From the NCBI GenBank assembly GCA_024636855.1, contig JAGXGG010000027.1:1-59064 (forward strand): DNA of 59,064 nucleotides, given 5' to 3'. Positions 1-59,064 of this stretch are shown here, in pieces. The notes beneath the pieces were generated by a model. That model searched no databases and was not told the DNA's origin. It saw only the letters and a program-made list of their open reading frames with translations. Every line of letters begins with the position of its first letter. Position 1 is the first letter of the stretch. Both the position numbers and the translations under genes were made by a program. The stretch comes from Ignavibacteriota bacterium. Its GTDB lineage: Bacteria > Bacteroidota > Ignavibacteria > Kapaibacteriales > UBA2268.

Positions 1-1
1 G

Positions 2-793
2 TCATCAAATGACCCTAATAACAGGACTATACATATACCATTGAAGAGTTTGGGCGTAGGTAAGAAGATAAAGATAAATAGTAACATTAGTACTATTGCT
101 GAACTAAACACAAATAAATCATCCTCTGATGACACAAACAGTAGGACTTTTGAAATACCTTTAGATAGTAAATTAATAATCGAAGACGGTGAAACTGACT
201 TAGAGTTTAAACTCAAACCTGGCCAATCAATTTGGGCAGATGAGAACCAGAATGGAGTAGATAAAGCTTTCAATTCCAATATGGAGTTAGACTTTATGAA
301 CTACAACATCAACGAACTAATCCCAATTGAGATTAGCTTTGATGGAGTGAATACTGACTTCATAGTTTGGTACGAGGCAACTGATGATTTCTTAATAAAA
401 TTACCTACTAATTTATTAGAGAAAATCAACCCAGAATTGTTGGCCCTATCACAGCAAAATAATCATTGCGAGAACGAGCCAATAGAAAAGAAAGATGCTG
501 TTATGGACGTATGGAGCGGTTGTTCGGGAGCAATCAAGGAAATGAAAGTATTCCCAAATCCAGCTACATCTAACTCCAATGTTGAGTTTGAATTGGTAGA
601 TAATAGAGTAATATCGATTGCGATATTTGATCTTTCTGGTAAGCTGATAAAAAATCTGAAAAGCGGAATGTCTCTTAGCAAAGGCAGTACTAATGAACCG
701 CTGAACCTCTCAGGTGTTAGCCCAGGTATGTACTATGTAGTAGTCAAATCTGACAAAGGTGAACAAGCTCTACAGAGAATAATAATAGAATGA
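2..793 (+). CDS. T9SS-exported protein, C-terminal part (5' end outside window)
   Basis: The reading frame is open from base 2, so the start lies upstream of the window; the first internal start-like codon is a TTG at 41. The visible 263 residues are acidic and Asn/Ser-rich with no domain I recognise. The last ~80 residues form a type A T9SS sorting domain: 'KVFPNPAT', a strand ending 'IFDLSGKLIKNL', then 'GVSPGMYYVVVKSDKG' and a short hydrophobic end 'RIIIE'. In this family the domain directs the protein through the type IX machinery and is usually removed or anchored at the cell surface. It should therefore be an outer-surface or secreted protein. A strong hairpin terminator follows 41 bp after the stop. 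The function of the mature part cannot be told from what is visible. Confidence 0.8.
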   Translation, partial: SSNDPNNRTIHIPLKSLGVGKKIKINSNISTIAELNTNKSSSDDTNSRTFEIPLDSKLIIEDGETDLEFKLKPGQSIWADENQNGVDKAFNSNMELDFMNYNINELIPIEISFDGVNTDFIVWYEATDDFLIKLPTNLLEKINPELLALSQQNNHCENEPIEKKDAVMDVWSGCSGAIKEMKVFPNPATSNSNVEFELVDNRVISIAIFDLSGKLIKNLKSGMSLSKGSTNEPLNLSGVSPGMYYVVVKSDKGEQALQRIIIE

Positions 794-834
794 TTATAAA
801 ATAATTACCCTCATCCTCATGTTAAGCCCAAAGA

Positions 835-865
835 CCTGTACCACTTCGGTGGTATGGGTTTTTTT
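835..865 (+). terminator. Rho-independent terminator after the first T9SS gene
   Basis: A ten-pair stem (835-844 with 849-858, including two G-U type pairs) closes a TTCG tetraloop and is followed directly by seven T residues at 859-865. It lies 41 bp after the stop of the upstream gene on the same strand. Confidence 0.85.
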
Positions 866-1089
866 ATATTCATTTGGCTATTCGAAGAGACGTATGCAAT
901 ACTTCTCTATAATCCGTGAAATCATTTAATCCATTTAATCAGTGATGTTTGCTGAGCGACGTCGATGTACAGACAAAAAGAATCTCCCAAAATCACGTCT
1001 TTCCGATTATTTTGCTTATATTTAAACAAAATTAAAATAGAATTCGTCCTAATCGGACTGTATAACATTATATAACAAAAAATAAGAAT
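866..1089. other. Intergenic stretch before hslV with a repeat-like fragment
   Basis: No gene is visible. Bases about 911-945 repeat the elements AATC and TTTAATC, and 952-970 (CTGAGCGACGTCGATGTAC) resembles the 17293-17312 element elsewhere in the window. Both look like decayed dispersed repeats. No promoter matching TTG-N20-TAnnTTTG was found for hslV. Confidence 0.4.
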
Positions 1090-1632
1090 ATGAATAACGA
1101 TCAAAAAATTAGATCTACCACCGTACTCGGTGTAGTGCGTAATGGTAAAACAGCTCTAGGAGCTGACGGTCAAGTAACTCTTGGCAATACTATAATGAAG
1201 CATTCGACTGCTAAAATCCGAAAGCTTTATAACGGTAAAGTAATGGTTGGGTTTGCTGGTTCTACAGACGATGCATTCACTTTGCTAGGCAGATTCGAAG
1301 CTAAGTTAGAAGCTCACAGTGGTAATCTGAAACGCGCTGCTATCGAATTGGCAAAAGATTGGCGAACTGACAGATATTTGCGTAAGTTGGAAGCTATGAT
1401 GATAGCTATGGACGATACGCAAGGGCTATTGCTTAGTGGTACTGGTGATGTAATAGAAGCTGATGATAATATTTTAGCTATTGGTTCTGGTGGTCCTTAT
1501 GCACTATCAGCGGCTCGTGCACTTTATAACAATACAGATATGACGGCTAAGGAAATAGTCGAAAATGGACTAAACATAGCTGGTGAAATCTGTATATACA
1601 CTAACACTAATCTAACTATTGAAGAAATATAA
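1090..1632 (+). CDS. hslV: ATP-dependent protease peptidase subunit HslV (ClpQ)
   Basis: This is the proteolytic subunit of the cytoplasmic HslUV (ClpYQ) protease, a proteasome-like threonine peptidase forming two stacked hexamers. The 180-residue length is normal for HslV. The Thr-Thr pair at residues 10-11 ('[10 protein letters not shown]') corresponds to the mature N-terminus of the family, so Thr10 should be the nucleophile after a short propeptide is removed. '[12 protein letters not shown]' and '[16 protein letters not shown]' are family-typical. The ATPase partner hslU starts 12 bp downstream, so the two are almost certainly co-transcribed. There is no Shine-Dalgarno sequence, only an A-rich leader, as is common in Bacteroidota. 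Heat-shock control is usual for this pair but no control site is visible here. Confidence 0.96.
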
Positions 1633-1644
1633 AACGAGAAGATA

Positions 1645-3009
1645 ATGAGTAATTTGGAACCAAAACTTGCTATTCCTCAGGATATACTAACTCCTAAGCA
1701 GATAGTAACAGAACTAAATAAGTACATAATAGGGCAAGACAATGCTAAGAAAGCCGTCGCAATTGCCCTACGTAATAGATGGCGTCGCCAAAATGTAGAA
1801 GGAGATATTCGACAAGAGATAATGCCGAATAATATAATCCTAATAGGCCCAACTGGTGTTGGTAAAACAGAGATTGCTCGTCGATTGGCAAAATTAGCCG
1901 GTGCCCCTTTTATTAAAATAGAAGCTACTAAATACACAGAAGTCGGGTACGTGGGTCGTGATGTAGAATCAATGATTCGAGATCTGATGGAATCTGCTGT
2001 CAAGATGGTAAAAGAAGAGCAAGAAGAGAAAATCAAGACTAAAGCAGAGAAAAATGCTGAAGACAGAATCTTGAATATACTTATTCCTCCTGTGAAAGAT
2101 GATGATTCGGAAGAAGAGGATAATAAAGAGACTCGCGAAAAATTCCGTTCTATGCTCAAAAATGGTATAATGGATGACCGCGAAATAGAGCTAGAAATCA
2201 CTCAGCAAGGCCCAAATGGGATGGCAGTAATGGGTCCTATGGGTATGGATGATATGGGTATAAATATCCAAGAAATGCTCGGCAATATGATGCCCAAAAA
2301 GCGCAAGAAAAGAAAGATAAAAGTAAAAGATGCTATGCCGATTCTAATCAAAGAAGAAGCAGATAAGCTAATAGATATGGACGCAGTACTCAAAGACGCT
2401 CTATTTAGAACAGAAAACTCTGGTATAGTGTTTATAGATGAGATAGACAAAGTAGCTGTGAGTAACTCCAAATCGGGTGGCGGAGAAGTCTCTCGTGAGG
2501 GAGTACAACGTGATTTGCTTCCTATTGTAGAAGGCTCTGCTGTTAATACCAAACACGGTATAGTCAAAACAGACCACATACTATTCATAGCTTCAGGAGC
2601 TTTCCACGTTTCTAAACCATCGGATTTGATACCTGAGTTGCAAGGACGTTTCCCTATTCGTGTTGAGCTGAATTCGCTTACGGAAGACGACTTCGTTAAA
2701 ATATTAACTATCCCAGAAAATGCACTGATAAAGCAATATCAAGCTTTATTGGAAACTGAAGGAGTGGAGTTAGTATTTGAAGAAAGTGGTATAAAACAGA
2801 TAGCTCGTACAGCCGCTCATGTCAATGAAGAGGTGACTAACATAGGTGCACGTAGATTGCACACTATACTCACCACTTTGCTAGAGGATATACTATTCAA
2901 CGCACCGGGTGATTTGGGAGATATGAACACAGCTATTGATGAGCAGTTCGTTCGTGATCATCTCGACGCAATTGCTACTAGCACTGATTTGAGTAAGTAT
3001 ATTCTATAA
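1645..3009 (+). CDS. hslU: ATP-dependent protease ATPase subunit HslU (ClpY)
   Basis: This AAA+ unfoldase of the HslUV protease recognises and unfolds substrates and threads them into HslV. Of 454 residues, those visible as motifs are '[15 protein letters not shown]' (27-41), Walker A 'GPTGVGKT' (68-75), the pore loop GYVG (101-104), Walker B 'IVFIDEIDK' (261-269) and sensor 2 'GARRLHT' near residue 402. Between about 120 and 245 lies the HslU-specific I domain, here very rich in Glu, Lys and Met. The C-terminus 'DLSKYIL' resembles the tail that inserts into HslV. It is slightly longer than the E. coli protein because of the I domain. It follows hslV by 12 bp and is closed by an intrinsic terminator at 3039-3076. 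Confidence 0.97.
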
Positions 3010-3038
3010 GATTAAATAGAAATCCAAAAGAAAAGATA

Positions 3039-3076
3039 ATTTACAATCCCTGCACAGTGTGTGGGGATTTTTTTTG
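3039..3076 (+). terminator. Intrinsic terminator after hslU (copy 1 of a duplicated 38-bp unit)
   Basis: AATCCC pairs with GGGATT and CACA with TGTG around a GTG loop with a two-base bulge, followed by eight T residues (3068-3075). The same 38 bases occur in reverse complement at 13993-14030 behind typA. Confidence 0.85.
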
Positions 3077-3083
3077 GGTATAA

Positions 3084-3683
3084 TTAGAAGTACATATTCT
3101 GAATACCAGTATTCATCATATTGATACCTATGGCACCTACGAAAAAGCCATTTAATCGGACTACAATTTCCATATTCTTGTCGAATGCAATTCGGAATTT
3201 TTCTTTTTTCAGTTTGTCTCTAGTAAATTTTAGTCCCATTACTATATAGTAACTGACAACTAAAGATAATAGTAACATCGCAATTCCTAGAGGATAATCT
3301 AGTCTTTCCTTCATCAAGATAGCTAGGGAAATTGTACCTGCCCCTACCATAAATGGTAAAGCTATTTCATTAGCCAAATCATCCAAGTTTTCTTTCATTC
3401 TTAACATTGCTTTTTGTCCTTTGACAATATAAAAATAAGCAAATGAGAATAGCACAATTCCTCCGAATATACGGAATGCTTCAAAATTAATTTGAAATAC
3501 TTCTGTGAATATAACATCCCCGAATAAGAAGAATAGTAAGTAAATAGAGAACGAGGTAAAAGATGCTTTGAGTAACACTTTACGAAATGCCTTGTGGTCA
3601 AGCTCAAGCATAATCGGCTGTAAATAAAGAAATAATGCGACGGGATTAATCATCACAATGAATGAAATTAGAAGTGAAAACAT
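3084..3683 (-). CDS. MarC family integral membrane protein
   Basis: This 199-residue, strongly hydrophobic protein has about six predicted membrane segments. Family signatures are the N-terminal 'FIVMINPVA', the central 'ALPFMVGAGTIS' (the P-x-x-x-G-x-GTI signature of MarC/UPF0056) and the C-terminal 'LNGFFVGAIGINMMNTGI'. MarC proteins sit in the inner membrane; despite the name, no antibiotic-resistance role is established and the transported substrate, if any, is unknown. The gene converges on hslU and is divergent from the lipoprotein gene that starts at 3777. The start used has no competing upstream ATG. The family call is firm; the function is not known. Confidence 0.85.
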   Translation of the reverse strand: MFSLLISFIVMINPVALFLYLQPIMLELDHKAFRKVLLKASFTSFSIYLLFFLFGDVIFTEVFQINFEAFRIFGGIVLFSFAYFYIVKGQKAMLRMKENLDDLANEIALPFMVGAGTISLAILMKERLDYPLGIAMLLLSLVVSYYIVMGLKFTRDKLKKEKFRIAFDKNMEIVVRLNGFFVGAIGINMMNTGIQNMYF

Positions 3684-3776
3684 TTATACTTTTGGGTTTT
3701 GTTCTTTTGTATTATTCAAAATTATGTTATTTTGAACTTATAAACGTATTTACATTAATAAAAATTGAGGATATTT

Positions 3777-4259
3777 ATGAAAAAACTACTTGTACTATTA
3801 GCTGTAACTCTAGCAATGTCATTACTTATGTCGTCTTGCAAAGATGATGAGCCAACAGGTCCAAGCGATGTAGCTTTGGGTGAAATGTCTGCAACAGTAG
3901 GTGGGAAAGATTGGAAAGGTGGAAATGCTTATTATTTCAACATTACTAACCAAATAAGTGGGGCTGAGCAAGTAGGTGGGATTACTAATTTAACGGATGT
4001 TAATACAATAACAATAACATTAGGTCAAGTCGGCGGTGATCCAGAAGTTAAAACTTATAGTGCTATTTGCTTTTACCAAGAGTCAAGAGGAATCTATCCG
4101 AACGCTACTGCCAAATCTTGGAATGATTTGAATGGATCTTGTGTAGTTACAGAAGTGACTGACAAGTATGTAAGAGGTACATTCTCTTTCACAGGCACAA
4201 ACGAAGATGATAATAGTACAAAATCAGTCTCTGGTAAATTCTATACACCAAGACAATAA
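3777..4259 (+). CDS. Small lipoprotein, DUF6252-like
   Basis: The protein has 160 residues from ATG 3777; a TTG 12 bp upstream is less likely because the ATG opens a textbook signal sequence 'MKKLLVLLAVTLAMSLL'. The lipobox 'LMSSC' gives a lipidated Cys followed by acidic 'KDDEP', suggesting outer-membrane or surface lipoprotein export. The body is a small beta-rich domain beginning 'MSATVGGKDWKGGNAYYF' and ending with 'GTFSFTG' and 'SVSGKFYTPR'. This pattern fits the DUF6252-type lipoproteins of Bacteroidota, but I place it only by resemblance. No function is known. A terminator follows at 4289. Confidence 0.75.
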   Translation: MKKLLVLLAVTLAMSLLMSSCKDDEPTGPSDVALGEMSATVGGKDWKGGNAYYFNITNQISGAEQVGGITNLTDVNTITITLGQVGGDPEVKTYSAICFYQESRGIYPNATAKSWNDLNGSCVVTEVTDKYVRGTFSFTGTNEDDNSTKSVSGKFYTPRQ

Positions 4260-4288
4260 ATTTATATTCTAATGAAATGTTAATCAAT

Positions 4289-4316
4289 AAACCTAGCAAT
4301 TTTGCTGGGTTTTTTG
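4289..4316 (+). terminator. Intrinsic terminator after the DUF6252-like lipoprotein
   Basis: A nine-pair stem, AACCTAGCA against TGCTGGGTT (one T-G pair), with a short AT loop, is followed by TTTTTTG. It lies 30 bp after the stop. Confidence 0.8.
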
Positions 4317-4323
4317 TTTCTCA

Positions 4324-4354
4324 TTGATTATCGTTATTAATTTCAGTAATTTTG
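4324..4354 (+). promoter_or_regulatory. Bacteroidota-type promoter for dapA
   Basis: TTG at 4324-4326 is separated by exactly 20 bases from TAATTTTG at 4347-4354. This matches the -33 TTG / -7 TAnnTTTG pattern of Bacteroidota housekeeping promoters. It is placed between the preceding terminator and the dapA ATG at 4386, so transcription would start near 4361. Confidence 0.55.
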
Positions 4355-4385
4355 TTTTTTAAGACTAATCAATTTAGGTAAATCT

Positions 4386-5276
4386 ATGAGTGGTAAACTA
4401 TTCCGTGGTACATATACAGCTATTGTAACGCCTTTTAATTCTGACTTGTCAATTGACTTCGAGGCATTCAAAAAGCACCTAGATCACCAGATAGCCAATG
4501 GTGTTGACGGTATAGTAGTATGTGGTTCTACTGGTGAATCGGCTACGCTTTCTACCAAAGAGAAAGTGGCTATGTTTACTACAGCTATAGAGCACGTTAA
4601 CAAGCGTGTACCTATCATAGCTGGCTCTGGCTCAAACAATACCCAAGCAACAATTGATTTATCTCTTATTGCTAAGGAATTGGGTGCAGATGCTACATTG
4701 CTAGTAGCTCCGTACTATAACAAACCATCTCAAGAAGGATTATACAACCACTATCGATTAATTTCGGAAGCTGTGGATATGCCTCATATAGTTTACAACG
4801 TACCCGGTCGCTCAGGTGTGAATATATTACCAGAAATTCAACTTCGATTAGCAGAAGAATGCGAGAATATAGTAGCTACCAAAGAAGCATCTGGTGATGT
4901 AGAACAAATCATGACTATGGTGCAACATGCACCTGCTAATTTCTCAGTTCTCTCAGGCGATGATGCAATCACTCTACCGCTAATAGCAGCGGGGGTAGAT
5001 GGCGTTATTTCCGTATTATCTAACTACGCTCCGAAAATGTTCTCTGATCTCGTTAACTATGCTTTAGAGGGCAAATTTGCTGAAGCTAGAGAATTGCAAT
5101 ACAAACTATTAGACCTAATGAAGCTAAACTTCATAGAGCCTAATCCTGTGCCTGCTAAGACCGCATTGCAAATGATGGGAATGATGGAAGACAGATTCCG
5201 TATGCCGCTAATGCAAATAACAGATGGTGGACGCGAGAAAATCAAAAATGCACTACAACAAGTTGGATTAATCTGA
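4386..5276 (+). CDS. dapA: 4-hydroxy-tetrahydrodipicolinate synthase
   Basis: This enzyme condenses pyruvate with aspartate semialdehyde, the first committed step of lysine and diaminopimelate synthesis, in the cytoplasm. The 296 residues match the family length. Visible active-site elements are 'GSTGES' (47-52), the conserved tyrosine Y137 in 'VYNVPGRS', and the Schiff-base lysine K166 in 'IVATKEASGD'. 'APYYNKPSQEGLY' (108-120) is also family-typical. The ATG is the only sensible start and a matching Bacteroidota-type promoter lies upstream. The SpoIIE-type phosphatase gene begins two bases after the stop, so the two are probably translated from one message although no metabolic link is evident. 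Related aldolases (N-acetylneuraminate lyase) share the fold, but the motif set fits DapA best. Confidence 0.93.
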   Translation: MSGKLFRGTYTAIVTPFNSDLSIDFEAFKKHLDHQIANGVDGIVVCGSTGESATLSTKEKVAMFTTAIEHVNKRVPIIAGSGSNNTQATIDLSLIAKELGADATLLVAPYYNKPSQEGLYNHYRLISEAVDMPHIVYNVPGRSGVNILPEIQLRLAEECENIVATKEASGDVEQIMTMVQHAPANFSVLSGDDAITLPLIAAGVDGVISVLSNYAPKMFSDLVNYALEGKFAEARELQYKLLDLMKLNFIEPNPVPAKTALQMMGMMEDRFRMPLMQITDGGREKIKNALQQVGLI

Positions 5277-5278
5277 TT

Positions 5279-6568
5279 TTGGTAAACAAGAATCAATCGG
5301 AACTAGAACAGATATTAGATGATGTAACTTCTAATGATTATGACAACGAGTTAGAGATTCTATCTGATTTCGTAGAGCAATTAATACAATCTACTGATAA
5401 AAAAATTACAGGCGGAAGAGTCTGGAAACTAGTTCCAGATAAATATGCTTATGTCCTGCAGTTTCAAGCAGGAGAAATGCGCGAAATACCTCTGGGATTC
5501 TCTCATTCACTTACTGATGAGTTATTTCACAAAGAATTACTTACGCTTAGGAATGAAAAAGTTCTTAATAGTCGTGAGTCAAATGAAGAACTTATAAAAT
5601 TCGGTATTGGCAACTATGCCGGTATAGGGGTTGGTGAGGTTATTCACTTGCAAACAGGTAAGTATTTCGAGTATTTACTAGGGTTCAATGCGGAGGAATT
5701 CAATGATGATTTCTTCGACAATCTAAGAATTATTGCTCGACTAGCTACAATTGCAATTCGTGATTTGGCTATCAAAAAGAAAGACGAGAACTACGGCAAA
5801 GAACTGAGCAAAGCCGGTGAGATACAACGAAATCTATTACCCGAACACTACACAGAATTCCAAGATTACAAGCTATTCGGTGTATGCGTACCCGATCAAC
5901 AAGTAGGTGGGGATTATTTCGATTATATTCGTAATAATGCTAGTGAAACAGAAGAAGAATCACTAGGTGTACTGATTTGTGATTGTGCTAGTAAGGGTAT
6001 GCCTGCGGCTATCCAAGCACTATTCGTATCTGGTGCAGTTCGTATGGCTATGGGTTTCTCTCCTAAGATTTCAAATATGTTCGGCCGCTTGAATAATATA
6101 ATCAATAGGACTTTCTCCCGTGAGAGATTCGTGACATTGTTCTACGGTGAGCTAACACTATCTTCGAACCGACTGATACTCTACGCTAACGCAGGGCATT
6201 GCCCACCAATTCACTATCGCCCATCTAAAGATAAATTCCAAGATTTGCCACCCACTGGTGGATTCCTAGGTATTATGCCTAATCAAAAATACAAGCTTGA
6301 AAATTGTCGAATGCTACAAGGTGATACTTTGGTACTCTATACTGATGGAATCTCGGAAGCTATGAACGCTGAAGGTGATCTATTTGGTGAGAAAAGGATA
6401 ATGGAAGTCATTAAAGATAATCACGAGAAAAGCTGCAAAGAAATAGCATACATCCTTCTCGAAAAAGTACAACATTTTTCTGCTAGTTCTATCTACAATG
6501 ATGATAAGACATTGGTAGTTATAAAAAGAGATAGCAGACAGAAGAGCGCAAATGCTCTACCTAACTAA
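5279..6568 (+). CDS. PP2C-type (SpoIIE/RsbU) serine phosphatase with N-terminal sensor region
   Basis: The protein has 429 residues. Its C-terminal half (about 175-425) is a SpoIIE/RsbU phosphatase domain: 'GEIQRNLLPEH' (180-190), metal-binding 'GGDYFDY' (210-216), 'LICDCASKGMPAA' (232-244; usually DVSGKG), 'YANAGHCPP' (302-310) and 'LYTDGISEA' (353-361). Residues 1-170 look like a GAF-like sensory region without a clear ligand motif. In this family the phosphatase dephosphorylates an anti-sigma-factor antagonist; no partner genes are nearby. The start is a TTG two bases after the dapA stop, and the first ATG is about 66 codons later, so TTG initiation by coupling to dapA is likely. The 3' end overlaps the convergent DUF2279 gene by 12 bp. 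Confidence 0.85.
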   Translation: MVNKNQSELEQILDDVTSNDYDNELEILSDFVEQLIQSTDKKITGGRVWKLVPDKYAYVLQFQAGEMREIPLGFSHSLTDELFHKELLTLRNEKVLNSRESNEELIKFGIGNYAGIGVGEVIHLQTGKYFEYLLGFNAEEFNDDFFDNLRIIARLATIAIRDLAIKKKDENYGKELSKAGEIQRNLLPEHYTEFQDYKLFGVCVPDQQVGGDYFDYIRNNASETEEESLGVLICDCASKGMPAAIQALFVSGAVRMAMGFSPKISNMFGRLNNIINRTFSRERFVTLFYGELTLSSNRLILYANAGHCPPIHYRPSKDKFQDLPPTGGFLGIMPNQKYKLENCRMLQGDTLVLYTDGISEAMNAEGDLFGEKRIMEVIKDNHEKSCKEIAYILLEKVQHFSASSIYNDDKTLVVIKRDSRQKSANALPN

Positions 6569-7402
6569 AAAAGCATCTACACCATTGTTCAGTCTAATAG
6601 CTGGTAGTGGTACTTTATATTTTTCGAGTAGATTGATGATGAATTGGAGATAATAGCTATCCCGAACAACCTCAAATTGCTTGAAATAATTCCAATTAAT
6701 ATCTAATCCCAAATAGAACTGATGTCTTCCGGCACCGTATCTATCTATACCCTCTACACTATGCCCTAGAGCAACAGCAAACATACCTGGCAAAACATTA
6801 TCGTCCAGATCCAACATCCCTGCAACATCAATACTATACCAGTGATTAGTGCTATTATAATCATTGAAAACAGATGGGTAAGTTGGTGATGTAAATGGAT
6901 AATAACTGATTTTTGGTTTTATATAATTGAGATACGGCTCGTAGTATTGGGCAACGCTATATGAAGCACCGAGTAGATTGGCTATCATATCACCTCGACT
7001 AAACCCAAGATAAGGTCGTCCATCAGAATAGCCGTCGTATATTTCTACATAAGTCTGATGAAGCATGGACACTCCAAATCCTACCCAAGCCGATGTTTCC
7101 TTATCCAAACCAGTCCACTCAGTGGCCTTTGCGAAGGAATTAGCAAGAGCATAAGAGAAGTAAAAATGCCCGAGTTTATCTGCCATCAGGGCATCGTCAT
7201 ACTCTGTTTGCCAATCCATAACGTGCCATTCGGCAGGGTCACCCCAGTATTCATTACTCTGGAATAAGTATGAAGCAGCAAATCCACTCACTGTACCAGC
7301 TCCAAATATTATAGATTTGGTAACCGAAAGAGTGTCCTCAGCATAGGTATTGCTACCTGCAAATGAAAACATGAAAATGAGTAATATGAGTCGTTTTTTC
7401 AT
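6557..7402 (-). CDS. DUF2279 family exported protein
   Basis: The protein has 281 residues with a signal sequence 'MKKRLILLIFMFSFAGSNTYA'. The central part, 'DKLGHFYFSYALAN', then 'WVGFGVSMLHQTYVEIYDG' and 'GFSRGDMIANLLGA', is typical of DUF2279, a family of predicted periplasmic or outer-membrane-associated proteins that includes YfiM. Several histidines and acidic residues are conserved in these blocks. The C-terminal half is Tyr/Asn-rich and may form beta structure in the outer membrane. The gene stands alone on the minus strand, its end overlapping the phosphatase gene by 12 bp. The biochemical role of the family is unknown. Confidence 0.7.
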   Translation of the reverse strand: MKKRLILLIFMFSFAGSNTYAEDTLSVTKSIIFGAGTVSGFAASYLFQSNEYWGDPAEWHVMDWQTEYDDALMADKLGHFYFSYALANSFAKATEWTGLDKETSAWVGFGVSMLHQTYVEIYDGYSDGRPYLGFSRGDMIANLLGASYSVAQYYEPYLNYIKPKISYYPFTSPTYPSVFNDYNSTNHWYSIDVAGMLDLDDNVLPGMFAVALGHSVEGIDRYGAGRHQFYLGLDINWNYFKQFEVVRDSYYLQFIINLLEKYKVPLPAIRLNNGVDAFLVR

Positions 7403-7507
7403 TTAGCAAATATACTAAATATGTAGAAATGATTATGTATTTAATCTGAAACACTTAAAACAAAGCAGCGTATCAATTATAACTATATTAGAACAATAGG
7501 TGAAAAT

Positions 7508-7816
7508 ATGACAACAACCACTATCCAAAACGAAAATAATAAATCGTTTAAAGAATATACACCAATGGTAATTAGTTCCATAATTGTTACTTTGGTACTA
7601 CTATATGTTGATGAGGGCTATTACAATTTCAATTGGATGGCAAATATCGGTAATTGGATAGTAGGCGCTTTCTATGCTGGAATCATTACACTTATTCAGA
7701 TAGCTATTTATAAGCTAGTTCTCTTCCCTCTCCAAGGGACATTGAGAACTGGTCTAAGCATAGGAATAGGTGTTTTTGTTACCTTGACTATTTTATTTTT
7801 TGTGATATTTGGTTAG
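7508..7816 (+). CDS. Small hydrophobic membrane protein, function unknown
   Basis: A 102-residue protein with a polar N-terminus (about 20 residues, Thr/Asn/Lys-rich) and three predicted membrane segments at about 21-38, 49-73 and 82-101. It starts at an ATG with a GGTGAAAAT leader. It resembles no family I can name. Its stop lies 7 bp from the end of the convergent lipoprotein gene. Confidence 0.6.
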   Translation: MTTTTIQNENNKSFKEYTPMVISSIIVTLVLLYVDEGYYNFNWMANIGNWIVGAFYAGIITLIQIAIYKLVLFPLQGTLRTGLSIGIGVFVTLTILFFVIFG

Positions 7817-7823
7817 TATAGTT

Positions 7824-8345
7824 TCAATCGTATCTCTGAATTGCTAGTGGGTAACAATCACTGTTGCCTTCACTATCCTCATAGATTAAGTAGTAAACAC
7901 CAGTTCCAATTTGGTCAAGGTCTAAATGAATAGAATTTCTACCGATATTTACTTCGGCTGAATATAATTCTCTTTTGAAATAGCTTTCATGTTGAGGTAC
8001 TATAATAGGTGAAGGATAGCTACTAGCACTCAAACTATCTAAAAACTGTTTTTCTCCTAATGCTGTTTCTATAGAAAAAGTTATAGTTTGCTTACTATCA
8101 GAATTAAGCTCAATGGTTACTCCAAAAGCTGTTGGATTTGGGTAAGTAGATAATTCAAGAGCTTCTATATGAGTGCAAGAATTTTTAGTAATATCACCAA
8201 TTTGATTTGCAATTTGACTATTCTCAAAAGTCCTTACTAACCCATAAACCGTCTTGAATTGCTCTTCTTTTAATGCATTCGAAGGATCTTCATTGCAGCT
8301 TACAAATAAGATGATGAGTGGCAATATGTAAAGTAGTTTTTTCAT
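7824..8345 (-). CDS. Lipoprotein with a sorting-domain-like C-terminal half
   Basis: The 173-residue protein begins with 'MKKLLYILPLIILFVSC', a clear lipobox with the Cys at residue 17. From residue 67 on it carries the layout of a T9SS sorting domain: 'LSTYPNPTAFGVTIEL' followed much later by 'IGTGVYYLIYEDSEG' and a short C-terminal strand 'YPLAIQRYD'. True T9SS substrates use a signal peptidase I leader, so a lipobox plus such a domain is unusual. The domain may simply be the same beta-sandwich fold used structurally. The last residues are less basic than in the other T9SS proteins of this window. No function can be assigned. Confidence 0.65.
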   Translation of the reverse strand: MKKLLYILPLIILFVSCNEDPSNALKEEQFKTVYGLVRTFENSQIANQIGDITKNSCTHIEALELSTYPNPTAFGVTIELNSDSKQTITFSIETALGEKQFLDSLSASSYPSPIIVPQHESYFKRELYSAEVNIGRNSIHLDLDQIGTGVYYLIYEDSEGNSDCYPLAIQRYD

Positions 8346-8397
8346 TGGTTTTCCTGTTGTATATACTAGTAACTACCAAAATAACAAAAGTTAATGA

Positions 8398-8433
8398 AAT
8401 AAAAAAGCCATTATAACTCAAGTTACAATGGCT
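8398..8433 (-). terminator. Intrinsic terminator of the SulP gene
   Basis: Read on the minus strand, AGCCATT (8433-8427) pairs with AATGGCT (8412-8406), TAAC pairs with GTTA inside it, and one mismatch separates the two blocks. The stem is followed by TTTTTTATTT. It lies 25 bp beyond the SulP stop. Confidence 0.8.
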
Positions 8434-8457
8434 TTGTATAATTACTCAACTAGAATA

Positions 8458-10062
8458 CTATTTTTTGGGTGATTCAATTACTAATTCATTAAATTCATCG
8501 ATAGGATCTTGATTATTCATCGATTCACCCAGTCCAATTACATTAACAGTTATGTTCATAGTCTTAGCGTGCAATTTGAAATCTTCTATGATTTCTATTA
8601 CATCAGGGTGTATGGTTTTAGTTCTACTAGCATCTATGTCAAGCAATGTATCTTCTGGGATTTGATCTAATGTGTGTAATATTCCTGCTTTGTTCAGAAA
8701 ACTAACTTCCTCTGCTAGTCTCAAAGTAACATGATTTTCATTGTCCAAATCTCCTTTTATCATTTCATATGGAGTTTTGTAGTTCTTCCATAGTATTTGT
8801 ACTATAGCTACAGACATACCCAAACCAATTCCAATAAGTAAGTCTGTGAATACTATACCAATTATAGTTATTACAAATGGCAAAAACTCATTAAGACCTT
8901 TTTTATACATTTGCATAAATAGAGCAGGCTTTGCTAATTTAAAACCTACTACAAAAAGAATAGCAGCCAAACTTGCTAAAGGAATTAAGTTAAGAATATT
9001 AGGTATAGCTATTGCACAAAGTAATAGCAACACTCCGTGCATAATTGCAGAAGCTTTAGTCTTACCACCGGACTGGATATTAGCAGAGCTTCGTACAATT
9101 ACTTGTGTAACTGGCAACCCGCCTATCATTCCAGAAACTATGTTGCCCACTCCTTGAGCGGTTAGTTCCCTATTAGTAGGCGTTACATTCTTTTCGGGGT
9201 CTAGTTTGTCGGTAGCTTCTACGCTTAAGAGTGTTTCCAAACTTGCAACTACTGCTATAGTAAATGCAACAGAATAGACTGCAGGATTGTTAAATTGACT
9301 AAAATCTGGAAGGGTAAATTGAGAGATAAACCCACTGAATGACTCGGCAACAGGAATACTAACTAATTGTTTTGGCATTAGAGCCAAACCAGGTATTTCT
9401 TGGAAGACTATACCAAGTACTATACCGACGATAACAGCTACTAAAGGACCTTGAACTAACTTTAGCGCCTTGATGTTTTTGATAAAAGGTCTATCCCAAA
9501 GAATTAATATAGCAAGTGAAATGGCAGCTATAATCAATGCCCCTTCATTAATATAGTTAACCATATTAAATAATTCACTGAACGTGTTCTGTCCATCAGG
9601 TTGAACGAAATCCAAATCTCCCTCGAAATCGGCATCATATCCAAATGCGTGAGGTATTTGCTTTAGGATAATAATAATACCTATCCCGGAAAGCATACCT
9701 TTGATAACTGATGTTGGAAAATAATACCCAATTACTCCTGCTTTGAGTATACTTAAAATTATCTGAAATATACCAGCTATAACAACAGCTAGTAGGAATA
9801 TATCATAAGCACCTAGTTCTTGTATTGCTACTAATACTATAACTGCAAGACCAGCGGCTGGACCACTCACACCTAATGATGATTTACTAATTGCTCCAAC
9901 TACTATACCCCCAACTATACCTGCTATAATACCGGAGAACAATGGTGCCCCAGATGCAAGCGCAATTCCTAAACATAAGGGAATAGCAACTAATAGTACT
10001 ACTATACTGGCTGGTAAGTCACTTTTTAAATTTGAAAATAAATTTTCTTTTTTTGAATTCAT
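8458..10062 (-). CDS. SulP family anion permease
   Basis: This 534-residue inner-membrane protein has ten or more hydrophobic segments, among them 'SDLPASIVVLLVAIPLCLG', 'GVSGPAAGLAVIVLV' and 'GLPVTQVIVRSSANIQSG', all SulP-type. The last ~100 residues form a short STAS-like domain ('VSFLNKAGILHTLDQIP', 'DTLLDIDASRTKTIHPDVIE'). SulP proteins move sulfate, bicarbonate or other anions. No cys or carbonic anhydrase gene is adjacent, so the substrate stays open. The ATG at 10062 (MNSKKEN) is preferred over a GTG seven codons upstream. A 6-bp inverted repeat (10083-10099) lies just upstream of the start, and a terminator follows the gene. Confidence 0.88.
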   Translation of the reverse strand: MNSKKENLFSNLKSDLPASIVVLLVAIPLCLGIALASGAPLFSGIIAGIVGGIVVGAISKSSLGVSGPAAGLAVIVLVAIQELGAYDIFLLAVVIAGIFQIILSILKAGVIGYYFPTSVIKGMLSGIGIIIILKQIPHAFGYDADFEGDLDFVQPDGQNTFSELFNMVNYINEGALIIAAISLAILILWDRPFIKNIKALKLVQGPLVAVIVGIVLGIVFQEIPGLALMPKQLVSIPVAESFSGFISQFTLPDFSQFNNPAVYSVAFTIAVVASLETLLSVEATDKLDPEKNVTPTNRELTAQGVGNIVSGMIGGLPVTQVIVRSSANIQSGGKTKASAIMHGVLLLLCAIAIPNILNLIPLASLAAILFVVGFKLAKPALFMQMYKKGLNEFLPFVITIIGIVFTDLLIGIGLGMSVAIVQILWKNYKTPYEMIKGDLDNENHVTLRLAEEVSFLNKAGILHTLDQIPEDTLLDIDASRTKTIHPDVIEIIEDFKLHAKTMNITVNVIGLGESMNNQDPIDEFNELVIESPKK

Positions 10063-10082
10063 ACAAATACACAATTTATACA

Positions 10083-10099
10083 CTTACCAATTCGGTAAG
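10083..10099. repeat. Short inverted repeat upstream of the SulP gene
   Basis: CTTACC and GGTAAG flank a five-base spacer, 21 bp upstream of the SulP ATG. It could be an operator, but six-base arms in AT-rich DNA can arise by chance. Confidence 0.3.
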
Positions 10100-10172
10100 C
10101 TTATTAATAATTATTACGATATAGCTAAAATTAAAAGCTATGCGCAATGTTAATAGTCAACTTTTTCTAGAA

Positions 10173-10532
10173 TTATACTGATTGTTGTTGTATGTTTTCG
10201 GGGGGGGGTGTGCAAACTTCAGGTATATGGTCTGCATATTGTTTCAGATTGTATGTAATTGTAGATAAACTAGTACTATATTCAGATAAAAATTTGTGCA
10301 ATTCATCTATTGAATAGTAAGCACCTACTTTATTTTTAGTATTCGTACTATGATTTCCGTTTTCTTCTTCATTGAGTTCAATTATAGAAATATTAGCCCT
10401 AGCTAACATATCACCAAAGTAAGGGAATGTAGAGGTAGAAACAAACAACATCAGTCCAATCATAAACATTGATCGGCGTTTAGTTTTCTTATATATATAT
10501 GATGTTATTCTATTCAATATTATAAAATTCAA
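10173..10532 (-). CDS. Small exported or membrane protein containing a C9 tract
   Basis: The 119-residue reading frame starts at TTG 10532, with an ATG at 10469 as alternative. After a basic run 'KKTKRRS' comes one hydrophobic segment 'MFMIGLMLFVSTSTFPYF', so it is secreted or membrane-anchored. The rest is polar, with 'SIDELHKFLSEYSTSLSTI'. Near the 3' end nine consecutive C residues on the coding strand encode the Pro-Pro-Pro of 'CTPPPENIQQQSV'. Loss or gain of one base would exchange the last residues for other short tails. The gene resembles nothing I recognise and might be a lineage-specific small protein. Confidence 0.5.
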   Translation of the reverse strand: MNFIILNRITSYIYKKTKRRSMFMIGLMLFVSTSTFPYFGDMLARANISIIELNEEENGNHSTNTKNKVGAYYSIDELHKFLSEYSTSLSTITYNLKQYADHIPEVCTPPPENIQQQSV

Positions 10533-11018
10533 TTATATTTGGTATTACATTTTTTAATATACGAATAAACTTACAATTATATTGGAAATTAGTTCAACTA
10601 AACGTCTTTAAATTGCTACAATCAATACATCATTTGATTTTGTAAGTGTTCGTAAAATGTCTTTTTATAAATGAGTAATTACTTATATTTATACTTTTTT
10701 GCAGTTTAGGAAATAGTCCGAAGATTACAATTGGAAAGAAATTGAGCTCCTCCTGTAGAGCAAGTAGTATAAATCATAATCCAGGTATAATAGTAGTGAA
10801 TTAATCAAACAATTCCTGATTGACCCCAATTATAAAAATTCATTCATTATCTTGACCGAAGTTATGGTAATTGCGTCAATAGAATATAAATAGGAACTTT
10901 ACTCATAATTCCTATTATGCTGTTAACAACGCAATAAACTCTATAAAAGACTATTAATTAGCATAATATCTTAATTATTCTTAGTTTTGTTTTTAATATT
11001 TTTACATAGTGTACTTTT
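10533..11018. other. 486-bp gene-free region, probable long leader of the DEAD-box helicase
   Basis: No open frame of coding character is seen on either strand. TAGTTTTG at 10982-10989 matches the -7 consensus, but no TTG lies 19-21 bases upstream. An eight-base inverted repeat, AATAGGAA/TTCCTATT with a 12-base loop, occupies 10889-10916. The region lies between the divergent small gene (minus) and the helicase (plus), so it holds both promoters. Confidence 0.4.
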
Positions 11019-12503
11019 TTGACAAATTTTAAGCAACTAGGTCTTTCAGACAATTTACTGAAGGCCATCAATGAACTCGGGTTCGATACTCCCACAGATA
11101 TTCAAATACAAGCAATTCCCAAACTAATAAAAGATGACAAAGATTTCATCGGATTAGCACAGACTGGAACAGGTAAAACTGCTGCTTTTGGATTACCATT
11201 GTTGGAAAGAATTGATCCCGCTATGAAAGCAACTCAAGCGCTAATACTAGCACCTACTCGTGAGTTAGGTCAGCAGATAGCCGAGCAGTTGGATATTTAT
11301 AGCAAATATCAGGAAAAGCTAAACGTACTTGCAGTGTACGGTGGAGCACCCATCGCTAATCAGATGAGAGCCCTTAAGAAAACACAGCATGCTATTATAG
11401 CTACTCCAGGCCGGTTATTAGACCTTATCAAACGTAGAGCCGTAAATTTAGAAAGCGTTCGTTTCCTTGTATTAGACGAGGCAGATGAAATGCTAAATAT
11501 GGGCTTCAAAGAAGATTTGGATTTGATACTTAGTTATACTCCAGCAGAAAAGCTTACGTGGCTATTCTCAGCGACTATGCCTAAGGAAATAAAGAAAATA
11601 GTTAACAAATATATGGACAATCCTACTGAAGTTAGGATTAACTCACAAGACCAAGTTAACGTAGATATAGAGCACCAATACGCATTAGTAAAGGGCTCTG
11701 ACAAAGCAGAAGCATTATCTAGAATACTAGATATAAGCCCAGATATGCGGGGCGTAGTCTTCTGTAGAACTAAACACGAGACACAAGAACTAGCAGAATT
11801 ATTGCTTAGACAAAACTACAAAGCAGACGCACTACATGGTGATCTTTCTCAAGCTCAGCGTGATAGAGTAATGCGTAGATTCAAAAAACATGAGTTACAT
11901 GTACTGATAGCTACCGATGTGGCAGCAAGAGGTATAGATGTAAACGATTTAACTCACGTGATTCACCACACTTTACCAGACGACAACTCGTACTACACTC
12001 ACCGTAGTGGACGTACTGCAAGAGCTGGGAAAAAAGGTATATCACTCGCTTTCATTAGTGGAAGAGAAAAACATAGGATACACAAATTGGAATCTCAATT
12101 AGGAATTGAATTCGATCGCTCATTTATCCCAAATGCTAATGATATTGCAGACATTAGAGTAGAAGATTGGTGCATGAAAGTGCTTAACAAAGGTACTGCT
12201 GGTAAGGTTTCGAAAAAACTTAATCAAAAAGCAACTGATATTTTCTTCAGACTTTCTAAAGAAGAATTAGTAGAAAAACTACTAGTATTAGAATTAGAAA
12301 AAATAAAATCTGACAGCGATAAAGACCTTAATGATACTGAATCTAGAGGATTCTCTGGTGGTGGTAGAGGCGGAAGCGGTGGCGGAAGTCGTGGCAAAAG
12401 ACGCAGCGGCGGAAGCGGCGGCGGCGGTGGTAAAAAACCATTCGGAAAGTTCGCTAATAAAGGCGGCGGCGGCAAAAGCGCTCACACTCGTAGAAAAAGA
12501 TAA
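11019..12503 (+). CDS. DEAD-box ATP-dependent RNA helicase (DeaD/CsdA-like) with Gly/Arg-rich tail
   Basis: The 494-residue protein shows the complete motif set: Q motif 'FDTPTDIQIQAIP' (22-34), 'AQTGTGKT' (47-54), 'PTREL' (79-83), 'TPGRLLDL' (129-136), 'VLDEADEM' (151-158), 'SAT' (184-186), 'TDVAARGIDV' and 'HRSGRTARAG'. Such helicases remodel RNA duplexes in ribosome assembly, RNA decay or cold adaptation. After a helical linker the last ~50 residues are Gly/Arg/Lys-rich (RGG-like), likely for unspecific RNA binding; this stretch is much more GC-rich than its surroundings. The start is TTG: an in-frame TAG lies 12 bp upstream, no ATG or GTG lies between them, and the TTG gives the typical N-terminus 'TNFKQLGLS'. 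A strong terminator follows. Confidence 0.94.
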   Translation: MTNFKQLGLSDNLLKAINELGFDTPTDIQIQAIPKLIKDDKDFIGLAQTGTGKTAAFGLPLLERIDPAMKATQALILAPTRELGQQIAEQLDIYSKYQEKLNVLAVYGGAPIANQMRALKKTQHAIIATPGRLLDLIKRRAVNLESVRFLVLDEADEMLNMGFKEDLDLILSYTPAEKLTWLFSATMPKEIKKIVNKYMDNPTEVRINSQDQVNVDIEHQYALVKGSDKAEALSRILDISPDMRGVVFCRTKHETQELAELLLRQNYKADALHGDLSQAQRDRVMRRFKKHELHVLIATDVAARGIDVNDLTHVIHHTLPDDNSYYTHRSGRTARAGKKGISLAFISGREKHRIHKLESQLGIEFDRSFIPNANDIADIRVEDWCMKVLNKGTAGKVSKKLNQKATDIFFRLSKEELVEKLLVLELEKIKSDSDKDLNDTESRGFSGGGRGGSGGGSRGKRRSGGSGGGGGKKPFGKFANKGGGGKSAHTRRKR

Positions 12504-12512
12504 TAACTTCAC

Positions 12513-12547
12513 AAAACCCAATCACACCGATTGGGTTTTTCTTTTTT
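12513..12547 (+). terminator. Intrinsic terminator after the helicase gene
   Basis: AAAACCCAATC (12513-12523) pairs with GATTGGGTTTT (12529-12539) around the loop ACACC, followed by a T-rich tract to 12547. The A run on the other side means it may also stop transcripts arriving from the toxin gene on the minus strand. Confidence 0.85.
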
Positions 12548-12593
12548 AGGGTAAGTTGGATGCTAGAGTATAATTAAATTTAGGATTTGTGTA

Positions 12594-12917
12594 CTAATCT
12601 ATCGCTCTGACTATTTTTGTAGGGTTTTGTCTAGTGTCGAATAAATCTAATATTCTAACTTCATTCGTTTGATTATTTATATAATAGATTATTTTGATGT
12701 GTCTTTTAACTAAGTATCTATACTCTCTAGTCTTGTTTAATAGAAGTGGTTCTATACTCCCTGAAAGTGGGAATTCCGAAAGGTTCTGCGTGGAATCTAA
12801 TATTTCAATTATCTGAGACTTTGCAATTTTGTTATTTGATTCTATAGAGAGGAATTGGAATAAACCGTCTAGTTGATTAGCTGCAAATCTAGACCAAATT
12901 ACTTTAAGTTTAGCCAT
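12594..12917 (-). CDS. RelE/ParE-family toxin
   Basis: The 107-residue basic protein has the RelE/ParE fold pattern. N-terminal 'VIWSRFAANQLDGLFQFL' is the helix that packs on the sheet, 'LSEFPLSGSI' is the typical mid-loop, and the core ends 'REYRYLVKRHIKIIYYIN' and 'VRILDLFDTRQNP'. Members either cleave ribosome-bound mRNA or poison DNA gyrase; the sequence alone does not decide which. The start overlaps the upstream antitoxin frame by 8 bp, the usual translational coupling of type II toxin-antitoxin pairs with antitoxin first. Confidence 0.82.
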   Translation of the reverse strand: MAKLKVIWSRFAANQLDGLFQFLSIESNNKIAKSQIIEILDSTQNLSEFPLSGSIEPLLLNKTREYRYLVKRHIKIIYYINNQTNEVRILDLFDTRQNPTKIVRAID

Positions 12918-13119
12918 TGTATTTACGAACTAACTCTTCATTGCTAATAGTATCGCCATTCTCAAAGTCTTTTTCAGATTTCATTATTCTTTTTTTTAGA
13001 TCAAATTCGTATAACGAAACTTCCTCTTTCAGTTGAGTTTCCAACCTAGTGATTGCATTTTCATCTGTTAGAGTTAAAAATTTTTGGACGAAATCTATTT
13101 TTCTTGATTGCAAATCCAT
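12910..13119 (-). CDS. Antitoxin of the RelE/ParE-type pair
   Basis: The 69-residue, highly charged and mostly helical protein ('IDFVQKFLTLTDENAITRL', then Lys/Glu-rich) directly precedes and overlaps the toxin gene by 8 bp. Size, charge and position fit the small antitoxins paired with RelE/ParE toxins in Bacteroidota. The acidic and lysine-rich C-terminal part ('GDTISNEELVRKYNG') would wrap the toxin. No ribbon-helix-helix motif is obvious, so DNA binding and autoregulation are uncertain. The identification rests largely on context. Confidence 0.7.
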   Translation of the reverse strand: MDLQSRKIDFVQKFLTLTDENAITRLETQLKEEVSLYEFDLKKRIMKSEKDFENGDTISNEELVRKYNG

Positions 13120-13257
13120 TTTCTAATAACCTAATAATGTTTGTTTAGTACTGTAGTTTAATACGATTAGCCATCTAGTCTATTTTGCTAAGTAGTATAG
13201 TGACTAAAACACAATTTAAATAAAATGTAAGAATATTTAACACTATAGTCTTCATTT

Positions 13258-13455
13258 TTATTGATGGTTCTTAACCCCTTCAATGAAATATACCAGAGGC
13301 AGTTTATCTTCGAAGTTTTTAATTCTATATTTCTTTGGCTCGAATTCCACCATATTTTTGAAGCAATTATAAGGTGAGTAGTCGTACTCATCTAAAGCAG
13401 ATATTTGAATCCCATTTTTTATCAGACTATTTACAACTTCGCTTATACTATGATT
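13258..13455 (-). pseudogene. C-terminal remnant of a class I SAM-dependent methyltransferase
   Basis: One minus-strand frame reads 65 residues from 'NHSISEVVNSLIKNGIQI' through 'DYSPYNCFKNMVEFEP' and 'EDKLPLVYFIEGVK' to a TAA. This is the typical end of a small class I methyltransferase ('NHSL..I...LI.NGL', 'E.DYSPYNCF.N', 'KLPLVYSLKA'). There is no start codon; going upstream the frame meets the TAG that is the stop of the next gene (13457-13954). The N-terminal domain with the SAM-binding glycine motif is absent from the window. It is therefore a truncated pseudogene, most likely left by a deletion. The 67-codon frame at 13188-13391 is only its shadow. Confidence 0.7.
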
Positions 13456-13456
13456 C

Positions 13457-13954
13457 CTAATCTATATGTACCCTTTCCCTTATGGCATCTTCAAAAAAGT
13501 GGTGGAGGGTAAACATCTGCTCGGCACCTATTTTCTGTCCGAATTGTGCTATCATGTATACTAGTAAACCAACTCCTAGCAATGTTGGTACTCCCATAGT
13601 CAGCAAGCTAGCATCATTATTCATCTGCCATTCTACTCCGCCCCAGACCAACAGACCAGCTAATAGAATAGAGATAGTACCATAAGCAAAAGCAAACAAA
13701 GTCCAAACGCTCGATTTGGGACTATAAAGGCCACGTATGAGCGTGCCTTTCTCATGTGGCTCCAACATCAAAGAAAGCTCCGGCGACCAATAGTGATTGT
13801 CCTTTGCCGCTATACGTAGCTTTATGAATGAGGTGGCCACCGAACCTGCTATATCACCTTCTGTGGCTAATAGCTCTTTGAAGTGAGTCGTATGCTCTTC
13901 TATAGTTCCGGTACACACTTTCCTGAACCGTGGTCTTAGCTTAAAACTGCTCAT
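13457..13954 (-). CDS. Membrane protein with two C-terminal segments, function unknown
   Basis: The 165-residue protein starts at ATG 13954; a longer frame reaching 14035 runs into the typA terminator and is unlikely to be coding. Residues 1-85 are soluble and SRPBCC-like ('HYWSPELSLMLEPHEKGTLI'), followed by 'PKSSVWTLFAFAYGTISIL' and a second hydrophobic segment 'VPTLLGVGLLVYMIAQFG'. The C-terminus is amphipathic ('MFTLHHFFEDAIRERV'). I have seen comparable uncharacterised proteins in Bacteroidota but cannot name a family. It follows typA on the same strand, separated by the typA terminator. Confidence 0.65.
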   Translation of the reverse strand: MSSFKLRPRFRKVCTGTIEEHTTHFKELLATEGDIAGSVATSFIKLRIAAKDNHYWSPELSLMLEPHEKGTLIRGLYSPKSSVWTLFAFAYGTISILLAGLLVWGGVEWQMNNDASLLTMGVPTLLGVGLLVYMIAQFGQKIGAEQMFTLHHFFEDAIRERVHID

Positions 13955-13992
13955 ATTTTTAATATTTAATGATAATGAAGAATATAATATAA

Positions 13993-14030
13993 CAAAAAAA
14001 ATCCCCACACACTGTGCAGGGATTGTAAAT
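13993..14030 (-). terminator. Intrinsic terminator after typA (copy 2 of a duplicated 38-bp unit)
   Basis: Read on the minus strand it is base-for-base identical to 3039-3076, including the eight T residues. It begins 23 bp after the typA stop. Confidence 0.85.
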
Positions 14031-14052
14031 AACATCTATTTTGGATAATGGA

Positions 14053-15864
14053 TTATCCTTTTTGAGTTTTCTTTCTTTGGTTAGGGTCTAACACATCTTT
14101 TCTGATACGTATAGACTCTGGAGTGATTTCCAATAGCTCATCTTCCGAAAGGAATTCGATAGATGCGTCTAGTGATAATTGTTTGTGAGGTCTGATAGAA
14201 ACTGTATTATCCGAGCCAGAAGCACGCATATTAGTTAATTGTTTCTCACGCACGATATTGATATTCAAATCGCCTGGCTTGTTTCTCTCACCTACGACCA
14301 TACCCATATATACTTTAACACCTATACCTACTATCAGAATACCTCTGTCGTCCATACCAACACAAGCGTATTCAGTAGTTTTACCAGCTCTGTCCGATAC
14401 TAGTACACCAGTCGAACGTTGAGATATATCACCAGCCCAAGGTTGGTAATCATGGAATAGATTATTGATAATACCAGAACCTTTGGTATCAGTCATAAAC
14501 TGGCTACGATACCCGATTAGTCCACGAGATGGAACTAAAAATTCGATATCCGTTCTACCATGTCCATGAGACATCATATTTACTAATTGACCTTTTCTTA
14601 GTTGAAGTTTCTCTGTTACAGTACCAACAAATTCGTCTGGAACATCGATGAATACTTCTTCAAACGGTTCGTGCTTTTTACCCTCTATAGTCTTAGTGAT
14701 TACAGTTGGCTTAGATACCATTAACTCGAATCCTTCACGTCTCATAGATTCGATAAGTACACCTAATTGCAACTCACCTCTACCACTAACTTCGAAAGCG
14801 TCTGTTCTTTCTGTATCTTTCACTTTTAGAGAAACGTTCAATTTCATTTCTTTTTCTAAACGAGCTTTCAAGTGACGTGAAGTAACAAATTTACCTTCAG
14901 TACCAGCAAATGGGCCATTATTCACATAGAATATCATACTTACAGTTGGCTCATCTATCTTAATTCTGTCCATAGGTTTCGGATCATCATTATCAGTTAC
15001 CGTATCACCGATTTTGATGTCTTCTATACCAGCTATTGCTACTATATCACCTGATTCTACAGAGTCAACTTGAGTTTTACCTAAGCCAGAGAAGGCATAC
15101 AATGCGTTTAGTTTTTGGTTTCTTTTAATACCACTTTCAGTTGAAACTGAGTATTGTTTGTTCATCTCTAACATACCATTCCAAACACGACCAATAGCTA
15201 TTTGACCAACATAGTTGTCATAGTCTAATGAAGCTGCAAGGAATTGAGTTGGAAGAGTATCATCAGCCGTAGGGCCAGGTATTCTTTCGATTATAGTATC
15301 AAATAATGGTTTCAAATCTGGTGATTCGTCTTCCAAGTTGTACTTAGCTATACCATCTTTACCAATAGTATAAAGAATAGGGAAATCGATTTGCTCATCA
15401 GTAGCGTCTACATCTATGAATAGATCGTAAACTTCTTCGATTACTTCAGCAATACGACCATCAGGTCTATCTATCTTGTTAATAACAAGAATAATAGGTA
15501 ACCCAAGAGCTAATGCCTTTTTCACAACAAATCTAGTTTGTGGTAAAGGACCTTCTGAAGAGTCAACTAATAGAATAGCTCCATCAACTATAGACAAACT
15601 ACGCTCTACTTCACCACCGAAATCGGCGTGACCAGGAGTGTCCATGATGTTGATTTTTCTACCTTCGTAGTAAACCGCTGTGTTTTTTGCAGAGATTGTG
15701 ATACCACGCTCTTTCTCTTGATCCATCGAGTCCATCACTCGTTCTTCAACGTGTTGATTGTCTCTGTAAGTACCTGATTGTTGAAGCATGGCATCTACTA
15801 AAGTAGTCTTCCCATGATCAACGTGTGCTATAATAGCTATGTTTCTGAAATTGTCTTTTATCAT
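14053..15864 (-). CDS. typA: Translational GTPase TypA/BipA
   Basis: The 603-residue ribosome-binding GTPase of the EF-G family is involved in 50S assembly and stress or cold adaptation. The G motifs are intact: G1 'AHVDHGKTT' (13-21), 'RGITI' (53-57), 'DTPGHADF' (75-82) and 'NKIDRPDG' (129-136). After the EF-Tu-like domain II come EF-G-like domains III and V ('GRGELQLGVLIESMRREG', 'PSRGLIGYRS') and the TypA-specific C-terminal domain with 'KVYMGMVVGERNKPGDL' and 'NMRASGSDN'. Its length is standard. It is divergent from hrcA across a 200-bp region and is closed by an intrinsic terminator. Confidence 0.97.
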   Translation of the reverse strand: MIKDNFRNIAIIAHVDHGKTTLVDAMLQQSGTYRDNQHVEERVMDSMDQEKERGITISAKNTAVYYEGRKINIMDTPGHADFGGEVERSLSIVDGAILLVDSSEGPLPQTRFVVKKALALGLPIILVINKIDRPDGRIAEVIEEVYDLFIDVDATDEQIDFPILYTIGKDGIAKYNLEDESPDLKPLFDTIIERIPGPTADDTLPTQFLAASLDYDNYVGQIAIGRVWNGMLEMNKQYSVSTESGIKRNQKLNALYAFSGLGKTQVDSVESGDIVAIAGIEDIKIGDTVTDNDDPKPMDRIKIDEPTVSMIFYVNNGPFAGTEGKFVTSRHLKARLEKEMKLNVSLKVKDTERTDAFEVSGRGELQLGVLIESMRREGFELMVSKPTVITKTIEGKKHEPFEEVFIDVPDEFVGTVTEKLQLRKGQLVNMMSHGHGRTDIEFLVPSRGLIGYRSQFMTDTKGSGIINNLFHDYQPWAGDISQRSTGVLVSDRAGKTTEYACVGMDDRGILIVGIGVKVYMGMVVGERNKPGDLNINIVREKQLTNMRASGSDNTVSIRPHKQLSLDASIEFLSEDELLEITPESIRIRKDVLDPNQRKKTQKG

Positions 15865-16005
15865 TTTCGTATTGTGTATTTAAAAAAGAACGCAAGTTAC
15901 GGAATAATTATAGACTAGGTGTTTCTTATTGAATATTTTTTTAATATTTGTACTATCTTAACAATTCTAATTTGGTTAAATCCTTGATTGTGTTGATTAA
16001 TTAGG

Positions 16006-16036
16006 TTTGTCATTACCATTTATATTCAATAATTTG
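16006..16036 (+). promoter_or_regulatory. Possible promoter of hrcA
   Basis: TTTG at 16006-16009 is separated by 20 bases from TAATTTG at 16030-16036, one base short of the TAnnTTTG consensus. The hrcA ATG is 29 bp downstream. No CIRCE-like inverted repeat (TTAGCACTC-N9-GAGTGCTAA) is seen in the typA-hrcA intergenic region. Confidence 0.35.
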
Positions 16037-16064
16037 TTATTCTGATTGTCTATAAACTATATCT

Positions 16065-17123
16065 ATGATAAGTAACACACTAAATAAATTTGATATAAAC
16101 CTCAACGAAAGAGAGAGGGCAATACTCCGTTCCATAGTGAATCTGTACATAGCCAATGCGGCACCTGTTGGCTCGCGTAAGCTATCGAAGTTCTTGGAGC
16201 ATAATCTCAGTATAAGCTCGGCAACTATCCGTAACGTTATGGGCGATTTAGAAGAAATGGAGCTAGTTACTCATCCTCATACATCGGCAGGGAGAATACC
16301 CACTGACAAGGGCTACCGTTTCTATGTGGACTACCTAATGCAAATGGAAAAAATATCTGACCAAGAGCAACAGGTGATAAACGCTATCTCTGATGATGGT
16401 AAAGATTCGGACTCTATCCTAAAAGAGACCTCAAAGCTACTCGGAATACTCTCGAAGTACTTAGCAGTAGTACGTATCCCTACGGTAAAAGAAATCAAAG
16501 TAAAAAAGCTAGAGCTGATAAAACTATCTTCAACTCATATACTAGTAGTCCTAGCATTAGAATCCAATGTAGTGAATACAGTAACACTAGAAGCACGATT
16601 CGAAGTAGAAGATTCGCACTTAGTCAAAATAGCAACTGCTATAAACGAGAAAATAGCTGGTAGAAACATAAATGAACTAAGAGCTTCATTCCCCGAAATG
16701 CTAGCAGATATAGAGCTAACCGAAAAACCACTTATTCGACTTTTCGTAGATTCGGTGGATAAGATATTCAACATGAAATCCGTGAATAATAAGCTATTCA
16801 CCTCAGGTACACAAAACCTACTAGAGCTCCCCGAATTCGAAGATATAGCACGCGTAAAAAGCATAATAGAACTAGTAGAAAACGAAGATATAATCATCCA
16901 TTTGCTAGACAATATGCCCGAGCGAAATGATATGCAAGTTTACATAGGTGCAGAAATTGGCGACCAACAGCTAAGCGATTATAGTATGATAATCTCCAAC
17001 TACAGCTTGGGTGATAGCGGCTCTGGCACTATAGGACTAATCGGCCCCAAGCGTATGCAATACAACAAAATGCTGCCGCTAGTAAAAATCGTCTCGGAGT
17101 TGCTGTCAGGTAAGAGGGAGTGA
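16065..17123 (+). CDS. hrcA: Heat-inducible transcription repressor HrcA
   Basis: The 352-residue HrcA normally represses dnaK and groESL operons by binding CIRCE elements; GroEL keeps it active. The N-terminal winged helix is complete: 'ERERAILRSIVNLYIANA', 'PVGSRKLS', 'SSATIRNVMGDLEEMELV' and 'PHTSAGRIPTDKGYRFYVD'. The central GAF-like core and C-terminal 'MIISNYSLGDSGSGTIGLIG' and 'YNKMLPLV' are family-typical. The usual neighbours grpE, dnaK and dnaJ do not follow; the gene is succeeded by a repeat-filled gap. No CIRCE site lies upstream, so self-regulation is not visible here. Confidence 0.95.
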   Translation: MISNTLNKFDINLNERERAILRSIVNLYIANAAPVGSRKLSKFLEHNLSISSATIRNVMGDLEEMELVTHPHTSAGRIPTDKGYRFYVDYLMQMEKISDQEQQVINAISDDGKDSDSILKETSKLLGILSKYLAVVRIPTVKEIKVKKLELIKLSSTHILVVLALESNVVNTVTLEARFEVEDSHLVKIATAINEKIAGRNINELRASFPEMLADIELTEKPLIRLFVDSVDKIFNMKSVNNKLFTSGTQNLLELPEFEDIARVKSIIELVENEDIIIHLLDNMPERNDMQVYIGAEIGDQQLSDYSMIISNYSLGDSGSGTIGLIGPKRMQYNKMLPLVKIVSELLSGKRE

Positions 17124-17137
17124 TGTAGATGTGTATT

Positions 17138-17202
17138 CCCCTCTTTAAGCGTAGCAAAAGAGGGGTGGATCACGCCAAAGGCGTGAGACGGGCTTGCCAA
17201 GC
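17138..17202. repeat. Cluster of three perfect hairpins
   Basis: CCCCTCTTT/AAAGAGGGG (17138-17146 with 17157-17165), CACGCC/GGCGTG (17171-17176 with 17180-17185) and GCTTG/CAAGC (17192-17196 with 17198-17202) follow each other closely. There is no T tract directly after them. The first hairpin lies 15 bp after the hrcA stop. The arrangement looks like a dispersed intergenic repeat, not a simple terminator. Confidence 0.6.
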
Positions 17203-17240
17203 TGAAGGCATGGGTGTTTAAAAAGTCTTGGAAATTCTTT

Positions 17241-17278
17241 TGTCAGAATCAGAATTTACAGGATTTAAAGATTTTCAG
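17241..17278 (+). repeat. 38-bp dispersed repeat, copy 1
   Basis: It matches 17406-17443 at 35 of 38 positions, in the same orientation, 127 bp apart. The core reads CAGAAT.(3 bases).ACAGGATT.AAAGATTTTCAG. Such sequences are non-coding in appearance and lie between genes. Confidence 0.75.
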
Positions 17279-17292
17279 AACTACACCAAGCT

Positions 17293-17312
17293 CACTGAGC
17301 GGAGTCGAAGTG
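17293..17312. repeat. 20-bp GC-rich repeat element
   Basis: CACTGAGCGGAGTCGAAGTG has complementary CACT/AGTG ends. I recall very similar sequences as scattered intergenic elements in Bacteroidota genomes. A diverged relative may sit at 952-970. Confidence 0.5.
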
Positions 17313-17405
17313 GCAGGTGGTTGGAAGAGTCTAGGAAAAGTAATAGAGGTTGTGTAATTTAGAACACGATTGCAAGATGATTAAGATTACGATAATGATA
17401 CTATT

Positions 17406-17443
17406 TGTCTGAATCAGAATTCACAGGATTAAAAGATTTTCAG
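17406..17443 (+). repeat. 38-bp dispersed repeat, copy 2
   Basis: It differs from 17241-17278 at three positions. It can be translated as an N-terminal extension of the following lipoprotein, which is an artefact because the real signal sequence starts at 17498. Confidence 0.75.
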
Positions 17444-17497
17444 GATGTTATTTGTTCCAATTTTTTTATTTGGCTAGAAAGTAAAGTAAGGATTAGA

Positions 17498-17965
17498 ATG
17501 AAAAAGTATAACTATATAACACTCCTTTTGTTGATGGCTACAATGTTGTTTGGATGTAAATCCAATAACATTGATGATAAGGAGGAATTAGATAAGCAAC
17601 ACATGTTAAAACTTATCGAAGACATTATTGATAATCCTACTAATATTATTGAAACATTAGAAAACAGTCAATATATCAAATGTGACTATTATATTAGTCG
17701 AATAGAAAGAGATGAACGGGAACTTACTGGTTTTACGAATGTTGTAAATTATCTAATTGAGAATAATTATACTTATGAAGCTATTGATGTTTATGACTAT
17801 AATGAAACAAAAGATGTCGATGGTTTTCACCCTACAAGAAAGAAATCGTTCCACCTCTATTATGTTGTGAATAAAGGCAAAGAGAATCAAGATTATATAA
17901 CCTTCCATTTTTATTCGAAAAATGAAAGTATTATATTTGATGGTTTATACCAGCCAATAGATTAG
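17498..17965 (+). CDS. Small lipoprotein, function unknown
   Basis: The 155-residue protein starts at ATG 17498, with signal sequence 'MKKYNYITLLLLMATMLFGC' and a lipidated Cys at residue 20. An in-frame extension upstream comes from the 38-bp repeat and lacks signal character. The mature part is acidic and Asp/Asn/Tyr-rich ('YISRIERDERELTGF', 'YVVNKGKENQDYITFHFYS') and resembles no family I know. The next gene, also secreted, follows 42 bp later on the same strand; they may form a unit. Confidence 0.65.
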   Translation: MKKYNYITLLLLMATMLFGCKSNNIDDKEELDKQHMLKLIEDIIDNPTNIIETLENSQYIKCDYYISRIERDERELTGFTNVVNYLIENNYTYEAIDVYDYNETKDVDGFHPTRKKSFHLYYVVNKGKENQDYITFHFYSKNESIIFDGLYQPID

Positions 17966-18007
17966 AAAAATTATATAGACTTAATTAACAAAGAACAGGA
18001 GCCATAT

Positions 18008-19657
18008 ATGACAAGATTAGTTCTATTATTTATATTTTTTTTATCAATCCCTCTTATTAGTGAAGAGGTAGAAATACCCGACGATCTCATTCCAATTGAA
18101 GGAAATTCAAAAATTCTTTTTTCTTATGAATTTGATGATGAACCTCGAATTATTGAGCGAATTAGCCCCACAGAATTTCTAGTAATGATGTTGGATGATG
18201 ATGATGCTGTTTTATATACTTATAATAGTGAAAACAACACTGTAGAAAAGAAATCTGAATTTAAAATAAAATCAAAAGAAAGTTTATACGGATACAATAG
18301 AAAAGAAAATACTCTTTACCTCTATTTTGTAATTTCAGGAGAATTGACTACTTCTTACTTTAAGACTTATAAAGAGTTTAGTTGGAGAGAAACAGCGATT
18401 GATCTAACAACTTACTTACCAATAAGTACAGAAATAATTTATACTTCTTCTTCAGGAGAAAAATTTGACATTGAAGACATTAACTGGAAAATTGAATATG
18501 CCTCAAATAAAATTGATTCTTCTATATTCTTAAAATTACCTGATGGTTTAGAGTTAGAGTCTGATGATTTTAAAAAATTGAATATCTCATTTAATAAAAA
18601 AGATAGTTCTAAAAAGAACTTTCTTCATCTAGCACTAAATAGTGATAGCAATACACTATATGCTCGTGTTTCAAATTTTGATACTTATCAAACAAGTCCT
18701 AAAGGTTCTTTTGTAAAGTTATTAGATAACATAGAGTCAATAAAAAACGTTGATGTAAATTATACATATCTCGATGATAATTCTAATCTCTACTTTGTAC
18801 TTAGTTGGATTGATGAAGAGCTTGATAAAATGTTTATCTCTCTCAACAAAATAACTTCTGAAGGTAAACTTACACAAAAGATTAAAGAGATGCCATTTGA
18901 GATTGATGAGGAAGAATATAGATTTAAAAGGTTTGAACCAATTTATGAAAATGAAGACGAGATAAAGTTATTTGGGGTCTCTAGATATGAAGGTGATGAA
19001 GATACAGGATTAGAGCCTGTATCTGGGTTATATACTATTACACTTAATCCCCATACTATGGAATTCGATCTTGTATCAAGAACATTAACTGAAGATGAAG
19101 GAAAAGAGATAAATACTGAAAAAGCAGAAATATTTAATAGTTATGACATAGAATTCAAATTTAATGTAATTAGTAAAGTCATTGAATATGATAATGGTTA
19201 TTTGCTTCTTACAGAGAATTCCTTACTCCAATCTAGGAGTGGAGATAGATATAGTTCATACGAACACAGCTTTGATGATATTAATTTATTCTCATTAGAC
19301 AAAGATTTGAATTTTAGATGGAATAACTTTATTGATAGGGACTTCCGAAGAGTATCTTGGATACTTGGGATGGCTCTGAATTCAACCTTTTGGAGAGCAA
19401 AGCAAATAGTACTAGATCCAATTATTTCAGACGACCAAATTTCTTTTATTTATTCAACTACTGAGCCCGAAAAGGAGATTCGTAAAGCCACTTATAGTAT
19501 GAAGTCTGGGGAATTAGTTAGTGAAATTTCATATTTTGAAAATTATGGTTTCCCCTCTTATTTTCCGGGTTTCCAGTTTCCAATTGGTAATAACGAATTT
19601 GTTACTTTAGTTTCTGTATATAATCATTTTCTAGTACGGTATAAGTTATTAAAATAA
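18008..19657 (+). CDS. Large secreted protein, function unknown
   Basis: The 549-residue protein has a signal sequence 'MTRLVLLFIFFLSIPLIS' and no lipobox. The mature part is acidic, with repeated short beta-like blocks such as 'YTYNSENNTVEKKSEF' and 'LYTITLNPHTMEFDLVSRT', suggesting a beta-propeller-like fold, though I cannot define repeats reliably. It lacks a T9SS sorting domain, so it probably stays periplasmic. Upstream is the lipoprotein gene (42 bp); downstream an AHSA1-type gene. No function is inferred. Confidence 0.6.
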   Translation: MTRLVLLFIFFLSIPLISEEVEIPDDLIPIEGNSKILFSYEFDDEPRIIERISPTEFLVMMLDDDDAVLYTYNSENNTVEKKSEFKIKSKESLYGYNRKENTLYLYFVISGELTTSYFKTYKEFSWRETAIDLTTYLPISTEIIYTSSSGEKFDIEDINWKIEYASNKIDSSIFLKLPDGLELESDDFKKLNISFNKKDSSKKNFLHLALNSDSNTLYARVSNFDTYQTSPKGSFVKLLDNIESIKNVDVNYTYLDDNSNLYFVLSWIDEELDKMFISLNKITSEGKLTQKIKEMPFEIDEEEYRFKRFEPIYENEDEIKLFGVSRYEGDEDTGLEPVSGLYTITLNPHTMEFDLVSRTLTEDEGKEINTEKAEIFNSYDIEFKFNVISKVIEYDNGYLLLTENSLLQSRSGDRYSSYEHSFDDINLFSLDKDLNFRWNNFIDRDFRRVSWILGMALNSTFWRAKQIVLDPIISDDQISFIYSTTEPEKEIRKATYSMKSGELVSEISYFENYGFPSYFPGFQFPIGNNEFVTLVSVYNHFLVRYKLLK

Positions 19658-19687
19658 AACTATTTATTGTGGGCAAGAGGCTACAAA

Positions 19688-20077
19688 ATGAAATTCACAA
19701 TCAAAACAACAATAAACACTGCGGCTAAGAATATCTATGATGCTTGGTTAAGTAGCGACGGACATACTAAAATGACAGGTGGAGAAGCGACAGCGTCTAA
19801 AGTTATCGGTGATGATTTCACGACGTGGGATGGATATATCTCTGGCAAGAACTTAGCTCTAGACGAGAACAAAAGAATCGTTCAATCTTGGCGAAGTTCC
19901 GAATTTGATGAAGCCGATGAGGATTCTCAAATCGAAGTAATATTAGCTGAGAATAATGGAATAACTGAATTAACGCTACATCATACTAATCTTCCTGAGG
20001 GTGAAGATCACTACAGGGGTGGTTGGGATGAACACTACTTCCAACCTATGAAAGCATTTTTTGAAAATAGAAACTAA
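19688..20077 (+). CDS. SRPBCC/AHSA1-type protein
   Basis: The 129-residue cytoplasmic protein starts at ATG 19688 ('MKFTIKTTINTAAKNIYDAW'), preferred over a GTG 21 bp upstream. The helix-grip fold pattern of the AHSA1 (Hsp90-ATPase-activator-like) branch is clear: 'AKNIYDAWLSSDGHTKMTGG', 'DGYISGKNLALDENKRIVQSW' split over strands, and the final helix 'GGWDEHYFQPMKAFFE'. Such proteins bind hydrophobic ligands; the ligand is unknown. A second SRPBCC gene follows 33 bp downstream. Confidence 0.82.
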   Translation: MKFTIKTTINTAAKNIYDAWLSSDGHTKMTGGEATASKVIGDDFTTWDGYISGKNLALDENKRIVQSWRSSEFDEADEDSQIEVILAENNGITELTLHHTNLPEGEDHYRGGWDEHYFQPMKAFFENRN

Positions 20078-20110
20078 ATAATTTTAAGTAAAAACATGGT
20101 TTAATATGTT

Positions 20111-20623
20111 ATGGGAAAAATAGATATACGTGAGTCGTTAGAAATACAAACTAGTGCCGACAAAGCATGGGAAATTATTGGCCCGAATTTCTTGAATATA
20201 GCTGAATGGGGAAGAGGGATAAGCAAGTCTTGGGAAAATGAAACTGCTCCAAAATCAATAGAAGGTGCACCAGCTGGAGGTCGGTTTTGCGATCTAGGTA
20301 AATTTGGAATAGCAGACGAACGTATTTTGCACTATAGTGATGAGAATAGAGAAATCTCATGGTCAGCATCAAGTGACAAATTACCCGGTTTTCTGAAAAA
20401 TCTGCAAAACGATTTAAAAGTAGAGGCGATAGACGAAAACTCATGTAGAGTATCTACAAATATAACTGCTAATTTGACTGGTATTGGTGGTCTATTTCTA
20501 GGGAGTCCAATTAAGAAAAACTTTGGGAAACTATTAAAAGGATTTGTAAAAGATTGGAAAAGCTATGCTGAAACTGGACAACCCTCAGACACCAAGAAAA
20601 GAGAACTCTCCAAGTTTAAATAA
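20111..20623 (+). CDS. SRPBCC family protein (polyketide cyclase-like)
   Basis: The 170-residue protein shows the START/SRPBCC layout: 'IDIRESLEIQTSADKAWEII' at the N-terminus, a central 'AGGRFCDLGKFGIADERIL', and the long C-terminal helix 'IKKNFGKLLKGFVKDWKSYAE'. The closest named group is the polyketide cyclase/dehydrase-like lipid-binding proteins. No enzymatic residues are evident. It sits between the AHSA1-like gene and the VIT transporter on the same strand; any functional link between them is speculative. Confidence 0.72.
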   Translation: MGKIDIRESLEIQTSADKAWEIIGPNFLNIAEWGRGISKSWENETAPKSIEGAPAGGRFCDLGKFGIADERILHYSDENREISWSASSDKLPGFLKNLQNDLKVEAIDENSCRVSTNITANLTGIGGLFLGSPIKKNFGKLLKGFVKDWKSYAETGQPSDTKKRELSKFK

Positions 20624-20704
20624 TATATTCTAATATAACTCTTAAGAGTCGTAGATACACTATTCATTTTGAATATACTTTTTATAATTAACTAAAATAA
20701 AAAA

Positions 20705-21421
20705 ATGACCGAAAAATCAGAAGAATTAGACGATTATTTAGATAATCACTATATACATCGGAGTAATTTGTTGAGAGCTGCTGTACTAGGAGCCAATGAT
20801 GGCATTCTATCAACTGCGAGTATAGCGATTGGTGTTGCAGCTGCGAGTGATTTTAGAGAGCCCGTTATCTTGGCTACATTAGCTGGGTTAGTTGCTGGTG
20901 CTCTATCTATGGCAGCGGGAGAATATGTCTCGGTTAGTTCACAAACAGATGTAGAACATGCAGACATAGAACGCGAAAAGCAAGAGCTGGATGAAATGCC
21001 AGAGCTGGAATTGCAACGGCTAGCAGAAATATATGAGAAAAGAGGACTGAAAAAAGAAACGGCTCTGACAGTAGCTAGGGAAATGACGGAACATGATGCA
21101 TTGGGTGCACACGTTAGAGACGAATTAGGTATCAATGAAATAAGTCAAGCGAAGCCCATGCAAGCTGCATTTGCCTCTGGTGCTGCGTTCACTGTAGGTG
21201 GATTGCTTCCATTTCTTGTTACTCTCTTTTTACCATTGAAAACTATGGAGTTTTCACTTTACGGTTTTGCCATAATATTTCTTATTATTCTCGGTGCATT
21301 AGCTGCTAAGACTGGTGGTTCAAGCATAGGGAAAGCTATAATGCGAATTACATTTTGGGGAACTGTAGCAATGGGACTGACTGCACTAGTGGGTTATATG
21401 TTCAATGTGAATGTAGGGTAA
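20705..21421 (+). CDS. VIT1/CCC1 family iron/manganese transporter
   Basis: The 238-residue membrane protein begins with the family signature 'RSNLLRAAVLGANDGILSTAS' split by the first helix, then 'LVAGALSMAAGEYVSVSSQ'. Its mid-part (about 80-145) is an acidic cytoplasmic helical domain rich in Glu ('EREKQELDEMPELELQRL', 'MTEHDALGAHVRDELGI') that in VIT proteins binds Fe or Mn. Two to three further membrane segments follow. Family members export or sequester Fe(II)/Mn(II), often using the proton gradient. The gene converges with the T9SS protein gene, whose end lies 5 bp away. Confidence 0.88.
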   Translation: MTEKSEELDDYLDNHYIHRSNLLRAAVLGANDGILSTASIAIGVAAASDFREPVILATLAGLVAGALSMAAGEYVSVSSQTDVEHADIEREKQELDEMPELELQRLAEIYEKRGLKKETALTVAREMTEHDALGAHVRDELGINEISQAKPMQAAFASGAAFTVGGLLPFLVTLFLPLKTMEFSLYGFAIIFLIILGALAAKTGGSSIGKAIMRITFWGTVAMGLTALVGYMFNVNVG

Positions 21422-21426
21422 TGTGC

Positions 21427-22938
21427 TTACTCACTAACTATGAATTTCTTAGAATAAATCTTATTGCCAATAGTGAAACGAAGTAGATAAGTACCTGCAG
21501 GTTTTTTGCCAATAGTAAGTTCATATATTTGCTTGTGGTGGAGTCCTTGATAGAGATTTGCTAAAGCATTTCCCGATAGGTCGAATAGTTCGATTGTCAT
21601 CTGTTCGCCGGAAGGAACATCTAACTCTAATCTGATTTTTCCATCTTTTGTTGGGTTGGGATAAACCGAAAATTGACTTTGCTCTTCTGCAACTTCTACA
21701 CTTGTTAGTCGCTCTTTGAAGAAGACTTCGTTTGCCTGTAATTCAGCTTCTATTTTCTTTCTTGTATCCTCGTCCATATTAGGATAGCCCTCGTTTGGTG
21801 GAGTCATATTAATCTGTATCACAAAGCTAGCAGATTGATTAGCAGGCAATACAAAAGGTATTGTCGGCATAAAGAATCTTTGATCTGTTTTTTGTTTTAG
21901 ATTCTCGCTCCGTGAAATAAAAGAACTCCAATAATCCAGATAATCATATTCATTTGGCAATTGTCTATACCCAAGTACTTTTAGTCTGGTATATTCATAA
22001 TTATAGTCTATCTGAATTCCGCGAGCAAGAGGTGTTTCTAACCATTTGAAACTAATAAAACCGAAGTCTTCGCCCTTTTCAAACTCTTCCATTTCTGTTG
22101 CAAATGATACATAAGAGCTATCTTCTGGAAAAAGAATAATATCATTATCAATACCTGTAAAAGCATTTGTAATCTTCGTAATATCTATATCAAATACAGG
22201 TGCAAACGAAAGACTTTTGATATCATTTGCCGTATTATTGGTAATCACCCAATTAATAAAAATTACATTTTTTTGTGCTTCATTTTCATAACTATATACT
22301 CTTGTTTCTGCTTCAATTCCTATTGGTAATATATAGTAATTATATATTTCAGAAACTATATTAACATTCGTATCTGAGTCTTTGTAAATAGCTACTAAAT
22401 CTTCATCTGATTTGAATAATGGTTTACTAATTAAACGAGTTCTGTCCGACTCATCAACTTTATAATCCCCATAGTAGGCACCAATATAATCATAACCAAT
22501 CCAAATCGGCCATCTAGGAGCATCTTGATCAGATAAATCCTGACCCGAGTATTTATCATAGCTACTAGAGCTATATACTCTATATTTACTTGCTTTACTA
22601 GAGTCTATTAACTCACCATCAGAAATTGCCCCAGGTACAAACCAACTAGTAGCATCCATAAAATTGTAAGAATACTCTGGCAAATGAGATGTTGGTCCAG
22701 CTGCAAATTGCTCACGAAGTAATATAAACCCACCACCATATAAGTACTGTGCATTGGATCCGCGAGGCCAAATGAAGCCAGATTTTTTAGTCACGGGGTT
22801 GTGACCTACCATGCCACTATTAGTCACAGTTAGCTCTATATTGCCTTTTGTTGAAGTTACTGAGTGGTAGGTGGGTATCTGGGAAAATACAGCAGAGAAT
22901 GCCGTTAAAAATACTAATAGGTATATCGTAGTTTTCAT
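21427..22938 (-). CDS. T9SS-exported protein following queE
   Basis: The 503-residue protein starts at ATG 22938 with signal 'MKTTIYLLVFLTAFSAVFSQ'. Its stop/start junction with queE is TAATG, a one-base overlap, so translation is probably coupled. The body contains blocks such as 'WPIWIGYDYIGAYYGDYK' and 'INWVITNNTANDIKSLSFAP', of unknown fold. From about residue 415 'SQFSVYPNPTKDGKIRLEL', 'IELFDLSGNALANLYQGL' and 'PAGTYLLRFTIGNKIYSKKF' form a complete T9SS sorting domain. Pairing an exported protein with a queuosine enzyme is presumably positional only. Confidence 0.82.
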   Translation of the reverse strand: MKTTIYLLVFLTAFSAVFSQIPTYHSVTSTKGNIELTVTNSGMVGHNPVTKKSGFIWPRGSNAQYLYGGGFILLREQFAAGPTSHLPEYSYNFMDATSWFVPGAISDGELIDSSKASKYRVYSSSSYDKYSGQDLSDQDAPRWPIWIGYDYIGAYYGDYKVDESDRTRLISKPLFKSDEDLVAIYKDSDTNVNIVSEIYNYYILPIGIEAETRVYSYENEAQKNVIFINWVITNNTANDIKSLSFAPVFDIDITKITNAFTGIDNDIILFPEDSSYVSFATEMEEFEKGEDFGFISFKWLETPLARGIQIDYNYEYTRLKVLGYRQLPNEYDYLDYWSSFISRSENLKQKTDQRFFMPTIPFVLPANQSASFVIQINMTPPNEGYPNMDEDTRKKIEAELQANEVFFKERLTSVEVAEEQSQFSVYPNPTKDGKIRLELDVPSGEQMTIELFDLSGNALANLYQGLHHKQIYELTIGKKPAGTYLLRFTIGNKIYSKKFIVSE

Positions 22939-23606
22939 TACACTCCTCGTGTATTTGGTTCCCATATAAATTTGTGCATCTGCATTTGCATTCTTGCTGG
23001 CAGATGATCTTCTAATATCCAATTTGCTAGTACTATCGGTTCTATTTCACCGAAAACGGGTGAGAACAAAACCTCGCTTACCCTATTAAATAGATAATAC
23101 TCACGGCATTTTTCTATTGCCCAATCGTAATCTACTCTATCTTTGATTACGAACTTAACCTCGTCTTTTATATCGAGCTTTGGCATATTATCATAATTAT
23201 TCTTTTTGTGCATTGCCGAGCCAGGACACTTTAAATCAAGTATTTTTACAGCTTCTTTAGGTACTTTTCCTATATCTTGTTGTCCATTAGTTTCTATTAC
23301 TACATCGTATCCACGGTTGAGCACTTCTTCAACTAGAGTACCTATTTCTTTTTGCTCAAGTGGTTCGCCACCTGTCAGCATCAGAAATTTACAGTTGTAC
23401 TTTTCTACTTCTCCGAGTATTTCGTCTATACTCATTAGCTTTTCTATTTGTTTTCTTTCTAGTGCATACGGCGTATCGCACCACGTACATCGGAGCAAAC
23501 ACCCTTGCATACGAACAAACACGCAAGGCATACCACTACGGCTACCTTCACCTTGTATCGAGTAAAATATCTCGTTTACGTTGTATTTTATTTCGTCTCT
23601 GTTCAT
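22938..23606 (-). CDS. queE: 7-carboxy-7-deazaguanine synthase
   Basis: This radical SAM enzyme of queuosine and 7-deazaguanine synthesis converts 6-carboxytetrahydropterin to 7-carboxy-7-deazaguanine. In 222 residues it shows 'NEIFYSIQGEGSRSGMPCVF' (11-30), the cluster motif C36-x3-C40-x2-C43, 'MLTGGEPLEQ' and 'VVIETNGQQ', then 'VKFVIKDRVDYDWA'. The C-x3-C-x2-C spacing is the canonical one. The remaining queuosine genes (queC, queD, queF) are not in the window. The gene lies between rlmD and the T9SS protein on the same strand with small gaps. Confidence 0.93.
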   Translation of the reverse strand: MNRDEIKYNVNEIFYSIQGEGSRSGMPCVFVRMQGCLLRCTWCDTPYALERKQIEKLMSIDEILGEVEKYNCKFLMLTGGEPLEQKEIGTLVEEVLNRGYDVVIETNGQQDIGKVPKEAVKILDLKCPGSAMHKKNNYDNMPKLDIKDEVKFVIKDRVDYDWAIEKCREYYLFNRVSEVLFSPVFGEIEPIVLANWILEDHLPARMQMQMHKFIWEPNTRGV

Positions 23607-23636
23607 ACTAATAACACATTAACTAATATAAAGTTA

Positions 23637-25046
23637 CTAAATTTTTTCCAAAACTGCAATTGATTCTATATGATATGTCTGAGGGAACATATCAACTGGT
23701 AATACGCTAACTACTTTGTATTTCTCGCCCAATAGCTGACAATCTCTAGCTTGGGTAGATGGATTGCAACTCACATATACTATTTTCGGTGCATTGACTG
23801 TAAGTAAATGCTCTACCAAATTAGTATGCATTCCAGCTCTTGGAGGATCTATAAAAATAATATCTGGCGATGGTAATTTGTCAAGCAATTCAGGCGTATC
23901 TTTCGCGTGTAAATCAGCCACTTGGAATGTTGTGTTCTTTATTCCATTTAACTCAGCATTCACTTTTGCATCAGATATAGATGATTCGACTAACTCGACT
24001 CCGTGCATTTCCTTTACTCGCTTTGCAGCTGGCAGAGCTATAGAACCAGTACCACAGTACAAATCCCAAGCTACCATATTCTCGTCCAAATCTACAGCAT
24101 CTATAATCTTTTGAATAAAATTATTGAGCTGGATTCTATTTGTTTGGAAAAAAGAGAATGGAGATACTTTGAAGTCCACTCCTAGTATATTATCCATCAG
24201 ATATTCTTTACCGATTATCAATTTTTTAGAATCGATATTTACAGGCGAAGGCCCAGCGTTAATAGCATGGATGAAATTAATATCACCATCTATTTTATCA
24301 GCCAATAGATGAGCTAACTCATCTACTTTTGTATCATGTTCATCATCAGTAGCATTCGTAGTTAGCACCATCATGATACTATCATTTGAGCCACTATGAC
24401 GAATAATAAGCTCACGCAAATAACCAGTTTTTTCTCTTTTATCGAATGCTGATAATTCATTTTCTAAAGCAAAATTACGTACAATTGATAAAATCTCATT
24501 TCCATTTTTGGGGTGGATATGACATTCTTTGATATCCAATACTTTCTCATAAGCACCTGGAGTGTGTAGTCCGAGAGCAAATTCTTTGTCTTCTATCTCT
24601 TCTTCTGATTCGACTTCCTTTCTCGTAACCCAACGCTTAGCGCTGAAAGTGAAATCCATCTTATTGCGATAATTAAACTCATCTGGACAAGGAACAACAT
24701 CTAGTATAGTCGTTTCTATTTTACCAATTCTCTGGAAAGCATCTATTACGTGCTGTTTCTTCCATTTTAGTTGGTTCTCGTAGTTCATATTTTGCCAACT
24801 ACAACCACCGCAATCATCGAAGTAATCGCATCTTGGCTCTATTCGCTCATGACCTGGCTTTAGTAGTTTTACGAATCCCGCTTCGTTGTAGCTCTTACGT
24901 TTTTTACGAACGTATGCTTCTACCACATCACCAGGTACTACTTTTTTGATGAAATGAACTTTATCATTTAATCTAGCTATAGCCTTACCTTCGAACCCGA
25001 TAGATTCGATAGTTAACTCTATATTTTGCTTGTATTGTTTTGTCAT
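23637..25046 (-). CDS. 23S rRNA (uracil-C5) methyltransferase, RlmD/RumA-like
   Basis: The 469-residue TrmA-family enzyme starts at ATG 25046. Residues 5-60 are a TRAM RNA-binding domain ('IESIGFEGKAIARL', 'VVPGDVVEAYVRKKRKSY'). Four cysteines at about 73, 79, 82 and 175 ('CDYFDDCGGC' and 'IKECHI') match the [4Fe-4S] ligands of RumA. The SAM domain has 'WDLYCGTGSIALPAA' and the catalytic 'VYVSCNPSTQARD', whose Cys attacks C6 of the target uracil. It is likely to modify 23S rRNA at the position equivalent to U1939, but RlmCD-type alternatives cannot be excluded by eye. Confidence 0.9.
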   Translation of the reverse strand: MTKQYKQNIELTIESIGFEGKAIARLNDKVHFIKKVVPGDVVEAYVRKKRKSYNEAGFVKLLKPGHERIEPRCDYFDDCGGCSWQNMNYENQLKWKKQHVIDAFQRIGKIETTILDVVPCPDEFNYRNKMDFTFSAKRWVTRKEVESEEEIEDKEFALGLHTPGAYEKVLDIKECHIHPKNGNEILSIVRNFALENELSAFDKREKTGYLRELIIRHSGSNDSIMMVLTTNATDDEHDTKVDELAHLLADKIDGDINFIHAINAGPSPVNIDSKKLIIGKEYLMDNILGVDFKVSPFSFFQTNRIQLNNFIQKIIDAVDLDENMVAWDLYCGTGSIALPAAKRVKEMHGVELVESSISDAKVNAELNGIKNTTFQVADLHAKDTPELLDKLPSPDIIFIDPPRAGMHTNLVEHLLTVNAPKIVYVSCNPSTQARDCQLLGEKYKVVSVLPVDMFPQTYHIESIAVLEKI

Positions 25047-25055
25047 TATTATTCT

Positions 25056-25092
25056 AAATAAAACAAGCACTAATCAGTATTAGATTAATGCT
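25056..25092 (-). terminator. Probable terminator after the YciI-like gene
   Basis: On the minus strand AGCATTAATC pairs with GATTAGTGCT (one G-U pair, which exists only on this strand) around a seven-base loop, followed by TGTTTTATTT. It separates the glycosyltransferase run from rlmD. Confidence 0.55.
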
Positions 25093-25123
25093 TAGGGTTG
25101 TGATAATTTATATTTCCTTTTTC

Positions 25124-25444
25124 TCAATTCAGCGATAGCTCAGGCAATTTATGCTTCGAGTTATTATAGAACATAAGGCTCTCTATCCTGAAAGTCATAT
25201 ATTTGAACAATGGAAATTGTTCAGTAATAGCTCTTACTTCTTCTTTAGTACCAGCCACAGCTACTACCCAAAGGCAAGTACGGTCATCTGACAAACCGTA
25301 ACTAAGTATAACGCCTTTGTCCATCATATCCACTACGTAGTCCCTCTGTGCTGCTACCAAAGTGTAGAACTCAGTTGGAGGGTTTACTGGCATTTTAATC
25401 TCTATCATAAAATGCTTTAATATATTAAAATTCTTTGCATCCAT
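25124..25444 (-). CDS. YciI/muconolactone-isomerase-like small protein
   Basis: The 106-residue protein has a ferredoxin-like alpha/beta pattern: 'FMIEIKMPVNPPTEFYTLVA', 'VVDMMDKGVILSYGLSDD', 'CLWVVAVAGTKEEVRAITEQ' and 'KYMTFRIESLMFYN'. That is the dimeric alpha-beta barrel layout of YciI and muconolactone isomerase-like proteins. Known catalytic residues cannot be assigned. It starts four bases after the GT9 stop and ends before a terminator, so it is the last gene of that run. An alternative start is Met13. Confidence 0.65.
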   Translation of the reverse strand: MDAKNFNILKHFMIEIKMPVNPPTEFYTLVAAQRDYVVDMMDKGVILSYGLSDDRTCLWVVAVAGTKEEVRAITEQFPLFKYMTFRIESLMFYNNSKHKLPELSLN

Positions 25445-25448
25445 ATTC

Positions 25449-26531
25449 TTATACCTTCGCTGGTAAATTTCTTTTAATTGCTTCGTACAAACTATCTGCC
25501 GTTATTAACTCTATACAGCTATACTCTTCGTTTGTACACTTAGCACTGAAATAGCATTTACATTCTTTAGTAGGTTCTACTATTTCACCTCTGCCATATA
25601 GTTCAAACTCTTTAGAGTTGAATATATTGTTAACTAGTATAATTGGCTTTTTAAGCCCTATAGCGAGGTGCGATGCCATAGTGACAACACTAACTACCAA
25701 ATCACACTTATTTATCAATGAGATGAACTTATCGAGCGAAAAATGACCTAAGTAAGCTGCCTTAGTCACATCAGCTAAATACTCATTTCTATGATTTTCC
25801 TGAGCACCACCTAGAAGCAAGGGATAATAGCCTTTTTTCTGTAATTTCTTTATCAATTCTATCCAAGTACTATCTGGGATAAGTCGGCTAGTCCATCTAT
25901 CTCCGCAACCAGTATTCAGACCAACGATTTTCTTGCCATCATTTGCTATTCGCCAGTAGTGGTCAGCTACATCTATTATATATTCTTCATTATCGAATTC
26001 CCAACCGCATATCTCAAATATCTCTTCTGGATATGATTTAGTATTGGCTTTGCTCACATCATCGAATAGACCCGTTAGAAATTTTGGTAATGCTCTACTG
26101 TCTATCGGAGCAGGTTTACCATCTTTCAGGGTATAACCGATTTTCTCTTTTGATGTTATTGAATTTGTCAATGCACAAGCTTCGTAGTCTTTATCTAGAT
26201 TTATTACTAAATCAAATTCGCTGTTTTGTAATTGAATTATTGACTTATGATCTAGCTTTAGTATTCTATCAACCGATTTTGGCAGTATATCTGGGAATTC
26301 GGTAACCCACCATATTTCCTTATCACTATGTTCTAACCATAATTTATGGAGCAATGGGGTTGTGCGAATAACATCGCCGATAGCACCTAATTTCACTAAA
26401 AGCACTTTACCTGTTTTCTTGTCGTAATACTCACAATTATCGCAATGTACACCATGCTTTTTGTGCGGTTTGCAAGGTATATGTCCCAAGAAGTGCTTGC
26501 AATCGCTATGATAAATCAGCTTTTCTGTCAT
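25449..26531 (-). CDS. Glycosyltransferase family 9 (heptosyltransferase-like) with Cys/His-rich N-terminus
   Basis: The 360-residue GT-B enzyme resembles ADP-heptose:LPS heptosyltransferases. 'VLLVKLGAIGDVIRTTPLLH' (43-62) is the family N-terminal signature, 'VGLNTGCGDRWTSRLIP' the nucleotide-sugar loop, and 'CDLVVSVVTMASHLAIGL' the C-terminal site (usually D-S-G-x-x-H, here V-T-M-x-x-H). Preceding the GT domain is a ~40-residue leader with C11, C20, C30, C33 and six histidines, suggestive of metal binding. The C-terminal part has further cysteines ('CKCYFSAKC'). Its ATG directly abuts the stop of the beta-barrel gene. It probably acts in LPS or surface glycan synthesis. Confidence 0.82.
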   Translation of the reverse strand: MTEKLIYHSDCKHFLGHIPCKPHKKHGVHCDNCEYYDKKTGKVLLVKLGAIGDVIRTTPLLHKLWLEHSDKEIWWVTEFPDILPKSVDRILKLDHKSIIQLQNSEFDLVINLDKDYEACALTNSITSKEKIGYTLKDGKPAPIDSRALPKFLTGLFDDVSKANTKSYPEEIFEICGWEFDNEEYIIDVADHYWRIANDGKKIVGLNTGCGDRWTSRLIPDSTWIELIKKLQKKGYYPLLLGGAQENHRNEYLADVTKAAYLGHFSLDKFISLINKCDLVVSVVTMASHLAIGLKKPIILVNNIFNSKEFELYGRGEIVEPTKECKCYFSAKCTNEEYSCIELITADSLYEAIKRNLPAKV

Positions 26532-27320
26532 TTAGTCTAGTCTATACTGTATCATCAAAGAAAAGTAGAAATTGTAAGTCAATTCTTCCTCTAACTCATA
26601 ACCCAATCCCGGTATCAGCACCTTAGTTGAGTATGGTGTTAAAAGCTGACCACGTTCATTATCTCTACCTAAAGCATTGAGGACATCTATACCCCAACTT
26701 ACATTTATCATATAATTTTCGTGAATTTCGCCTTCTATACCTAATTTAAAAAGTCCACCTGTTCTGCCTGCGCTTTCCTTACTTATGCTTCTTTGACTAA
26801 GTTGTTCATCATTTAATCTAGATGTTTCATTTAGAATAAACTCTGATCCGTGTACATAGTTATAACGCAATTCTACACCAGCATAAAATGATGACATAGC
26901 TGAGGGGAATCTAAATATTGTATAGTTGATACCAACTAGAGGTGATAATATGTTCACTTCATGTGATAGTCTGAAAACACTGATATCACCAGGGAATTTC
27001 TCTCTAGCACTATAGAATGTATAATTAACTCCACCAACTAATCGCCAATCTCCAACATCATCCAATTTGTATTGCCCAATTACTTCAACTCCAGGCATAG
27101 CTCCATTGAAACTACCACCAGGTACAGATGAGTTTATTGGTCTTAATGTATTGATGGCAGGATTATCACCAAGTATCTTAGAAGTTGTAAAGGCTACGCC
27201 CAAGCTATACTCATAGTCATAGACATCAGCTTTCGCATTGGATGGCGCTAGCAATACAACGATAAGCAATATCGCTACTGCTATACTATTATAAATTTTC
27301 TCTGATTTGATATTCTTCAT
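26532..27320 (-). CDS. Predicted outer-membrane beta-barrel protein
   Basis: The 262-residue protein has a signal sequence ending near 'PSNAKA'. The mature part alternates hydrophobic and polar residues over many strands ('WRLVGGVNYTFYSAREKF', 'SFYAGVELRYNYVHGSEF', 'YNFYFSLMIQYRLD'), as in small porin-like barrels. The last strand ends 'QYRLD', close to the aromatic outer-membrane insertion signal. Its start overlaps the GT2 end by 32 bp and its stop abuts the GT9 start, so it belongs to the same transcript. A role in glycan export is possible but not shown. Confidence 0.68.
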   Translation of the reverse strand: MKNIKSEKIYNSIAVAILLIVVLLAPSNAKADVYDYEYSLGVAFTTSKILGDNPAINTLRPINSSVPGGSFNGAMPGVEVIGQYKLDDVGDWRLVGGVNYTFYSAREKFPGDISVFRLSHEVNILSPLVGINYTIFRFPSAMSSFYAGVELRYNYVHGSEFILNETSRLNDEQLSQRSISKESAGRTGGLFKLGIEGEIHENYMINVSWGIDVLNALGRDNERGQLLTPYSTKVLIPGLGYELEEELTYNFYFSLMIQYRLD

Positions 27321-28464
27321 CTCTTTTAAAGTTTTTAACTATCATTTCGCCTAATAATCCTAACGAAACTAATTGAACACCTACTATTATCAATGCAATA
27401 CCTAATAAGGCAGCAGGGCGGTTACTTAGGAACGTATCTCCCATTATCCACTCTACTGTAAGCCATGCATCTATTCCAAAACCTACTAATCCCATCAATG
27501 TTCCGACTGTGCCGAAAAAGTGCAACGGTCTTTTCAAGTATCTAGATGTAAATAATAACGTTAGTAAATCTAAAAATCCTTTAACATATCTCGATGCTCC
27601 GAACTTAGTTTTGCCGTGCTTTCTAGGATGGTGTTTAACTGGTATTTCAGTTATTCTAAAACCATTCCAATGAGCTAACACAGGTAAGTAGCGGTGCATT
27701 TCACCGTATATATCTAACGACTTTGCAGCTTCTGACCTATAGGCTTTTAACCCACAGTTAAAGTCATGTAATTTCAATCCGCTTGCTTTAGCCGTTATAT
27801 AGTTAAAGAACTTAGACGGCAACGTCTTATTAATCGGATCATTTCTTTTTTTCTTCCAACCAGAAACTACGTCATAACCTTCTCTAATTTTTGACATTAG
27901 ATTTGGAATTTCCATTGGGTCATCTTGCAAATCAGCATCCATAGTGATTATAACTGCACCTTTTGCCGCATTGAAACCAACTGAGAGTGCAGCTGATTTA
28001 CCATAATTCCTTCTGAAGCGTATTGCTCTAAATTTAGGATTCTTTTTATTTATCTCTCTCATTACCGAGAAAGTACTGTCAGTAGAGCCATCATCGATAA
28101 ATAGAACTTCATAGTTATTCTTCGCTTCTCTAGATAATACTCTTTCTAGCGAATTGCTAAGTTCTGTTATTGATTCTTCTTCATTGTAAGTAGGTATAAC
28201 AACAGAAATCAAAGGTTTATTAGAATACTTAGGTTTCCCTTTTTTCCTATTAGTATTATCTTCTCTTTTTACTTCTACTTTCTCAGTAGTTTCATTCTCA
28301 CTTTTTCTTTGTGGTTTTCTTTTTGGTCTATTACTTTGCCTTCTTTCTGGCTTATTCTCAGTAGTAACTTCAGCTTCTGGTGCTGGAGATTTTTCTGGTC
28401 TTGGAGTATTCCTCTTAGGCCTATTGTCTCTCTTACCATCACTTTTTTCATCACTTTTGACCAC
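27289..28464 (-). CDS. Family 2 glycosyltransferase (dolichol-phosphate-mannose-synthase-like)
   Basis: From the GTG at 28464 the protein has 391 residues. The GT-A domain starts at about 85: 'VVIPTYNEEESI', 'DDGSTDS' (124-130), 'DADLQDDP' (176-183) and 'GLKAYRSEA'. Two C-terminal membrane segments (about 310-335 and 345-370) are as in DPM/ArnC-like enzymes that load sugars onto polyprenyl phosphate. Residues 1-82 are a disordered Lys/Arg/Glu/Pro-rich tail. The frame stays open for a further 55 codons of the same composition upstream (to 28629) but without ATG, GTG or TTG, so the true start is unclear. First gene of a GT2/barrel/GT9/YciI run. Confidence 0.84.
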   Translation of the reverse strand: MVKSDEKSDGKRDNRPKRNTPRPEKSPAPEAEVTTENKPERRQSNRPKRKPQRKSENETTEKVEVKREDNTNRKKGKPKYSNKPLISVVIPTYNEEESITELSNSLERVLSREAKNNYEVLFIDDGSTDSTFSVMREINKKNPKFRAIRFRRNYGKSAALSVGFNAAKGAVIITMDADLQDDPMEIPNLMSKIREGYDVVSGWKKKRNDPINKTLPSKFFNYITAKASGLKLHDFNCGLKAYRSEAAKSLDIYGEMHRYLPVLAHWNGFRITEIPVKHHPRKHGKTKFGASRYVKGFLDLLTLLFTSRYLKRPLHFFGTVGTLMGLVGFGIDAWLTVEWIMGDTFLSNRPAALLGIALIIVGVQLVSLGLLGEMIVKNFKRDEEYQIRENL

Positions 28465-28689
28465 AGTGCTTCTATCAACTCTAGGTTGATTTCTTCTAGG
28501 TCCTGTATCTCTGATACTAAGCTCATCTCTTTGTTCAATATTTTCAGATTGACGTTCAGGACGATCTGATTTTTGCTCAGATGGATTATTATCTGGATTT
28601 ATATTCTTATTCGTTTCTATGTCTTTATCCTAGTTGTATATTCACGTTGAATTAATAACAGTTATTTCAACAATTAATCACATTTAATT

Positions 28690-29451
28690 TTACAATTTAA
28701 TAATCTTTAGCATTCTAATCACTAAATCACTTTCATAAATATAAGCAAAATATACACCACTTTGTATATTTTGTATGTTTATTTCATTACCTAAATACCC
28801 ATTTTCCTTTATTAAGTTACCCGATAAGTCGAACAATTGGAACTTTTGGTATATTTCATTATTAATATTTATTTTTCCATTTGAATAATATATTGAATTA
28901 TTTTCAACATTTATAATCACACTAGATTGAGGTTGACTATAAACTACTCGAACGAAGAAATTCTCTATAAATCTATTAGTAACGTATAACCTTTGACCTG
29001 TCACAATATTAGAATCTATAAGGTCACCATTTGTAACACCATCTATTATACTTACCTCGACAACTTCTAGTGATTTAGTTCCTTTAGGTACAAAGAAATA
29101 GAAGTCTTTACCTTCTTCTCTATTACCAAGTATATCTAATTGTAGCATTACAGTATCTAAATTTTTTGTTGGTTTTTCTCTGTAATCACTATCTGTATAG
29201 ATCAGTTCATCTGGTAAATCTTCATATTGTCTTAGTATTCTAAATCCGGGTGTTATACTATTTGGAGGAGGAAATGATGGTAAATCTTTCTCATACATTT
29301 CATCAAAGTAAATAGTAGTAGAATCAGAGTAACCTGCCTTTAGAAGAAAGGCGTTTCCATCATAGTTTACATTCAAAGTGAACTGTGTGAAATCAACAGC
29401 ATAAGTGCTTGTAGTATAGCACAATAATAACATTAGTATTAGTTTTTTCAT
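28690..29451 (-). CDS. T9SS-exported protein
   Basis: The 253-residue protein starts at ATG 29451 with signal 'MKKLILMLLLCYTTSTYA'. The mature region up to about 170 has no recognised fold; 'SFPPPNSITPGFRILRQYED' is notable for proline. The C-terminal ~75 residues ('INNEIYQKFQLFDLSGNL', 'IQSGVYFAYIYESDLVIRML') form a T9SS sorting domain, although the usual NP motif is not obvious. It is the last of five consecutive exported-protein genes. Only 20 bp separate its ATG from the terminator hairpin of the preceding gene. Confidence 0.75.
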   Translation of the reverse strand: MKKLILMLLLCYTTSTYAVDFTQFTLNVNYDGNAFLLKAGYSDSTTIYFDEMYEKDLPSFPPPNSITPGFRILRQYEDLPDELIYTDSDYREKPTKNLDTVMLQLDILGNREEGKDFYFFVPKGTKSLEVVEVSIIDGVTNGDLIDSNIVTGQRLYVTNRFIENFFVRVVYSQPQSSVIINVENNSIYYSNGKININNEIYQKFQLFDLSGNLIKENGYLGNEINIQNIQSGVYFAYIYESDLVIRMLKIIKL

Positions 29452-29464
29452 ATTCGCCTCATTA

Positions 29465-29506
29465 ATAAAAAAATAGGGATAGTACATAACTGTAACTATC
29501 CCTATT
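29465..29506 (-). terminator. Strong terminator hairpin after the 1066-residue T9SS protein
   Basis: A perfect 12-pair stem AATAGGGATAGT/ACTATCCCTATT (29472-29483 with 29495-29506) has an 11-base loop; on the minus strand it is followed by TTTTTTTATT. It lies 26 bp after the stop of the 29532-32732 gene. Confidence 0.88.
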
Positions 29507-29531
29507 ATATTCTAATTCTATTTGACTAGAG

Positions 29532-32500
29532 TTATTTAACTATTTGTAGTCTCATAACTTTGTTGAATGAATTACCAGTTATTTTCACGAAATAGTTACC
29601 TGAAGCAATACCATTTGCTTGGAAAGGTACTTGGTTAGAACCAGCATTCAAGTCACTATTGAAAATAGTTGCAACAGTATTACCAACAGCGTCAATCAAT
29701 GTAATGTTAACATTACCAGATTCTGGTAAGTTGAAATTAACAGTTGCATTGTCTAGAACTGGGTTAGGATAGACAGAATTAACTGTAGCCAATTCAGTAG
29801 TCTCTACTTTATTCAATTTGATTGAATTAGAAGAATTATTGATTTCTACTGAAGAGTAGTTATCAGAACTGATTGTACCGAAGAACTCACCAGTAGCAGC
29901 ATCTGATAAATCAAATGTACCGTTCAATCCTTTAGCAGAGATTGATACTGGATATTCTACGTTAGTTAATTGTATTACCGCTTCGTTGTTATTTGTCAAT
30001 TCAGTATTACCTTCAAATCTAACATCAAAAGATGGTGGAAGTGGTGGTAATTCGATAGAGTTTACTTTAGCACTATTTGAAACGAATAGAGACTTAGCAC
30101 TTTGATTGTTGTCAGAAACAACGATTTCAGTAGACATTTCTTTTAATTCATTTCTAAATGTAAGTGAATTAGAAACTTCGTCAGATAGTTTAATTTTTGG
30201 AATACTGAAATAGTAGTAACCATTTTCATCAACTTTAATCCAATAACCTAAACCTGGACGCATTTCATTAACTTCTTTGTAACCTTCTTTAGTCATATAT
30301 TTCCAAACACCATGCTCAAGCATATAGTTTTTGTCTGGTCTTGCTCCATTACCTAAAGCTCTAAAGTCTAATGCTAAAACATTGATAGGAACAGAAGGAG
30401 CACCAACAGCATTCCATCCACCTCTGTTTTCGTCTGAAGTGTAAACTCTAACAGGATTAATTTCAGGACTTACTTCAAAGATATTAGTACCTCTGAAAGT
30501 TCTGTCTATTTCATCTTCCTTATTATACTTTAAGAAATAACCTACACCTGGTCTAACTATACCATCAGATTCTTGTTGATATGAACTCAAGAAGAAATAG
30601 TAAGGGTCATTAAGAGCACCTTTCCAAGGGTTAGTATTACCTAAAGGTTGTACAGGTAATGATAGTAAGTTCCATCCAACATTGATAATTGGATTACCTT
30701 CATCATCAACATACTCAATAATCTTAGCGGGAGTGTATTCTATAATGAATTCTCTAATTCTAGGATCATCTATTTTCATAGAATATGCGAATTGTTCGTT
30801 TGGAACTGGAGTACCTTCTAACCACATATTAAGAGGTTCGAAAGATTTACCATTATCTGTATCTCTTATGAATAAAGAAGAACCTTCTATAAAGTCTTTT
30901 CTGTTCCATGTAATGATAATAGGATATCTTTGATCCTTATTAACTTTACCTGGATTGAATTTAACTTTGAAAAGTAATGAACGAGTAGTATCATCAGAAC
31001 TTCTAATGTCTCTAGAGTTTGCTTTTACTTGTTCGTCATTAGTAGCGAAGTCATTCATTCCAAATGGAGCAAGTCCTGGTATTTCATCACCATAAGAGTT
31101 AACTGGGAAGAATCTAGCATCTAATTCATTTTCTAATAAAGGAACATTGTATTCAGTTTCACCGAATAATGAATCTACACCAATTGTAGCTCTATCTCCA
31201 GTACCAAAGATAAGAGTATTAACTTCACCATCTACATTTGCTACTGTTATAGGAATACCATTTAGCTTTCTACCTTGAGGATCTTGACCTTCTAAAGGTG
31301 GTCTAAAGTAAATAAATGTTACTTTAATTCTAATAGGAGAAAGATCTGCAAATTCCGATTTGAAAGTTATATAACCAGTATAGATACCAGTTTTTTCAAT
31401 CTCAGGATTATCAGTAGCATCATCACCAGCTTGTATTTTAGCAGGGTCACAAGAAATTTGTAATGATATTCCACCTTCATCATTAGGAATGTCATTTAAT
31501 TCATCTCTTTCAGAAGCTTCACCTAATATACCATTATCTATGTAAGGAATATAACCTTCAGTAGTCAAAGAAGGAATAGGATTATTTGGTTGTAATGTTC
31601 TAAATTCTAACCAAGGTTGATCAGAAACTACTTCTATATCTTTTAATAAAGTACCAGCTTCTACGTTCAATACTTCAACTGTTCTAGTAGCTGTATTTGG
31701 GAATGGATTAGGATTTCTATTAGGATTCAAATCTACAGTCATAGGATCAACTAATTCATACAAATCGTTACGACCTTCAACTAATTTAATTGGTGGTTGT
31801 TGTCCGATTTGTCTATTAACTTGAAAACCTAGTTTTGGTTGATTTGTCATATATTGGAACCAAATACCACCTGGTAAAATTAGGTTTGGTGGCTCATTTT
31901 GAGTTCTATTATCCATACCAGCAAGACCAGTAAATCGAGCACCTAAGTTTGAATTATAATTGGGTCTTTGTGGATTAGGGAAATCTTGACCTACTTGTGG
32001 ATCATAACCTCTATAATCTACAAATGGAGCTTCTTGTAATATGTTCATATCGTTATAAACGATAGTATCACGTCCAATATGTAAATATGTAAAGTTTAGA
32101 TTCGAAGCAGGCTCACTTTGGTTCAATACAGCTTTAAATCTTACGTATAATAAAACGTCAAAATCTTGAAATGTTAAACTAGTATTAGGTAATGGCTTAT
32201 TACCACTAGCTGTGATTACAACAGCATGACCTCTATTTGAAGTAGTAGGAGAGGCATTGATATGAGTGTAAAATGCTTTATCTACTACATCACTCCAGTC
32301 AATTTGAAAGCCTTTAGCCAAAGGATCTCTTAACTTTGCTGAACTAGGAGCATATTTAGGATGAGTTGTTTCTACTCCTACAGGAGTTACAGACGCCGAA
32401 TCATAAAAAAGCTTAAATTGAAAACTTTTTATCGGAGTTATAGGTAAATCAACTGAGTATCTGTTTTCATTAACAGCCCATCTATTATCTATAAATACAG

Positions 32501-32732
32501 GTACTACGAATTCTCTTTCGTACTCTGTATTTCTTGGCATTATGATTCTACCATTTGGGAACCATAAATCGTTGTACGCACCCTCTTGACCAGTCAATGA
32601 TAGTACTGGTAAATTTGGGTAGGTAGGGTTTTGAGCGAACGAATTACCAAATCCGACAATAAACAGCAGGGCTGCTATTGCTAGACTAGTTAGTTTGTTT
32701 ACGCCCTTCACTTTTGTATTATTTCTATACAT
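29532..32732 (-). CDS. T9SS-exported protein with a cohesin-like N-terminal domain
   Basis: The 1066-residue protein has a signal ending 'VGFGNSFAQ'. Residues about 50-235 look cohesin-like: 'IKSFQFKLFYDSASVTPVGV' and later 'FDVLLYVRFKAVLNQSE', the layout of a nine-strand sandwich describing a surface-displayed adaptor. A long middle region (250-640) is unassigned. Between about 670 and 850 two copies of a motif occur: 'GWNLLSLPVQP' ... 'PGVGYFLKYN' and 'GWNAVGAPSVP' ... 'PGLGYWIKVD'. The C-terminal ~85 residues ('VNSVYPNPVLDNATVNFNL', 'IDAVGNTVATIF', 'ASGNYFVKITGNSFNKVMRL') are a canonical T9SS sorting domain. It ends a three-gene run starting at 35798. Confidence 0.82.
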   Translation of the reverse strand: MYRNNTKVKGVNKLTSLAIAALLFIVGFGNSFAQNPTYPNLPVLSLTGQEGAYNDLWFPNGRIIMPRNTEYEREFVVPVFIDNRWAVNENRYSVDLPITPIKSFQFKLFYDSASVTPVGVETTHPKYAPSSAKLRDPLAKGFQIDWSDVVDKAFYTHINASPTTSNRGHAVVITASGNKPLPNTSLTFQDFDVLLYVRFKAVLNQSEPASNLNFTYLHIGRDTIVYNDMNILQEAPFVDYRGYDPQVGQDFPNPQRPNYNSNLGARFTGLAGMDNRTQNEPPNLILPGGIWFQYMTNQPKLGFQVNRQIGQQPPIKLVEGRNDLYELVDPMTVDLNPNRNPNPFPNTATRTVEVLNVEAGTLLKDIEVVSDQPWLEFRTLQPNNPIPSLTTEGYIPYIDNGILGEASERDELNDIPNDEGGISLQISCDPAKIQAGDDATDNPEIEKTGIYTGYITFKSEFADLSPIRIKVTFIYFRPPLEGQDPQGRKLNGIPITVANVDGEVNTLIFGTGDRATIGVDSLFGETEYNVPLLENELDARFFPVNSYGDEIPGLAPFGMNDFATNDEQVKANSRDIRSSDDTTRSLLFKVKFNPGKVNKDQRYPIIITWNRKDFIEGSSLFIRDTDNGKSFEPLNMWLEGTPVPNEQFAYSMKIDDPRIREFIIEYTPAKIIEYVDDEGNPIINVGWNLLSLPVQPLGNTNPWKGALNDPYYFFLSSYQQESDGIVRPGVGYFLKYNKEDEIDRTFRGTNIFEVSPEINPVRVYTSDENRGGWNAVGAPSVPINVLALDFRALGNGARPDKNYMLEHGVWKYMTKEGYKEVNEMRPGLGYWIKVDENGYYYFSIPKIKLSDEVSNSLTFRNELKEMSTEIVVSDNNQSAKSLFVSNSAKVNSIELPPLPPSFDVRFEGNTELTNNNEAVIQLTNVEYPVSISAKGLNGTFDLSDAATGEFFGTISSDNYSSVEINNSSNSIKLNKVETTELATVNSVYPNPVLDNATVNFNLPESGNVNITLIDAVGNTVATIFNSDLNAGSNQVPFQANGIASGNYFVKITGNSFNKVMRLQIVK

Positions 32733-32760
32733 TAGGACACCTTAAATTATTTATAAAAAA

Positions 32761-33921
32761 TTAATTATTTATTATTTTCAATATTTTTGTTTTGTTACCA
32801 TCGGTAACTTTAATGAAGTATATACCTTGCTTCATGAGCTTTGTATCATATACTTTATTAAAATTACAAACTTGCGTATCAATCAATAATCCAGTATAAT
32901 TATACACTTCAATAGAAAGTTCTTTATCTTTACTCATAATAACTCCGTTACTATAAACAAAGCTTATATCAGTTTCAACTGATGCTATTATAGAATCTTT
33001 TTTCGTTTCTAGATTATTTATTTCAAAAGAACTGGTTGGAAAATTAGTAGCACATATACATTCTGTACTTTTAACGGTTTCCATTTTTATATTAACTTTA
33101 GCTGAATCTTTTTTGTTAGATTTTACTCTCAAAGTAAGATTCAAGTCTTCTATATTGAGAACTTTCAAGTCAATTAAATAACTGTTAAGTTCTTCTTTTG
33201 TTACATTTTCAACTAAAAGTGATTCAGTTCCAACAACTTCTAAGAGATCTAAACTGTCTTCCTCAATAGTAATTCTTGTTTGCCAATAGTCTAAGGATTG
33301 CATTATCCCAAGATCAACACCAACATTAATTGATATAGTACTATCTGCTTTTATCTCTAATTGCTTTTTGTCAATATTAAAACCCAATTTTCTTTCAGGT
33401 TTATCAGCTATTGTACCTTTTATACTTATATCCTTTATAGTATCAACAATTCCTTTGAAACCATCAATAGGGTAGAAGTATTTAACTTTAAAGTAAGCGT
33501 CTTCTTCACATTCACCGATAAATTTTCCAGCGAAAGCGACAAGTGGCATATCACCACTTACTGGATTGGGAAATGCGTCGAAACTAACATATCCTTCCAT
33601 TATTATCTCACCACGTTCACTATCGAATGTAGCATCTTTAAATTTAAAGAACTGTGATATAGTATTAGTGAATAACTTTTGATTCATTTGTACTACATCT
33701 GGATTGTATTCTATTACTATTTCGAATCCAACCAAAGAATCAGATTTGATAATATTACCTAAATACGGGGCAATAATTACATCTTTTTGATATTCCTTAC
33801 CACACAAATCCATTGAACTTTTGTCCAATATCTCTAAGTTGTAAGTCAATGATTTAGCTATGGAGTTGCCTATAAAAAGCAACCCCAAAGCAAAAATCAA
33901 ATATATTCTAGAACAATTCAT
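32761..33921 (-). CDS. T9SS-exported cohesin-like protein
   Basis: The 386-residue protein has signal 'IYLIFALGLLFIGNSIA'. Residues about 40-160 match the cohesin layout: 'SLVGFEIVIEYNPDVVQM', then 'GEIIMEGYVSFDAFPNP' and 'MPLVAFAGKFIGECEEDAYF'. A second beta domain follows (about 175-280). The last ~65 residues ('LSIEVYNYTGLLIDTQ', 'MKQGIYFIKVTDGNKTKILK') form a T9SS sorting domain, with no obvious NP motif. Its start is two bases after the stop of the dockerin-like gene, so the two are translated from one message. The cohesin assignment is by pattern, not by a profile search. Confidence 0.75.
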   Translation of the reverse strand: MNCSRIYLIFALGLLFIGNSIAKSLTYNLEILDKSSMDLCGKEYQKDVIIAPYLGNIIKSDSLVGFEIVIEYNPDVVQMNQKLFTNTISQFFKFKDATFDSERGEIIMEGYVSFDAFPNPVSGDMPLVAFAGKFIGECEEDAYFKVKYFYPIDGFKGIVDTIKDISIKGTIADKPERKLGFNIDKKQLEIKADSTISINVGVDLGIMQSLDYWQTRITIEEDSLDLLEVVGTESLLVENVTKEELNSYLIDLKVLNIEDLNLTLRVKSNKKDSAKVNIKMETVKSTECICATNFPTSSFEINNLETKKDSIIASVETDISFVYSNGVIMSKDKELSIEVYNYTGLLIDTQVCNFNKVYDTKLMKQGIYFIKVTDGNKTKILKIINN

Positions 33922-33923
33922 TA

Positions 33924-35798
33924 TTATCTATTGATAATAACTTTTTGAACTTTATTCACATTGTTTCCTTCTAATTTCAAGAAGTAAACACCTGAGCTAA
34001 GTTCGTTACCATTGAAATCATTCGCTGACCAAGGTCTTTGAATAGATTCACCAGCTCTTAATTCTTCATTGAATACAGTAGAAACTTTATTACCAACAGC
34101 ATCATATACTGAAAGTGTGTAAGTACCACTGTTTTCTACTGCAACACTGTATGAAGTATAACCACTTACATAAGGATTAGTAGATAAAGAAAGACTAGCA
34201 TTAACAACTTCTGTTTGCTCTACTATAGAACCAACATTATTGTCATTTACTCGGATATTGTTCAACTGTAAGTTACCATCTAAATTAGTAACGTCTACAT
34301 ATAATACTGGTTCAGATGAAGTGAATTCACCTGTACTAGCAAAGTAAACACCATTAGATGATTTGTTAGCCAATTTAATTTCGTTGTCTATGTTCAATTC
34401 AACATTCTCAACAGTACCATTAATATCAAAAGAGAATGATAATGGACCATTATGATTTTTATTGATATAAACTGGGATACTTGTAATACCATTATGTACT
34501 ACTTTTTCACCAAGAACGATATTATCAGCAAGTAATTCAGCTTTTTTACCCTTGAATACAACTGTATCTAGCACCCAAGGTAATTCAGGAACTGAAGCAG
34601 CTAAATAAGTCATTATAACAGCAGCATCGTGCTCATTAACTTGATAGAATACTTTTTTCAATGAAGTAACTTCAGAAGGTAAATCATCAAAATAGTTCAT
34701 GCTACGAGTAGTAACTTCAACTTTTTCAGTAACACCAGGAGAAATAGTTCTATAGAAGTATCTACCACTGTGATTCACGTCACCGTGATAAGCTGCTCTT
34801 CTTCTAACACTGTCCAAAGGAACTTGTGTAGCCATAGATCTTAGAATTAATCTTACATCGTTAAAAGTAACATATCTGTTTTGTGGTAAACCAAAGTGTC
34901 TTTCAGCAGGTGTTTTAGAGAAATCAACATCTCCGTCACCCCAGAATTCTTCGATATTCAAAGTCTTTTGAGCAGTGAATAGAATTCTATAGTTAGAAGC
35001 ACCTGATGGTTGCCAAGCGTTAGATAAAGTTGTGCTATCAGTAGCTTGAGGCAGTACACAATATGTGCTATCAAGAGGATTATCAGTACAAGGCCATAAA
35101 CCATTTAAAAAGTCATCAAATTCACCTTTTATACCTACAGAAGCATCTTTTATGATAACGTCTGTTTCAGTAGTTAAAGTATTACCACCGATTTGACCAT
35201 AAGCAAACTCTATATCACCTTGAGGTGTAGCATCATCATCTGACTTATATAGAATTACTTGGAAATCAGCAATACTTGATGGTTTAGTTTTGTCGTTAAT
35301 ATTTAGATCTCTCCATTCGATAGTCAATTTGTCAGACTCTCTTTTGTAAAGAATTCTAGTTCTTGTGTATAATTGTAACGCTTCTACATCAGTTCTGTAA
35401 ACGTGATCACCCCAAAAAGGAGCAACAACATTTTGTTGATACGTAGAAGGTAAATCTTTAAACAAACCAGTAGGGTTTGCTTGTTTCAAAAAGTTAGGAC
35501 TGTCAAATGTAACAAAACCATTCACACAGATCCATAATTCTGTATATACCTCACCATTATATTCAAATGGGAATCCTATGCTTATTTTAGCATATCCATC
35601 ATCCGCATCTTGAATAGCAGGTGGTTTGATAAAATCAACAGCATCAAGTACAGTTCCGCCAACGATTGGCTCATAGTTCTTTTGTACTAAATGCAGAGAT
35701 TTGAACTCACCCGGTACATCAGACTTTAGCGTTAAACTACTTGAAAGTGCTATTACCGCAACAGTCAACGCAGCTATTATGCTTTTTGTAAGTCTCAT
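33924..35798 (-). CDS. T9SS-exported protein with nidogen-like and dockerin-like parts
   Basis: The 624-residue protein has signal 'IIAALTVAVIALSSSLTLKS'. Residues about 55-225 resemble an extracellular nidogen-like domain ('FPFEYNGEVYTELWICVNGF', 'VVAPFWGDHVYRT', 'GDIEFAYGQIG'). Between about 285 and 410 two dockerin-type calcium loops appear: 'GDVDFS' leading to 'YVTFNDVRLILRSMAT', and 'GDVNHSG' leading to 'YQVNEHDAAVIMTYLAA'. Each loop is split by an insertion of about 14 and 44 residues. A beta domain follows, and then a T9SS sorting domain ('YDAVGNKVSTVFNE', 'LSSGVYFLKLEGNNVNKVQK'). First gene of a three-gene run with the cohesin-like proteins. Confidence 0.78.
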   Translation of the reverse strand: MRLTKSIIAALTVAVIALSSSLTLKSDVPGEFKSLHLVQKNYEPIVGGTVLDAVDFIKPPAIQDADDGYAKISIGFPFEYNGEVYTELWICVNGFVTFDSPNFLKQANPTGLFKDLPSTYQQNVVAPFWGDHVYRTDVEALQLYTRTRILYKRESDKLTIEWRDLNINDKTKPSSIADFQVILYKSDDDATPQGDIEFAYGQIGGNTLTTETDVIIKDASVGIKGEFDDFLNGLWPCTDNPLDSTYCVLPQATDSTTLSNAWQPSGASNYRILFTAQKTLNIEEFWGDGDVDFSKTPAERHFGLPQNRYVTFNDVRLILRSMATQVPLDSVRRRAAYHGDVNHSGRYFYRTISPGVTEKVEVTTRSMNYFDDLPSEVTSLKKVFYQVNEHDAAVIMTYLAASVPELPWVLDTVVFKGKKAELLADNIVLGEKVVHNGITSIPVYINKNHNGPLSFSFDINGTVENVELNIDNEIKLANKSSNGVYFASTGEFTSSEPVLYVDVTNLDGNLQLNNIRVNDNNVGSIVEQTEVVNASLSLSTNPYVSGYTSYSVAVENSGTYTLSVYDAVGNKVSTVFNEELRAGESIQRPWSANDFNGNELSSGVYFLKLEGNNVNKVQKVIINR

Positions 35799-35845
35799 TA
35801 TAAAACCTCTATTATATTATAAATTATTTTCTTTTTAATAAATGT

Positions 35846-35867
35846 GGTACCCTTTTGCAAGGGTACC
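35846..35867. repeat. Perfect hairpin between the giant gene and the dockerin-like gene
   Basis: GGTACCCTT and AAGGGTACC pair around a four-base loop. On the minus strand it is followed by ACATTTATT, not by a T tract, so it is at best a weak terminator. It lies 13 bp after the stop of the giant gene and 48 bp before the next start codon; it may stop part of the transcripts or protect a 3' end. Confidence 0.6.
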
Positions 35868-35879
35868 GCAAGTTTTGTC

Positions 35880-38800
35880 TTATTTAACAATCATCACTTT
35901 GATGAAGTCAGTATTACCATCAGCATTCATTCTGATACTGTATGCACCACTTGATAATTCAGAACCAAATCCAGTTCTAGAATTCCAGTTAAGTGTATGT
36001 TCACCAGCACCGAAGAAATCACTTCCAACTATACCGATTACTTTTCCTACTTCGTCGATTAATTCGAACTCAACATTAGCTGCTTTGTTCAAGTTAAACT
36101 TGATAACACTTTCGCCATTTACTGGGTTAGGTGATACGCTAGTTATAGAATTAGTAGTAGTAAGTTGAGTATCTTCAACATCACTCATTACATCGTTGTA
36201 GATAACGAATGCTTTTATAGTTGCATTAGTTATAGTCAATGTAGCTATGTTACCTTGTAGGTCAAACGAAGAGTGAGTAGGTGAAATAGATCTCACAGAA
36301 GGATCATTCATCTTGATATGGAAGTAAGAACCATCAGAGATAGGATCTCTTAAATACCAAGTAGAACCTTGTGGATTTCTAGTTGCATCATCTACATCAG
36401 GAATAGTTGTAATATCCCAAGATACAGTTACAGGATAGTTAATAGCAGTTTGACCACTTTCACCACCAGCTTGTATTTGAGCAACATAGATTAAATCACT
36501 GTTGTTACCACTAGTAGGATATATACTTCTCAAGATACCATTGATTGTAGGTAATGTCCATCTTGCATCGAATACGTCTTGTTGTGGATAAGGAGGTAAT
36601 TCATATTCACAGAAGTTGTGATCTAATTTACCAATATCATCACCATCTCTACCATCACCTGTACTAACATTCGCATTAGCTACACCAAATTCAAGAACTT
36701 GGAATGAACCGATTGAGTTAGAAACAGTAATTGGTGCTGTAAAGTTAGTAGCGTCAGATAATTTCAATCTAAAGCTCATGATTGTAGTTTCTCCATCAGC
36801 ATCTGTAGCTTTGATTTGAACAGTAATTCTACCGTCAGCATCTACAGGCACATTAGCAATTTCAGCAGTAAAGATTAGTTTAACTTTAACTGAATCATTA
36901 TCTATTGTAGCACCATCTAATATGTATTGATCTAATTCAACACCTGCAGCTGGTAGCTCTACTACTAGAGTTACTTTCTCTTGAGGAGTTACATCGTTAT
37001 CTCTTTCAAAGTCTTTATCAATAACATAAATGAAGTTGTTAGTTGACAATGAACTGTTAGGATCGATACAGTCTACATCTGGAGCAAGTGCAAGTCTAGG
37101 ACCTTGATTGAACTCATCAACTCTTAAGTCAAAGACTTTTAAAGCTGGAAGTCCATCTTCATCAATTACTAATACTATTACTTTCTCATCTTTAAGTGCA
37201 TCGCCTACTTCTGGAGTACCATATAGTAAACCACTTTCAGGATTGATTTTCAACCATTCTGGTGTATATTTATCATCTACACCATAGTCAACTCCTTCTT
37301 CCCAAACACCAGCTTCGTCATAACAAGGATCTTTTGCTATGTCACCTCTACCAGAGTAGATTAACTCGAATGTATGTTCTTGTTGGAAGTTAGGATCTTT
37401 AACTTTAATAGCTCTTGCACTATCTAGTAGTTGATTGTTGTAATCAAAACTTTCAGTAGCATTATCTAAAGAGTTAGTTAGTATAGTAGGAGCAAAGTTT
37501 ACAAAAACTTCTAGTTTTTGCTCTAATCTTCCTCCATGACCATCATTAACAACGAATACAAATGCTGTATCTGTGTTATACTCTTCATTTTGTCTGTTTG
37601 CAGGTTCAAGTAATGTTTCAACTTCTGCTCTATCTATTCTGATGTTTAATTTACCAGAAGTTGTAAAGTCAGCTGCAAAATCATCTGTATCAGTTTCACC
37701 ATCATATCTGTAGATATATTTATCTGCCATCCATATTGGTCTTTCTTGATCGATAAATGTATCGATACCACCTTGATCATTTGATATAGTAACTGTATCA
37801 ATAACTACTGTATCACCAGCAGAAATGATTTTGTTTATGAAACCATAAGCAGTTCTACCATATCTGAAATCCCATCCGTGTTCTGAAGCTGCATAAGCAT
37901 CTTCAATCTCGTCATCAGTATTGATGTCGATTTGGAATCTAAGTTTATCAGTTACGTTAGCTATTAATCTAGGTGAATTCTCATTTGTCTTATCACAAGT
38001 CAATACTGTTGGCTCATATTTAGCAATAGTATCTTTGATAGTTACTCCATCAGACTCATATCTAAATAGTGTCTCAGCCGAATAGTTTTCGTCTAAGTAA
38101 ACTGGTGGTTGATCAACTACGAATAATTCGAAGTCATATTCAGTTTTCCAACCATTAGCACCACCAAAATTGATAGTATCTTGTTGTAAGTATCTAGCTC
38201 TATCTACATCATAAGATCCAGCATTGAAGTAAGGACCATAAGTTTCGATAAACTTGTCTATTTGTTCTTGAGTAAATAACCCAGAAGCAACCATAGAATC
38301 TAATGTTCTGTAATGAGGAGGGTAGTTAGCAGCAGAAACTGCAACCTTCTCGCCACCTGGCACTACATAAGGGTTAACTGGATGACCTTTCAATACAACG
38401 TAACCGTTAGCATTATCTTTTATGTTATTAGCATTACTAGAATAGATAGTATCGGCTTGTAACCAATTAGCTAAACCAGAGTTGCTAGGAACATCCCAAG
38501 TGTAAGTTAGATGTGTATAGTTATCACCATCAGCTAATGCACGAGGATCGTAGTAGTTGTTAGAATCAACAGCTGTAATTGATAAGATACTGTCTCTACC
38601 ATCAGCGTAATTACCTGGGTAAGTTCTATCTTCAGTTACGAATATTTTGTTTGTAAAATCATCAATATAAATAGTATCCATTTGATTATTAGCTCTCTTA
38701 ATAGGATCTAATGATGGAACCAATTTCATAATTGTGTCATTTTGTAATGCAACGATGTTACCAGTAAATACAGGAGGTAGAGTAGATCTAACTATTTTGA

Positions 38801-41800
38801 ATTCCATACCATCGTCATAAGCAGCTATTACACCTTCTTTCCAAAGAACTTGTCTAGAGATAACTCTGATTACGTCACCAGTATCTACAGGTAGAGCTTC
38901 GTATCTCTCACCAGCAAAATAAGTAACGATGTCTTCAGTAATATTAGAAGGATCATCAATAGCAGGTCTGTTGCTGAACAAGTCAGAAACTTTACCTAAT
39001 TGTCTGAAATCTGCTTCGTATTTTCTACCTGGTACAGTTGCACCAGCTTCATTGTAAGCGTTGTCTTCTAATTTGGCTAATAAACTAAATCCAGCACCGA
39101 AGTTAAATAGACCTTCAGAAGTTCTTCTGTAAAGTGTATTTGGATTTCTGTTAGTAGAATCAGGAACAAACTCAACTCTAGATCTGAATACTTCTCTGTA
39201 AGGAGCAGTTTCTGATACTTGTTGTAAGTTAGTTCTGATATAGTCACCAGTAGTTTCGTTTATAACGAAGAATACTGTTTCATTTGTAATTTCAGGTATA
39301 TGGTTGCTTCTTTCAACAAAGCCATCATAATCTGCATGTGATTCTAAGTATAATGGGTATCCGATAGGGTGGTAGAAATTACCATCGTTATCAGGCATAA
39401 ACTCAGATTGAAGTGCAGTGATATAAGGGAATTTCAAATCACCATTATCATCTAACAATCCAACACAATAAGGATCTCTAGTTGTTCTTCTTACATATTT
39501 TCCATCAGAAGGTTGAGACGGTGCTACAAATCTTCTAGTAGTGTATGGGATACCAACTGCAAAGTCTTCAATAGGAGACATTATTCTCTTAGAGTAATCA
39601 GCAGTTTTAATGTCTGTACCTTTGTCATATAAGTCATAGATTTTACCAGACATCAATACTTTTTCATTGATACTAGTAGCAGCAGGCGTATTTTCATCGC
39701 CAGTTGCATTTTCTAATAATATAGGAGTATAAGTATATTCATCGAATATAGATTCGAATGGACCTTGCTCTAATGGATCAGCAGAGTTTCTAACAAACGG
39801 TAGTGGAGATGTATTATCACCAGCAATAAAGAATGTTTCATTCAATGCTAATGGATAACCTAAGTCATTAATTACATCAACTGTTATGTTTGCTTGAGTT
39901 CTACCCCAGAAGTTACCGTTAAGTGAGTTAGTTCCACCTAGACCTAAGCCTAAGTTACCAGCTAAAACACCTTTAGTATTAGGAGCATCAGGTAAACGAA
40001 CAATAAATCTAGCGTTGTTACCATATACAGAGTTACCTGCAACTGGACCAGTACCTACTGGCAATGGACCTTGCATTTCACCATAGATAACTGCACTTGC
40101 TAAATCAGAAGAAGCCTCGTTAGAAGAAACACTATTGTTACCATCTAATACGATAGGACCAGAAATAGTATTTTGTTCAACTCCGATATCAGATAAAGCA
40201 GTGTTAGCAGAGATTAATGATCTGCCAAAGATTAATTTCAAATCAAAGTTATCAGAATAGATAGCAGCACCAGTATAAGCAGTGTTGTTTAACATTCTAA
40301 CACGGTTGAAAGAAACTGAATCAGTTCTGTTCAATTGTTGAACATCAGCATTGTCTAAGATATAAATCGCACCACCAAGACCAACACCATTTTCTGGGAA
40401 GTTAGTACCTGGGTGCATTCTAGCTACATCAAAGTGACCAGCGTTAGCAGGGTTTGTTTCATTCCAAGTAGCACCACCATCTTCTGTTTTCAATAGAGTA
40501 CCGTAGTCTCCTACTGAGTATCCTACTGAATTAGTAGCGAAGTGAATACCTTGTAAACCAAATCTTGTAATGTCTTCCATCAATGTCCAAGTAGCACCAC
40601 CATCAGTTGTAGCTAACATATCGCCATATACTGTAGTAATGAAACCTTTAGTAGAAGATATGAATACGATGTCAGTCAAGTTAGCAACTGTACCAGTTGT
40701 AACTGTATTCCATGAATCACCACCATCAGTAGTAGATAACAAAGTACCTTTCTCACCAATGATAAATCCTTTATTAACACTTGTAAAGAAGATTTTTGTT
40801 AAGTCATAATTAGGTATTGGAGGAACAACTTCTTCCCATACAGTACCACCATCAGTAGTACGTAGGATTAGTCTATCGTCTCCAACTACGAAACCTGAAT
40901 TCAAGCTACCATAATAAACACCATTAAGGTTTTGTTGTTGTGGTTGCATTGTACTCCATGTTGCACCTGCATCATGTGATTCGTATATTAAACCATTATT
41001 AGTAACAGCATATAAATCATTTTGACCAATAGAATAGAAGTCATTGAATTGATTTAATGTGTTAGTATTTATGTTGAACCAAGTGCTACCCGCATCAGTA
41101 GTTTTCTTCATGATACCTTGAGCACCAACGATATAACCAGTGTTTGCGTTAACGAATTCAACGTCAGTTAATCTGTGATTAGTGTTTGAAGTTGGGTATT
41201 CCCAAGTATCGCCACCATTTTTAAATTTAACGATAGTACCAAATAACCCAACAGCATAACCTGTTTGAGCAGAAGTAAAGTAAGTAGCTAATAATGGAGA
41301 TCTTGTTCTGTATACACCTTCAGCGAATTGTGTAGCACCAGAACCCATTTCACCAGCAGCTCTTTCTTCGTAAATGGCTTGGTTACCTTTAAATTGAGTT
41401 AACATTCTTGCATCAGGAGGGAAACTTACTGCACCATAAGTGAATACGTCATCTCTTGAAGTCATGCCAACTGCAACATTTTTAGAATCATAAGTAATAT
41501 TATCTGCATCAGATGTAAAGTATCTTCTGTTTAAGTTAAAAGGTTCAACCATTGAAACAGCACCACCGTTACCATTGTAAACAGTATTACCATTAAATTC
41601 AACACCTTTAACTAAGTTAAGATCACCACCAGCAGTATAGATTGCTCCACCACCTCTTAATTGACCAAGATTTTTGTCAGCTACATTCATACCTACAGTG
41701 TTGTTCAAGAACATTGCTCTAGATAATTGTACCGCTCTTTGGTAATATGGAGGATTGTCAGCGATTGGGATTTGGAAGTGAACCGCACCACCAGCATATC

Positions 41801-43868
41801 CAGCAGTGTTGCCTTCAAATCTGATTGGGAATTTACCACCATAACCGATTAATTCATCTAAATTAATACCACCAGCACCAGTTATAGAACCTTGTCTCTT
41901 AGAGTAGATTGCACCACCCCAAGAAATAGCTGCGTTATTATTAAATTGAATATCATAACCATAATCTCTAGTTAACAATAATGCATCAGAACCACCAATA
42001 ATAGTAGTTAATACTGGATTAGAGTTACCATCAACATAGATAGCTCCACCAGCACCTGAAGTATTACCTTCAAATCTAGTTGGGTTACTATCACTTTCTC
42101 TAGCAGGACCACCTTTTACAAATAGTCTGTTTAAAGAATTTTCTACATAAATTGCACCACCCATTGAGTATAACCCAGCTACTGAACCAACTGTTTCGTC
42201 AGTTAAGTATTTAGCAGCAGTTTTATTACTTTCAAAGTGACCAGCAACTTGTAATGAAGTATATCTACCAGCGTAGATAGCACCACCACGAGAACCAGAA
42301 GAACTACCATTAGCTTGGTAGTTATTTGCTTCGTTACCATTAGCAACAAATGTATCAGGAGTATTGAAATCAACTTCAGTACCATTTATCATGATACTAT
42401 TGTTAATACCAAAACCTACATCAATTTTTCTATTTTCTTGACCTTCAGTACCTGAAATGTAAACAGCGCCACCAAAAGCAGTGTTACCGTAAACTTGAGG
42501 ATACATAGCAGGTTCGTTCAATAAGTCAGAAACGATTTTAACTGGAGGATTACCTACAGTAGTTTGACCGTAATTAGCTAATTGAACTTTGTTATTTGTG
42601 AAAGTCAAGTTTCTCATTCTACCTAAGTAAAGAGCTAAACGACCATCATCATGTCCCATTCTTTCATAATTGCTAAGTGGCTCAGCGCCAGCTTCATCAA
42701 TTAAGTCAATTGCAGGGATTGGATTTTGAACTACTACACTAGATGGGTTACCATCTCTGTCAGTAATATTAGGATTCTTGTTTGAAGCATAAGTACCAAC
42801 TACATTGTTGATTTGAGTTCTATCTATAGTAGTAGGTATTTCAGAAGGAGCTTGTAGTAATTGTAAAGCACCACCTTTAAATCTAGCATTGTTGCCAGAA
42901 AATTCTACATTCAATAACCAAGTTCTAGAAGAGAAAGTAGATATCGCACCACCACTACCGTTAGTTAGCATGTTAATTTTATTATTAACTGCAGCCCAAG
43001 CAGAGTTAGCACCACTTTGATTGTAAACAGGGTCACTATCTACAGTAGTATCTTTCTTAAAGTTTTCGAAAGTAGCATTTCTGAAGAAAGCTGATCTAGC
43101 ACCAGGAAGAACAATAACATGTCCCCATTCTACAGATACGTTATTTATTGGTTGTCCAACAAATCTAATCTTTTCTTTTACAACATTAACTGATCTACCA
43201 CCAATTCTTGACCATGGCTTAACAGTTAAGTTAACGTCATTGTTAGGATCTTGGTTTAATCTAGCAGCTACGAACATAATAGCTTCTTCAAAAGTTATAA
43301 TATCCAAATTTGGATCAGCCATAACTGAAGCAGCGTTTAAAGGATTCAACTCCGTAATTTGACGAGTTGATCTATTTAATACAACATTAAATAAGTAGTT
43401 ATACTTATTCGGGTGTACTGATTTATCTCTAACTGTTGTAACATCGATAGTACGAAATACATCAGTAGATGGAGGATTATTTCCATCAAATAAGAAATAG
43501 TCAATGTCCGTATAACCAGTCCAGCTGTACGGGTTTTGAGTAGAACCAGCAATACCCAATGGATCGATACCATGTGGATTGCTAGTATAAGTAGCTTCAG
43601 CAAAACCATCTGCGATGATTCTACCACCAGTTGAATCTATTAATCTCCCGTTAGGGTGAAAATAGACAGTTGTACCAGGCTCAATTATCAATGTACCGCC
43701 AACCACATACTCTCTTTCGACAGTATAGATGGAATCCTTTACAAAGACTCTTACATCACCTGGAGCTATCCTTCCGGATATTTTAACGGTCTTCTGCGCA
43801 TATCCTGAACTTGAAGACAGGATAAATGCGAAGGCCATGAGTACGCAAAGACGAATTAATCGTTGCAT
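35880..43868 (-). CDS. Giant T9SS-exported beta-helix/BNR-propeller/cadherin-like surface protein
   Basis: The protein has 2,662 residues from ATG 43868; a GGAGGT Shine-Dalgarno three bases upstream decides this start over an ATG six codons earlier. The signal is 'RLIRLCVLMAFAFILSSSSG'. Residues about 300-770 carry at least nine 'GGAI(Y/S)' and 'F-x-x-N' motifs of Pmp-type beta-helices. At about 855-1145 seven 'DGG-x-T/S-W' BNR repeats form a Ycf48-like propeller. The helix motifs then resume ('GGAIYILDNAD', 'GAAIYSDNFDLK'). Further on come cadherin/Ig-like blocks ('WLKINPESGLLYGTPEVGD', about 2205-2225). The end is a T9SS sorting domain ('VSPNPVNGESVIKFNL', 'LSSGAYSIRMNADGN'). Confidence 0.88.
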   Translation of the reverse strand: MQRLIRLCVLMAFAFILSSSSGYAQKTVKISGRIAPGDVRVFVKDSIYTVEREYVVGGTLIIEPGTTVYFHPNGRLIDSTGGRIIADGFAEATYTSNPHGIDPLGIAGSTQNPYSWTGYTDIDYFLFDGNNPPSTDVFRTIDVTTVRDKSVHPNKYNYLFNVVLNRSTRQITELNPLNAASVMADPNLDIITFEEAIMFVAARLNQDPNNDVNLTVKPWSRIGGRSVNVVKEKIRFVGQPINNVSVEWGHVIVLPGARSAFFRNATFENFKKDTTVDSDPVYNQSGANSAWAAVNNKINMLTNGSGGAISTFSSRTWLLNVEFSGNNARFKGGALQLLQAPSEIPTTIDRTQINNVVGTYASNKNPNITDRDGNPSSVVVQNPIPAIDLIDEAGAEPLSNYERMGHDDGRLALYLGRMRNLTFTNNKVQLANYGQTTVGNPPVKIVSDLLNEPAMYPQVYGNTAFGGAVYISGTEGQENRKIDVGFGINNSIMINGTEVDFNTPDTFVANGNEANNYQANGSSSGSRGGAIYAGRYTSLQVAGHFESNKTAAKYLTDETVGSVAGLYSMGGAIYVENSLNRLFVKGGPARESDSNPTRFEGNTSGAGGAIYVDGNSNPVLTTIIGGSDALLLTRDYGYDIQFNNNAAISWGGAIYSKRQGSITGAGGINLDELIGYGGKFPIRFEGNTAGYAGGAVHFQIPIADNPPYYQRAVQLSRAMFLNNTVGMNVADKNLGQLRGGGAIYTAGGDLNLVKGVEFNGNTVYNGNGGAVSMVEPFNLNRRYFTSDADNITYDSKNVAVGMTSRDDVFTYGAVSFPPDARMLTQFKGNQAIYEERAAGEMGSGATQFAEGVYRTRSPLLATYFTSAQTGYAVGLFGTIVKFKNGGDTWEYPTSNTNHRLTDVEFVNANTGYIVGAQGIMKKTTDAGSTWFNINTNTLNQFNDFYSIGQNDLYAVTNNGLIYESHDAGATWSTMQPQQQNLNGVYYGSLNSGFVVGDDRLILRTTDGGTVWEEVVPPIPNYDLTKIFFTSVNKGFIIGEKGTLLSTTDGGDSWNTVTTGTVANLTDIVFISSTKGFITTVYGDMLATTDGGATWTLMEDITRFGLQGIHFATNSVGYSVGDYGTLLKTEDGGATWNETNPANAGHFDVARMHPGTNFPENGVGLGGAIYILDNADVQQLNRTDSVSFNRVRMLNNTAYTGAAIYSDNFDLKLIFGRSLISANTALSDIGVEQNTISGPIVLDGNNSVSSNEASSDLASAVIYGEMQGPLPVGTGPVAGNSVYGNNARFIVRLPDAPNTKGVLAGNLGLGLGGTNSLNGNFWGRTQANITVDVINDLGYPLALNETFFIAGDNTSPLPFVRNSADPLEQGPFESIFDEYTYTPILLENATGDENTPAATSINEKVLMSGKIYDLYDKGTDIKTADYSKRIMSPIEDFAVGIPYTTRRFVAPSQPSDGKYVRRTTRDPYCVGLLDDNGDLKFPYITALQSEFMPDNDGNFYHPIGYPLYLESHADYDGFVERSNHIPEITNETVFFVINETTGDYIRTNLQQVSETAPYREVFRSRVEFVPDSTNRNPNTLYRRTSEGLFNFGAGFSLLAKLEDNAYNEAGATVPGRKYEADFRQLGKVSDLFSNRPAIDDPSNITEDIVTYFAGERYEALPVDTGDVIRVISRQVLWKEGVIAAYDDGMEFKIVRSTLPPVFTGNIVALQNDTIMKLVPSLDPIKRANNQMDTIYIDDFTNKIFVTEDRTYPGNYADGRDSILSITAVDSNNYYDPRALADGDNYTHLTYTWDVPSNSGLANWLQADTIYSSNANNIKDNANGYVVLKGHPVNPYVVPGGEKVAVSAANYPPHYRTLDSMVASGLFTQEQIDKFIETYGPYFNAGSYDVDRARYLQQDTINFGGANGWKTEYDFELFVVDQPPVYLDENYSAETLFRYESDGVTIKDTIAKYEPTVLTCDKTNENSPRLIANVTDKLRFQIDINTDDEIEDAYAASEHGWDFRYGRTAYGFINKIISAGDTVVIDTVTISNDQGGIDTFIDQERPIWMADKYIYRYDGETDTDDFAADFTTSGKLNIRIDRAEVETLLEPANRQNEEYNTDTAFVFVVNDGHGGRLEQKLEVFVNFAPTILTNSLDNATESFDYNNQLLDSARAIKVKDPNFQQEHTFELIYSGRGDIAKDPCYDEAGVWEEGVDYGVDDKYTPEWLKINPESGLLYGTPEVGDALKDEKVIVLVIDEDGLPALKVFDLRVDEFNQGPRLALAPDVDCIDPNSSLSTNNFIYVIDKDFERDNDVTPQEKVTLVVELPAAGVELDQYILDGATIDNDSVKVKLIFTAEIANVPVDADGRITVQIKATDADGETTIMSFRLKLSDATNFTAPITVSNSIGSFQVLEFGVANANVSTGDGRDGDDIGKLDHNFCEYELPPYPQQDVFDARWTLPTINGILRSIYPTSGNNSDLIYVAQIQAGGESGQTAINYPVTVSWDITTIPDVDDATRNPQGSTWYLRDPISDGSYFHIKMNDPSVRSISPTHSSFDLQGNIATLTITNATIKAFVIYNDVMSDVEDTQLTTTNSITSVSPNPVNGESVIKFNLNKAANVEFELIDEVGKVIGIVGSDFFGAGEHTLNWNSRTGFGSELSSGAYSIRMNADGNTDFIKVMIVK

Positions 43869-43964
43869 AATACCTCCAATAAACAAATTATTATTAAAAA
43901 ATTAACTTTTAGTTTCATTATTATAGTGTTTAGTTTAATTCAAATGCTATTTCGCAATTGAATG

Positions 43965-44675
43965 TTAATCAATTTTTGTGCCAAGCATTGATAATCTGAC
44001 TTTAGATTTATTTCCAAACTCCGAATTCTCGCTTAACTCTACTACTGATTGATATATATTTTTTGCATTATCTTTTTTACCAGCTTGCTCATAATTTAAA
44101 GCAGCGAAGTATAAGTATTTAGATTTTAGCACATCTTCTTCTAAATTTTCTGCTGCCTTTTTGTAATTATCTGCTGCGCTTTCTAGCTTTCCATCCTCTT
44201 CATCGCATAGAGCTAAACCTGCGTAAGCTCCTGATCGCACGACTTGTGCCTTGCTATCTGTAGCTTTATCGAAGTAGTTTCTTGCCTCAACAAACTGATT
44301 AGAACTAACATAAGCGTTACCTGCATATAGTGCAGCTAACTTACCTTCGTTTGTCCCATCATACTTATTAGCTATGTCAACTAATCCGACAGCGTCTATA
44401 CCTATTGCAGTTGTGCCACCATCCAGTGCTACAGCATAGTTGCCAGCATCATACTCAGGTAATATTTTTGATAAAGCCATAGCTGCTTCTTGAGTTGCCT
44501 TTTCTGTTTGACTAGCTGAGTAATAGTAGTAACCTACTGCAGCTAATGCAATTACTATGATTATTCCGAAAATCGTTCCGTTCTTTTTGAGTTTTGCAGC
44601 TGATTCTTCATCAACTAAATTCTCAGTTAACTTTCTTCCGATTTTCAATTCTTCTTGTTCTTCCGAATGGGACAT
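43965..44675 (-). CDS. TPR-containing membrane-anchored protein
   Basis: The 236-residue protein has a soluble N-terminal ~32 residues, one membrane segment ('IFGIIIVIALAAVGYYYYSA', about 34-54) and a periplasmic alpha-helical region with TPR-type repeats ('KLAALYAGNAYVSSNQFVEA', 'AAENLEEDVLKSKYLYFAA', 'EQAGKKDNAKNIYQSVVE'). The layout matches YfgM-like or general tetratricopeptide proteins of Bacteroidota that accompany the Sec translocon. There is no direct evidence for that partner. It lies between the E1 dehydrogenase and the giant protein, all on the same strand, with gaps of 240 and 96 bp. Confidence 0.78.
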   Translation of the reverse strand: MSHSEEQEELKIGRKLTENLVDEESAAKLKKNGTIFGIIIVIALAAVGYYYYSASQTEKATQEAAMALSKILPEYDAGNYAVALDGGTTAIGIDAVGLVDIANKYDGTNEGKLAALYAGNAYVSSNQFVEARNYFDKATDSKAQVVRSGAYAGLALCDEEDGKLESAADNYKKAAENLEEDVLKSKYLYFAALNYEQAGKKDNAKNIYQSVVELSENSEFGNKSKVRLSMLGTKID

Positions 44676-44787
44676 TTTATAATCCTTTAATATTCAATTA
44701 CTTAATTAAAATAAAAATACAACTAGCACAATTAAATAATTATGCACACTTTCTATTGTACCTAGCATACAAATATATAACAACAAA

Positions 44788-44816
44788 CCCGAATATCCAA
44801 TTAATGAATATTCGGG
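44788..44816 (-). terminator. Possible terminator after the E1 dehydrogenase gene
   Basis: CCCGAATAT and ATATTCGGG pair with an 11-base loop. On the minus strand the stem is followed by TTTGTTG, a weak T tract. It lies 100 bp after the stop of the dehydrogenase gene. On the plus strand the tract after it is CGTTATGTTTTTTC, so direction is uncertain. Confidence 0.4.
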
Positions 44817-44915
44817 CGTTATGTTTTTTCTTATTTATTTCGTCTGTGTGTAATTTTGATATTACAGTGTCAGATTAATTCCACACAAATATCTTGCATT
44901 GTTTTACACAATTAT

Positions 44916-47327
44916 CTAAAAGTTTAAGCATTCTTCAATTTTTGCTTTTACTTTATCTACGTTTATCAAAACTTCATCTTCGTAGCTTTTTGCAAATCCA
45001 ACTGGACAATCTTCAGACCCAAGTCTCATTACTGGTGCATCTAGATAATTGAATGCTGCTTGGCTAATAGTAGATGCTATCTCGCCACCAAATCCACCTG
45101 TTAGAGTATCTTCGTGTACTACTACTAATCTATTAGTTTTCTTAACAGATTCTATTATTATCTCTTTATCCCAAGGAATCAGTGATCTCAAATCAATCAC
45201 TTCTACTGATACTCCTTGTTCTGCTAGCTTTTCAGCAGCAAATAGGCTCATGTGTACTCCAGTACCATAAGTAGCAACAGTGATATCTGTTCCTTCTCTT
45301 CTTATTTTACCTTTCCCGAATGGTATTACCCAATCTTCATCACTGACAGGACCTGCTGCAGCTTTAAAGTTATATAAGAATTTTGGTTCCAAGAACATAG
45401 TCGGACCCTTTGAGCGAATACAATTTCTTAATAGTCCAATAGCATCATCTGCAAAAGCCGGTTGTACTACCCTGATACCAGGAATAGATGTAAACACCGC
45501 TTCTAAGTTTTGAGAGTGATAAAGTCCACCTTGGATATAGCCACCACTAGCCAACCTTAGAGTCACATTCGGACTGAATTGCCCTCTAGTTCTCCAATAT
45601 TCGTGAGTTAGTTCTATTAGTTGCTCCATTGCGGGCCAGAAATAGTCCGCAAATTCAGCTCCTTCTATTACTAGTCTAATATCATCTCTGTATCTTGAAA
45701 ATCCATTAGCAGATCCAACTATATTATCTTCAGCAATAGGAGCATTGAATACTCTATCTTTACCAAATTCTTCTGGCATACCTTTAACTACATTAAATAC
45801 ACCACCTTTTCCTATATCTTGACCCCACATGAAAGTGTTAGGGTTTGCTCTAAATTCTTCTTTAAGAGCTCTATTAATACCTTCTATGTAGTTTACGACT
45901 TCATTATCCGAATCTAGCGAATACTCTGTATCTGCATCTGGTCCAGCGAATGCTTCTGGAAAAATGAAATTCGGCCAACTCTTACCATCAGCATTAGGAG
46001 CAGCTTCTGCTTCATCGGCAGCATCGAAAATTTTCTGCTTTATACCATCTTCTATTTCTTCTAATTGCTTTTGAGTTAGATATTTCTCTTGTATTAGTCT
46101 ATATCTGAATTGCATTAGTGGATCGCGATCCATTACGTCTTGTATTTCTTTACTAGGGCGATAGTTGTCTTGCTTATCCGAATTTGAGTGAGAGCCTATT
46201 CTATCACATTCTGCATGTACAATAGCTGGACCTTTACCACTCTTAGCGTATTTGACAGCTTCTGTCAAAGCTCTATGAGAATCGAATGCATCTCTACCGT
46301 CACATTCGATAATCTTAGTATTCGGGAAACCTTTGAAATTATCAGAGACTACCATATTAGAAGAAACTTCTTGCAAAGGAACAGAGATACCAAACAAATT
46401 GCTTTGTATAACAAATACCACTGGTGCTCTATCAAAATCGGCACTTGCTACAGCTTCGTAGAAAAAACCTTCAGCACAAGCAGATTCGCCACCCGAGTAG
46501 AATACTACTTCATCGCCTTTGTACTTCTTAATAGCTCTTCCTAATCCAGCAGCATGCTGTGAGTGATTACCAGTACAAGATGATACGTTTTGTATATTTA
46601 TTTCTGGTTTTGCAAAGTGATTGGACATGTGACGACCACCACCTGCAACGTCTGTATCTTTTGAAAGACCGTTTAGGATAATCTCAACTGGAGTCATACC
46701 AGCAGAAAGAGAAGTCATAAAATCACGGTAGTAAGGGAATAAGTAATCTTTGCTAGCTCTGAATATCTGGCCTAGTGCTAATTGGATACCATCATGACCT
46801 GCAAAAGGTGCATGATATGACCAACCCTTTGCCATCTTCAAATATAAAGCAGCTTTATCGTCTAATTTACGACCTAATAGTTGTAGTTTGTACCAATCTA
46901 TTACTTGCTCTTTCTTATAGCCTTTAAAATCAAACTTAGAGTATAAAACAACATCTATGTTTTTACCACCAAATTTCATCTTTTGTTTTTTAGCTGTTGT
47001 ACTTTTTGATGTCTTTCCTACTTTAGTCGTTTCTTTATTAACCGCTTTGGTAGCTTTTTTACTTGTAGTTTTCTTTGCAGTAGGTTTAGTAGCAGTCTTT
47101 TTAGCAATTGGTTTAGCCGCTGCTATTTTTGCCTTTGGCGCTACCTTTTTAGAAGTTACTTTTTTTGAAACTGATTTCTTAGGAGTTGCTTTCTTAGGTG
47201 CAGTTGCCTTAGTCACTTTGTTAGTAGTCCTGCTTTTAGAAGTACTATTATTTGACTTTGCTACACTTGTAGTTTTCTTTGCTTTACTTGTTGATTTTGC
47301 TTTGCTTTTAGCTGCCGTTTTAGCCAT
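44916..47327 (-). CDS. Fused E1-alpha/beta 2-oxoacid dehydrogenase with histone-H1-like tail
   Basis: The 803-residue protein starts at ATG 47327, six bases after GGAG. Residues 1 to about 115 are a Lys/Ala/Thr/Ser tail resembling histone H1 ('KKTTSKKATKAVNKE', 'PKKATPKKSVSKKV'). E1-alpha covers about 125-455: 'WYKLQLLGRKLDD', 'FAGHDGIQLALGQIF', 'CTGNHSQHAAGLG', and 'SGGESACAEGFFYEA', where the thiamine-diphosphate motif GDG reads GES. E1-beta starts near 475 ('INRALKEEFRANPNTFMWGQ', 'NAPIAEDNIVGSANGFS', 'RLGSEDCPVGFAKSYED'). It is the decarboxylating part of a pyruvate or branched-chain 2-oxoacid dehydrogenase complex; E2 and E3 genes are not in the window. It follows gatB by about 50 bp. 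Confidence 0.86.
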   Translation of the reverse strand: MAKTAAKSKAKSTSKAKKTTSVAKSNNSTSKSRTTNKVTKATAPKKATPKKSVSKKVTSKKVAPKAKIAAAKPIAKKTATKPTAKKTTSKKATKAVNKETTKVGKTSKSTTAKKQKMKFGGKNIDVVLYSKFDFKGYKKEQVIDWYKLQLLGRKLDDKAALYLKMAKGWSYHAPFAGHDGIQLALGQIFRASKDYLFPYYRDFMTSLSAGMTPVEIILNGLSKDTDVAGGGRHMSNHFAKPEINIQNVSSCTGNHSQHAAGLGRAIKKYKGDEVVFYSGGESACAEGFFYEAVASADFDRAPVVFVIQSNLFGISVPLQEVSSNMVVSDNFKGFPNTKIIECDGRDAFDSHRALTEAVKYAKSGKGPAIVHAECDRIGSHSNSDKQDNYRPSKEIQDVMDRDPLMQFRYRLIQEKYLTQKQLEEIEDGIKQKIFDAADEAEAAPNADGKSWPNFIFPEAFAGPDADTEYSLDSDNEVVNYIEGINRALKEEFRANPNTFMWGQDIGKGGVFNVVKGMPEEFGKDRVFNAPIAEDNIVGSANGFSRYRDDIRLVIEGAEFADYFWPAMEQLIELTHEYWRTRGQFSPNVTLRLASGGYIQGGLYHSQNLEAVFTSIPGIRVVQPAFADDAIGLLRNCIRSKGPTMFLEPKFLYNFKAAAGPVSDEDWVIPFGKGKIRREGTDITVATYGTGVHMSLFAAEKLAEQGVSVEVIDLRSLIPWDKEIIIESVKKTNRLVVVHEDTLTGGFGGEIASTISQAAFNYLDAPVMRLGSEDCPVGFAKSYEDEVLINVDKVKAKIEECLNF

Positions 47328-47379
47328 AACTAACTCCAAATTTCAATTATATATTATATTTTTTTATCTATTTTCTAAT

Positions 47380-48843
47380 TTAAGCATCTTGTAGATATTT
47401 ATCTACTAAGTCCGAAACAATTTGTGGATTAGCCTTACCTTTAGATTCTTTCATTACTTGACCTACGAAGAATCCTTTTACTTTGGCATTTCCAGATTTG
47501 AATTTCTCTACAGATTCTGGGTTTGCTACTATTACCTCTTTCACCAAATCATCTATGAATGAGGTGTCCGAAACTTGCTTCAACCCTTTTTCTTCAACTA
47601 TTTCTTTAGGTGATTTACCTAACTCAACTTCTGAGAATATATCCTTAGCTATAGTATTGGATATAGTACCAGTAGATACCAAATCTACGATTTCAGATAT
47701 ATGATATGGTTTGATTTTCAGATCGGATACTAGAGTATCTCTATCTTGTATCATCCTCATTATCTCTGTCATCACCCAGTTGCTGACTAACTTATTGTTA
47801 CCAGCATTCTTGTTTTCTAATTTATTGATTGCTTCTTCATAAAAGTCTGCAATTTCTTTTTCAGCGACTAATACACTTGCATCATAATTAGGTATCTCGT
47901 ATTGCTCTATTAGTCTACTTTTTCTTGCCAAAGGTAACTCAGGCATTGTTGCTCTGATTCTCTCTACCCAATCTTCCTTAACTATAAGTGGTGGAAGATC
48001 TGGCTCTGGGAAGTATCTATAATCGTGAGACATTTCTTTAGTACGCATTTCTTTAGTTTGGTTTGCGTTACCGTCCCACTGCATAGTTACTTGTCTAACT
48101 TCGCCACCTTGCTTTATTAATTCGATCTGACGCTTTATCTCATAATCGATTGCTTTTTCTACATTTCTAAAGCTATTCAGGTTCTTGACCTCTGTTCTAG
48201 TGCCAAATTTTTCTCTACCTTTGGGTCTTACAGATATGTTGGCATCTACACGTAGAGCACCTTCTTCCATATTACCAGTATTAATCCCAAGATATACAAG
48301 TATCTGTTTTAACTGGGTTAGGTATAAATACGCTTCTCCCGAAGAACGGATATCTGGCTCACTTACAATCTCTATTAGAGCAACACCAGCACGGTTGAAA
48401 TCTACTAGAGTATCTATATCCAAGTCGTGGATTGATTTTCCAGAATCTTCTTCCATGTGTATACGAGTAATTCCTATATGCTTAGTATTCACCTCATCAA
48501 GTTCTATCACTAGGTAACCATCATAACAAATAGGAGTATTATCCTGTGATATTTGGTAACCTTTGGGCAAATCTTGATAAAAATAGTTTTTACGAGCAAA
48601 AAGGTTTCTTTCTCTGATTTTACTATTAGTAGCCAATCCCATCATAATAGCATAATCCACTACTTTTCTATTTAGAACAGGTAGTGTCCCTGGGTGAGCT
48701 AATGTAATAGGGTCTGTGTTAGTATTAGGTGACGCACCGAATTTCGTTGAACTTGAGCTAAACGCTTTAGATTCAGTGAGTAATTGTGCGTGAATCTCTA
48801 ATCCAATCACAGGTTCGTATTTTTCGTATGTCTCTTTGTTCAT
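47380..48843 (-). CDS. gatB: Aspartyl/glutamyl-tRNA amidotransferase subunit B
   Basis: GatB is the kinase/tRNA-binding subunit of GatCAB, which converts misacylated Glu-tRNA(Gln) or Asp-tRNA(Asn) to the correct amide. The 487 residues show the N-terminal 'EPVIGLEIHAQLLTESKAFS', 'HPGTLPVLNRKVVDYAIMMG', 'DLPKGYQISQDNTPI', 'GVALIEIVSEPDIRS', and the C-terminal YqeY-like tail 'NPESVEKFKSGNAKVKGFFV'. Length and motifs are standard. gatA and gatC are not adjacent, as is common. The fused E1 gene follows about 50 bp downstream. It is divergent from the phosphatase gene at 49020. Confidence 0.95.
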   Translation of the reverse strand: MNKETYEKYEPVIGLEIHAQLLTESKAFSSSSTKFGASPNTNTDPITLAHPGTLPVLNRKVVDYAIMMGLATNSKIRERNLFARKNYFYQDLPKGYQISQDNTPICYDGYLVIELDEVNTKHIGITRIHMEEDSGKSIHDLDIDTLVDFNRAGVALIEIVSEPDIRSSGEAYLYLTQLKQILVYLGINTGNMEEGALRVDANISVRPKGREKFGTRTEVKNLNSFRNVEKAIDYEIKRQIELIKQGGEVRQVTMQWDGNANQTKEMRTKEMSHDYRYFPEPDLPPLIVKEDWVERIRATMPELPLARKSRLIEQYEIPNYDASVLVAEKEIADFYEEAINKLENKNAGNNKLVSNWVMTEIMRMIQDRDTLVSDLKIKPYHISEIVDLVSTGTISNTIAKDIFSEVELGKSPKEIVEEKGLKQVSDTSFIDDLVKEVIVANPESVEKFKSGNAKVKGFFVGQVMKESKGKANPQIVSDLVDKYLQDA

Positions 48844-48931
48844 TAAGCCAAAATCTGATTTATATAATTCTACAAATTTAAGAAATATAAAGTAAAAACT
48901 ATTACTTTATAACATTGTTAAACATACAAAT

Positions 48932-48954
48932 GCAAATTTAATAATTAAATTTGC
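48932..48954. promoter_or_regulatory. Palindrome in the gatB/phosphatase intergenic region
   Basis: A perfect inverted repeat of 10-base arms (GCAAATTTAA/TTAAATTTGC) has a 3-base spacer. Each arm, on its own strand, contains TAAATTTG, a match to the -7 consensus TAnnTTTG. No TTG lies 19-21 bases upstream on either strand, so it may be an operator or a pair of back-to-back promoters. Confidence 0.4.
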
Positions 48955-49019
48955 AGAAATAATTGAAAATTGTATTAACTTAAATTTTGTGAGCTATATA
49001 AAATTATCATAATACATTT

Positions 49020-49691
49020 ATGCCAAAGAAGTTTATAATAGGCGATATACACGGGTGCTATCTGACTTTGGTCGCACTCATCGAAGAAGAGATGAAACCA
49101 AGTAAATCAGATATTATCTATTTCCTAGGTGATTATATTGGGAAAGGTCCCGACTCTAAGAAAGTAGTCAAATACATAATGTCTCTAAAAAAAGACGGGT
49201 ACAATGTCAGGTGTTTGATGGGCAATCATGAAAAAATGCTTCTAGATTCGATGTTATCTGATAGACAGCACTATAAATGGCTCTGGAATGGTGGCTCCGA
49301 ATGTCTTCGGAGTTTCAATGTATACAGGGCAAATGAAATTAAAAAGAAATACATAAAGTTTTTTGAAGAACTCGAATACTACATAGAATTAGATGAGTTT
49401 ATACTAGTGCATGGTGGGCTTAATTTCAACGCAGCCAATCCATTAACAGACAGAAAGTCAATGCTTTGGTCCAGAAATCAACACATTGACAAGAATAAAA
49501 CAAATGGTAAACGATTAATAGTAGGGCATACGCCAGTTAAGTTTAAGAAAATAAAAAGAACACTCAACGAAGATATAATAATGCTAGATGGTGGATGCGT
49601 ATATTCAAAAGTAAAGGAAAAACAAGGTAACTTAGTAGCTTTAGAATTGAATGATATGAAGCTTTATCGTAAATATAATATAGATATGTAA
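49020..49691 (+). CDS. PPP-family serine/threonine protein phosphatase-like metallophosphoesterase
   Basis: The 223-residue protein carries all PPP blocks: 'GDIHG' (8-12), 'GDYIGKGPDS' (37-46; canonical GDYVDRG, so D-R is replaced by G-K), 'GNHE' (68-71), 'HGG' near 131, and 'GHTPVKF' near 169, whose acidic and histidine residues bind two metal ions. Such bacterial enzymes act on phosphoproteins or on Ap4A. The VDRG change should not remove metal ligands but may affect substrate selection. The MmcQ-like gene starts directly at the next base after the TAA, so both are co-expressed. Confidence 0.85.
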   Translation: MPKKFIIGDIHGCYLTLVALIEEEMKPSKSDIIYFLGDYIGKGPDSKKVVKYIMSLKKDGYNVRCLMGNHEKMLLDSMLSDRQHYKWLWNGGSECLRSFNVYRANEIKKKYIKFFEELEYYIELDEFILVHGGLNFNAANPLTDRKSMLWSRNQHIDKNKTNGKRLIVGHTPVKFKKIKRTLNEDIIMLDGGCVYSKVKEKQGNLVALELNDMKLYRKYNIDM

Positions 49692-50051
49692 ATGAATATA
49701 GAAGAACTCCGCGAATACTGTCTTTCTAAAATATATGTTACAGAAGACACTCCCTTCGATGAGACTACCCTTGCTTTCAAAGTTGGTGATAAGATTTTTG
49801 CCCTTACAAATATAGAGTCAAAACCAACTAGAGTTAACTTGAAATGTGATCCCGAAAAAGCAATTGACCTAAGAGAAAACTACCCCGATGTGATTATACC
49901 AGGATATCACATGAATAAGAAACATTGGAATACTATAATAATAGAAGAAATAGAAAGTAGTTTGCTAATAGAACTTATAAACCACTCTTATGAATTGGTT
50001 TACAATTCATTGACTAAGAAGATGAGATTAGAATTAGAAGAGGGTTCTTAA
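49692..50051 (+). CDS. MmcQ/YjbR family protein
   Basis: The 119-residue protein has the two-part CyaY-like/MmcQ fold: 'DETTLAFKVGDKIFALTNIE', 'VNLKCDPEKAIDLRENYPDV', 'PGYHMNKKHWNTIII' and 'LIELINHSYELVYNSLTKKM'. 'GYHMNKKHWNT' is the family hallmark. Members are predicted DNA-binding proteins of unknown role. The stop of the phosphatase and its ATG read TAAATG. The last 4 bases overlap the end of the convergent tetR-type gene. Confidence 0.87.
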   Translation: MNIEELREYCLSKIYVTEDTPFDETTLAFKVGDKIFALTNIESKPTRVNLKCDPEKAIDLRENYPDVIIPGYHMNKKHWNTIIIEEIESSLLIELINHSYELVYNSLTKKMRLELEEGS

Positions 50052-50620
50052 TTTCTACGCAATATACCAAAATAGAACATTTTTGTTAGCTGATTAGCTA
50101 ATTCATCAGTCGACTCATATATACTGTTAAGTCTATCATCTAGTATCAACTCGTTGATGTGCTCTAAGAAAAATGAGATGAACTCTAATTTAACGTCATC
50201 TCTGAAATTTCCTTTTTTCTGTTCTATTATAATATACTTCATAGATAAATCTCTGTGGGACTCCACTTTCTCTCTCATATATTCTTTCATCTGAGGATTA
50301 TCTTGTCTTATAATATCACGAATAAGTTCAGGGCTGATTTCTTTAACAGATTCCATATTATGGTATATGATTTCCATTATTTTTTCGATAAAGGGTATAT
50401 TCTTAGAGAAGATTTGCTCGTAGTCGATGGCCATTTTAGCGTAGTTTTCGTCTAGGATTTCTTTGATTATATCAAATTTATTTTCGTAGGCACGGTAGAA
50501 AGTCATTTTACTAAGATCTGCTGCTTCGCAGATATGGTCAACCGTGGTTTTGTTAACCCCTTGCTTCCAAATTAACTTTCTGGTCGCTTCTAGTAATTTT
50601 TTGTGTGTAGCTTCTTTCAT
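50048..50620 (-). CDS. TetR family transcriptional regulator
   Basis: The 190-residue protein starts with the TetR helix-turn-helix: 'LLEATRKLIWKQGVNKTTVD', 'ICEAADLSKMTFYRAYENKF'. The all-helical ligand-binding part follows without clues to the ligand. A 9-bp perfect inverted repeat (50661-50683) lies 41 bp upstream of its start and is a candidate operator, so it may regulate itself. The gene is divergent from the merC-polX operon across 739 bp; whether it controls that operon is open. Confidence 0.88.
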   Translation of the reverse strand: MKEATHKKLLEATRKLIWKQGVNKTTVDHICEAADLSKMTFYRAYENKFDIIKEILDENYAKMAIDYEQIFSKNIPFIEKIMEIIYHNMESVKEISPELIRDIIRQDNPQMKEYMREKVESHRDLSMKYIIIEQKKGNFRDDVKLEFISFFLEHINELILDDRLNSIYESTDELANQLTKMFYFGILRRN

Positions 50621-50660
50621 TATATGCCCCTTATATAATATTAGAAAGTATAAAATATAA

Positions 50661-50683
50661 ATCTGAAACTTGACGTTTCAGAT
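50661..50683. promoter_or_regulatory. Candidate TetR operator
   Basis: ATCTGAAAC and GTTTCAGAT form a perfect 9-bp inverted repeat with a 5-base spacer (TTGAC), 41 bp upstream of the tetR-type start. The 23-bp size suits a TetR dimer. Confidence 0.6.
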
Positions 50684-51315
50684 ATTACTTATTCACTGTA
50701 TATATTCATTTTAAAAGGGTAATAATTACTTCTCGTAGGCAATTCCTATTTTATTTAATTTTTAAAATTCATCTTTTGTTAATTTACAATTCAAATATGA
50801 TTTTTCAAAATATATTATAGTTAAAATACTTGGCTTTTCAGCTGATAATAGTAACATTGAGATTTTTACGTACTTCCACTCTACTACAATAACAAGAAGT
50901 CTCATTAAAAGTTACATTCTATATCAAAATATATTTTCTTTTCCGTAAAAGCAATTTTTATTCTCCGACTACCTAGTTTGCTTTTATCCATAGTATGTAG
51001 GAATAAGTTTTAACCTTACTGCAATTGAAGTTATAGTAAGTTCATATTTTAAAATGTTTTACTGAAATGATTCCCTTTTGATAAAACAGGGGATTTAAGC
51101 ACTATATAAGCTAAATAAGGATATGGTAATTCCTTCGCATAGGCTCTTAATTTTTACATCTACTTAAAATCTTCATTTATAACCTCAATAATATCTTCGA
51201 GGGATGATGAATTGTCTATCTTTGGAGTAATAACAAGGGAAGATCAAAAAGGTTATGATTTTATATAAAATAAATAATTTTTATCTTGGTAACAGATTTT
51301 TAATTCTTCTCCGTC

Positions 51316-51334
51316 TTACTTAGATTGTAAGTAA
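51316..51334. promoter_or_regulatory. Inverted repeat upstream of the merC-like gene
   Basis: TTACTTA and TAAGTAA form a perfect 7-bp inverted repeat with a 5-base spacer, 25 bp upstream of the TTG start. It could be an operator controlling the merC-polX operon. It differs in sequence from the tetR palindrome but shares the 5-base spacer. Confidence 0.45.
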
Positions 51335-51359
51335 AACTTAACCTAAATATAAGAGTAAT

Positions 51360-51737
51360 TTGGAACCCACTACTAGCGACAAAATTGGTATTACAGCATC
51401 TATTCTATGTTTGATTCATTGTTTAGCATTGCCTATACTGTTCACAGTATCAGCGGATACGCTATACCTTGTTAATCACGAGATGCCCATAGTAGATTAC
51501 ATTTTTGCTGGTGTAGCATTAGTGGCAGCATATTTTTCTGCCCGAAGAACAACTAATACCAAAGTAAAAATAGCCTTCAGTATTGGGTGGGCATTCTTCA
51601 TAATTGGTGTTCTATTCCACGATAATCCATACCTGTTTGTATTACTTCACATTGGCTCTATAATACTTATAGTAACTCATATAAAGAACATATATAGCTG
51701 TAGAATAAAACTAACAAAACCGAAAGAATCTCTATGA
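51360..51737 (+). CDS. MerC domain-like membrane protein
   Basis: The 125-residue protein starts at TTG 51360; an in-frame TAA lies at 51339-51341 with no ATG in between. It has four predicted membrane segments, and the first contains 'ILCLIHCLALPILFT', whose C17-x2-H20-C21 is the metal site of MerC-type proteins. In mercury operons MerC carries Hg(II) across the membrane. Chromosomal relatives in Bacteroidota are common and probably not mercury-specific; no mer genes are nearby. Its stop overlaps the polX start by 4 bases (ATGA). Confidence 0.82.
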   Translation: MEPTTSDKIGITASILCLIHCLALPILFTVSADTLYLVNHEMPIVDYIFAGVALVAAYFSARRTTNTKVKIAFSIGWAFFIIGVLFHDNPYLFVLLHIGSIILIVTHIKNIYSCRIKLTKPKESL

Positions 51738-53425
51738 GAAACGAAATAACACTGATACTAAAAGAAATTGCAGAATTATTAGAGTTAAAAGGAGAAAATC
51801 ACTTCAAAACTAGAGCGTATTCTAATGCCGCTTCTCTTATTTCTGATGAGAATATAGATATAGAGAAACATGTAAAAGAAGGAACACTTAGAGAGATAAA
51901 CGGTATCGGCCCTGCGCTCCAAGAGAAGCTAACTCAGTTCGTAGAGACTGGAAAAATGGACTATTACGAAAAGCTGAAAGCTGAAATTCCAGAAGCGATG
52001 ATACAGATTAGCAAAATAAAAGGTGTAGGTGCTAAAAAAGCTAAAGCACTAGTAGAAAAACATAATGTCAAATCTGTAGATGAACTAGAAGAAATGGCAA
52101 GAAATGGAAAGCTAGAAGCATTAAAAGGGTTCGGAGCTAAGTCTGCTCAACAAGTAATAGAATCTATTAATGAGAATAAACAATACGAGAATAAGTTCAG
52201 ATTAGACACTGCATATAAAGCTGGGAAGAATATTCTAGAATTTCTAAAAGAGACAGGAGCAGTTAAAAAAGCTAGCTCAGCAGGACAACTTCGTAGATGG
52301 TTAGAGATAATTGATAATATTGATTTCGTTGTTATTCCAAACGACTTAGACTTACTCAAATCTGAATTAGAGAAAGAGTTTAAAATTGAGGATAATGATA
52401 GCACTATCACATTCGACTACAACAAAATACCGGTAACTATCCACGTTGCAGATGATGATAATTTTGGATTAATATCGCATAATCTTAGCTCTTCTGGACA
52501 ATATTTAGATGCCTTCAATGCAATCACTAAGAACAGTTTTCAGTTAAAAGATAACTATTTATATGATGGCGAAAAGAAGCTAAATATTAGCTCTGAGCAG
52601 ATGCTATATAAGCAAATGACTATGCAATACGTGGAGCCTGAAAATCGAGAAGACGCACAAGCTGTTCAATACGCGACAATAAGTGGTCTGCCCGAACTAA
52701 TCCATGATAAAGATATGAAAGGTATGCTCCACTGTCATAGTACATGGAGTGATGGGCTAAATAGTATAGAAGAGATGGCACTTGAATCAAAAAAACTTGG
52801 GTACTCATATTTTGCTATTTGTGATCATAGTAAGACAGCAGTCTATGCGAATGGACTTTCAGAAGAAAGAGTATTAGCACAGCATAGAGAGATTGATGAG
52901 CTTAATAGCCGAGACCTTGGTATAAAAATACTAAAAGGGATAGAATCAGATATATTGAATGACGGTAGCTTAGATTATGATGAAGAAATACTAAAGAAAT
53001 TTGACTTAGTTGTTGCCTCTGTTCACTCTAACTTCACTATGAGTAAATCGGATATGACTGATAGAGTTATCCGAGCTGTGATGAGTCCATATACAACTAT
53101 ATTAGGACATCCAACTGGTCGATTATTGTTAAAAAGAAAGGGCTACGAAATAGACCAACATGCTGTAATAGATGCAGCCGCAGAGCACAAAACAATAATA
53201 GAAATAAATGCTAACCCACATAGATTAGATTTAGATTGGCGATTGATTGGCTACGCTAAGCAGAAAGGAGTAAAAATAGCTATAAATCCAGACGCTCATA
53301 ACTTACGTGGTTTACAGCACGTAATGTATGGAATCCGAATGGCAAGAAAAGGGTGGCTCACACACAATGATGTTGTGAATACTTATAGTTACACGAAATT
53401 CAAAATGACATGTTTGAGCAAATGA
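51734..53425 (+). CDS. PolX-family protein with PHP domain and degenerate polymerase site
   Basis: The 563-residue protein has helix-hairpin-helix motifs 'INGIGPALQEKL' (55-66) and 'IKGVGAKKAKAL' (95-106) and the third 'LKGFGAKSAQQV' (130-141). The palm region aligns as 'AGQLRRWLEIIDNIDFVV' (183-200) with canonical G-S-x-R-R...G-D-x-D: the first catalytic Asp is N195, the second D197 remains, and the third ('VTIHV', normally V-D-x-R-V) is T235. The C-terminal PHP domain is intact: 'HCHSTWSDG' (333-341), 'CDHS' (363-366), 'GHPTGRLL' (458-465), 'NANPHRLDL' and 'NPDAHN' (518-523). It may act only as a PHP nuclease or phosphoesterase. Both ends overlap neighbours by 4 bp. Confidence 0.88.
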   Translation: MRNEITLILKEIAELLELKGENHFKTRAYSNAASLISDENIDIEKHVKEGTLREINGIGPALQEKLTQFVETGKMDYYEKLKAEIPEAMIQISKIKGVGAKKAKALVEKHNVKSVDELEEMARNGKLEALKGFGAKSAQQVIESINENKQYENKFRLDTAYKAGKNILEFLKETGAVKKASSAGQLRRWLEIIDNIDFVVIPNDLDLLKSELEKEFKIEDNDSTITFDYNKIPVTIHVADDDNFGLISHNLSSSGQYLDAFNAITKNSFQLKDNYLYDGEKKLNISSEQMLYKQMTMQYVEPENREDAQAVQYATISGLPELIHDKDMKGMLHCHSTWSDGLNSIEEMALESKKLGYSYFAICDHSKTAVYANGLSEERVLAQHREIDELNSRDLGIKILKGIESDILNDGSLDYDEEILKKFDLVVASVHSNFTMSKSDMTDRVIRAVMSPYTTILGHPTGRLLLKRKGYEIDQHAVIDAAAEHKTIIEINANPHRLDLDWRLIGYAKQKGVKIAINPDAHNLRGLQHVMYGIRMARKGWLTHNDVVNTYSYTKFKMTCLSK

Positions 53426-54387
53426 AAAAATTAATTTTAATACTCTTTTTACTAGCGGTTTCGTTGCAAGCAAATCCGTCCAAAGTCCTTATTAGCAATG
53501 TAGCTCAGGGAACAGGTGCTGACTCTATTAGTGTACACAAAATATATACTGCTTCTAAATTGGCTGTAGATATGACTAATGATTATATAACTATAACTGA
53601 TTCCGTCAGAAAACAATTCGCTACAACTGTATCAAATAAAACTAATACTGATTCAATAGCTCAAACTTTAGGAGTTAAATTCTTCTTATCGTCATCTATA
53701 GATGTATTCCAGAATATGCTAAGAGCTAATATAACTATGGTGGATACGAAAACTAAAAAAGAAAAAAACGGCTTTGGTTACTCAGAATTACGATATGAAA
53801 AAGACGGTAATAAAATATATGATGTAGCTTTGTTGACTGCTCTACAAAGAGCAATGATGAATGTTACGAGTGACAGTTCACTTTACTCACATCAACCTAA
53901 GGAATATAGAACTAAAACAGTAAAATCACTTGTCATTGGGGGGTTTATGTTTGATGATGGCGACTCACCTTTAATCTGGAAGATATTTAATAATAAATCA
54001 GTAATGTCCTATTTTGCATCGGAAACGATATACCAAGCAGCTAAGGAGTCAGACGACTATGCTGTGTATGACCTTAATTCTAGAGACTCTATGTATGCTG
54101 CATTTAATCTTTTTCTAATGGAAAATTTCACACCACCTAGTAATACTGAACTTAAAATATTGAATACTTTCGCAGTTGAGAATTTCATTTTTGGTTCTAT
54201 CAAAAGAGTAAAAAGTCACGCTGAAGTTAAGATAGTACTTACCGAATTAAAAGATGGTAATTTGAGTATAATACGTACTGAAGTAGTACGATTAGAAGAC
54301 GACTATAAGGACGATTTCGAGAAATTGATAAAGACAATGACTAACAAGATATTACTCATTGATGACGGTAAAGGGGTAGGAAAATAA
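53422..54387 (+). CDS. Secreted protein with two TolB/CsgG-like halves, function unknown
   Basis: The 321-residue protein starts at ATG 53422 inside the ATGA overlap with polX; the signal is 'MKKLILILFLLAVSLQA'. Two similar halves are visible: 'LGVKFFLSSSIDVFQNMLRA' followed by 'TMVDTKTKKE', and 'FAVENFIFGSIKRVKSHAEV' followed by 'VLTELKDGN'. This is the alpha/beta layout of TolB N-terminal/LpoB/CsgG-type periplasmic domains, a guess by pattern. There is no lipobox. It is the third gene of the MerC-PolX operon, and its 3' end overlaps the subtilase end by 36 bp. Confidence 0.65.
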   Translation: MKKLILILFLLAVSLQANPSKVLISNVAQGTGADSISVHKIYTASKLAVDMTNDYITITDSVRKQFATTVSNKTNTDSIAQTLGVKFFLSSSIDVFQNMLRANITMVDTKTKKEKNGFGYSELRYEKDGNKIYDVALLTALQRAMMNVTSDSSLYSHQPKEYRTKTVKSLVIGGFMFDDGDSPLIWKIFNNKSVMSYFASETIYQAAKESDDYAVYDLNSRDSMYAAFNLFLMENFTPPSNTELKILNTFAVENFIFGSIKRVKSHAEVKIVLTELKDGNLSIIRTEVVRLEDDYKDDFEKLIKTMTNKILLIDDGKGVGK

Positions 54388-57168
54388 CTCTCCGTCTTTC
54401 ACTACTCCAAAGTAATATGCACCTTGTGACAACCCAGCTGTACTAAACTCGACAGGGTTATAGCCTGTAACCAATCTCTTAGCACCTAAGTCAATAATAA
54501 CTCTTCCTCTATAATCGAATATTTTCATTTCCACTTCTGTCAATGATTGAGAGCTTATATATGCTTCCACAGTTTTGTTAGTAGCTACAGGACTAGGATA
54601 AAGTTTTTCGATATTAATTTCTCTAATAATCTCTACTTTCGATTGGAGGTCAAATGACTTTAGCTTTTCATCTAACTTTCTAACACTCTCACGAATATCA
54701 GCTTCGTTATTGCTAGCGTTTATACTAAATAGAATCTCCGTCTTCTTACCAGCTGGTATAAATAGAGGCCCAGCAGATATAACCATAGACCCATCCTTAT
54801 TAGGACGACTGCTTAACCTAGCTATACCCGAGGTCATTGTCATTTGTTTTTCAGCTTCCGAAAAGCCATCATAAATACCCATTTCTTCTTGGAAAGCGGC
54901 ATTGTCTATAGCATAGCAATTGAACGGTAATTCTGAATGTAGATGAACACCTATCACTGGTGAATTCGCATCTTCTACTATCTCTGCATAACCTGTATAA
55001 TCTATTGTATCAAATCTTATGACATCTTTTTGTCCTCCTTCGCTTATATCCCAATCGTAGAAGAGGCCAGCATAAATAGAATCCACATCAAATGAATATT
55101 TATTGTGCAGTATATATCTTATTAGAATACTATGCTTCAGGTCATCATCATTGAATAAATATGCCTCATGTTTTACCTCTAAGCCTAATGCTAAAGAATC
55201 AAAATTACCAAAGCCCCCTTCAACTTTATCAGTGAATTTAGAATTAATAACTGAGAAAGTACCGTAATCTTTTCTACTAATTTTTTCCAAAGAAAATAGG
55301 TCTCTATCTTTCACACTAGAACGATTTCTGATGCCATCAGCCACATACTCTTTGCCTTTCTGAGTAATCATAAACCCACCCTCGAACATCAAATCTATTG
55401 CCTCTTTGTACTGGAACCCTAATCCCTGTATATTCTCTGAGAAATCATTGTAGCCATGATTACCATTACTTGTTACTGTCATAGCTATCTCGTCATTATG
55501 CAGATTCAAGTAAGATGGATTAGCTATGAAGTTAACGTAAAAATCTTGGATTTTTTCTCCGTTATGATAAGCTGAAATCTTTATATTAAAATTATAGTTT
55601 TCAGGAGTATCTTCTGGTATTATTATCTCTATATCATCTGTTATCGAGAAAACCCCACCCTTAGGAATATTATTAAAATCGAAAATAGAATTACTAACTT
55701 CAACTTCCACAAATTTATCATTACCTATTACTATTTGTAGATTTTCTAAATCATCTAATATGTTTTCGAATACTAAATCTAACTTTACTTTTGAGCCAGC
55801 TTTGATTAACCCTGTAGGATCATCTGAAGTAATAATATCTTCTTTTAAATTTATAGCTATATTTTTATTTCTCGTAATAGCCTTATACAAATTCAACCTA
55901 CCACTACCTACTAACCCTTCAAAGTTAGGATTCAGCTCATCAATATTATCCGTATTCACCATTATTAGTGATTTGATTTGCTGAGCAGTATAGTCAGGGA
56001 ACTGTGAGCGAAGTACTGCTGCTGCACCAGCCGCTACAGGAGACGCCATAGAAGTTCCGCTTTTGAAATCATATTTGTTATCTGGAATAGTGGAGTATAT
56101 GAAAGTACCAGGGGCAGAAACATCTACACGCGTGTTATAGTTAGAAAAACCAGAGCGAACATCATCATCTGCAGATGAAGCAACCGAAAGAACTCCATCA
56201 TAAGATGCTGGATAAAATGCTTGGTTCCTATTACTATTACCAGCGGCAGCTACTACTAGTGCTCCTAGCTCCTTTGCTGTTTTCACAACGATAGAGTTTG
56301 TTTGAGAAAAACCTGTACCTCCCCAAGAACAATTAATAACATCAGACCCCATCATAGCAGCATATAACAATCCTTCGTATTCATTATACACCGAATTATC
56401 CAATCCGAAATCTGGACCTATTTTAACAGCAAGTATATTAGCTCTCGGGGATGTCCCTGCCGTACCTATGCTATTATTCACTTGAGCGGCAGCTATACCA
56501 GATACATGAACACCATGGTCTCCACCATAAGTTGGGTCATTGTCAAACCCACTCTCGGAGCCAAAGTCCCATCCTCGCCAATCGTCAATAAACCCATTTT
56601 CGTCGTCATCTATACCATTAGTAGCTTTGTCGTTTCCGAATTCATCTTGTCCATTTTCACTAGGATTGTACCAAACTTGGTTTTTCAGATCCTCATGATC
56701 GAAATCAATACCTGTATCTACTATTCCAATAAGAACATTATCTCCAGTCATTAACTTCCATGCTTCGAACGCATCAATTAGATATAGATGATATAGTTGA
56801 TTCAAATCTGGATCATTAGTCTCATCAGCAAAAGTATAACTTTTAGGTATTGGTTCAGCGTACTCTACTCCAGGTTTCTTCGTGAATAGATTAGCCATCT
56901 TCATAGGGTCTATTGGATAGTTGAATGTCAGTTTCTTAACTTTACTTAGCTCATTAAGCAAGGAATCAGCTTTCTTTGTGTGATTTGTTAATTTATATTT
57001 GCTAAAATCAAAAGCAGAATAAACTGAGTATTCAGATGAATTGGATTGCACCTCTGCCTCTTTATTATCAACGTATTTCACGTAAATAGCATTGCTATGA
57101 TACATCTCTTGAGCTAAGAGTAATGAAGAAGAAATCAACAGTATAAATATAAAAATAAGTTTTTTCAT
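54352..57168 (-). CDS. Subtilisin-like serine protease exported by T9SS
   Basis: The 938-residue S8 family protease has signal 'LIFIFILLISSSLLLAQ', an N-terminal pro-region (about 21-120), and a complete triad: D151 in 'GIVDTGIDF', H218 in 'GDHGVHVSG' and S373 in 'GTSMASP'; the oxyanion Asn is N311 ('AAAGNSN'). Ca-binding-like acidic loops ('NGIDDDENGFIDDWRG') lie between D and H. The protease domain ends near 445; a long beta-rich region follows, then a T9SS sorting domain ('YPSPVATNKTVEAYI', 'MKIFDYRGRVIIDLG', 'LSQGAYYFGVVKDGEL'). It is divergent from the bat operon. Likely a secreted or cell-surface protease. Confidence 0.94.
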   Translation of the reverse strand: MKKLIFIFILLISSSLLLAQEMYHSNAIYVKYVDNKEAEVQSNSSEYSVYSAFDFSKYKLTNHTKKADSLLNELSKVKKLTFNYPIDPMKMANLFTKKPGVEYAEPIPKSYTFADETNDPDLNQLYHLYLIDAFEAWKLMTGDNVLIGIVDTGIDFDHEDLKNQVWYNPSENGQDEFGNDKATNGIDDDENGFIDDWRGWDFGSESGFDNDPTYGGDHGVHVSGIAAAQVNNSIGTAGTSPRANILAVKIGPDFGLDNSVYNEYEGLLYAAMMGSDVINCSWGGTGFSQTNSIVVKTAKELGALVVAAAGNSNRNQAFYPASYDGVLSVASSADDDVRSGFSNYNTRVDVSAPGTFIYSTIPDNKYDFKSGTSMASPVAAGAAAVLRSQFPDYTAQQIKSLIMVNTDNIDELNPNFEGLVGSGRLNLYKAITRNKNIAINLKEDIITSDDPTGLIKAGSKVKLDLVFENILDDLENLQIVIGNDKFVEVEVSNSIFDFNNIPKGGVFSITDDIEIIIPEDTPENYNFNIKISAYHNGEKIQDFYVNFIANPSYLNLHNDEIAMTVTSNGNHGYNDFSENIQGLGFQYKEAIDLMFEGGFMITQKGKEYVADGIRNRSSVKDRDLFSLEKISRKDYGTFSVINSKFTDKVEGGFGNFDSLALGLEVKHEAYLFNDDDLKHSILIRYILHNKYSFDVDSIYAGLFYDWDISEGGQKDVIRFDTIDYTGYAEIVEDANSPVIGVHLHSELPFNCYAIDNAAFQEEMGIYDGFSEAEKQMTMTSGIARLSSRPNKDGSMVISAGPLFIPAGKKTEILFSINASNNEADIRESVRKLDEKLKSFDLQSKVEIIREINIEKLYPSPVATNKTVEAYISSQSLTEVEMKIFDYRGRVIIDLGAKRLVTGYNPVEFSTAGLSQGAYYFGVVKDGELFSYPFTVINE

Positions 57169-57219
57169 GTTTTACTATAACAAATGAGTAGGGTTTTTCG
57201 TTACATAATGTTGCAAATA

Positions 57220-57250
57220 TTGACTAAAATAACTTTAATTAATATTTTTG
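57220..57250 (+). promoter_or_regulatory. Bacteroidota-type promoter of the bat operon
   Basis: TTG at 57220-57222 is followed after exactly 20 bases by TATTTTTG at 57243-57250, a match to TAnnTTTG. The batB start codon is 18 bp further, so the leader would be short. Confidence 0.55.
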
Positions 57251-57268
57251 TAAACAATTTAATCAATA

Positions 57269-58318
57269 GTGAAGACATTGTTAAAACTAGAACACGAATT
57301 ATATCTGTATATCTTATTTGCCGTACCAATTTTGGTGCTTTTATATTTGGTATATAGAGCAAGACGAAAAAGACTCCTGTCCAAATTTGCCTCGCAAATA
57401 GCGCTTACTCGACTTGCACCCAATGTATCTACATTCAAGAATAGTTTAAAGTTCATCTTGATCCTAGTTGCTTTTTCACTAATGGTCCTTGGATTAGCCA
57501 ATCCACAGATAGGTACTAAGATGAAGGAAGTGAAGCGAGAAGGTATAGAAGTAGTAATAGCAGTCGATGTTTCCAATAGTATGTTAGCCGAAGATATTCG
57601 TCCCAATAGATTGGAAAGAGCTAAATCAGCAATCAAGCGATTAATAGATGATCTAAAACAAGATAAAATAAGCATAGTACTATTCGCAGGGGATTCATTC
57701 CTTCAGTTGCCGCTAACTACTGACTATTCGGCAGCTAAATTAATGGTTTCTACTATGAGTACTGATCTTATCGAAAAACAAGGTACAGCAATCGGTAGTG
57801 CTATAGAGCTTGGTATGAAGTCCTTCTCTGAGGATGAGGAAGTAAACAAAGTAATGATAATAATCACCGATGGCGAAAATCACGAAGATGACGCGCTAAG
57901 TGCAGCTAGAGATGCTGTAGAGAAAGGTGTGATAATACACACTATTGGTATGGGCTCAGTAGATGGCGGACCAATCCCCAATATAGTAAATGGTCAATCG
58001 AAAGGTTACTTCACTGATAATGATGGGAAGACTGTCGTTTCAAAATTGAATGCAAATATGCTGAAGGAACTTGCTACAATAGGTGGTGGCAATTTCGTTC
58101 GTGCCTCGGGTGGTGATTTCAACATGGGAGATTTAATTGATGATATTTCAAAAATGGATAAAACAGAGTTCGAAGCAAAAGTTTTCACTGATTTCGAAGA
58201 TAGATTCCAATATGTGTTCTTCTTTGCTCTCTTTGTGTTAGTTTTGGAAATGATAATAAGCGATAGAAAGAATAAGACATTCACACTGAAAAAAATAGTA
58301 GGAGAAGATAATGACTAA
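57269..58318 (+). CDS. batB: BatB-like von Willebrand factor A membrane protein
   Basis: The 349-residue inner-membrane protein has N-terminal segments (about 12-29 and 59-77), a VWA domain and a C-terminal membrane segment near 315-331. The MIDAS motif is intact: 'AVDVSNSMLAEDI' with D-x-S-x-S at 100-104, then 'TDYSAAK' and 'ITDGENHEDD'. 'NSMLAEDIRPNRLERAK' is the signature of BatB/BatA of the Bat (Bacteroides aerotolerance) operon, often linked to an MoxR ATPase. The start is GTG 57269: an in-frame TAA is at 57260-57262. A promoter fits just upstream, so moxR, DUF58 and batA are not part of this transcript. Its last 8 bases overlap batC. Confidence 0.88.
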   Translation: MKTLLKLEHELYLYILFAVPILVLLYLVYRARRKRLLSKFASQIALTRLAPNVSTFKNSLKFILILVAFSLMVLGLANPQIGTKMKEVKREGIEVVIAVDVSNSMLAEDIRPNRLERAKSAIKRLIDDLKQDKISIVLFAGDSFLQLPLTTDYSAAKLMVSTMSTDLIEKQGTAIGSAIELGMKSFSEDEEVNKVMIIITDGENHEDDALSAARDAVEKGVIIHTIGMGSVDGGPIPNIVNGQSKGYFTDNDGKTVVSKLNANMLKELATIGGGNFVRASGGDFNMGDLIDDISKMDKTEFEAKVFTDFEDRFQYVFFFALFVLVLEMIISDRKNKTFTLKKIVGEDND

Positions 58319-59064
58319 AATCAGCATAATCATAGTCCTATTTTTATTTATAGGTAGTACTGCATATTCGCAAGAAGATGCTAGTAAGTATATATACAAC
58401 GGTAATAATAGCTATAAGAGTAATAATTACAAAGAAGCTGAAATAGATTATCGCAAATCTCTTGATAAAAATCCCAACTCTAGTATTGCCAAGTTTAATC
58501 TTGCCAACTCACTATACAAGCAAGGTAATTATCAAGAAGCTATGGATAAGTACAAGGAACTCTCTGGAGAAAATTTCTCAAAAAGAGAACTGTCTAAAGT
58601 ATTCCATAATCTAGGTAACTCCCTAATGGAAGATAAGAAATATCAAGAAAGCGTAGATGCATATATCAATGCTTTGAAGAATAATCCTAAAGATGAAGAT
58701 ACTAAATATAATCTTGCTTATGCACAAGAAATGCTAAGAAAGCAGCAGCAACAAGACAAGAATAAGGATAAAAATAAAGATAACAAAGATAAAAACGACC
58801 AGGATAAAGACAAGCAAGACCAAAACAAAGACAAAAACGGCGATAAGAACAAAGATAAGGATGGTCAAAACAAAGACGATCAGAACAAAGATCAACAAGA
58901 TAAAGACAAGCAACAAGGCGATAAGGATAAAGATAAACAGAACGATAAAAAAGATGGTAAAGATGGTCAGCAAGATGAGAACAAAACTGGTGACAAGGAT
59001 CAAGCACAAAGCGGTCAAAAACCAAAAATCTCAAAGCAAGATGCTGAGCGTATATTACAAGCTA
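58311..59064 (+). CDS. batC: BatC-like TPR protein, truncated by the window end
   Basis: The frame starts at ATG 58311 inside the end of batB (ATGACTAA) and stays open to the window edge, 251 codons. The signal is 'MTKISIIIVLFLFIGSTAYS'. TPR repeats follow: 'YIYNGNNSYKSNNYKEAEID', 'AKFNLANSLYKQGNYQEAMD', 'VFHNLGNSLMEDKKYQESVD'. After residue 140 comes a strongly repetitive Lys/Asp/Gln/Asn tract of about 90 residues, then 'ISKQDAERILQA', the start of the conserved BatC end motif. It is a periplasmic partner of BatB in the Bat system. The frame is open at the 3' end, so the protein is incomplete here. Confidence 0.85.
   Translation, partial: MTKISIIIVLFLFIGSTAYSQEDASKYIYNGNNSYKSNNYKEAEIDYRKSLDKNPNSSIAKFNLANSLYKQGNYQEAMDKYKELSGENFSKRELSKVFHNLGNSLMEDKKYQESVDAYINALKNNPKDEDTKYNLAYAQEMLRKQQQQDKNKDKNKDNKDKNDQDKDKQDQNKDKNGDKNKDKDGQNKDDQNKDQQDKDKQQGDKDKDKQNDKKDGKDGQQDENKTGDKDQAQSGQKPKISKQDAERILQA

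Follow-up and report, generated by a model that had tools for sequence, protein, structure and literature searches.

Gene organization and conservation of the six-gene block

The window analysed, a stretch of 59,064 nucleotides of contig JAGXGG010000027.1 from an Ignavibacteriota bacterium, contains a block of six genes in the order TPR - BIG - P1 - P2 - P3 - P4, with BIG being a beta-helix protein (Table 1). The positions given for P1, P2 and P3 in a preliminary description of this DNA, as well as its gaps of 2 bp (P1-P2) and 28 bp (P2-P3), proved correct, and all three genes lie on the minus strand. The TPR_21 protein has one N-terminal membrane segment as judged by eye, and the start codon of P4 is probably located 12 codons further downstream.

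Table 1. Genes of the block and domains of their products, with positions in the window.
Feature	Position	Strand	Description
TPR_21 protein, first gene of the block	43965..44675	-	236 aa; Pfam PF09976 29.6 bits, cut-off 25.5
BIG	35880..43886	-	2668 aa; Chlamydia-PMP (beta-helix) repeats, YCF48/BNR-type propeller, T9SS tail; Pfam PF02415, PF14870
P1 (P0001)	33924..35798	-	624 aa; NIDO-like domain, split dockerin, cohesin-like sandwich, T9SS tail
P1 nidogen-like (NIDO) domain, residues 40-275	34974..35681	-	PF06119 in relatives
P1 dockerin-like domain, residues 286-408	34575..34943	-	insert in each Ca-loop; invariant LPW at end
P1 insert in Ca-loop 2, residues 347-383	34650..34760	-	predicted beta-hairpin 346-362; variable
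P1 cohesin-like beta-sandwich, residues 421-540	34179..34538	-	profile vs cohesin P=5e-5
P1 T9SS type A sorting domain, residues 546-624	33927..34163	-	TIGR04183 31.1 bits
P2 (P0002)	32761..33921	-	386 aa; two cohesin-type sandwiches and T9SS tail
P2 first cohesin, residues 26-172	33406..33846	-	profile and structure model
P2 second cohesin-like sandwich, residues 173-310	32992..33405	-	profile P=9.2e-4
P3 (P0003)	29532..32732	-	1066 aa; N-terminal cohesin, T9SS tail
P3 N-terminal cohesin-like domain, residues 38-240	32013..32621	-	profile homology
P4, last gene of the block	28690..29487	-	265 aa; T9SS tail; TIGR04183 26.2 bits

The block was whole and in order at 63 of 68 loci, all selected for holding P1: it was complete, ordered and co-directional at 38 of the 40 first loci and at 25 of 28 further ones. 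BIG was found at 40/40 loci and the TPR_21 family at 39/40. The family profiles used for the 40-locus count included the tested loci; leave-one-out searches and the 28 new loci served as independent checks, and leave-one-out recovered all length-filtered members of this order of Ignavibacteria at E<1e-5, both for the TPR_21 protein (27/27) and for P4 (28/28). The block is not universal, as the P1 match was absent or confined to the tail region in 8 of 60 relatives. Five P2 proteins of family f19 reached E values of only 0.001 to 13 against the P2 of the order (leave-one-out), which provides no sequence link; they are called equivalent to it by position, and tandem cohesins were present in the four examined. 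Among the titles and abstract beginnings listed for open-licence papers on dockerins and cohesins, T9SS and Ignavibacteria, we found no account of this six-gene block.

The assignment of T9SS sorting domains to the ends of P1, P2 and P3 was confirmed, with TIGR04183 scores above the cut-off of 23 bits in P2 (29.0) and P3 (35.2) as well as in P1 and P4 (Table 1); the BIG tail scored 22.4 bits, just under this cut-off. The genome encodes SprA (SprA_N 157.6 bits, E 3.5e-46). With C-terminal type A sorting domains and SprA in the same genome, P1 to P4 have the hallmarks expected of T9SS cargo.

P1 carries a divergent dockerin-like domain

The preliminary description had placed two dockerin-type loops, each split by an insertion, in P1 and cohesin-like sandwiches at the N-termini of P2 and P3. 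The Pfam search that it suggested as a check detected neither dockerin PF00404 nor cohesin PF00963 in the three window proteins, even at E<=10, and PF00404 was absent from the best 25 of 33 families in 39 P1 members. Since Pfam and NCBIfam scans alone would speak against the domain calls, these were examined by profile-profile comparison with class dockerins and cohesins.

Aligned by hhalign with the class dockerin profile, P1 gave P=1.5e-4 with the order-level rows and P=5.1e-5 with all rows over a stretch limited to the second half of repeat 1 up to the start of loop 2, the controls being at P 0.031 or worse. The class dockerin HMM (30 loci minus L107 and L108, which were empty at the coordinates used, and the partial L116, plus L001) scored 16 of 38 P1 relatives above all shuffles and P0001 itself at only -1.2 bits. 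Both comparisons link P1 by sequence homology to known dockerins. In the family alignment, the calcium-ligand columns D290, D314, D340 and D391 were invariant (39/39), D288 and N342 were each kept in 35/39 members, and position 292 held D in 29/39 and D or N in 35/39. The two F-hands also matched each other in register as an internal repeat, and among 163,782 bipartite window pairs drawn at random only one did better. AlphaFold predicted with high confidence three helices (312-324, 335-339 and 389-399) and, within loop 2, a hairpin, the first and last of these helices being the paired F-hand helices that structure prediction had been proposed to look for. The two split loops therefore stand, and profile, repeat and structure model agree that P1 carries a divergent dockerin-like domain, which is predicted to bind calcium.

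Like type I dockerins, P1 has two F-hand calcium loops with D/N ligands at positions 1, 3, 5 and 12 and a helix after each. Unlike them, it has inserts of about 15 residues in loop 1 and about 40 residues in loop 2 instead of a compact domain with uninterrupted loops. No part of P1 is more conserved than the dockerin; its insert 2 (residues 349-383) shows 28% mean pairwise identity. The cohesin-contact positions reported for dockerins, 11, 12, 18, 19, 22 and 23 (PMC4728124), differ between the two repeats of P1, which would predict a single binding mode.

Against PDB sequences, profile A5 retrieved no dockerin or cohesin, profile A4 retrieved T9SS sorting domains only, and phmmer searches with P1 and with P3 gave nothing useful. 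The matches of the two-domain P1 model among solved structures were filled by the sandwich, so that the absence of dockerins there is uninformative. N-terminal to the dockerin, the NIDO assignment derives from PF06119 matches in 12 of 39 P1 family members (best 1.9e-6), P0001 itself having no match.

Cohesin-like domains in P1, P2 and P3

Comparison with the cohesin profile bore out the cohesin-like N-termini of P2 (residues 20-165, P=3e-10) and P3 (residues 35-245, P=4.3e-10). The model of the first P2 domain resembled type I cohesins of cellulosomes, with Z 14.4 for C. thermocellum 1ohz and Z 15.5 for the ScaC cohesin 4uyq (4uyq_A, 143 residues; 2.3 A, 136 residues aligned). A Foldseek search with both P2 domains returned the type II cohesin dyad 3l8q (E 3e-12, top three), followed by integrins (7.4e-10). 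For the second P2 domain, profile A6 had cohesins as best matches among PDB sequences (E 0.048 and 0.07); the cohesin fold is clear in the first domain and weaker in the second. PF00963 matched 11 of 40 P2 family members at E<=10 (best 2.3e-12), and its cut-off was passed by 4 of 10 P2 members scanned singly, all of them f19 rows, whose link to P0002 is one of position, not sequence.

In the P3 family PF00963 matched 2 of 40 members (best 0.039), and with the cohesin HMM 31 of 39 members outscored every shuffle. By profile, the N-terminus of P3 is a predicted cohesin, while its C-terminal part is common to other T9SS proteins. For the P1 sandwich, Foldseek found cohesin-like modules as best matches (E 2.5e-4), and in the VIA comparison Als adhesins came top at Z 9.4, tied with cohesins, which reached at best 8.8. 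The block thus probably holds four cohesin-like domains (P1 C-terminal, P2 first and second, P3 N-terminal), more than the preliminary description had recognised. Dockerin and cohesin profiles matched the named domains of P1, P2 and P3, with hardly any match elsewhere in the block.

The block contains no recognised enzyme

Neither Pfam nor NCBIfam detected an enzyme or carbohydrate-binding domain over cut-off in the block; the BIG propeller had a sub-threshold match to the glycosylhydrolase model NF045728 (46.3 bits, cut-off 175). PF00404 had two matches in the whole genome, one of them counted over cut-off. The protein with this other dockerin, a T9SS protein of 472 aa, has no enzyme domain; when it was scanned whole, the dockerin scored 17.5 bits, below the cut-off. 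The two PF00963 matches elsewhere in the genome, on C108 and C74, the latter counted over cut-off, were rejected because in their proteins Pfam found HYDIN/ASH-type Ig domains and no cohesin. Dockerin-bearing enzymes and a CBM-bearing scaffoldin, which together define a cellulosome, were found neither in the block nor with the other dockerin of the genome. As no enzyme domain scored over cut-off, the designation "cellulosome-like" in the preliminary description is not supported.

Nor would the locus be the first case outside the Firmicutes. Dockerins and cohesins are widely known outside cellulosomes, where their function was given as not known in the part of a 2017 review consulted (PMC5244752), and non-cellulosomal modules were treated by Peer et al. 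2009 (as cited in PMC5244752 and PMC8542988). Like the modules covered in that part of the review, the block combines dockerin and cohesin in secreted proteins without cellulases; unlike them, it is a fixed, T9SS-tailed set of six genes across most of the order, with one split-loop dockerin and no recognised enzyme. For Ca. Stygibacter (Cloacimonadota), a T9SS-type CTD was inferred on a cohesin scaffold (PMC8542988). The block shares with it the T9SS-type tail on a cohesin protein outside the Firmicutes, but has neither the dockerin-tagged hydrolases nor the 3,755-aa scaffold with CBMs that the relevant passages of this source describe. What is new is the conserved six-gene block, whereas a T9SS-anchored cohesin scaffold outside the Firmicutes had already been proposed in Ca. 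Stygibacter.

Co-variation hints at the first cohesin of P2 as partner of the P1 dockerin

Background-corrected distance correlations were calculated for 45 domain pairs. The first set left out L100 (near-duplicate), L085 (P1 masked by an antisense frame in gene calling), L104 (truncated at the end of its contig) and nine f13/f19 loci that were too far. Here the P1 dockerin and the first P2 cohesin gave the largest value of all pairs (r 0.41-0.43, Mantel p 0.001 for the lower value), and in 500 random 18-taxon subsets this cohesin was the best of the four in 492. Three backgrounds, one and then two more, all agreed on the best cohesin of the dockerin. In the second set of 27 of the 28 further genomes (without L214, which lacks the big gene), the same pair reached r 0.33 (p 0.003) and ranked sixth of 45; NIDO tied with the first P2 cohesin as best correlate of the dockerin, and the pair of NIDO and P3 cohesin ranked first. 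Only seven of these 27 genomes (G010, G019, G025, G033, G059, G117, G283) belong to six genera absent from the first set, and since the other 20 share a genus with it, the replication is partial. The second P2 domain correlated with the dockerin at 0.21 (p 0.001) over all 55. Pairing of dockerin and cohesin domains is plausible, with indirect support from the co-variation and from gene neighbourhoods in the class; the co-variation, with its modest correlations, hints at the first cohesin of P2 as the partner.

We propose that the block may encode a cell-surface complex without enzymatic function whose proteins are exported through the type IX secretion system. The divergent, putatively calcium-binding dockerin of P1 would most likely dock onto a cohesin in a neighbouring protein, with the first cohesin of P2 as the likeliest candidate, and this docking would hold P1 and P2 together on the outer surface, while further cohesin-type contacts would hold P3 and BIG in the same complex. 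Judged by sequences and models, there is an even chance that such a complex, with the P1 dockerin on a neighbour's cohesin, is kept in most genomes of the order. More tentative is a fuller version, an enzyme-free surface apparatus in most of the order and two further families of the class, in which the P1 dockerin fits into the first cohesin of P2 and NIDO into P3. From the lack of recognised enzymes together with the conservation we infer a structural rather than a degradative role. The locus is probably the clip of a T9SS-exported surface complex, of the non-cellulosomal dockerin/cohesin type.

It is doubtful, by comparison, that P1 forms a closed unit in which the dockerin is a calcium-stabilised spacer on its own sandwich and the sandwiches of P2 and P3 are Ig-like blocks that bind no dockerin. 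The AlphaFold model of P1 dockerin and sandwich has a pTM of 0.84, which implies that the dockerin may be packed on this sandwich, and the LPW motif at their junction is invariant. Moreover, among the matches listed for the class, a cohesin lies no more than 400 bp away from 24 of 69 canonical dockerins, and plain adhesin-type modules share the folds, namely Als adhesins that of the P1 sandwich (Z up to 9.4) and integrins those of both P2 domains (Z 10-11). However, with BIG as background the dockerin correlated with its own sandwich at only 0.08-0.18, as compared to 0.33-0.43 for the first P2 cohesin, and its loops, with 53-66% identity, are far more conserved than the sandwich (26%).

An unlikely variant makes the N-terminal cohesin of P3 the partner of the dockerin and P2 a spacer. 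This cohesin is the most conserved one (36% mean pairwise identity vs 25% for the first P2 cohesin), as the dockerin is within P1, but its corrected correlation with the dockerin was 0.05-0.19 (BIG background) and it correlated better with NIDO, at 0.27 for the first set, 0.51 for the further genomes and 0.37 over all 55. We regard it as very improbable that the cohesins of P2 and P3 bring dockerin-bearing enzymes to the surface as a cellulosome-like degradative scaffold. Such a T9SS-anchored scaffold with dockerin enzymes was proposed in Ca. Stygibacter, as far as the passages cited from PMC8542988 go; against such a scaffold in the present block stand the absence of enzyme and carbohydrate-binding domains over cut-off from the block and the enzyme-free protein that holds the sole counted PF00404 match of the genome.

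If the proposed surface complex exists, the cell surface would here use the clip of the cellulosome as a structural joint, passed on by vertical inheritance. The block, which combines a single dockerin with four cohesin-type domains and has no recognised enzyme, offers a small, testable case in which a few domain pairs would show whether the clip has this role. In that event T9SS bacteria would put surface complexes together by calcium-dependent docking once the proteins have been exported, and the split calcium loops would represent a kind of dockerin that escapes the present Pfam model.

Dockerin and cohesin genes elsewhere in the class

Neighbourhoods in the class were counted with 150 listed cohesin rows, the dockerin and cohesin lists coming from overlapping, non-identical genome samples. 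Among the matches listed, 34 of 69 canonical dockerins were within 6 kb of a cohesin. The 47 listed cohesins at 400-6000 bp from a dockerin were all on the same strand and 45 lay downstream, which is the order of P1 relative to P2 and P3. Gene pairs such as those at L194, L191 and L193 resemble the block in joining dockerin and cohesin genes with T9SS, but their dockerins are recognised by Pfam and their partner domains are different ones. At L194, a first gene, truncated at the contig end, encodes a beta-helix, a dockerin, a cohesin and a T9SS tail; the gene after it encodes three cohesins, again with a T9SS tail.

The gene block and its conservation

Three co-directional genes had been described between 29532 and 35798, with gaps of 2 and 28 bp, and both coordinates and gaps proved exact. 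Their products P1, P2 and P3 all carry the proposed T9SS tails, each scoring over the TIGR04183 cut-off. The three genes lie within a block of six, in which P4 likewise exceeded this cut-off and the beta-helix/propeller protein BIG remained narrowly below it. A SprA_N domain (E 3.5e-46) is encoded in the 3.1-Mb source genome, of which the window represents contig C68. Ignavibacteriae bacterium HGW-Ignavibacteriae-4 is among the near relatives of this genome.

Genes of the six-gene block, in order of transcription
Order	Product	Length (aa)	Position	Strand
1	TPR_21 protein		43965-44675	minus
2	BIG	2668	35880-43886	minus
3	P1	624	33924-35798	minus
4	P2	386	32761-33921	minus
5	P3	1066	29532-32732	minus
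6	P4	265	28690-29487	minus

P1 matches extending well beyond the tail (E below 1e-20) were obtained in 52 of 60 relatives; among the remaining eight, two f1 genomes had no match and six, three each from f1 and f7, matched in the tail region only. Among the matches listed for the class sample, P1 was present at E<=1e-20 in 55 of 62 Kapaibacteriales genomes. Six of the seven without P1 among these matches belong to one f7 genus, and in the seventh P3 begins at base 69 of its contig, so that P1 was probably cut off. Beyond the order, matches spanning the greater part of P1 were confined to families f13 and f19, other matches in the class being C-terminal only. Whole P3 showed the same distribution in the phylum sample (395 genomes); elsewhere in this sample only its C-terminal part, common to many T9SS proteins, was matched.

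The complete set of six genes, in order and co-oriented, was present in 38 of 40 loci and 25 of 28 further ones, all picked for holding P1. Four of the five incomplete loci stop at a contig end; in the fifth, L105, no P4 was detected and the TPR gene would fall before the start of the fetched sequence. Leave-one-out profile checks on rows passing the length filter confirmed TPR (27/27), P4 (28/28) and P2 (30/30) within the order. In f13 and f19, TPR (8/8) and P4 (7/8) were recovered at E<1e-5, and P2 was linked in all four f13 loci and in none of the five f19 loci.

The second half of P3 contains a GWNLLSLPV stretch that is shared, together with the tail, by numerous further T9SS proteins in the phylum; this module received no Pfam name in the scan of the window proteins. 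Downstream of the block, genes for a GT2 glycosyltransferase, an OMP beta-barrel and GT9 occupy 25449-28464, and genes of similar length trail the block in many f1 loci. They are perhaps linked to a surface glycan for anchoring of T9SS cargo. A further T9SS-tailed protein of 531 aa (PF18962, 38.7 bits) is encoded nearby at 21427-23022.

A dockerin-like domain with split loops in P1

The two dockerin loops proposed for P1, each split by an insertion, were borne out by agreement of ligand columns, profile and HMM matches, an internal F-hand repeat and predicted helices. Pfam matched no dockerin in P1 itself, nor among the best 25 of 33 families across 39 P1 family members. Conserved positions of the family include stretches 286-346 and 391-408, the first loop following the pattern W-G-D-G-D-x-D, insert, V-T-x-N-D and the second G-D-V-N-H-x-G-R, insert, N-E-x-D-A. 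The Ca-ligand positions D290, D314, D340 and D391 were each invariant (39/39); D288 and N342 (35/39 each), position 292 (D or N, 35/39) and position 344, with N, D or S in 36/39, were less strict.

An HMM built from 28 dockerins, those of 27 of 30 class loci plus L001, scored up to 14.3 bits at the expected place in P1 relatives, against a maximum of 5.2 among 780 shuffles. Sixteen of 38 relatives scored higher than every shuffled sequence, as did none of the members of the five other gene families; P1 of the window itself scored -1.2 bits. With hhalign, the P1 dockerin matched the class dockerins at P=5.1e-5 (all rows) or 1.5e-4 (order-level rows only), compared to 0.031 or worse for reversed and other-segment controls. 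Moreover, the two F-hands matched each other in register (13.0 versus -25.9 +/- 5.8), a value equalled by 1 of 163,782 random pairs.

An AlphaFold2 model of the dockerin and the following sandwich (48 rows, mean pLDDT 87.3, pTM 0.84) placed helices at 306-309 (short), 312-324, 335-339 and 389-399, a hairpin at 346-362 within loop 2 and the sandwich at 427-527. The predicted order of elements is that of a dockerin, with the hairpin opening the second Ca-loop. Comparison with solved structures bore on the sandwich only: C. perfringens cohesin-like modules ranked top in Foldseek (E 2.5e-4), and in VIA Als adhesins led at Z 9.4, cohesins (up to 8.8) being less than 1 behind and thus tied.

Cohesin-type domains and their possible pairing

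The cohesin-like starts attributed to P2 and P3 were confirmed at profile level. Order-level rows of P2 20-165 and P3 35-245 matched a profile of 30 class cohesins at P=3e-10 and 4.3e-10, followed by P1 412-545 (5e-5) and P2 160-318 (9.2e-4); the best control, among all other segments and reversed ones, reached 0.003. The cohesin HMM exceeded all shuffles in 37/39 P2, 31/39 P3, 1/38 P1 and 3/39 P4 members, and in no BIG or TPR member. Pfam Cohesin was found in 11 of 40 P2 (best 2.3e-12) and 2 of 40 P3 family members (best 0.039), and its cut-off was passed by 4 of 10 individually checked P2 relatives, all f19, with two stretches each. The P2 model (pLDDT 91.9, pTM 0.79) was also cohesin-like: its best three Foldseek matches were a type II cohesin dyad (E 3e-12), integrins coming next (7.4e-10), and the first domain aligned with the ScaC cohesin over 136 residues (Z 15.5, 2.3 A), while both domains together reached Z 10-11 against integrin ectodomains.

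Gene order, the distribution of dockerins and the co-variation of domains each bear indirectly on whether these domains pair. Among the matches listed for both domains, 34 of 69 canonical class dockerins had a cohesin within 6 kb, and cohesins 400-6000 bp from such dockerins were all on the same strand (47/47) and nearly all downstream (45/47). In locus L194, for example, a gene encoding beta-helix, dockerin, cohesin and T9SS tail precedes one that encodes three cohesins and a T9SS tail. Here and in L191 and L193, also from other class families, genes for T9SS proteins bearing three or four cohesins in tandem adjoin dockerin genes, so that the class has a second dockerin/cohesin theme, of canonical type.

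Each block locus has one dockerin, and the rest of the genome has a single other one counted over the cut-off (17.5 bits, below cut-off, in the whole-protein scan), which makes P1 the main candidate partner of the block cohesins. Pairwise domain distances, with BIG distances removed as background, gave suggestive support, short of proof in these related taxa, for pairing with P2 cohesin 1. In 28 genomes this domain was the best correlate of the P1 dockerin (r 0.41 at Mantel p 0.001, compared with 0.05 for the P3 cohesin and 0.08 for the P1 sandwich), and the correlation was the largest among 45 domain pairs. In 27 further genomes, of which just seven come from genera absent in the first set, r was 0.33 (p 0.003), level with the NIDO region of P1 (P3 cohesin 0.19, P1 sandwich 0.18); the pair ranked sixth, behind NIDO-P3 cohesin as the largest (0.51). 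Over all 55 genomes it stood at 0.38, equal to the highest pair. Two points count against pairing: the pTM of 0.84 suggests a dockerin rigidly seated on the sandwich of the same protein, and folds of the cohesin type also act as ordinary Ig-like modules.

Absence of recognised enzymes

The preliminary description envisaged a cellulosome-like complex delivered by the T9SS, and it is the cellulosome-like part that the domain content does not bear out: no enzyme or carbohydrate-binding domain in the block passed its cut-off, the BIG propeller reaching a sub-threshold 46.3 bits with the glycosylhydrolase model NF045728 (cut-off 175). Since the other notable dockerin of the genome also lies in a T9SS protein without an enzyme domain, an enzymatic, cellulosome-type role of the block is improbable. 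Dockerins and cohesins of unknown function are reported outside cellulosomes (PMC5244752, citing Peer et al. 2009), and a system in Cloacimonadota was inferred to combine dockerin-bearing enzymes with a cohesin scaffold that ends in a T9SS-type CTD (PMC8542988). None of the titles and abstract openings listed in literature searches dealt with the block. What appears new is a dockerin-like domain whose Ca-loops are split, set in a conserved T9SS block that has no recognised enzyme.

The second dockerin protein of this genome (472 aa; L189, contig C13, 1944-3359) has a long-linker dockerin, a cohesin-like start by eye and a T9SS tail under the Pfam cut-off; the genes downstream appear flagellar export-like by eye. 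On contig C42 (L190, 79-3924), a 1282-aa protein has numerous propeller repeats of WD40 type together with a Cep192/HYDIN-type domain, and its C-terminus looks T9SS-like by eye.
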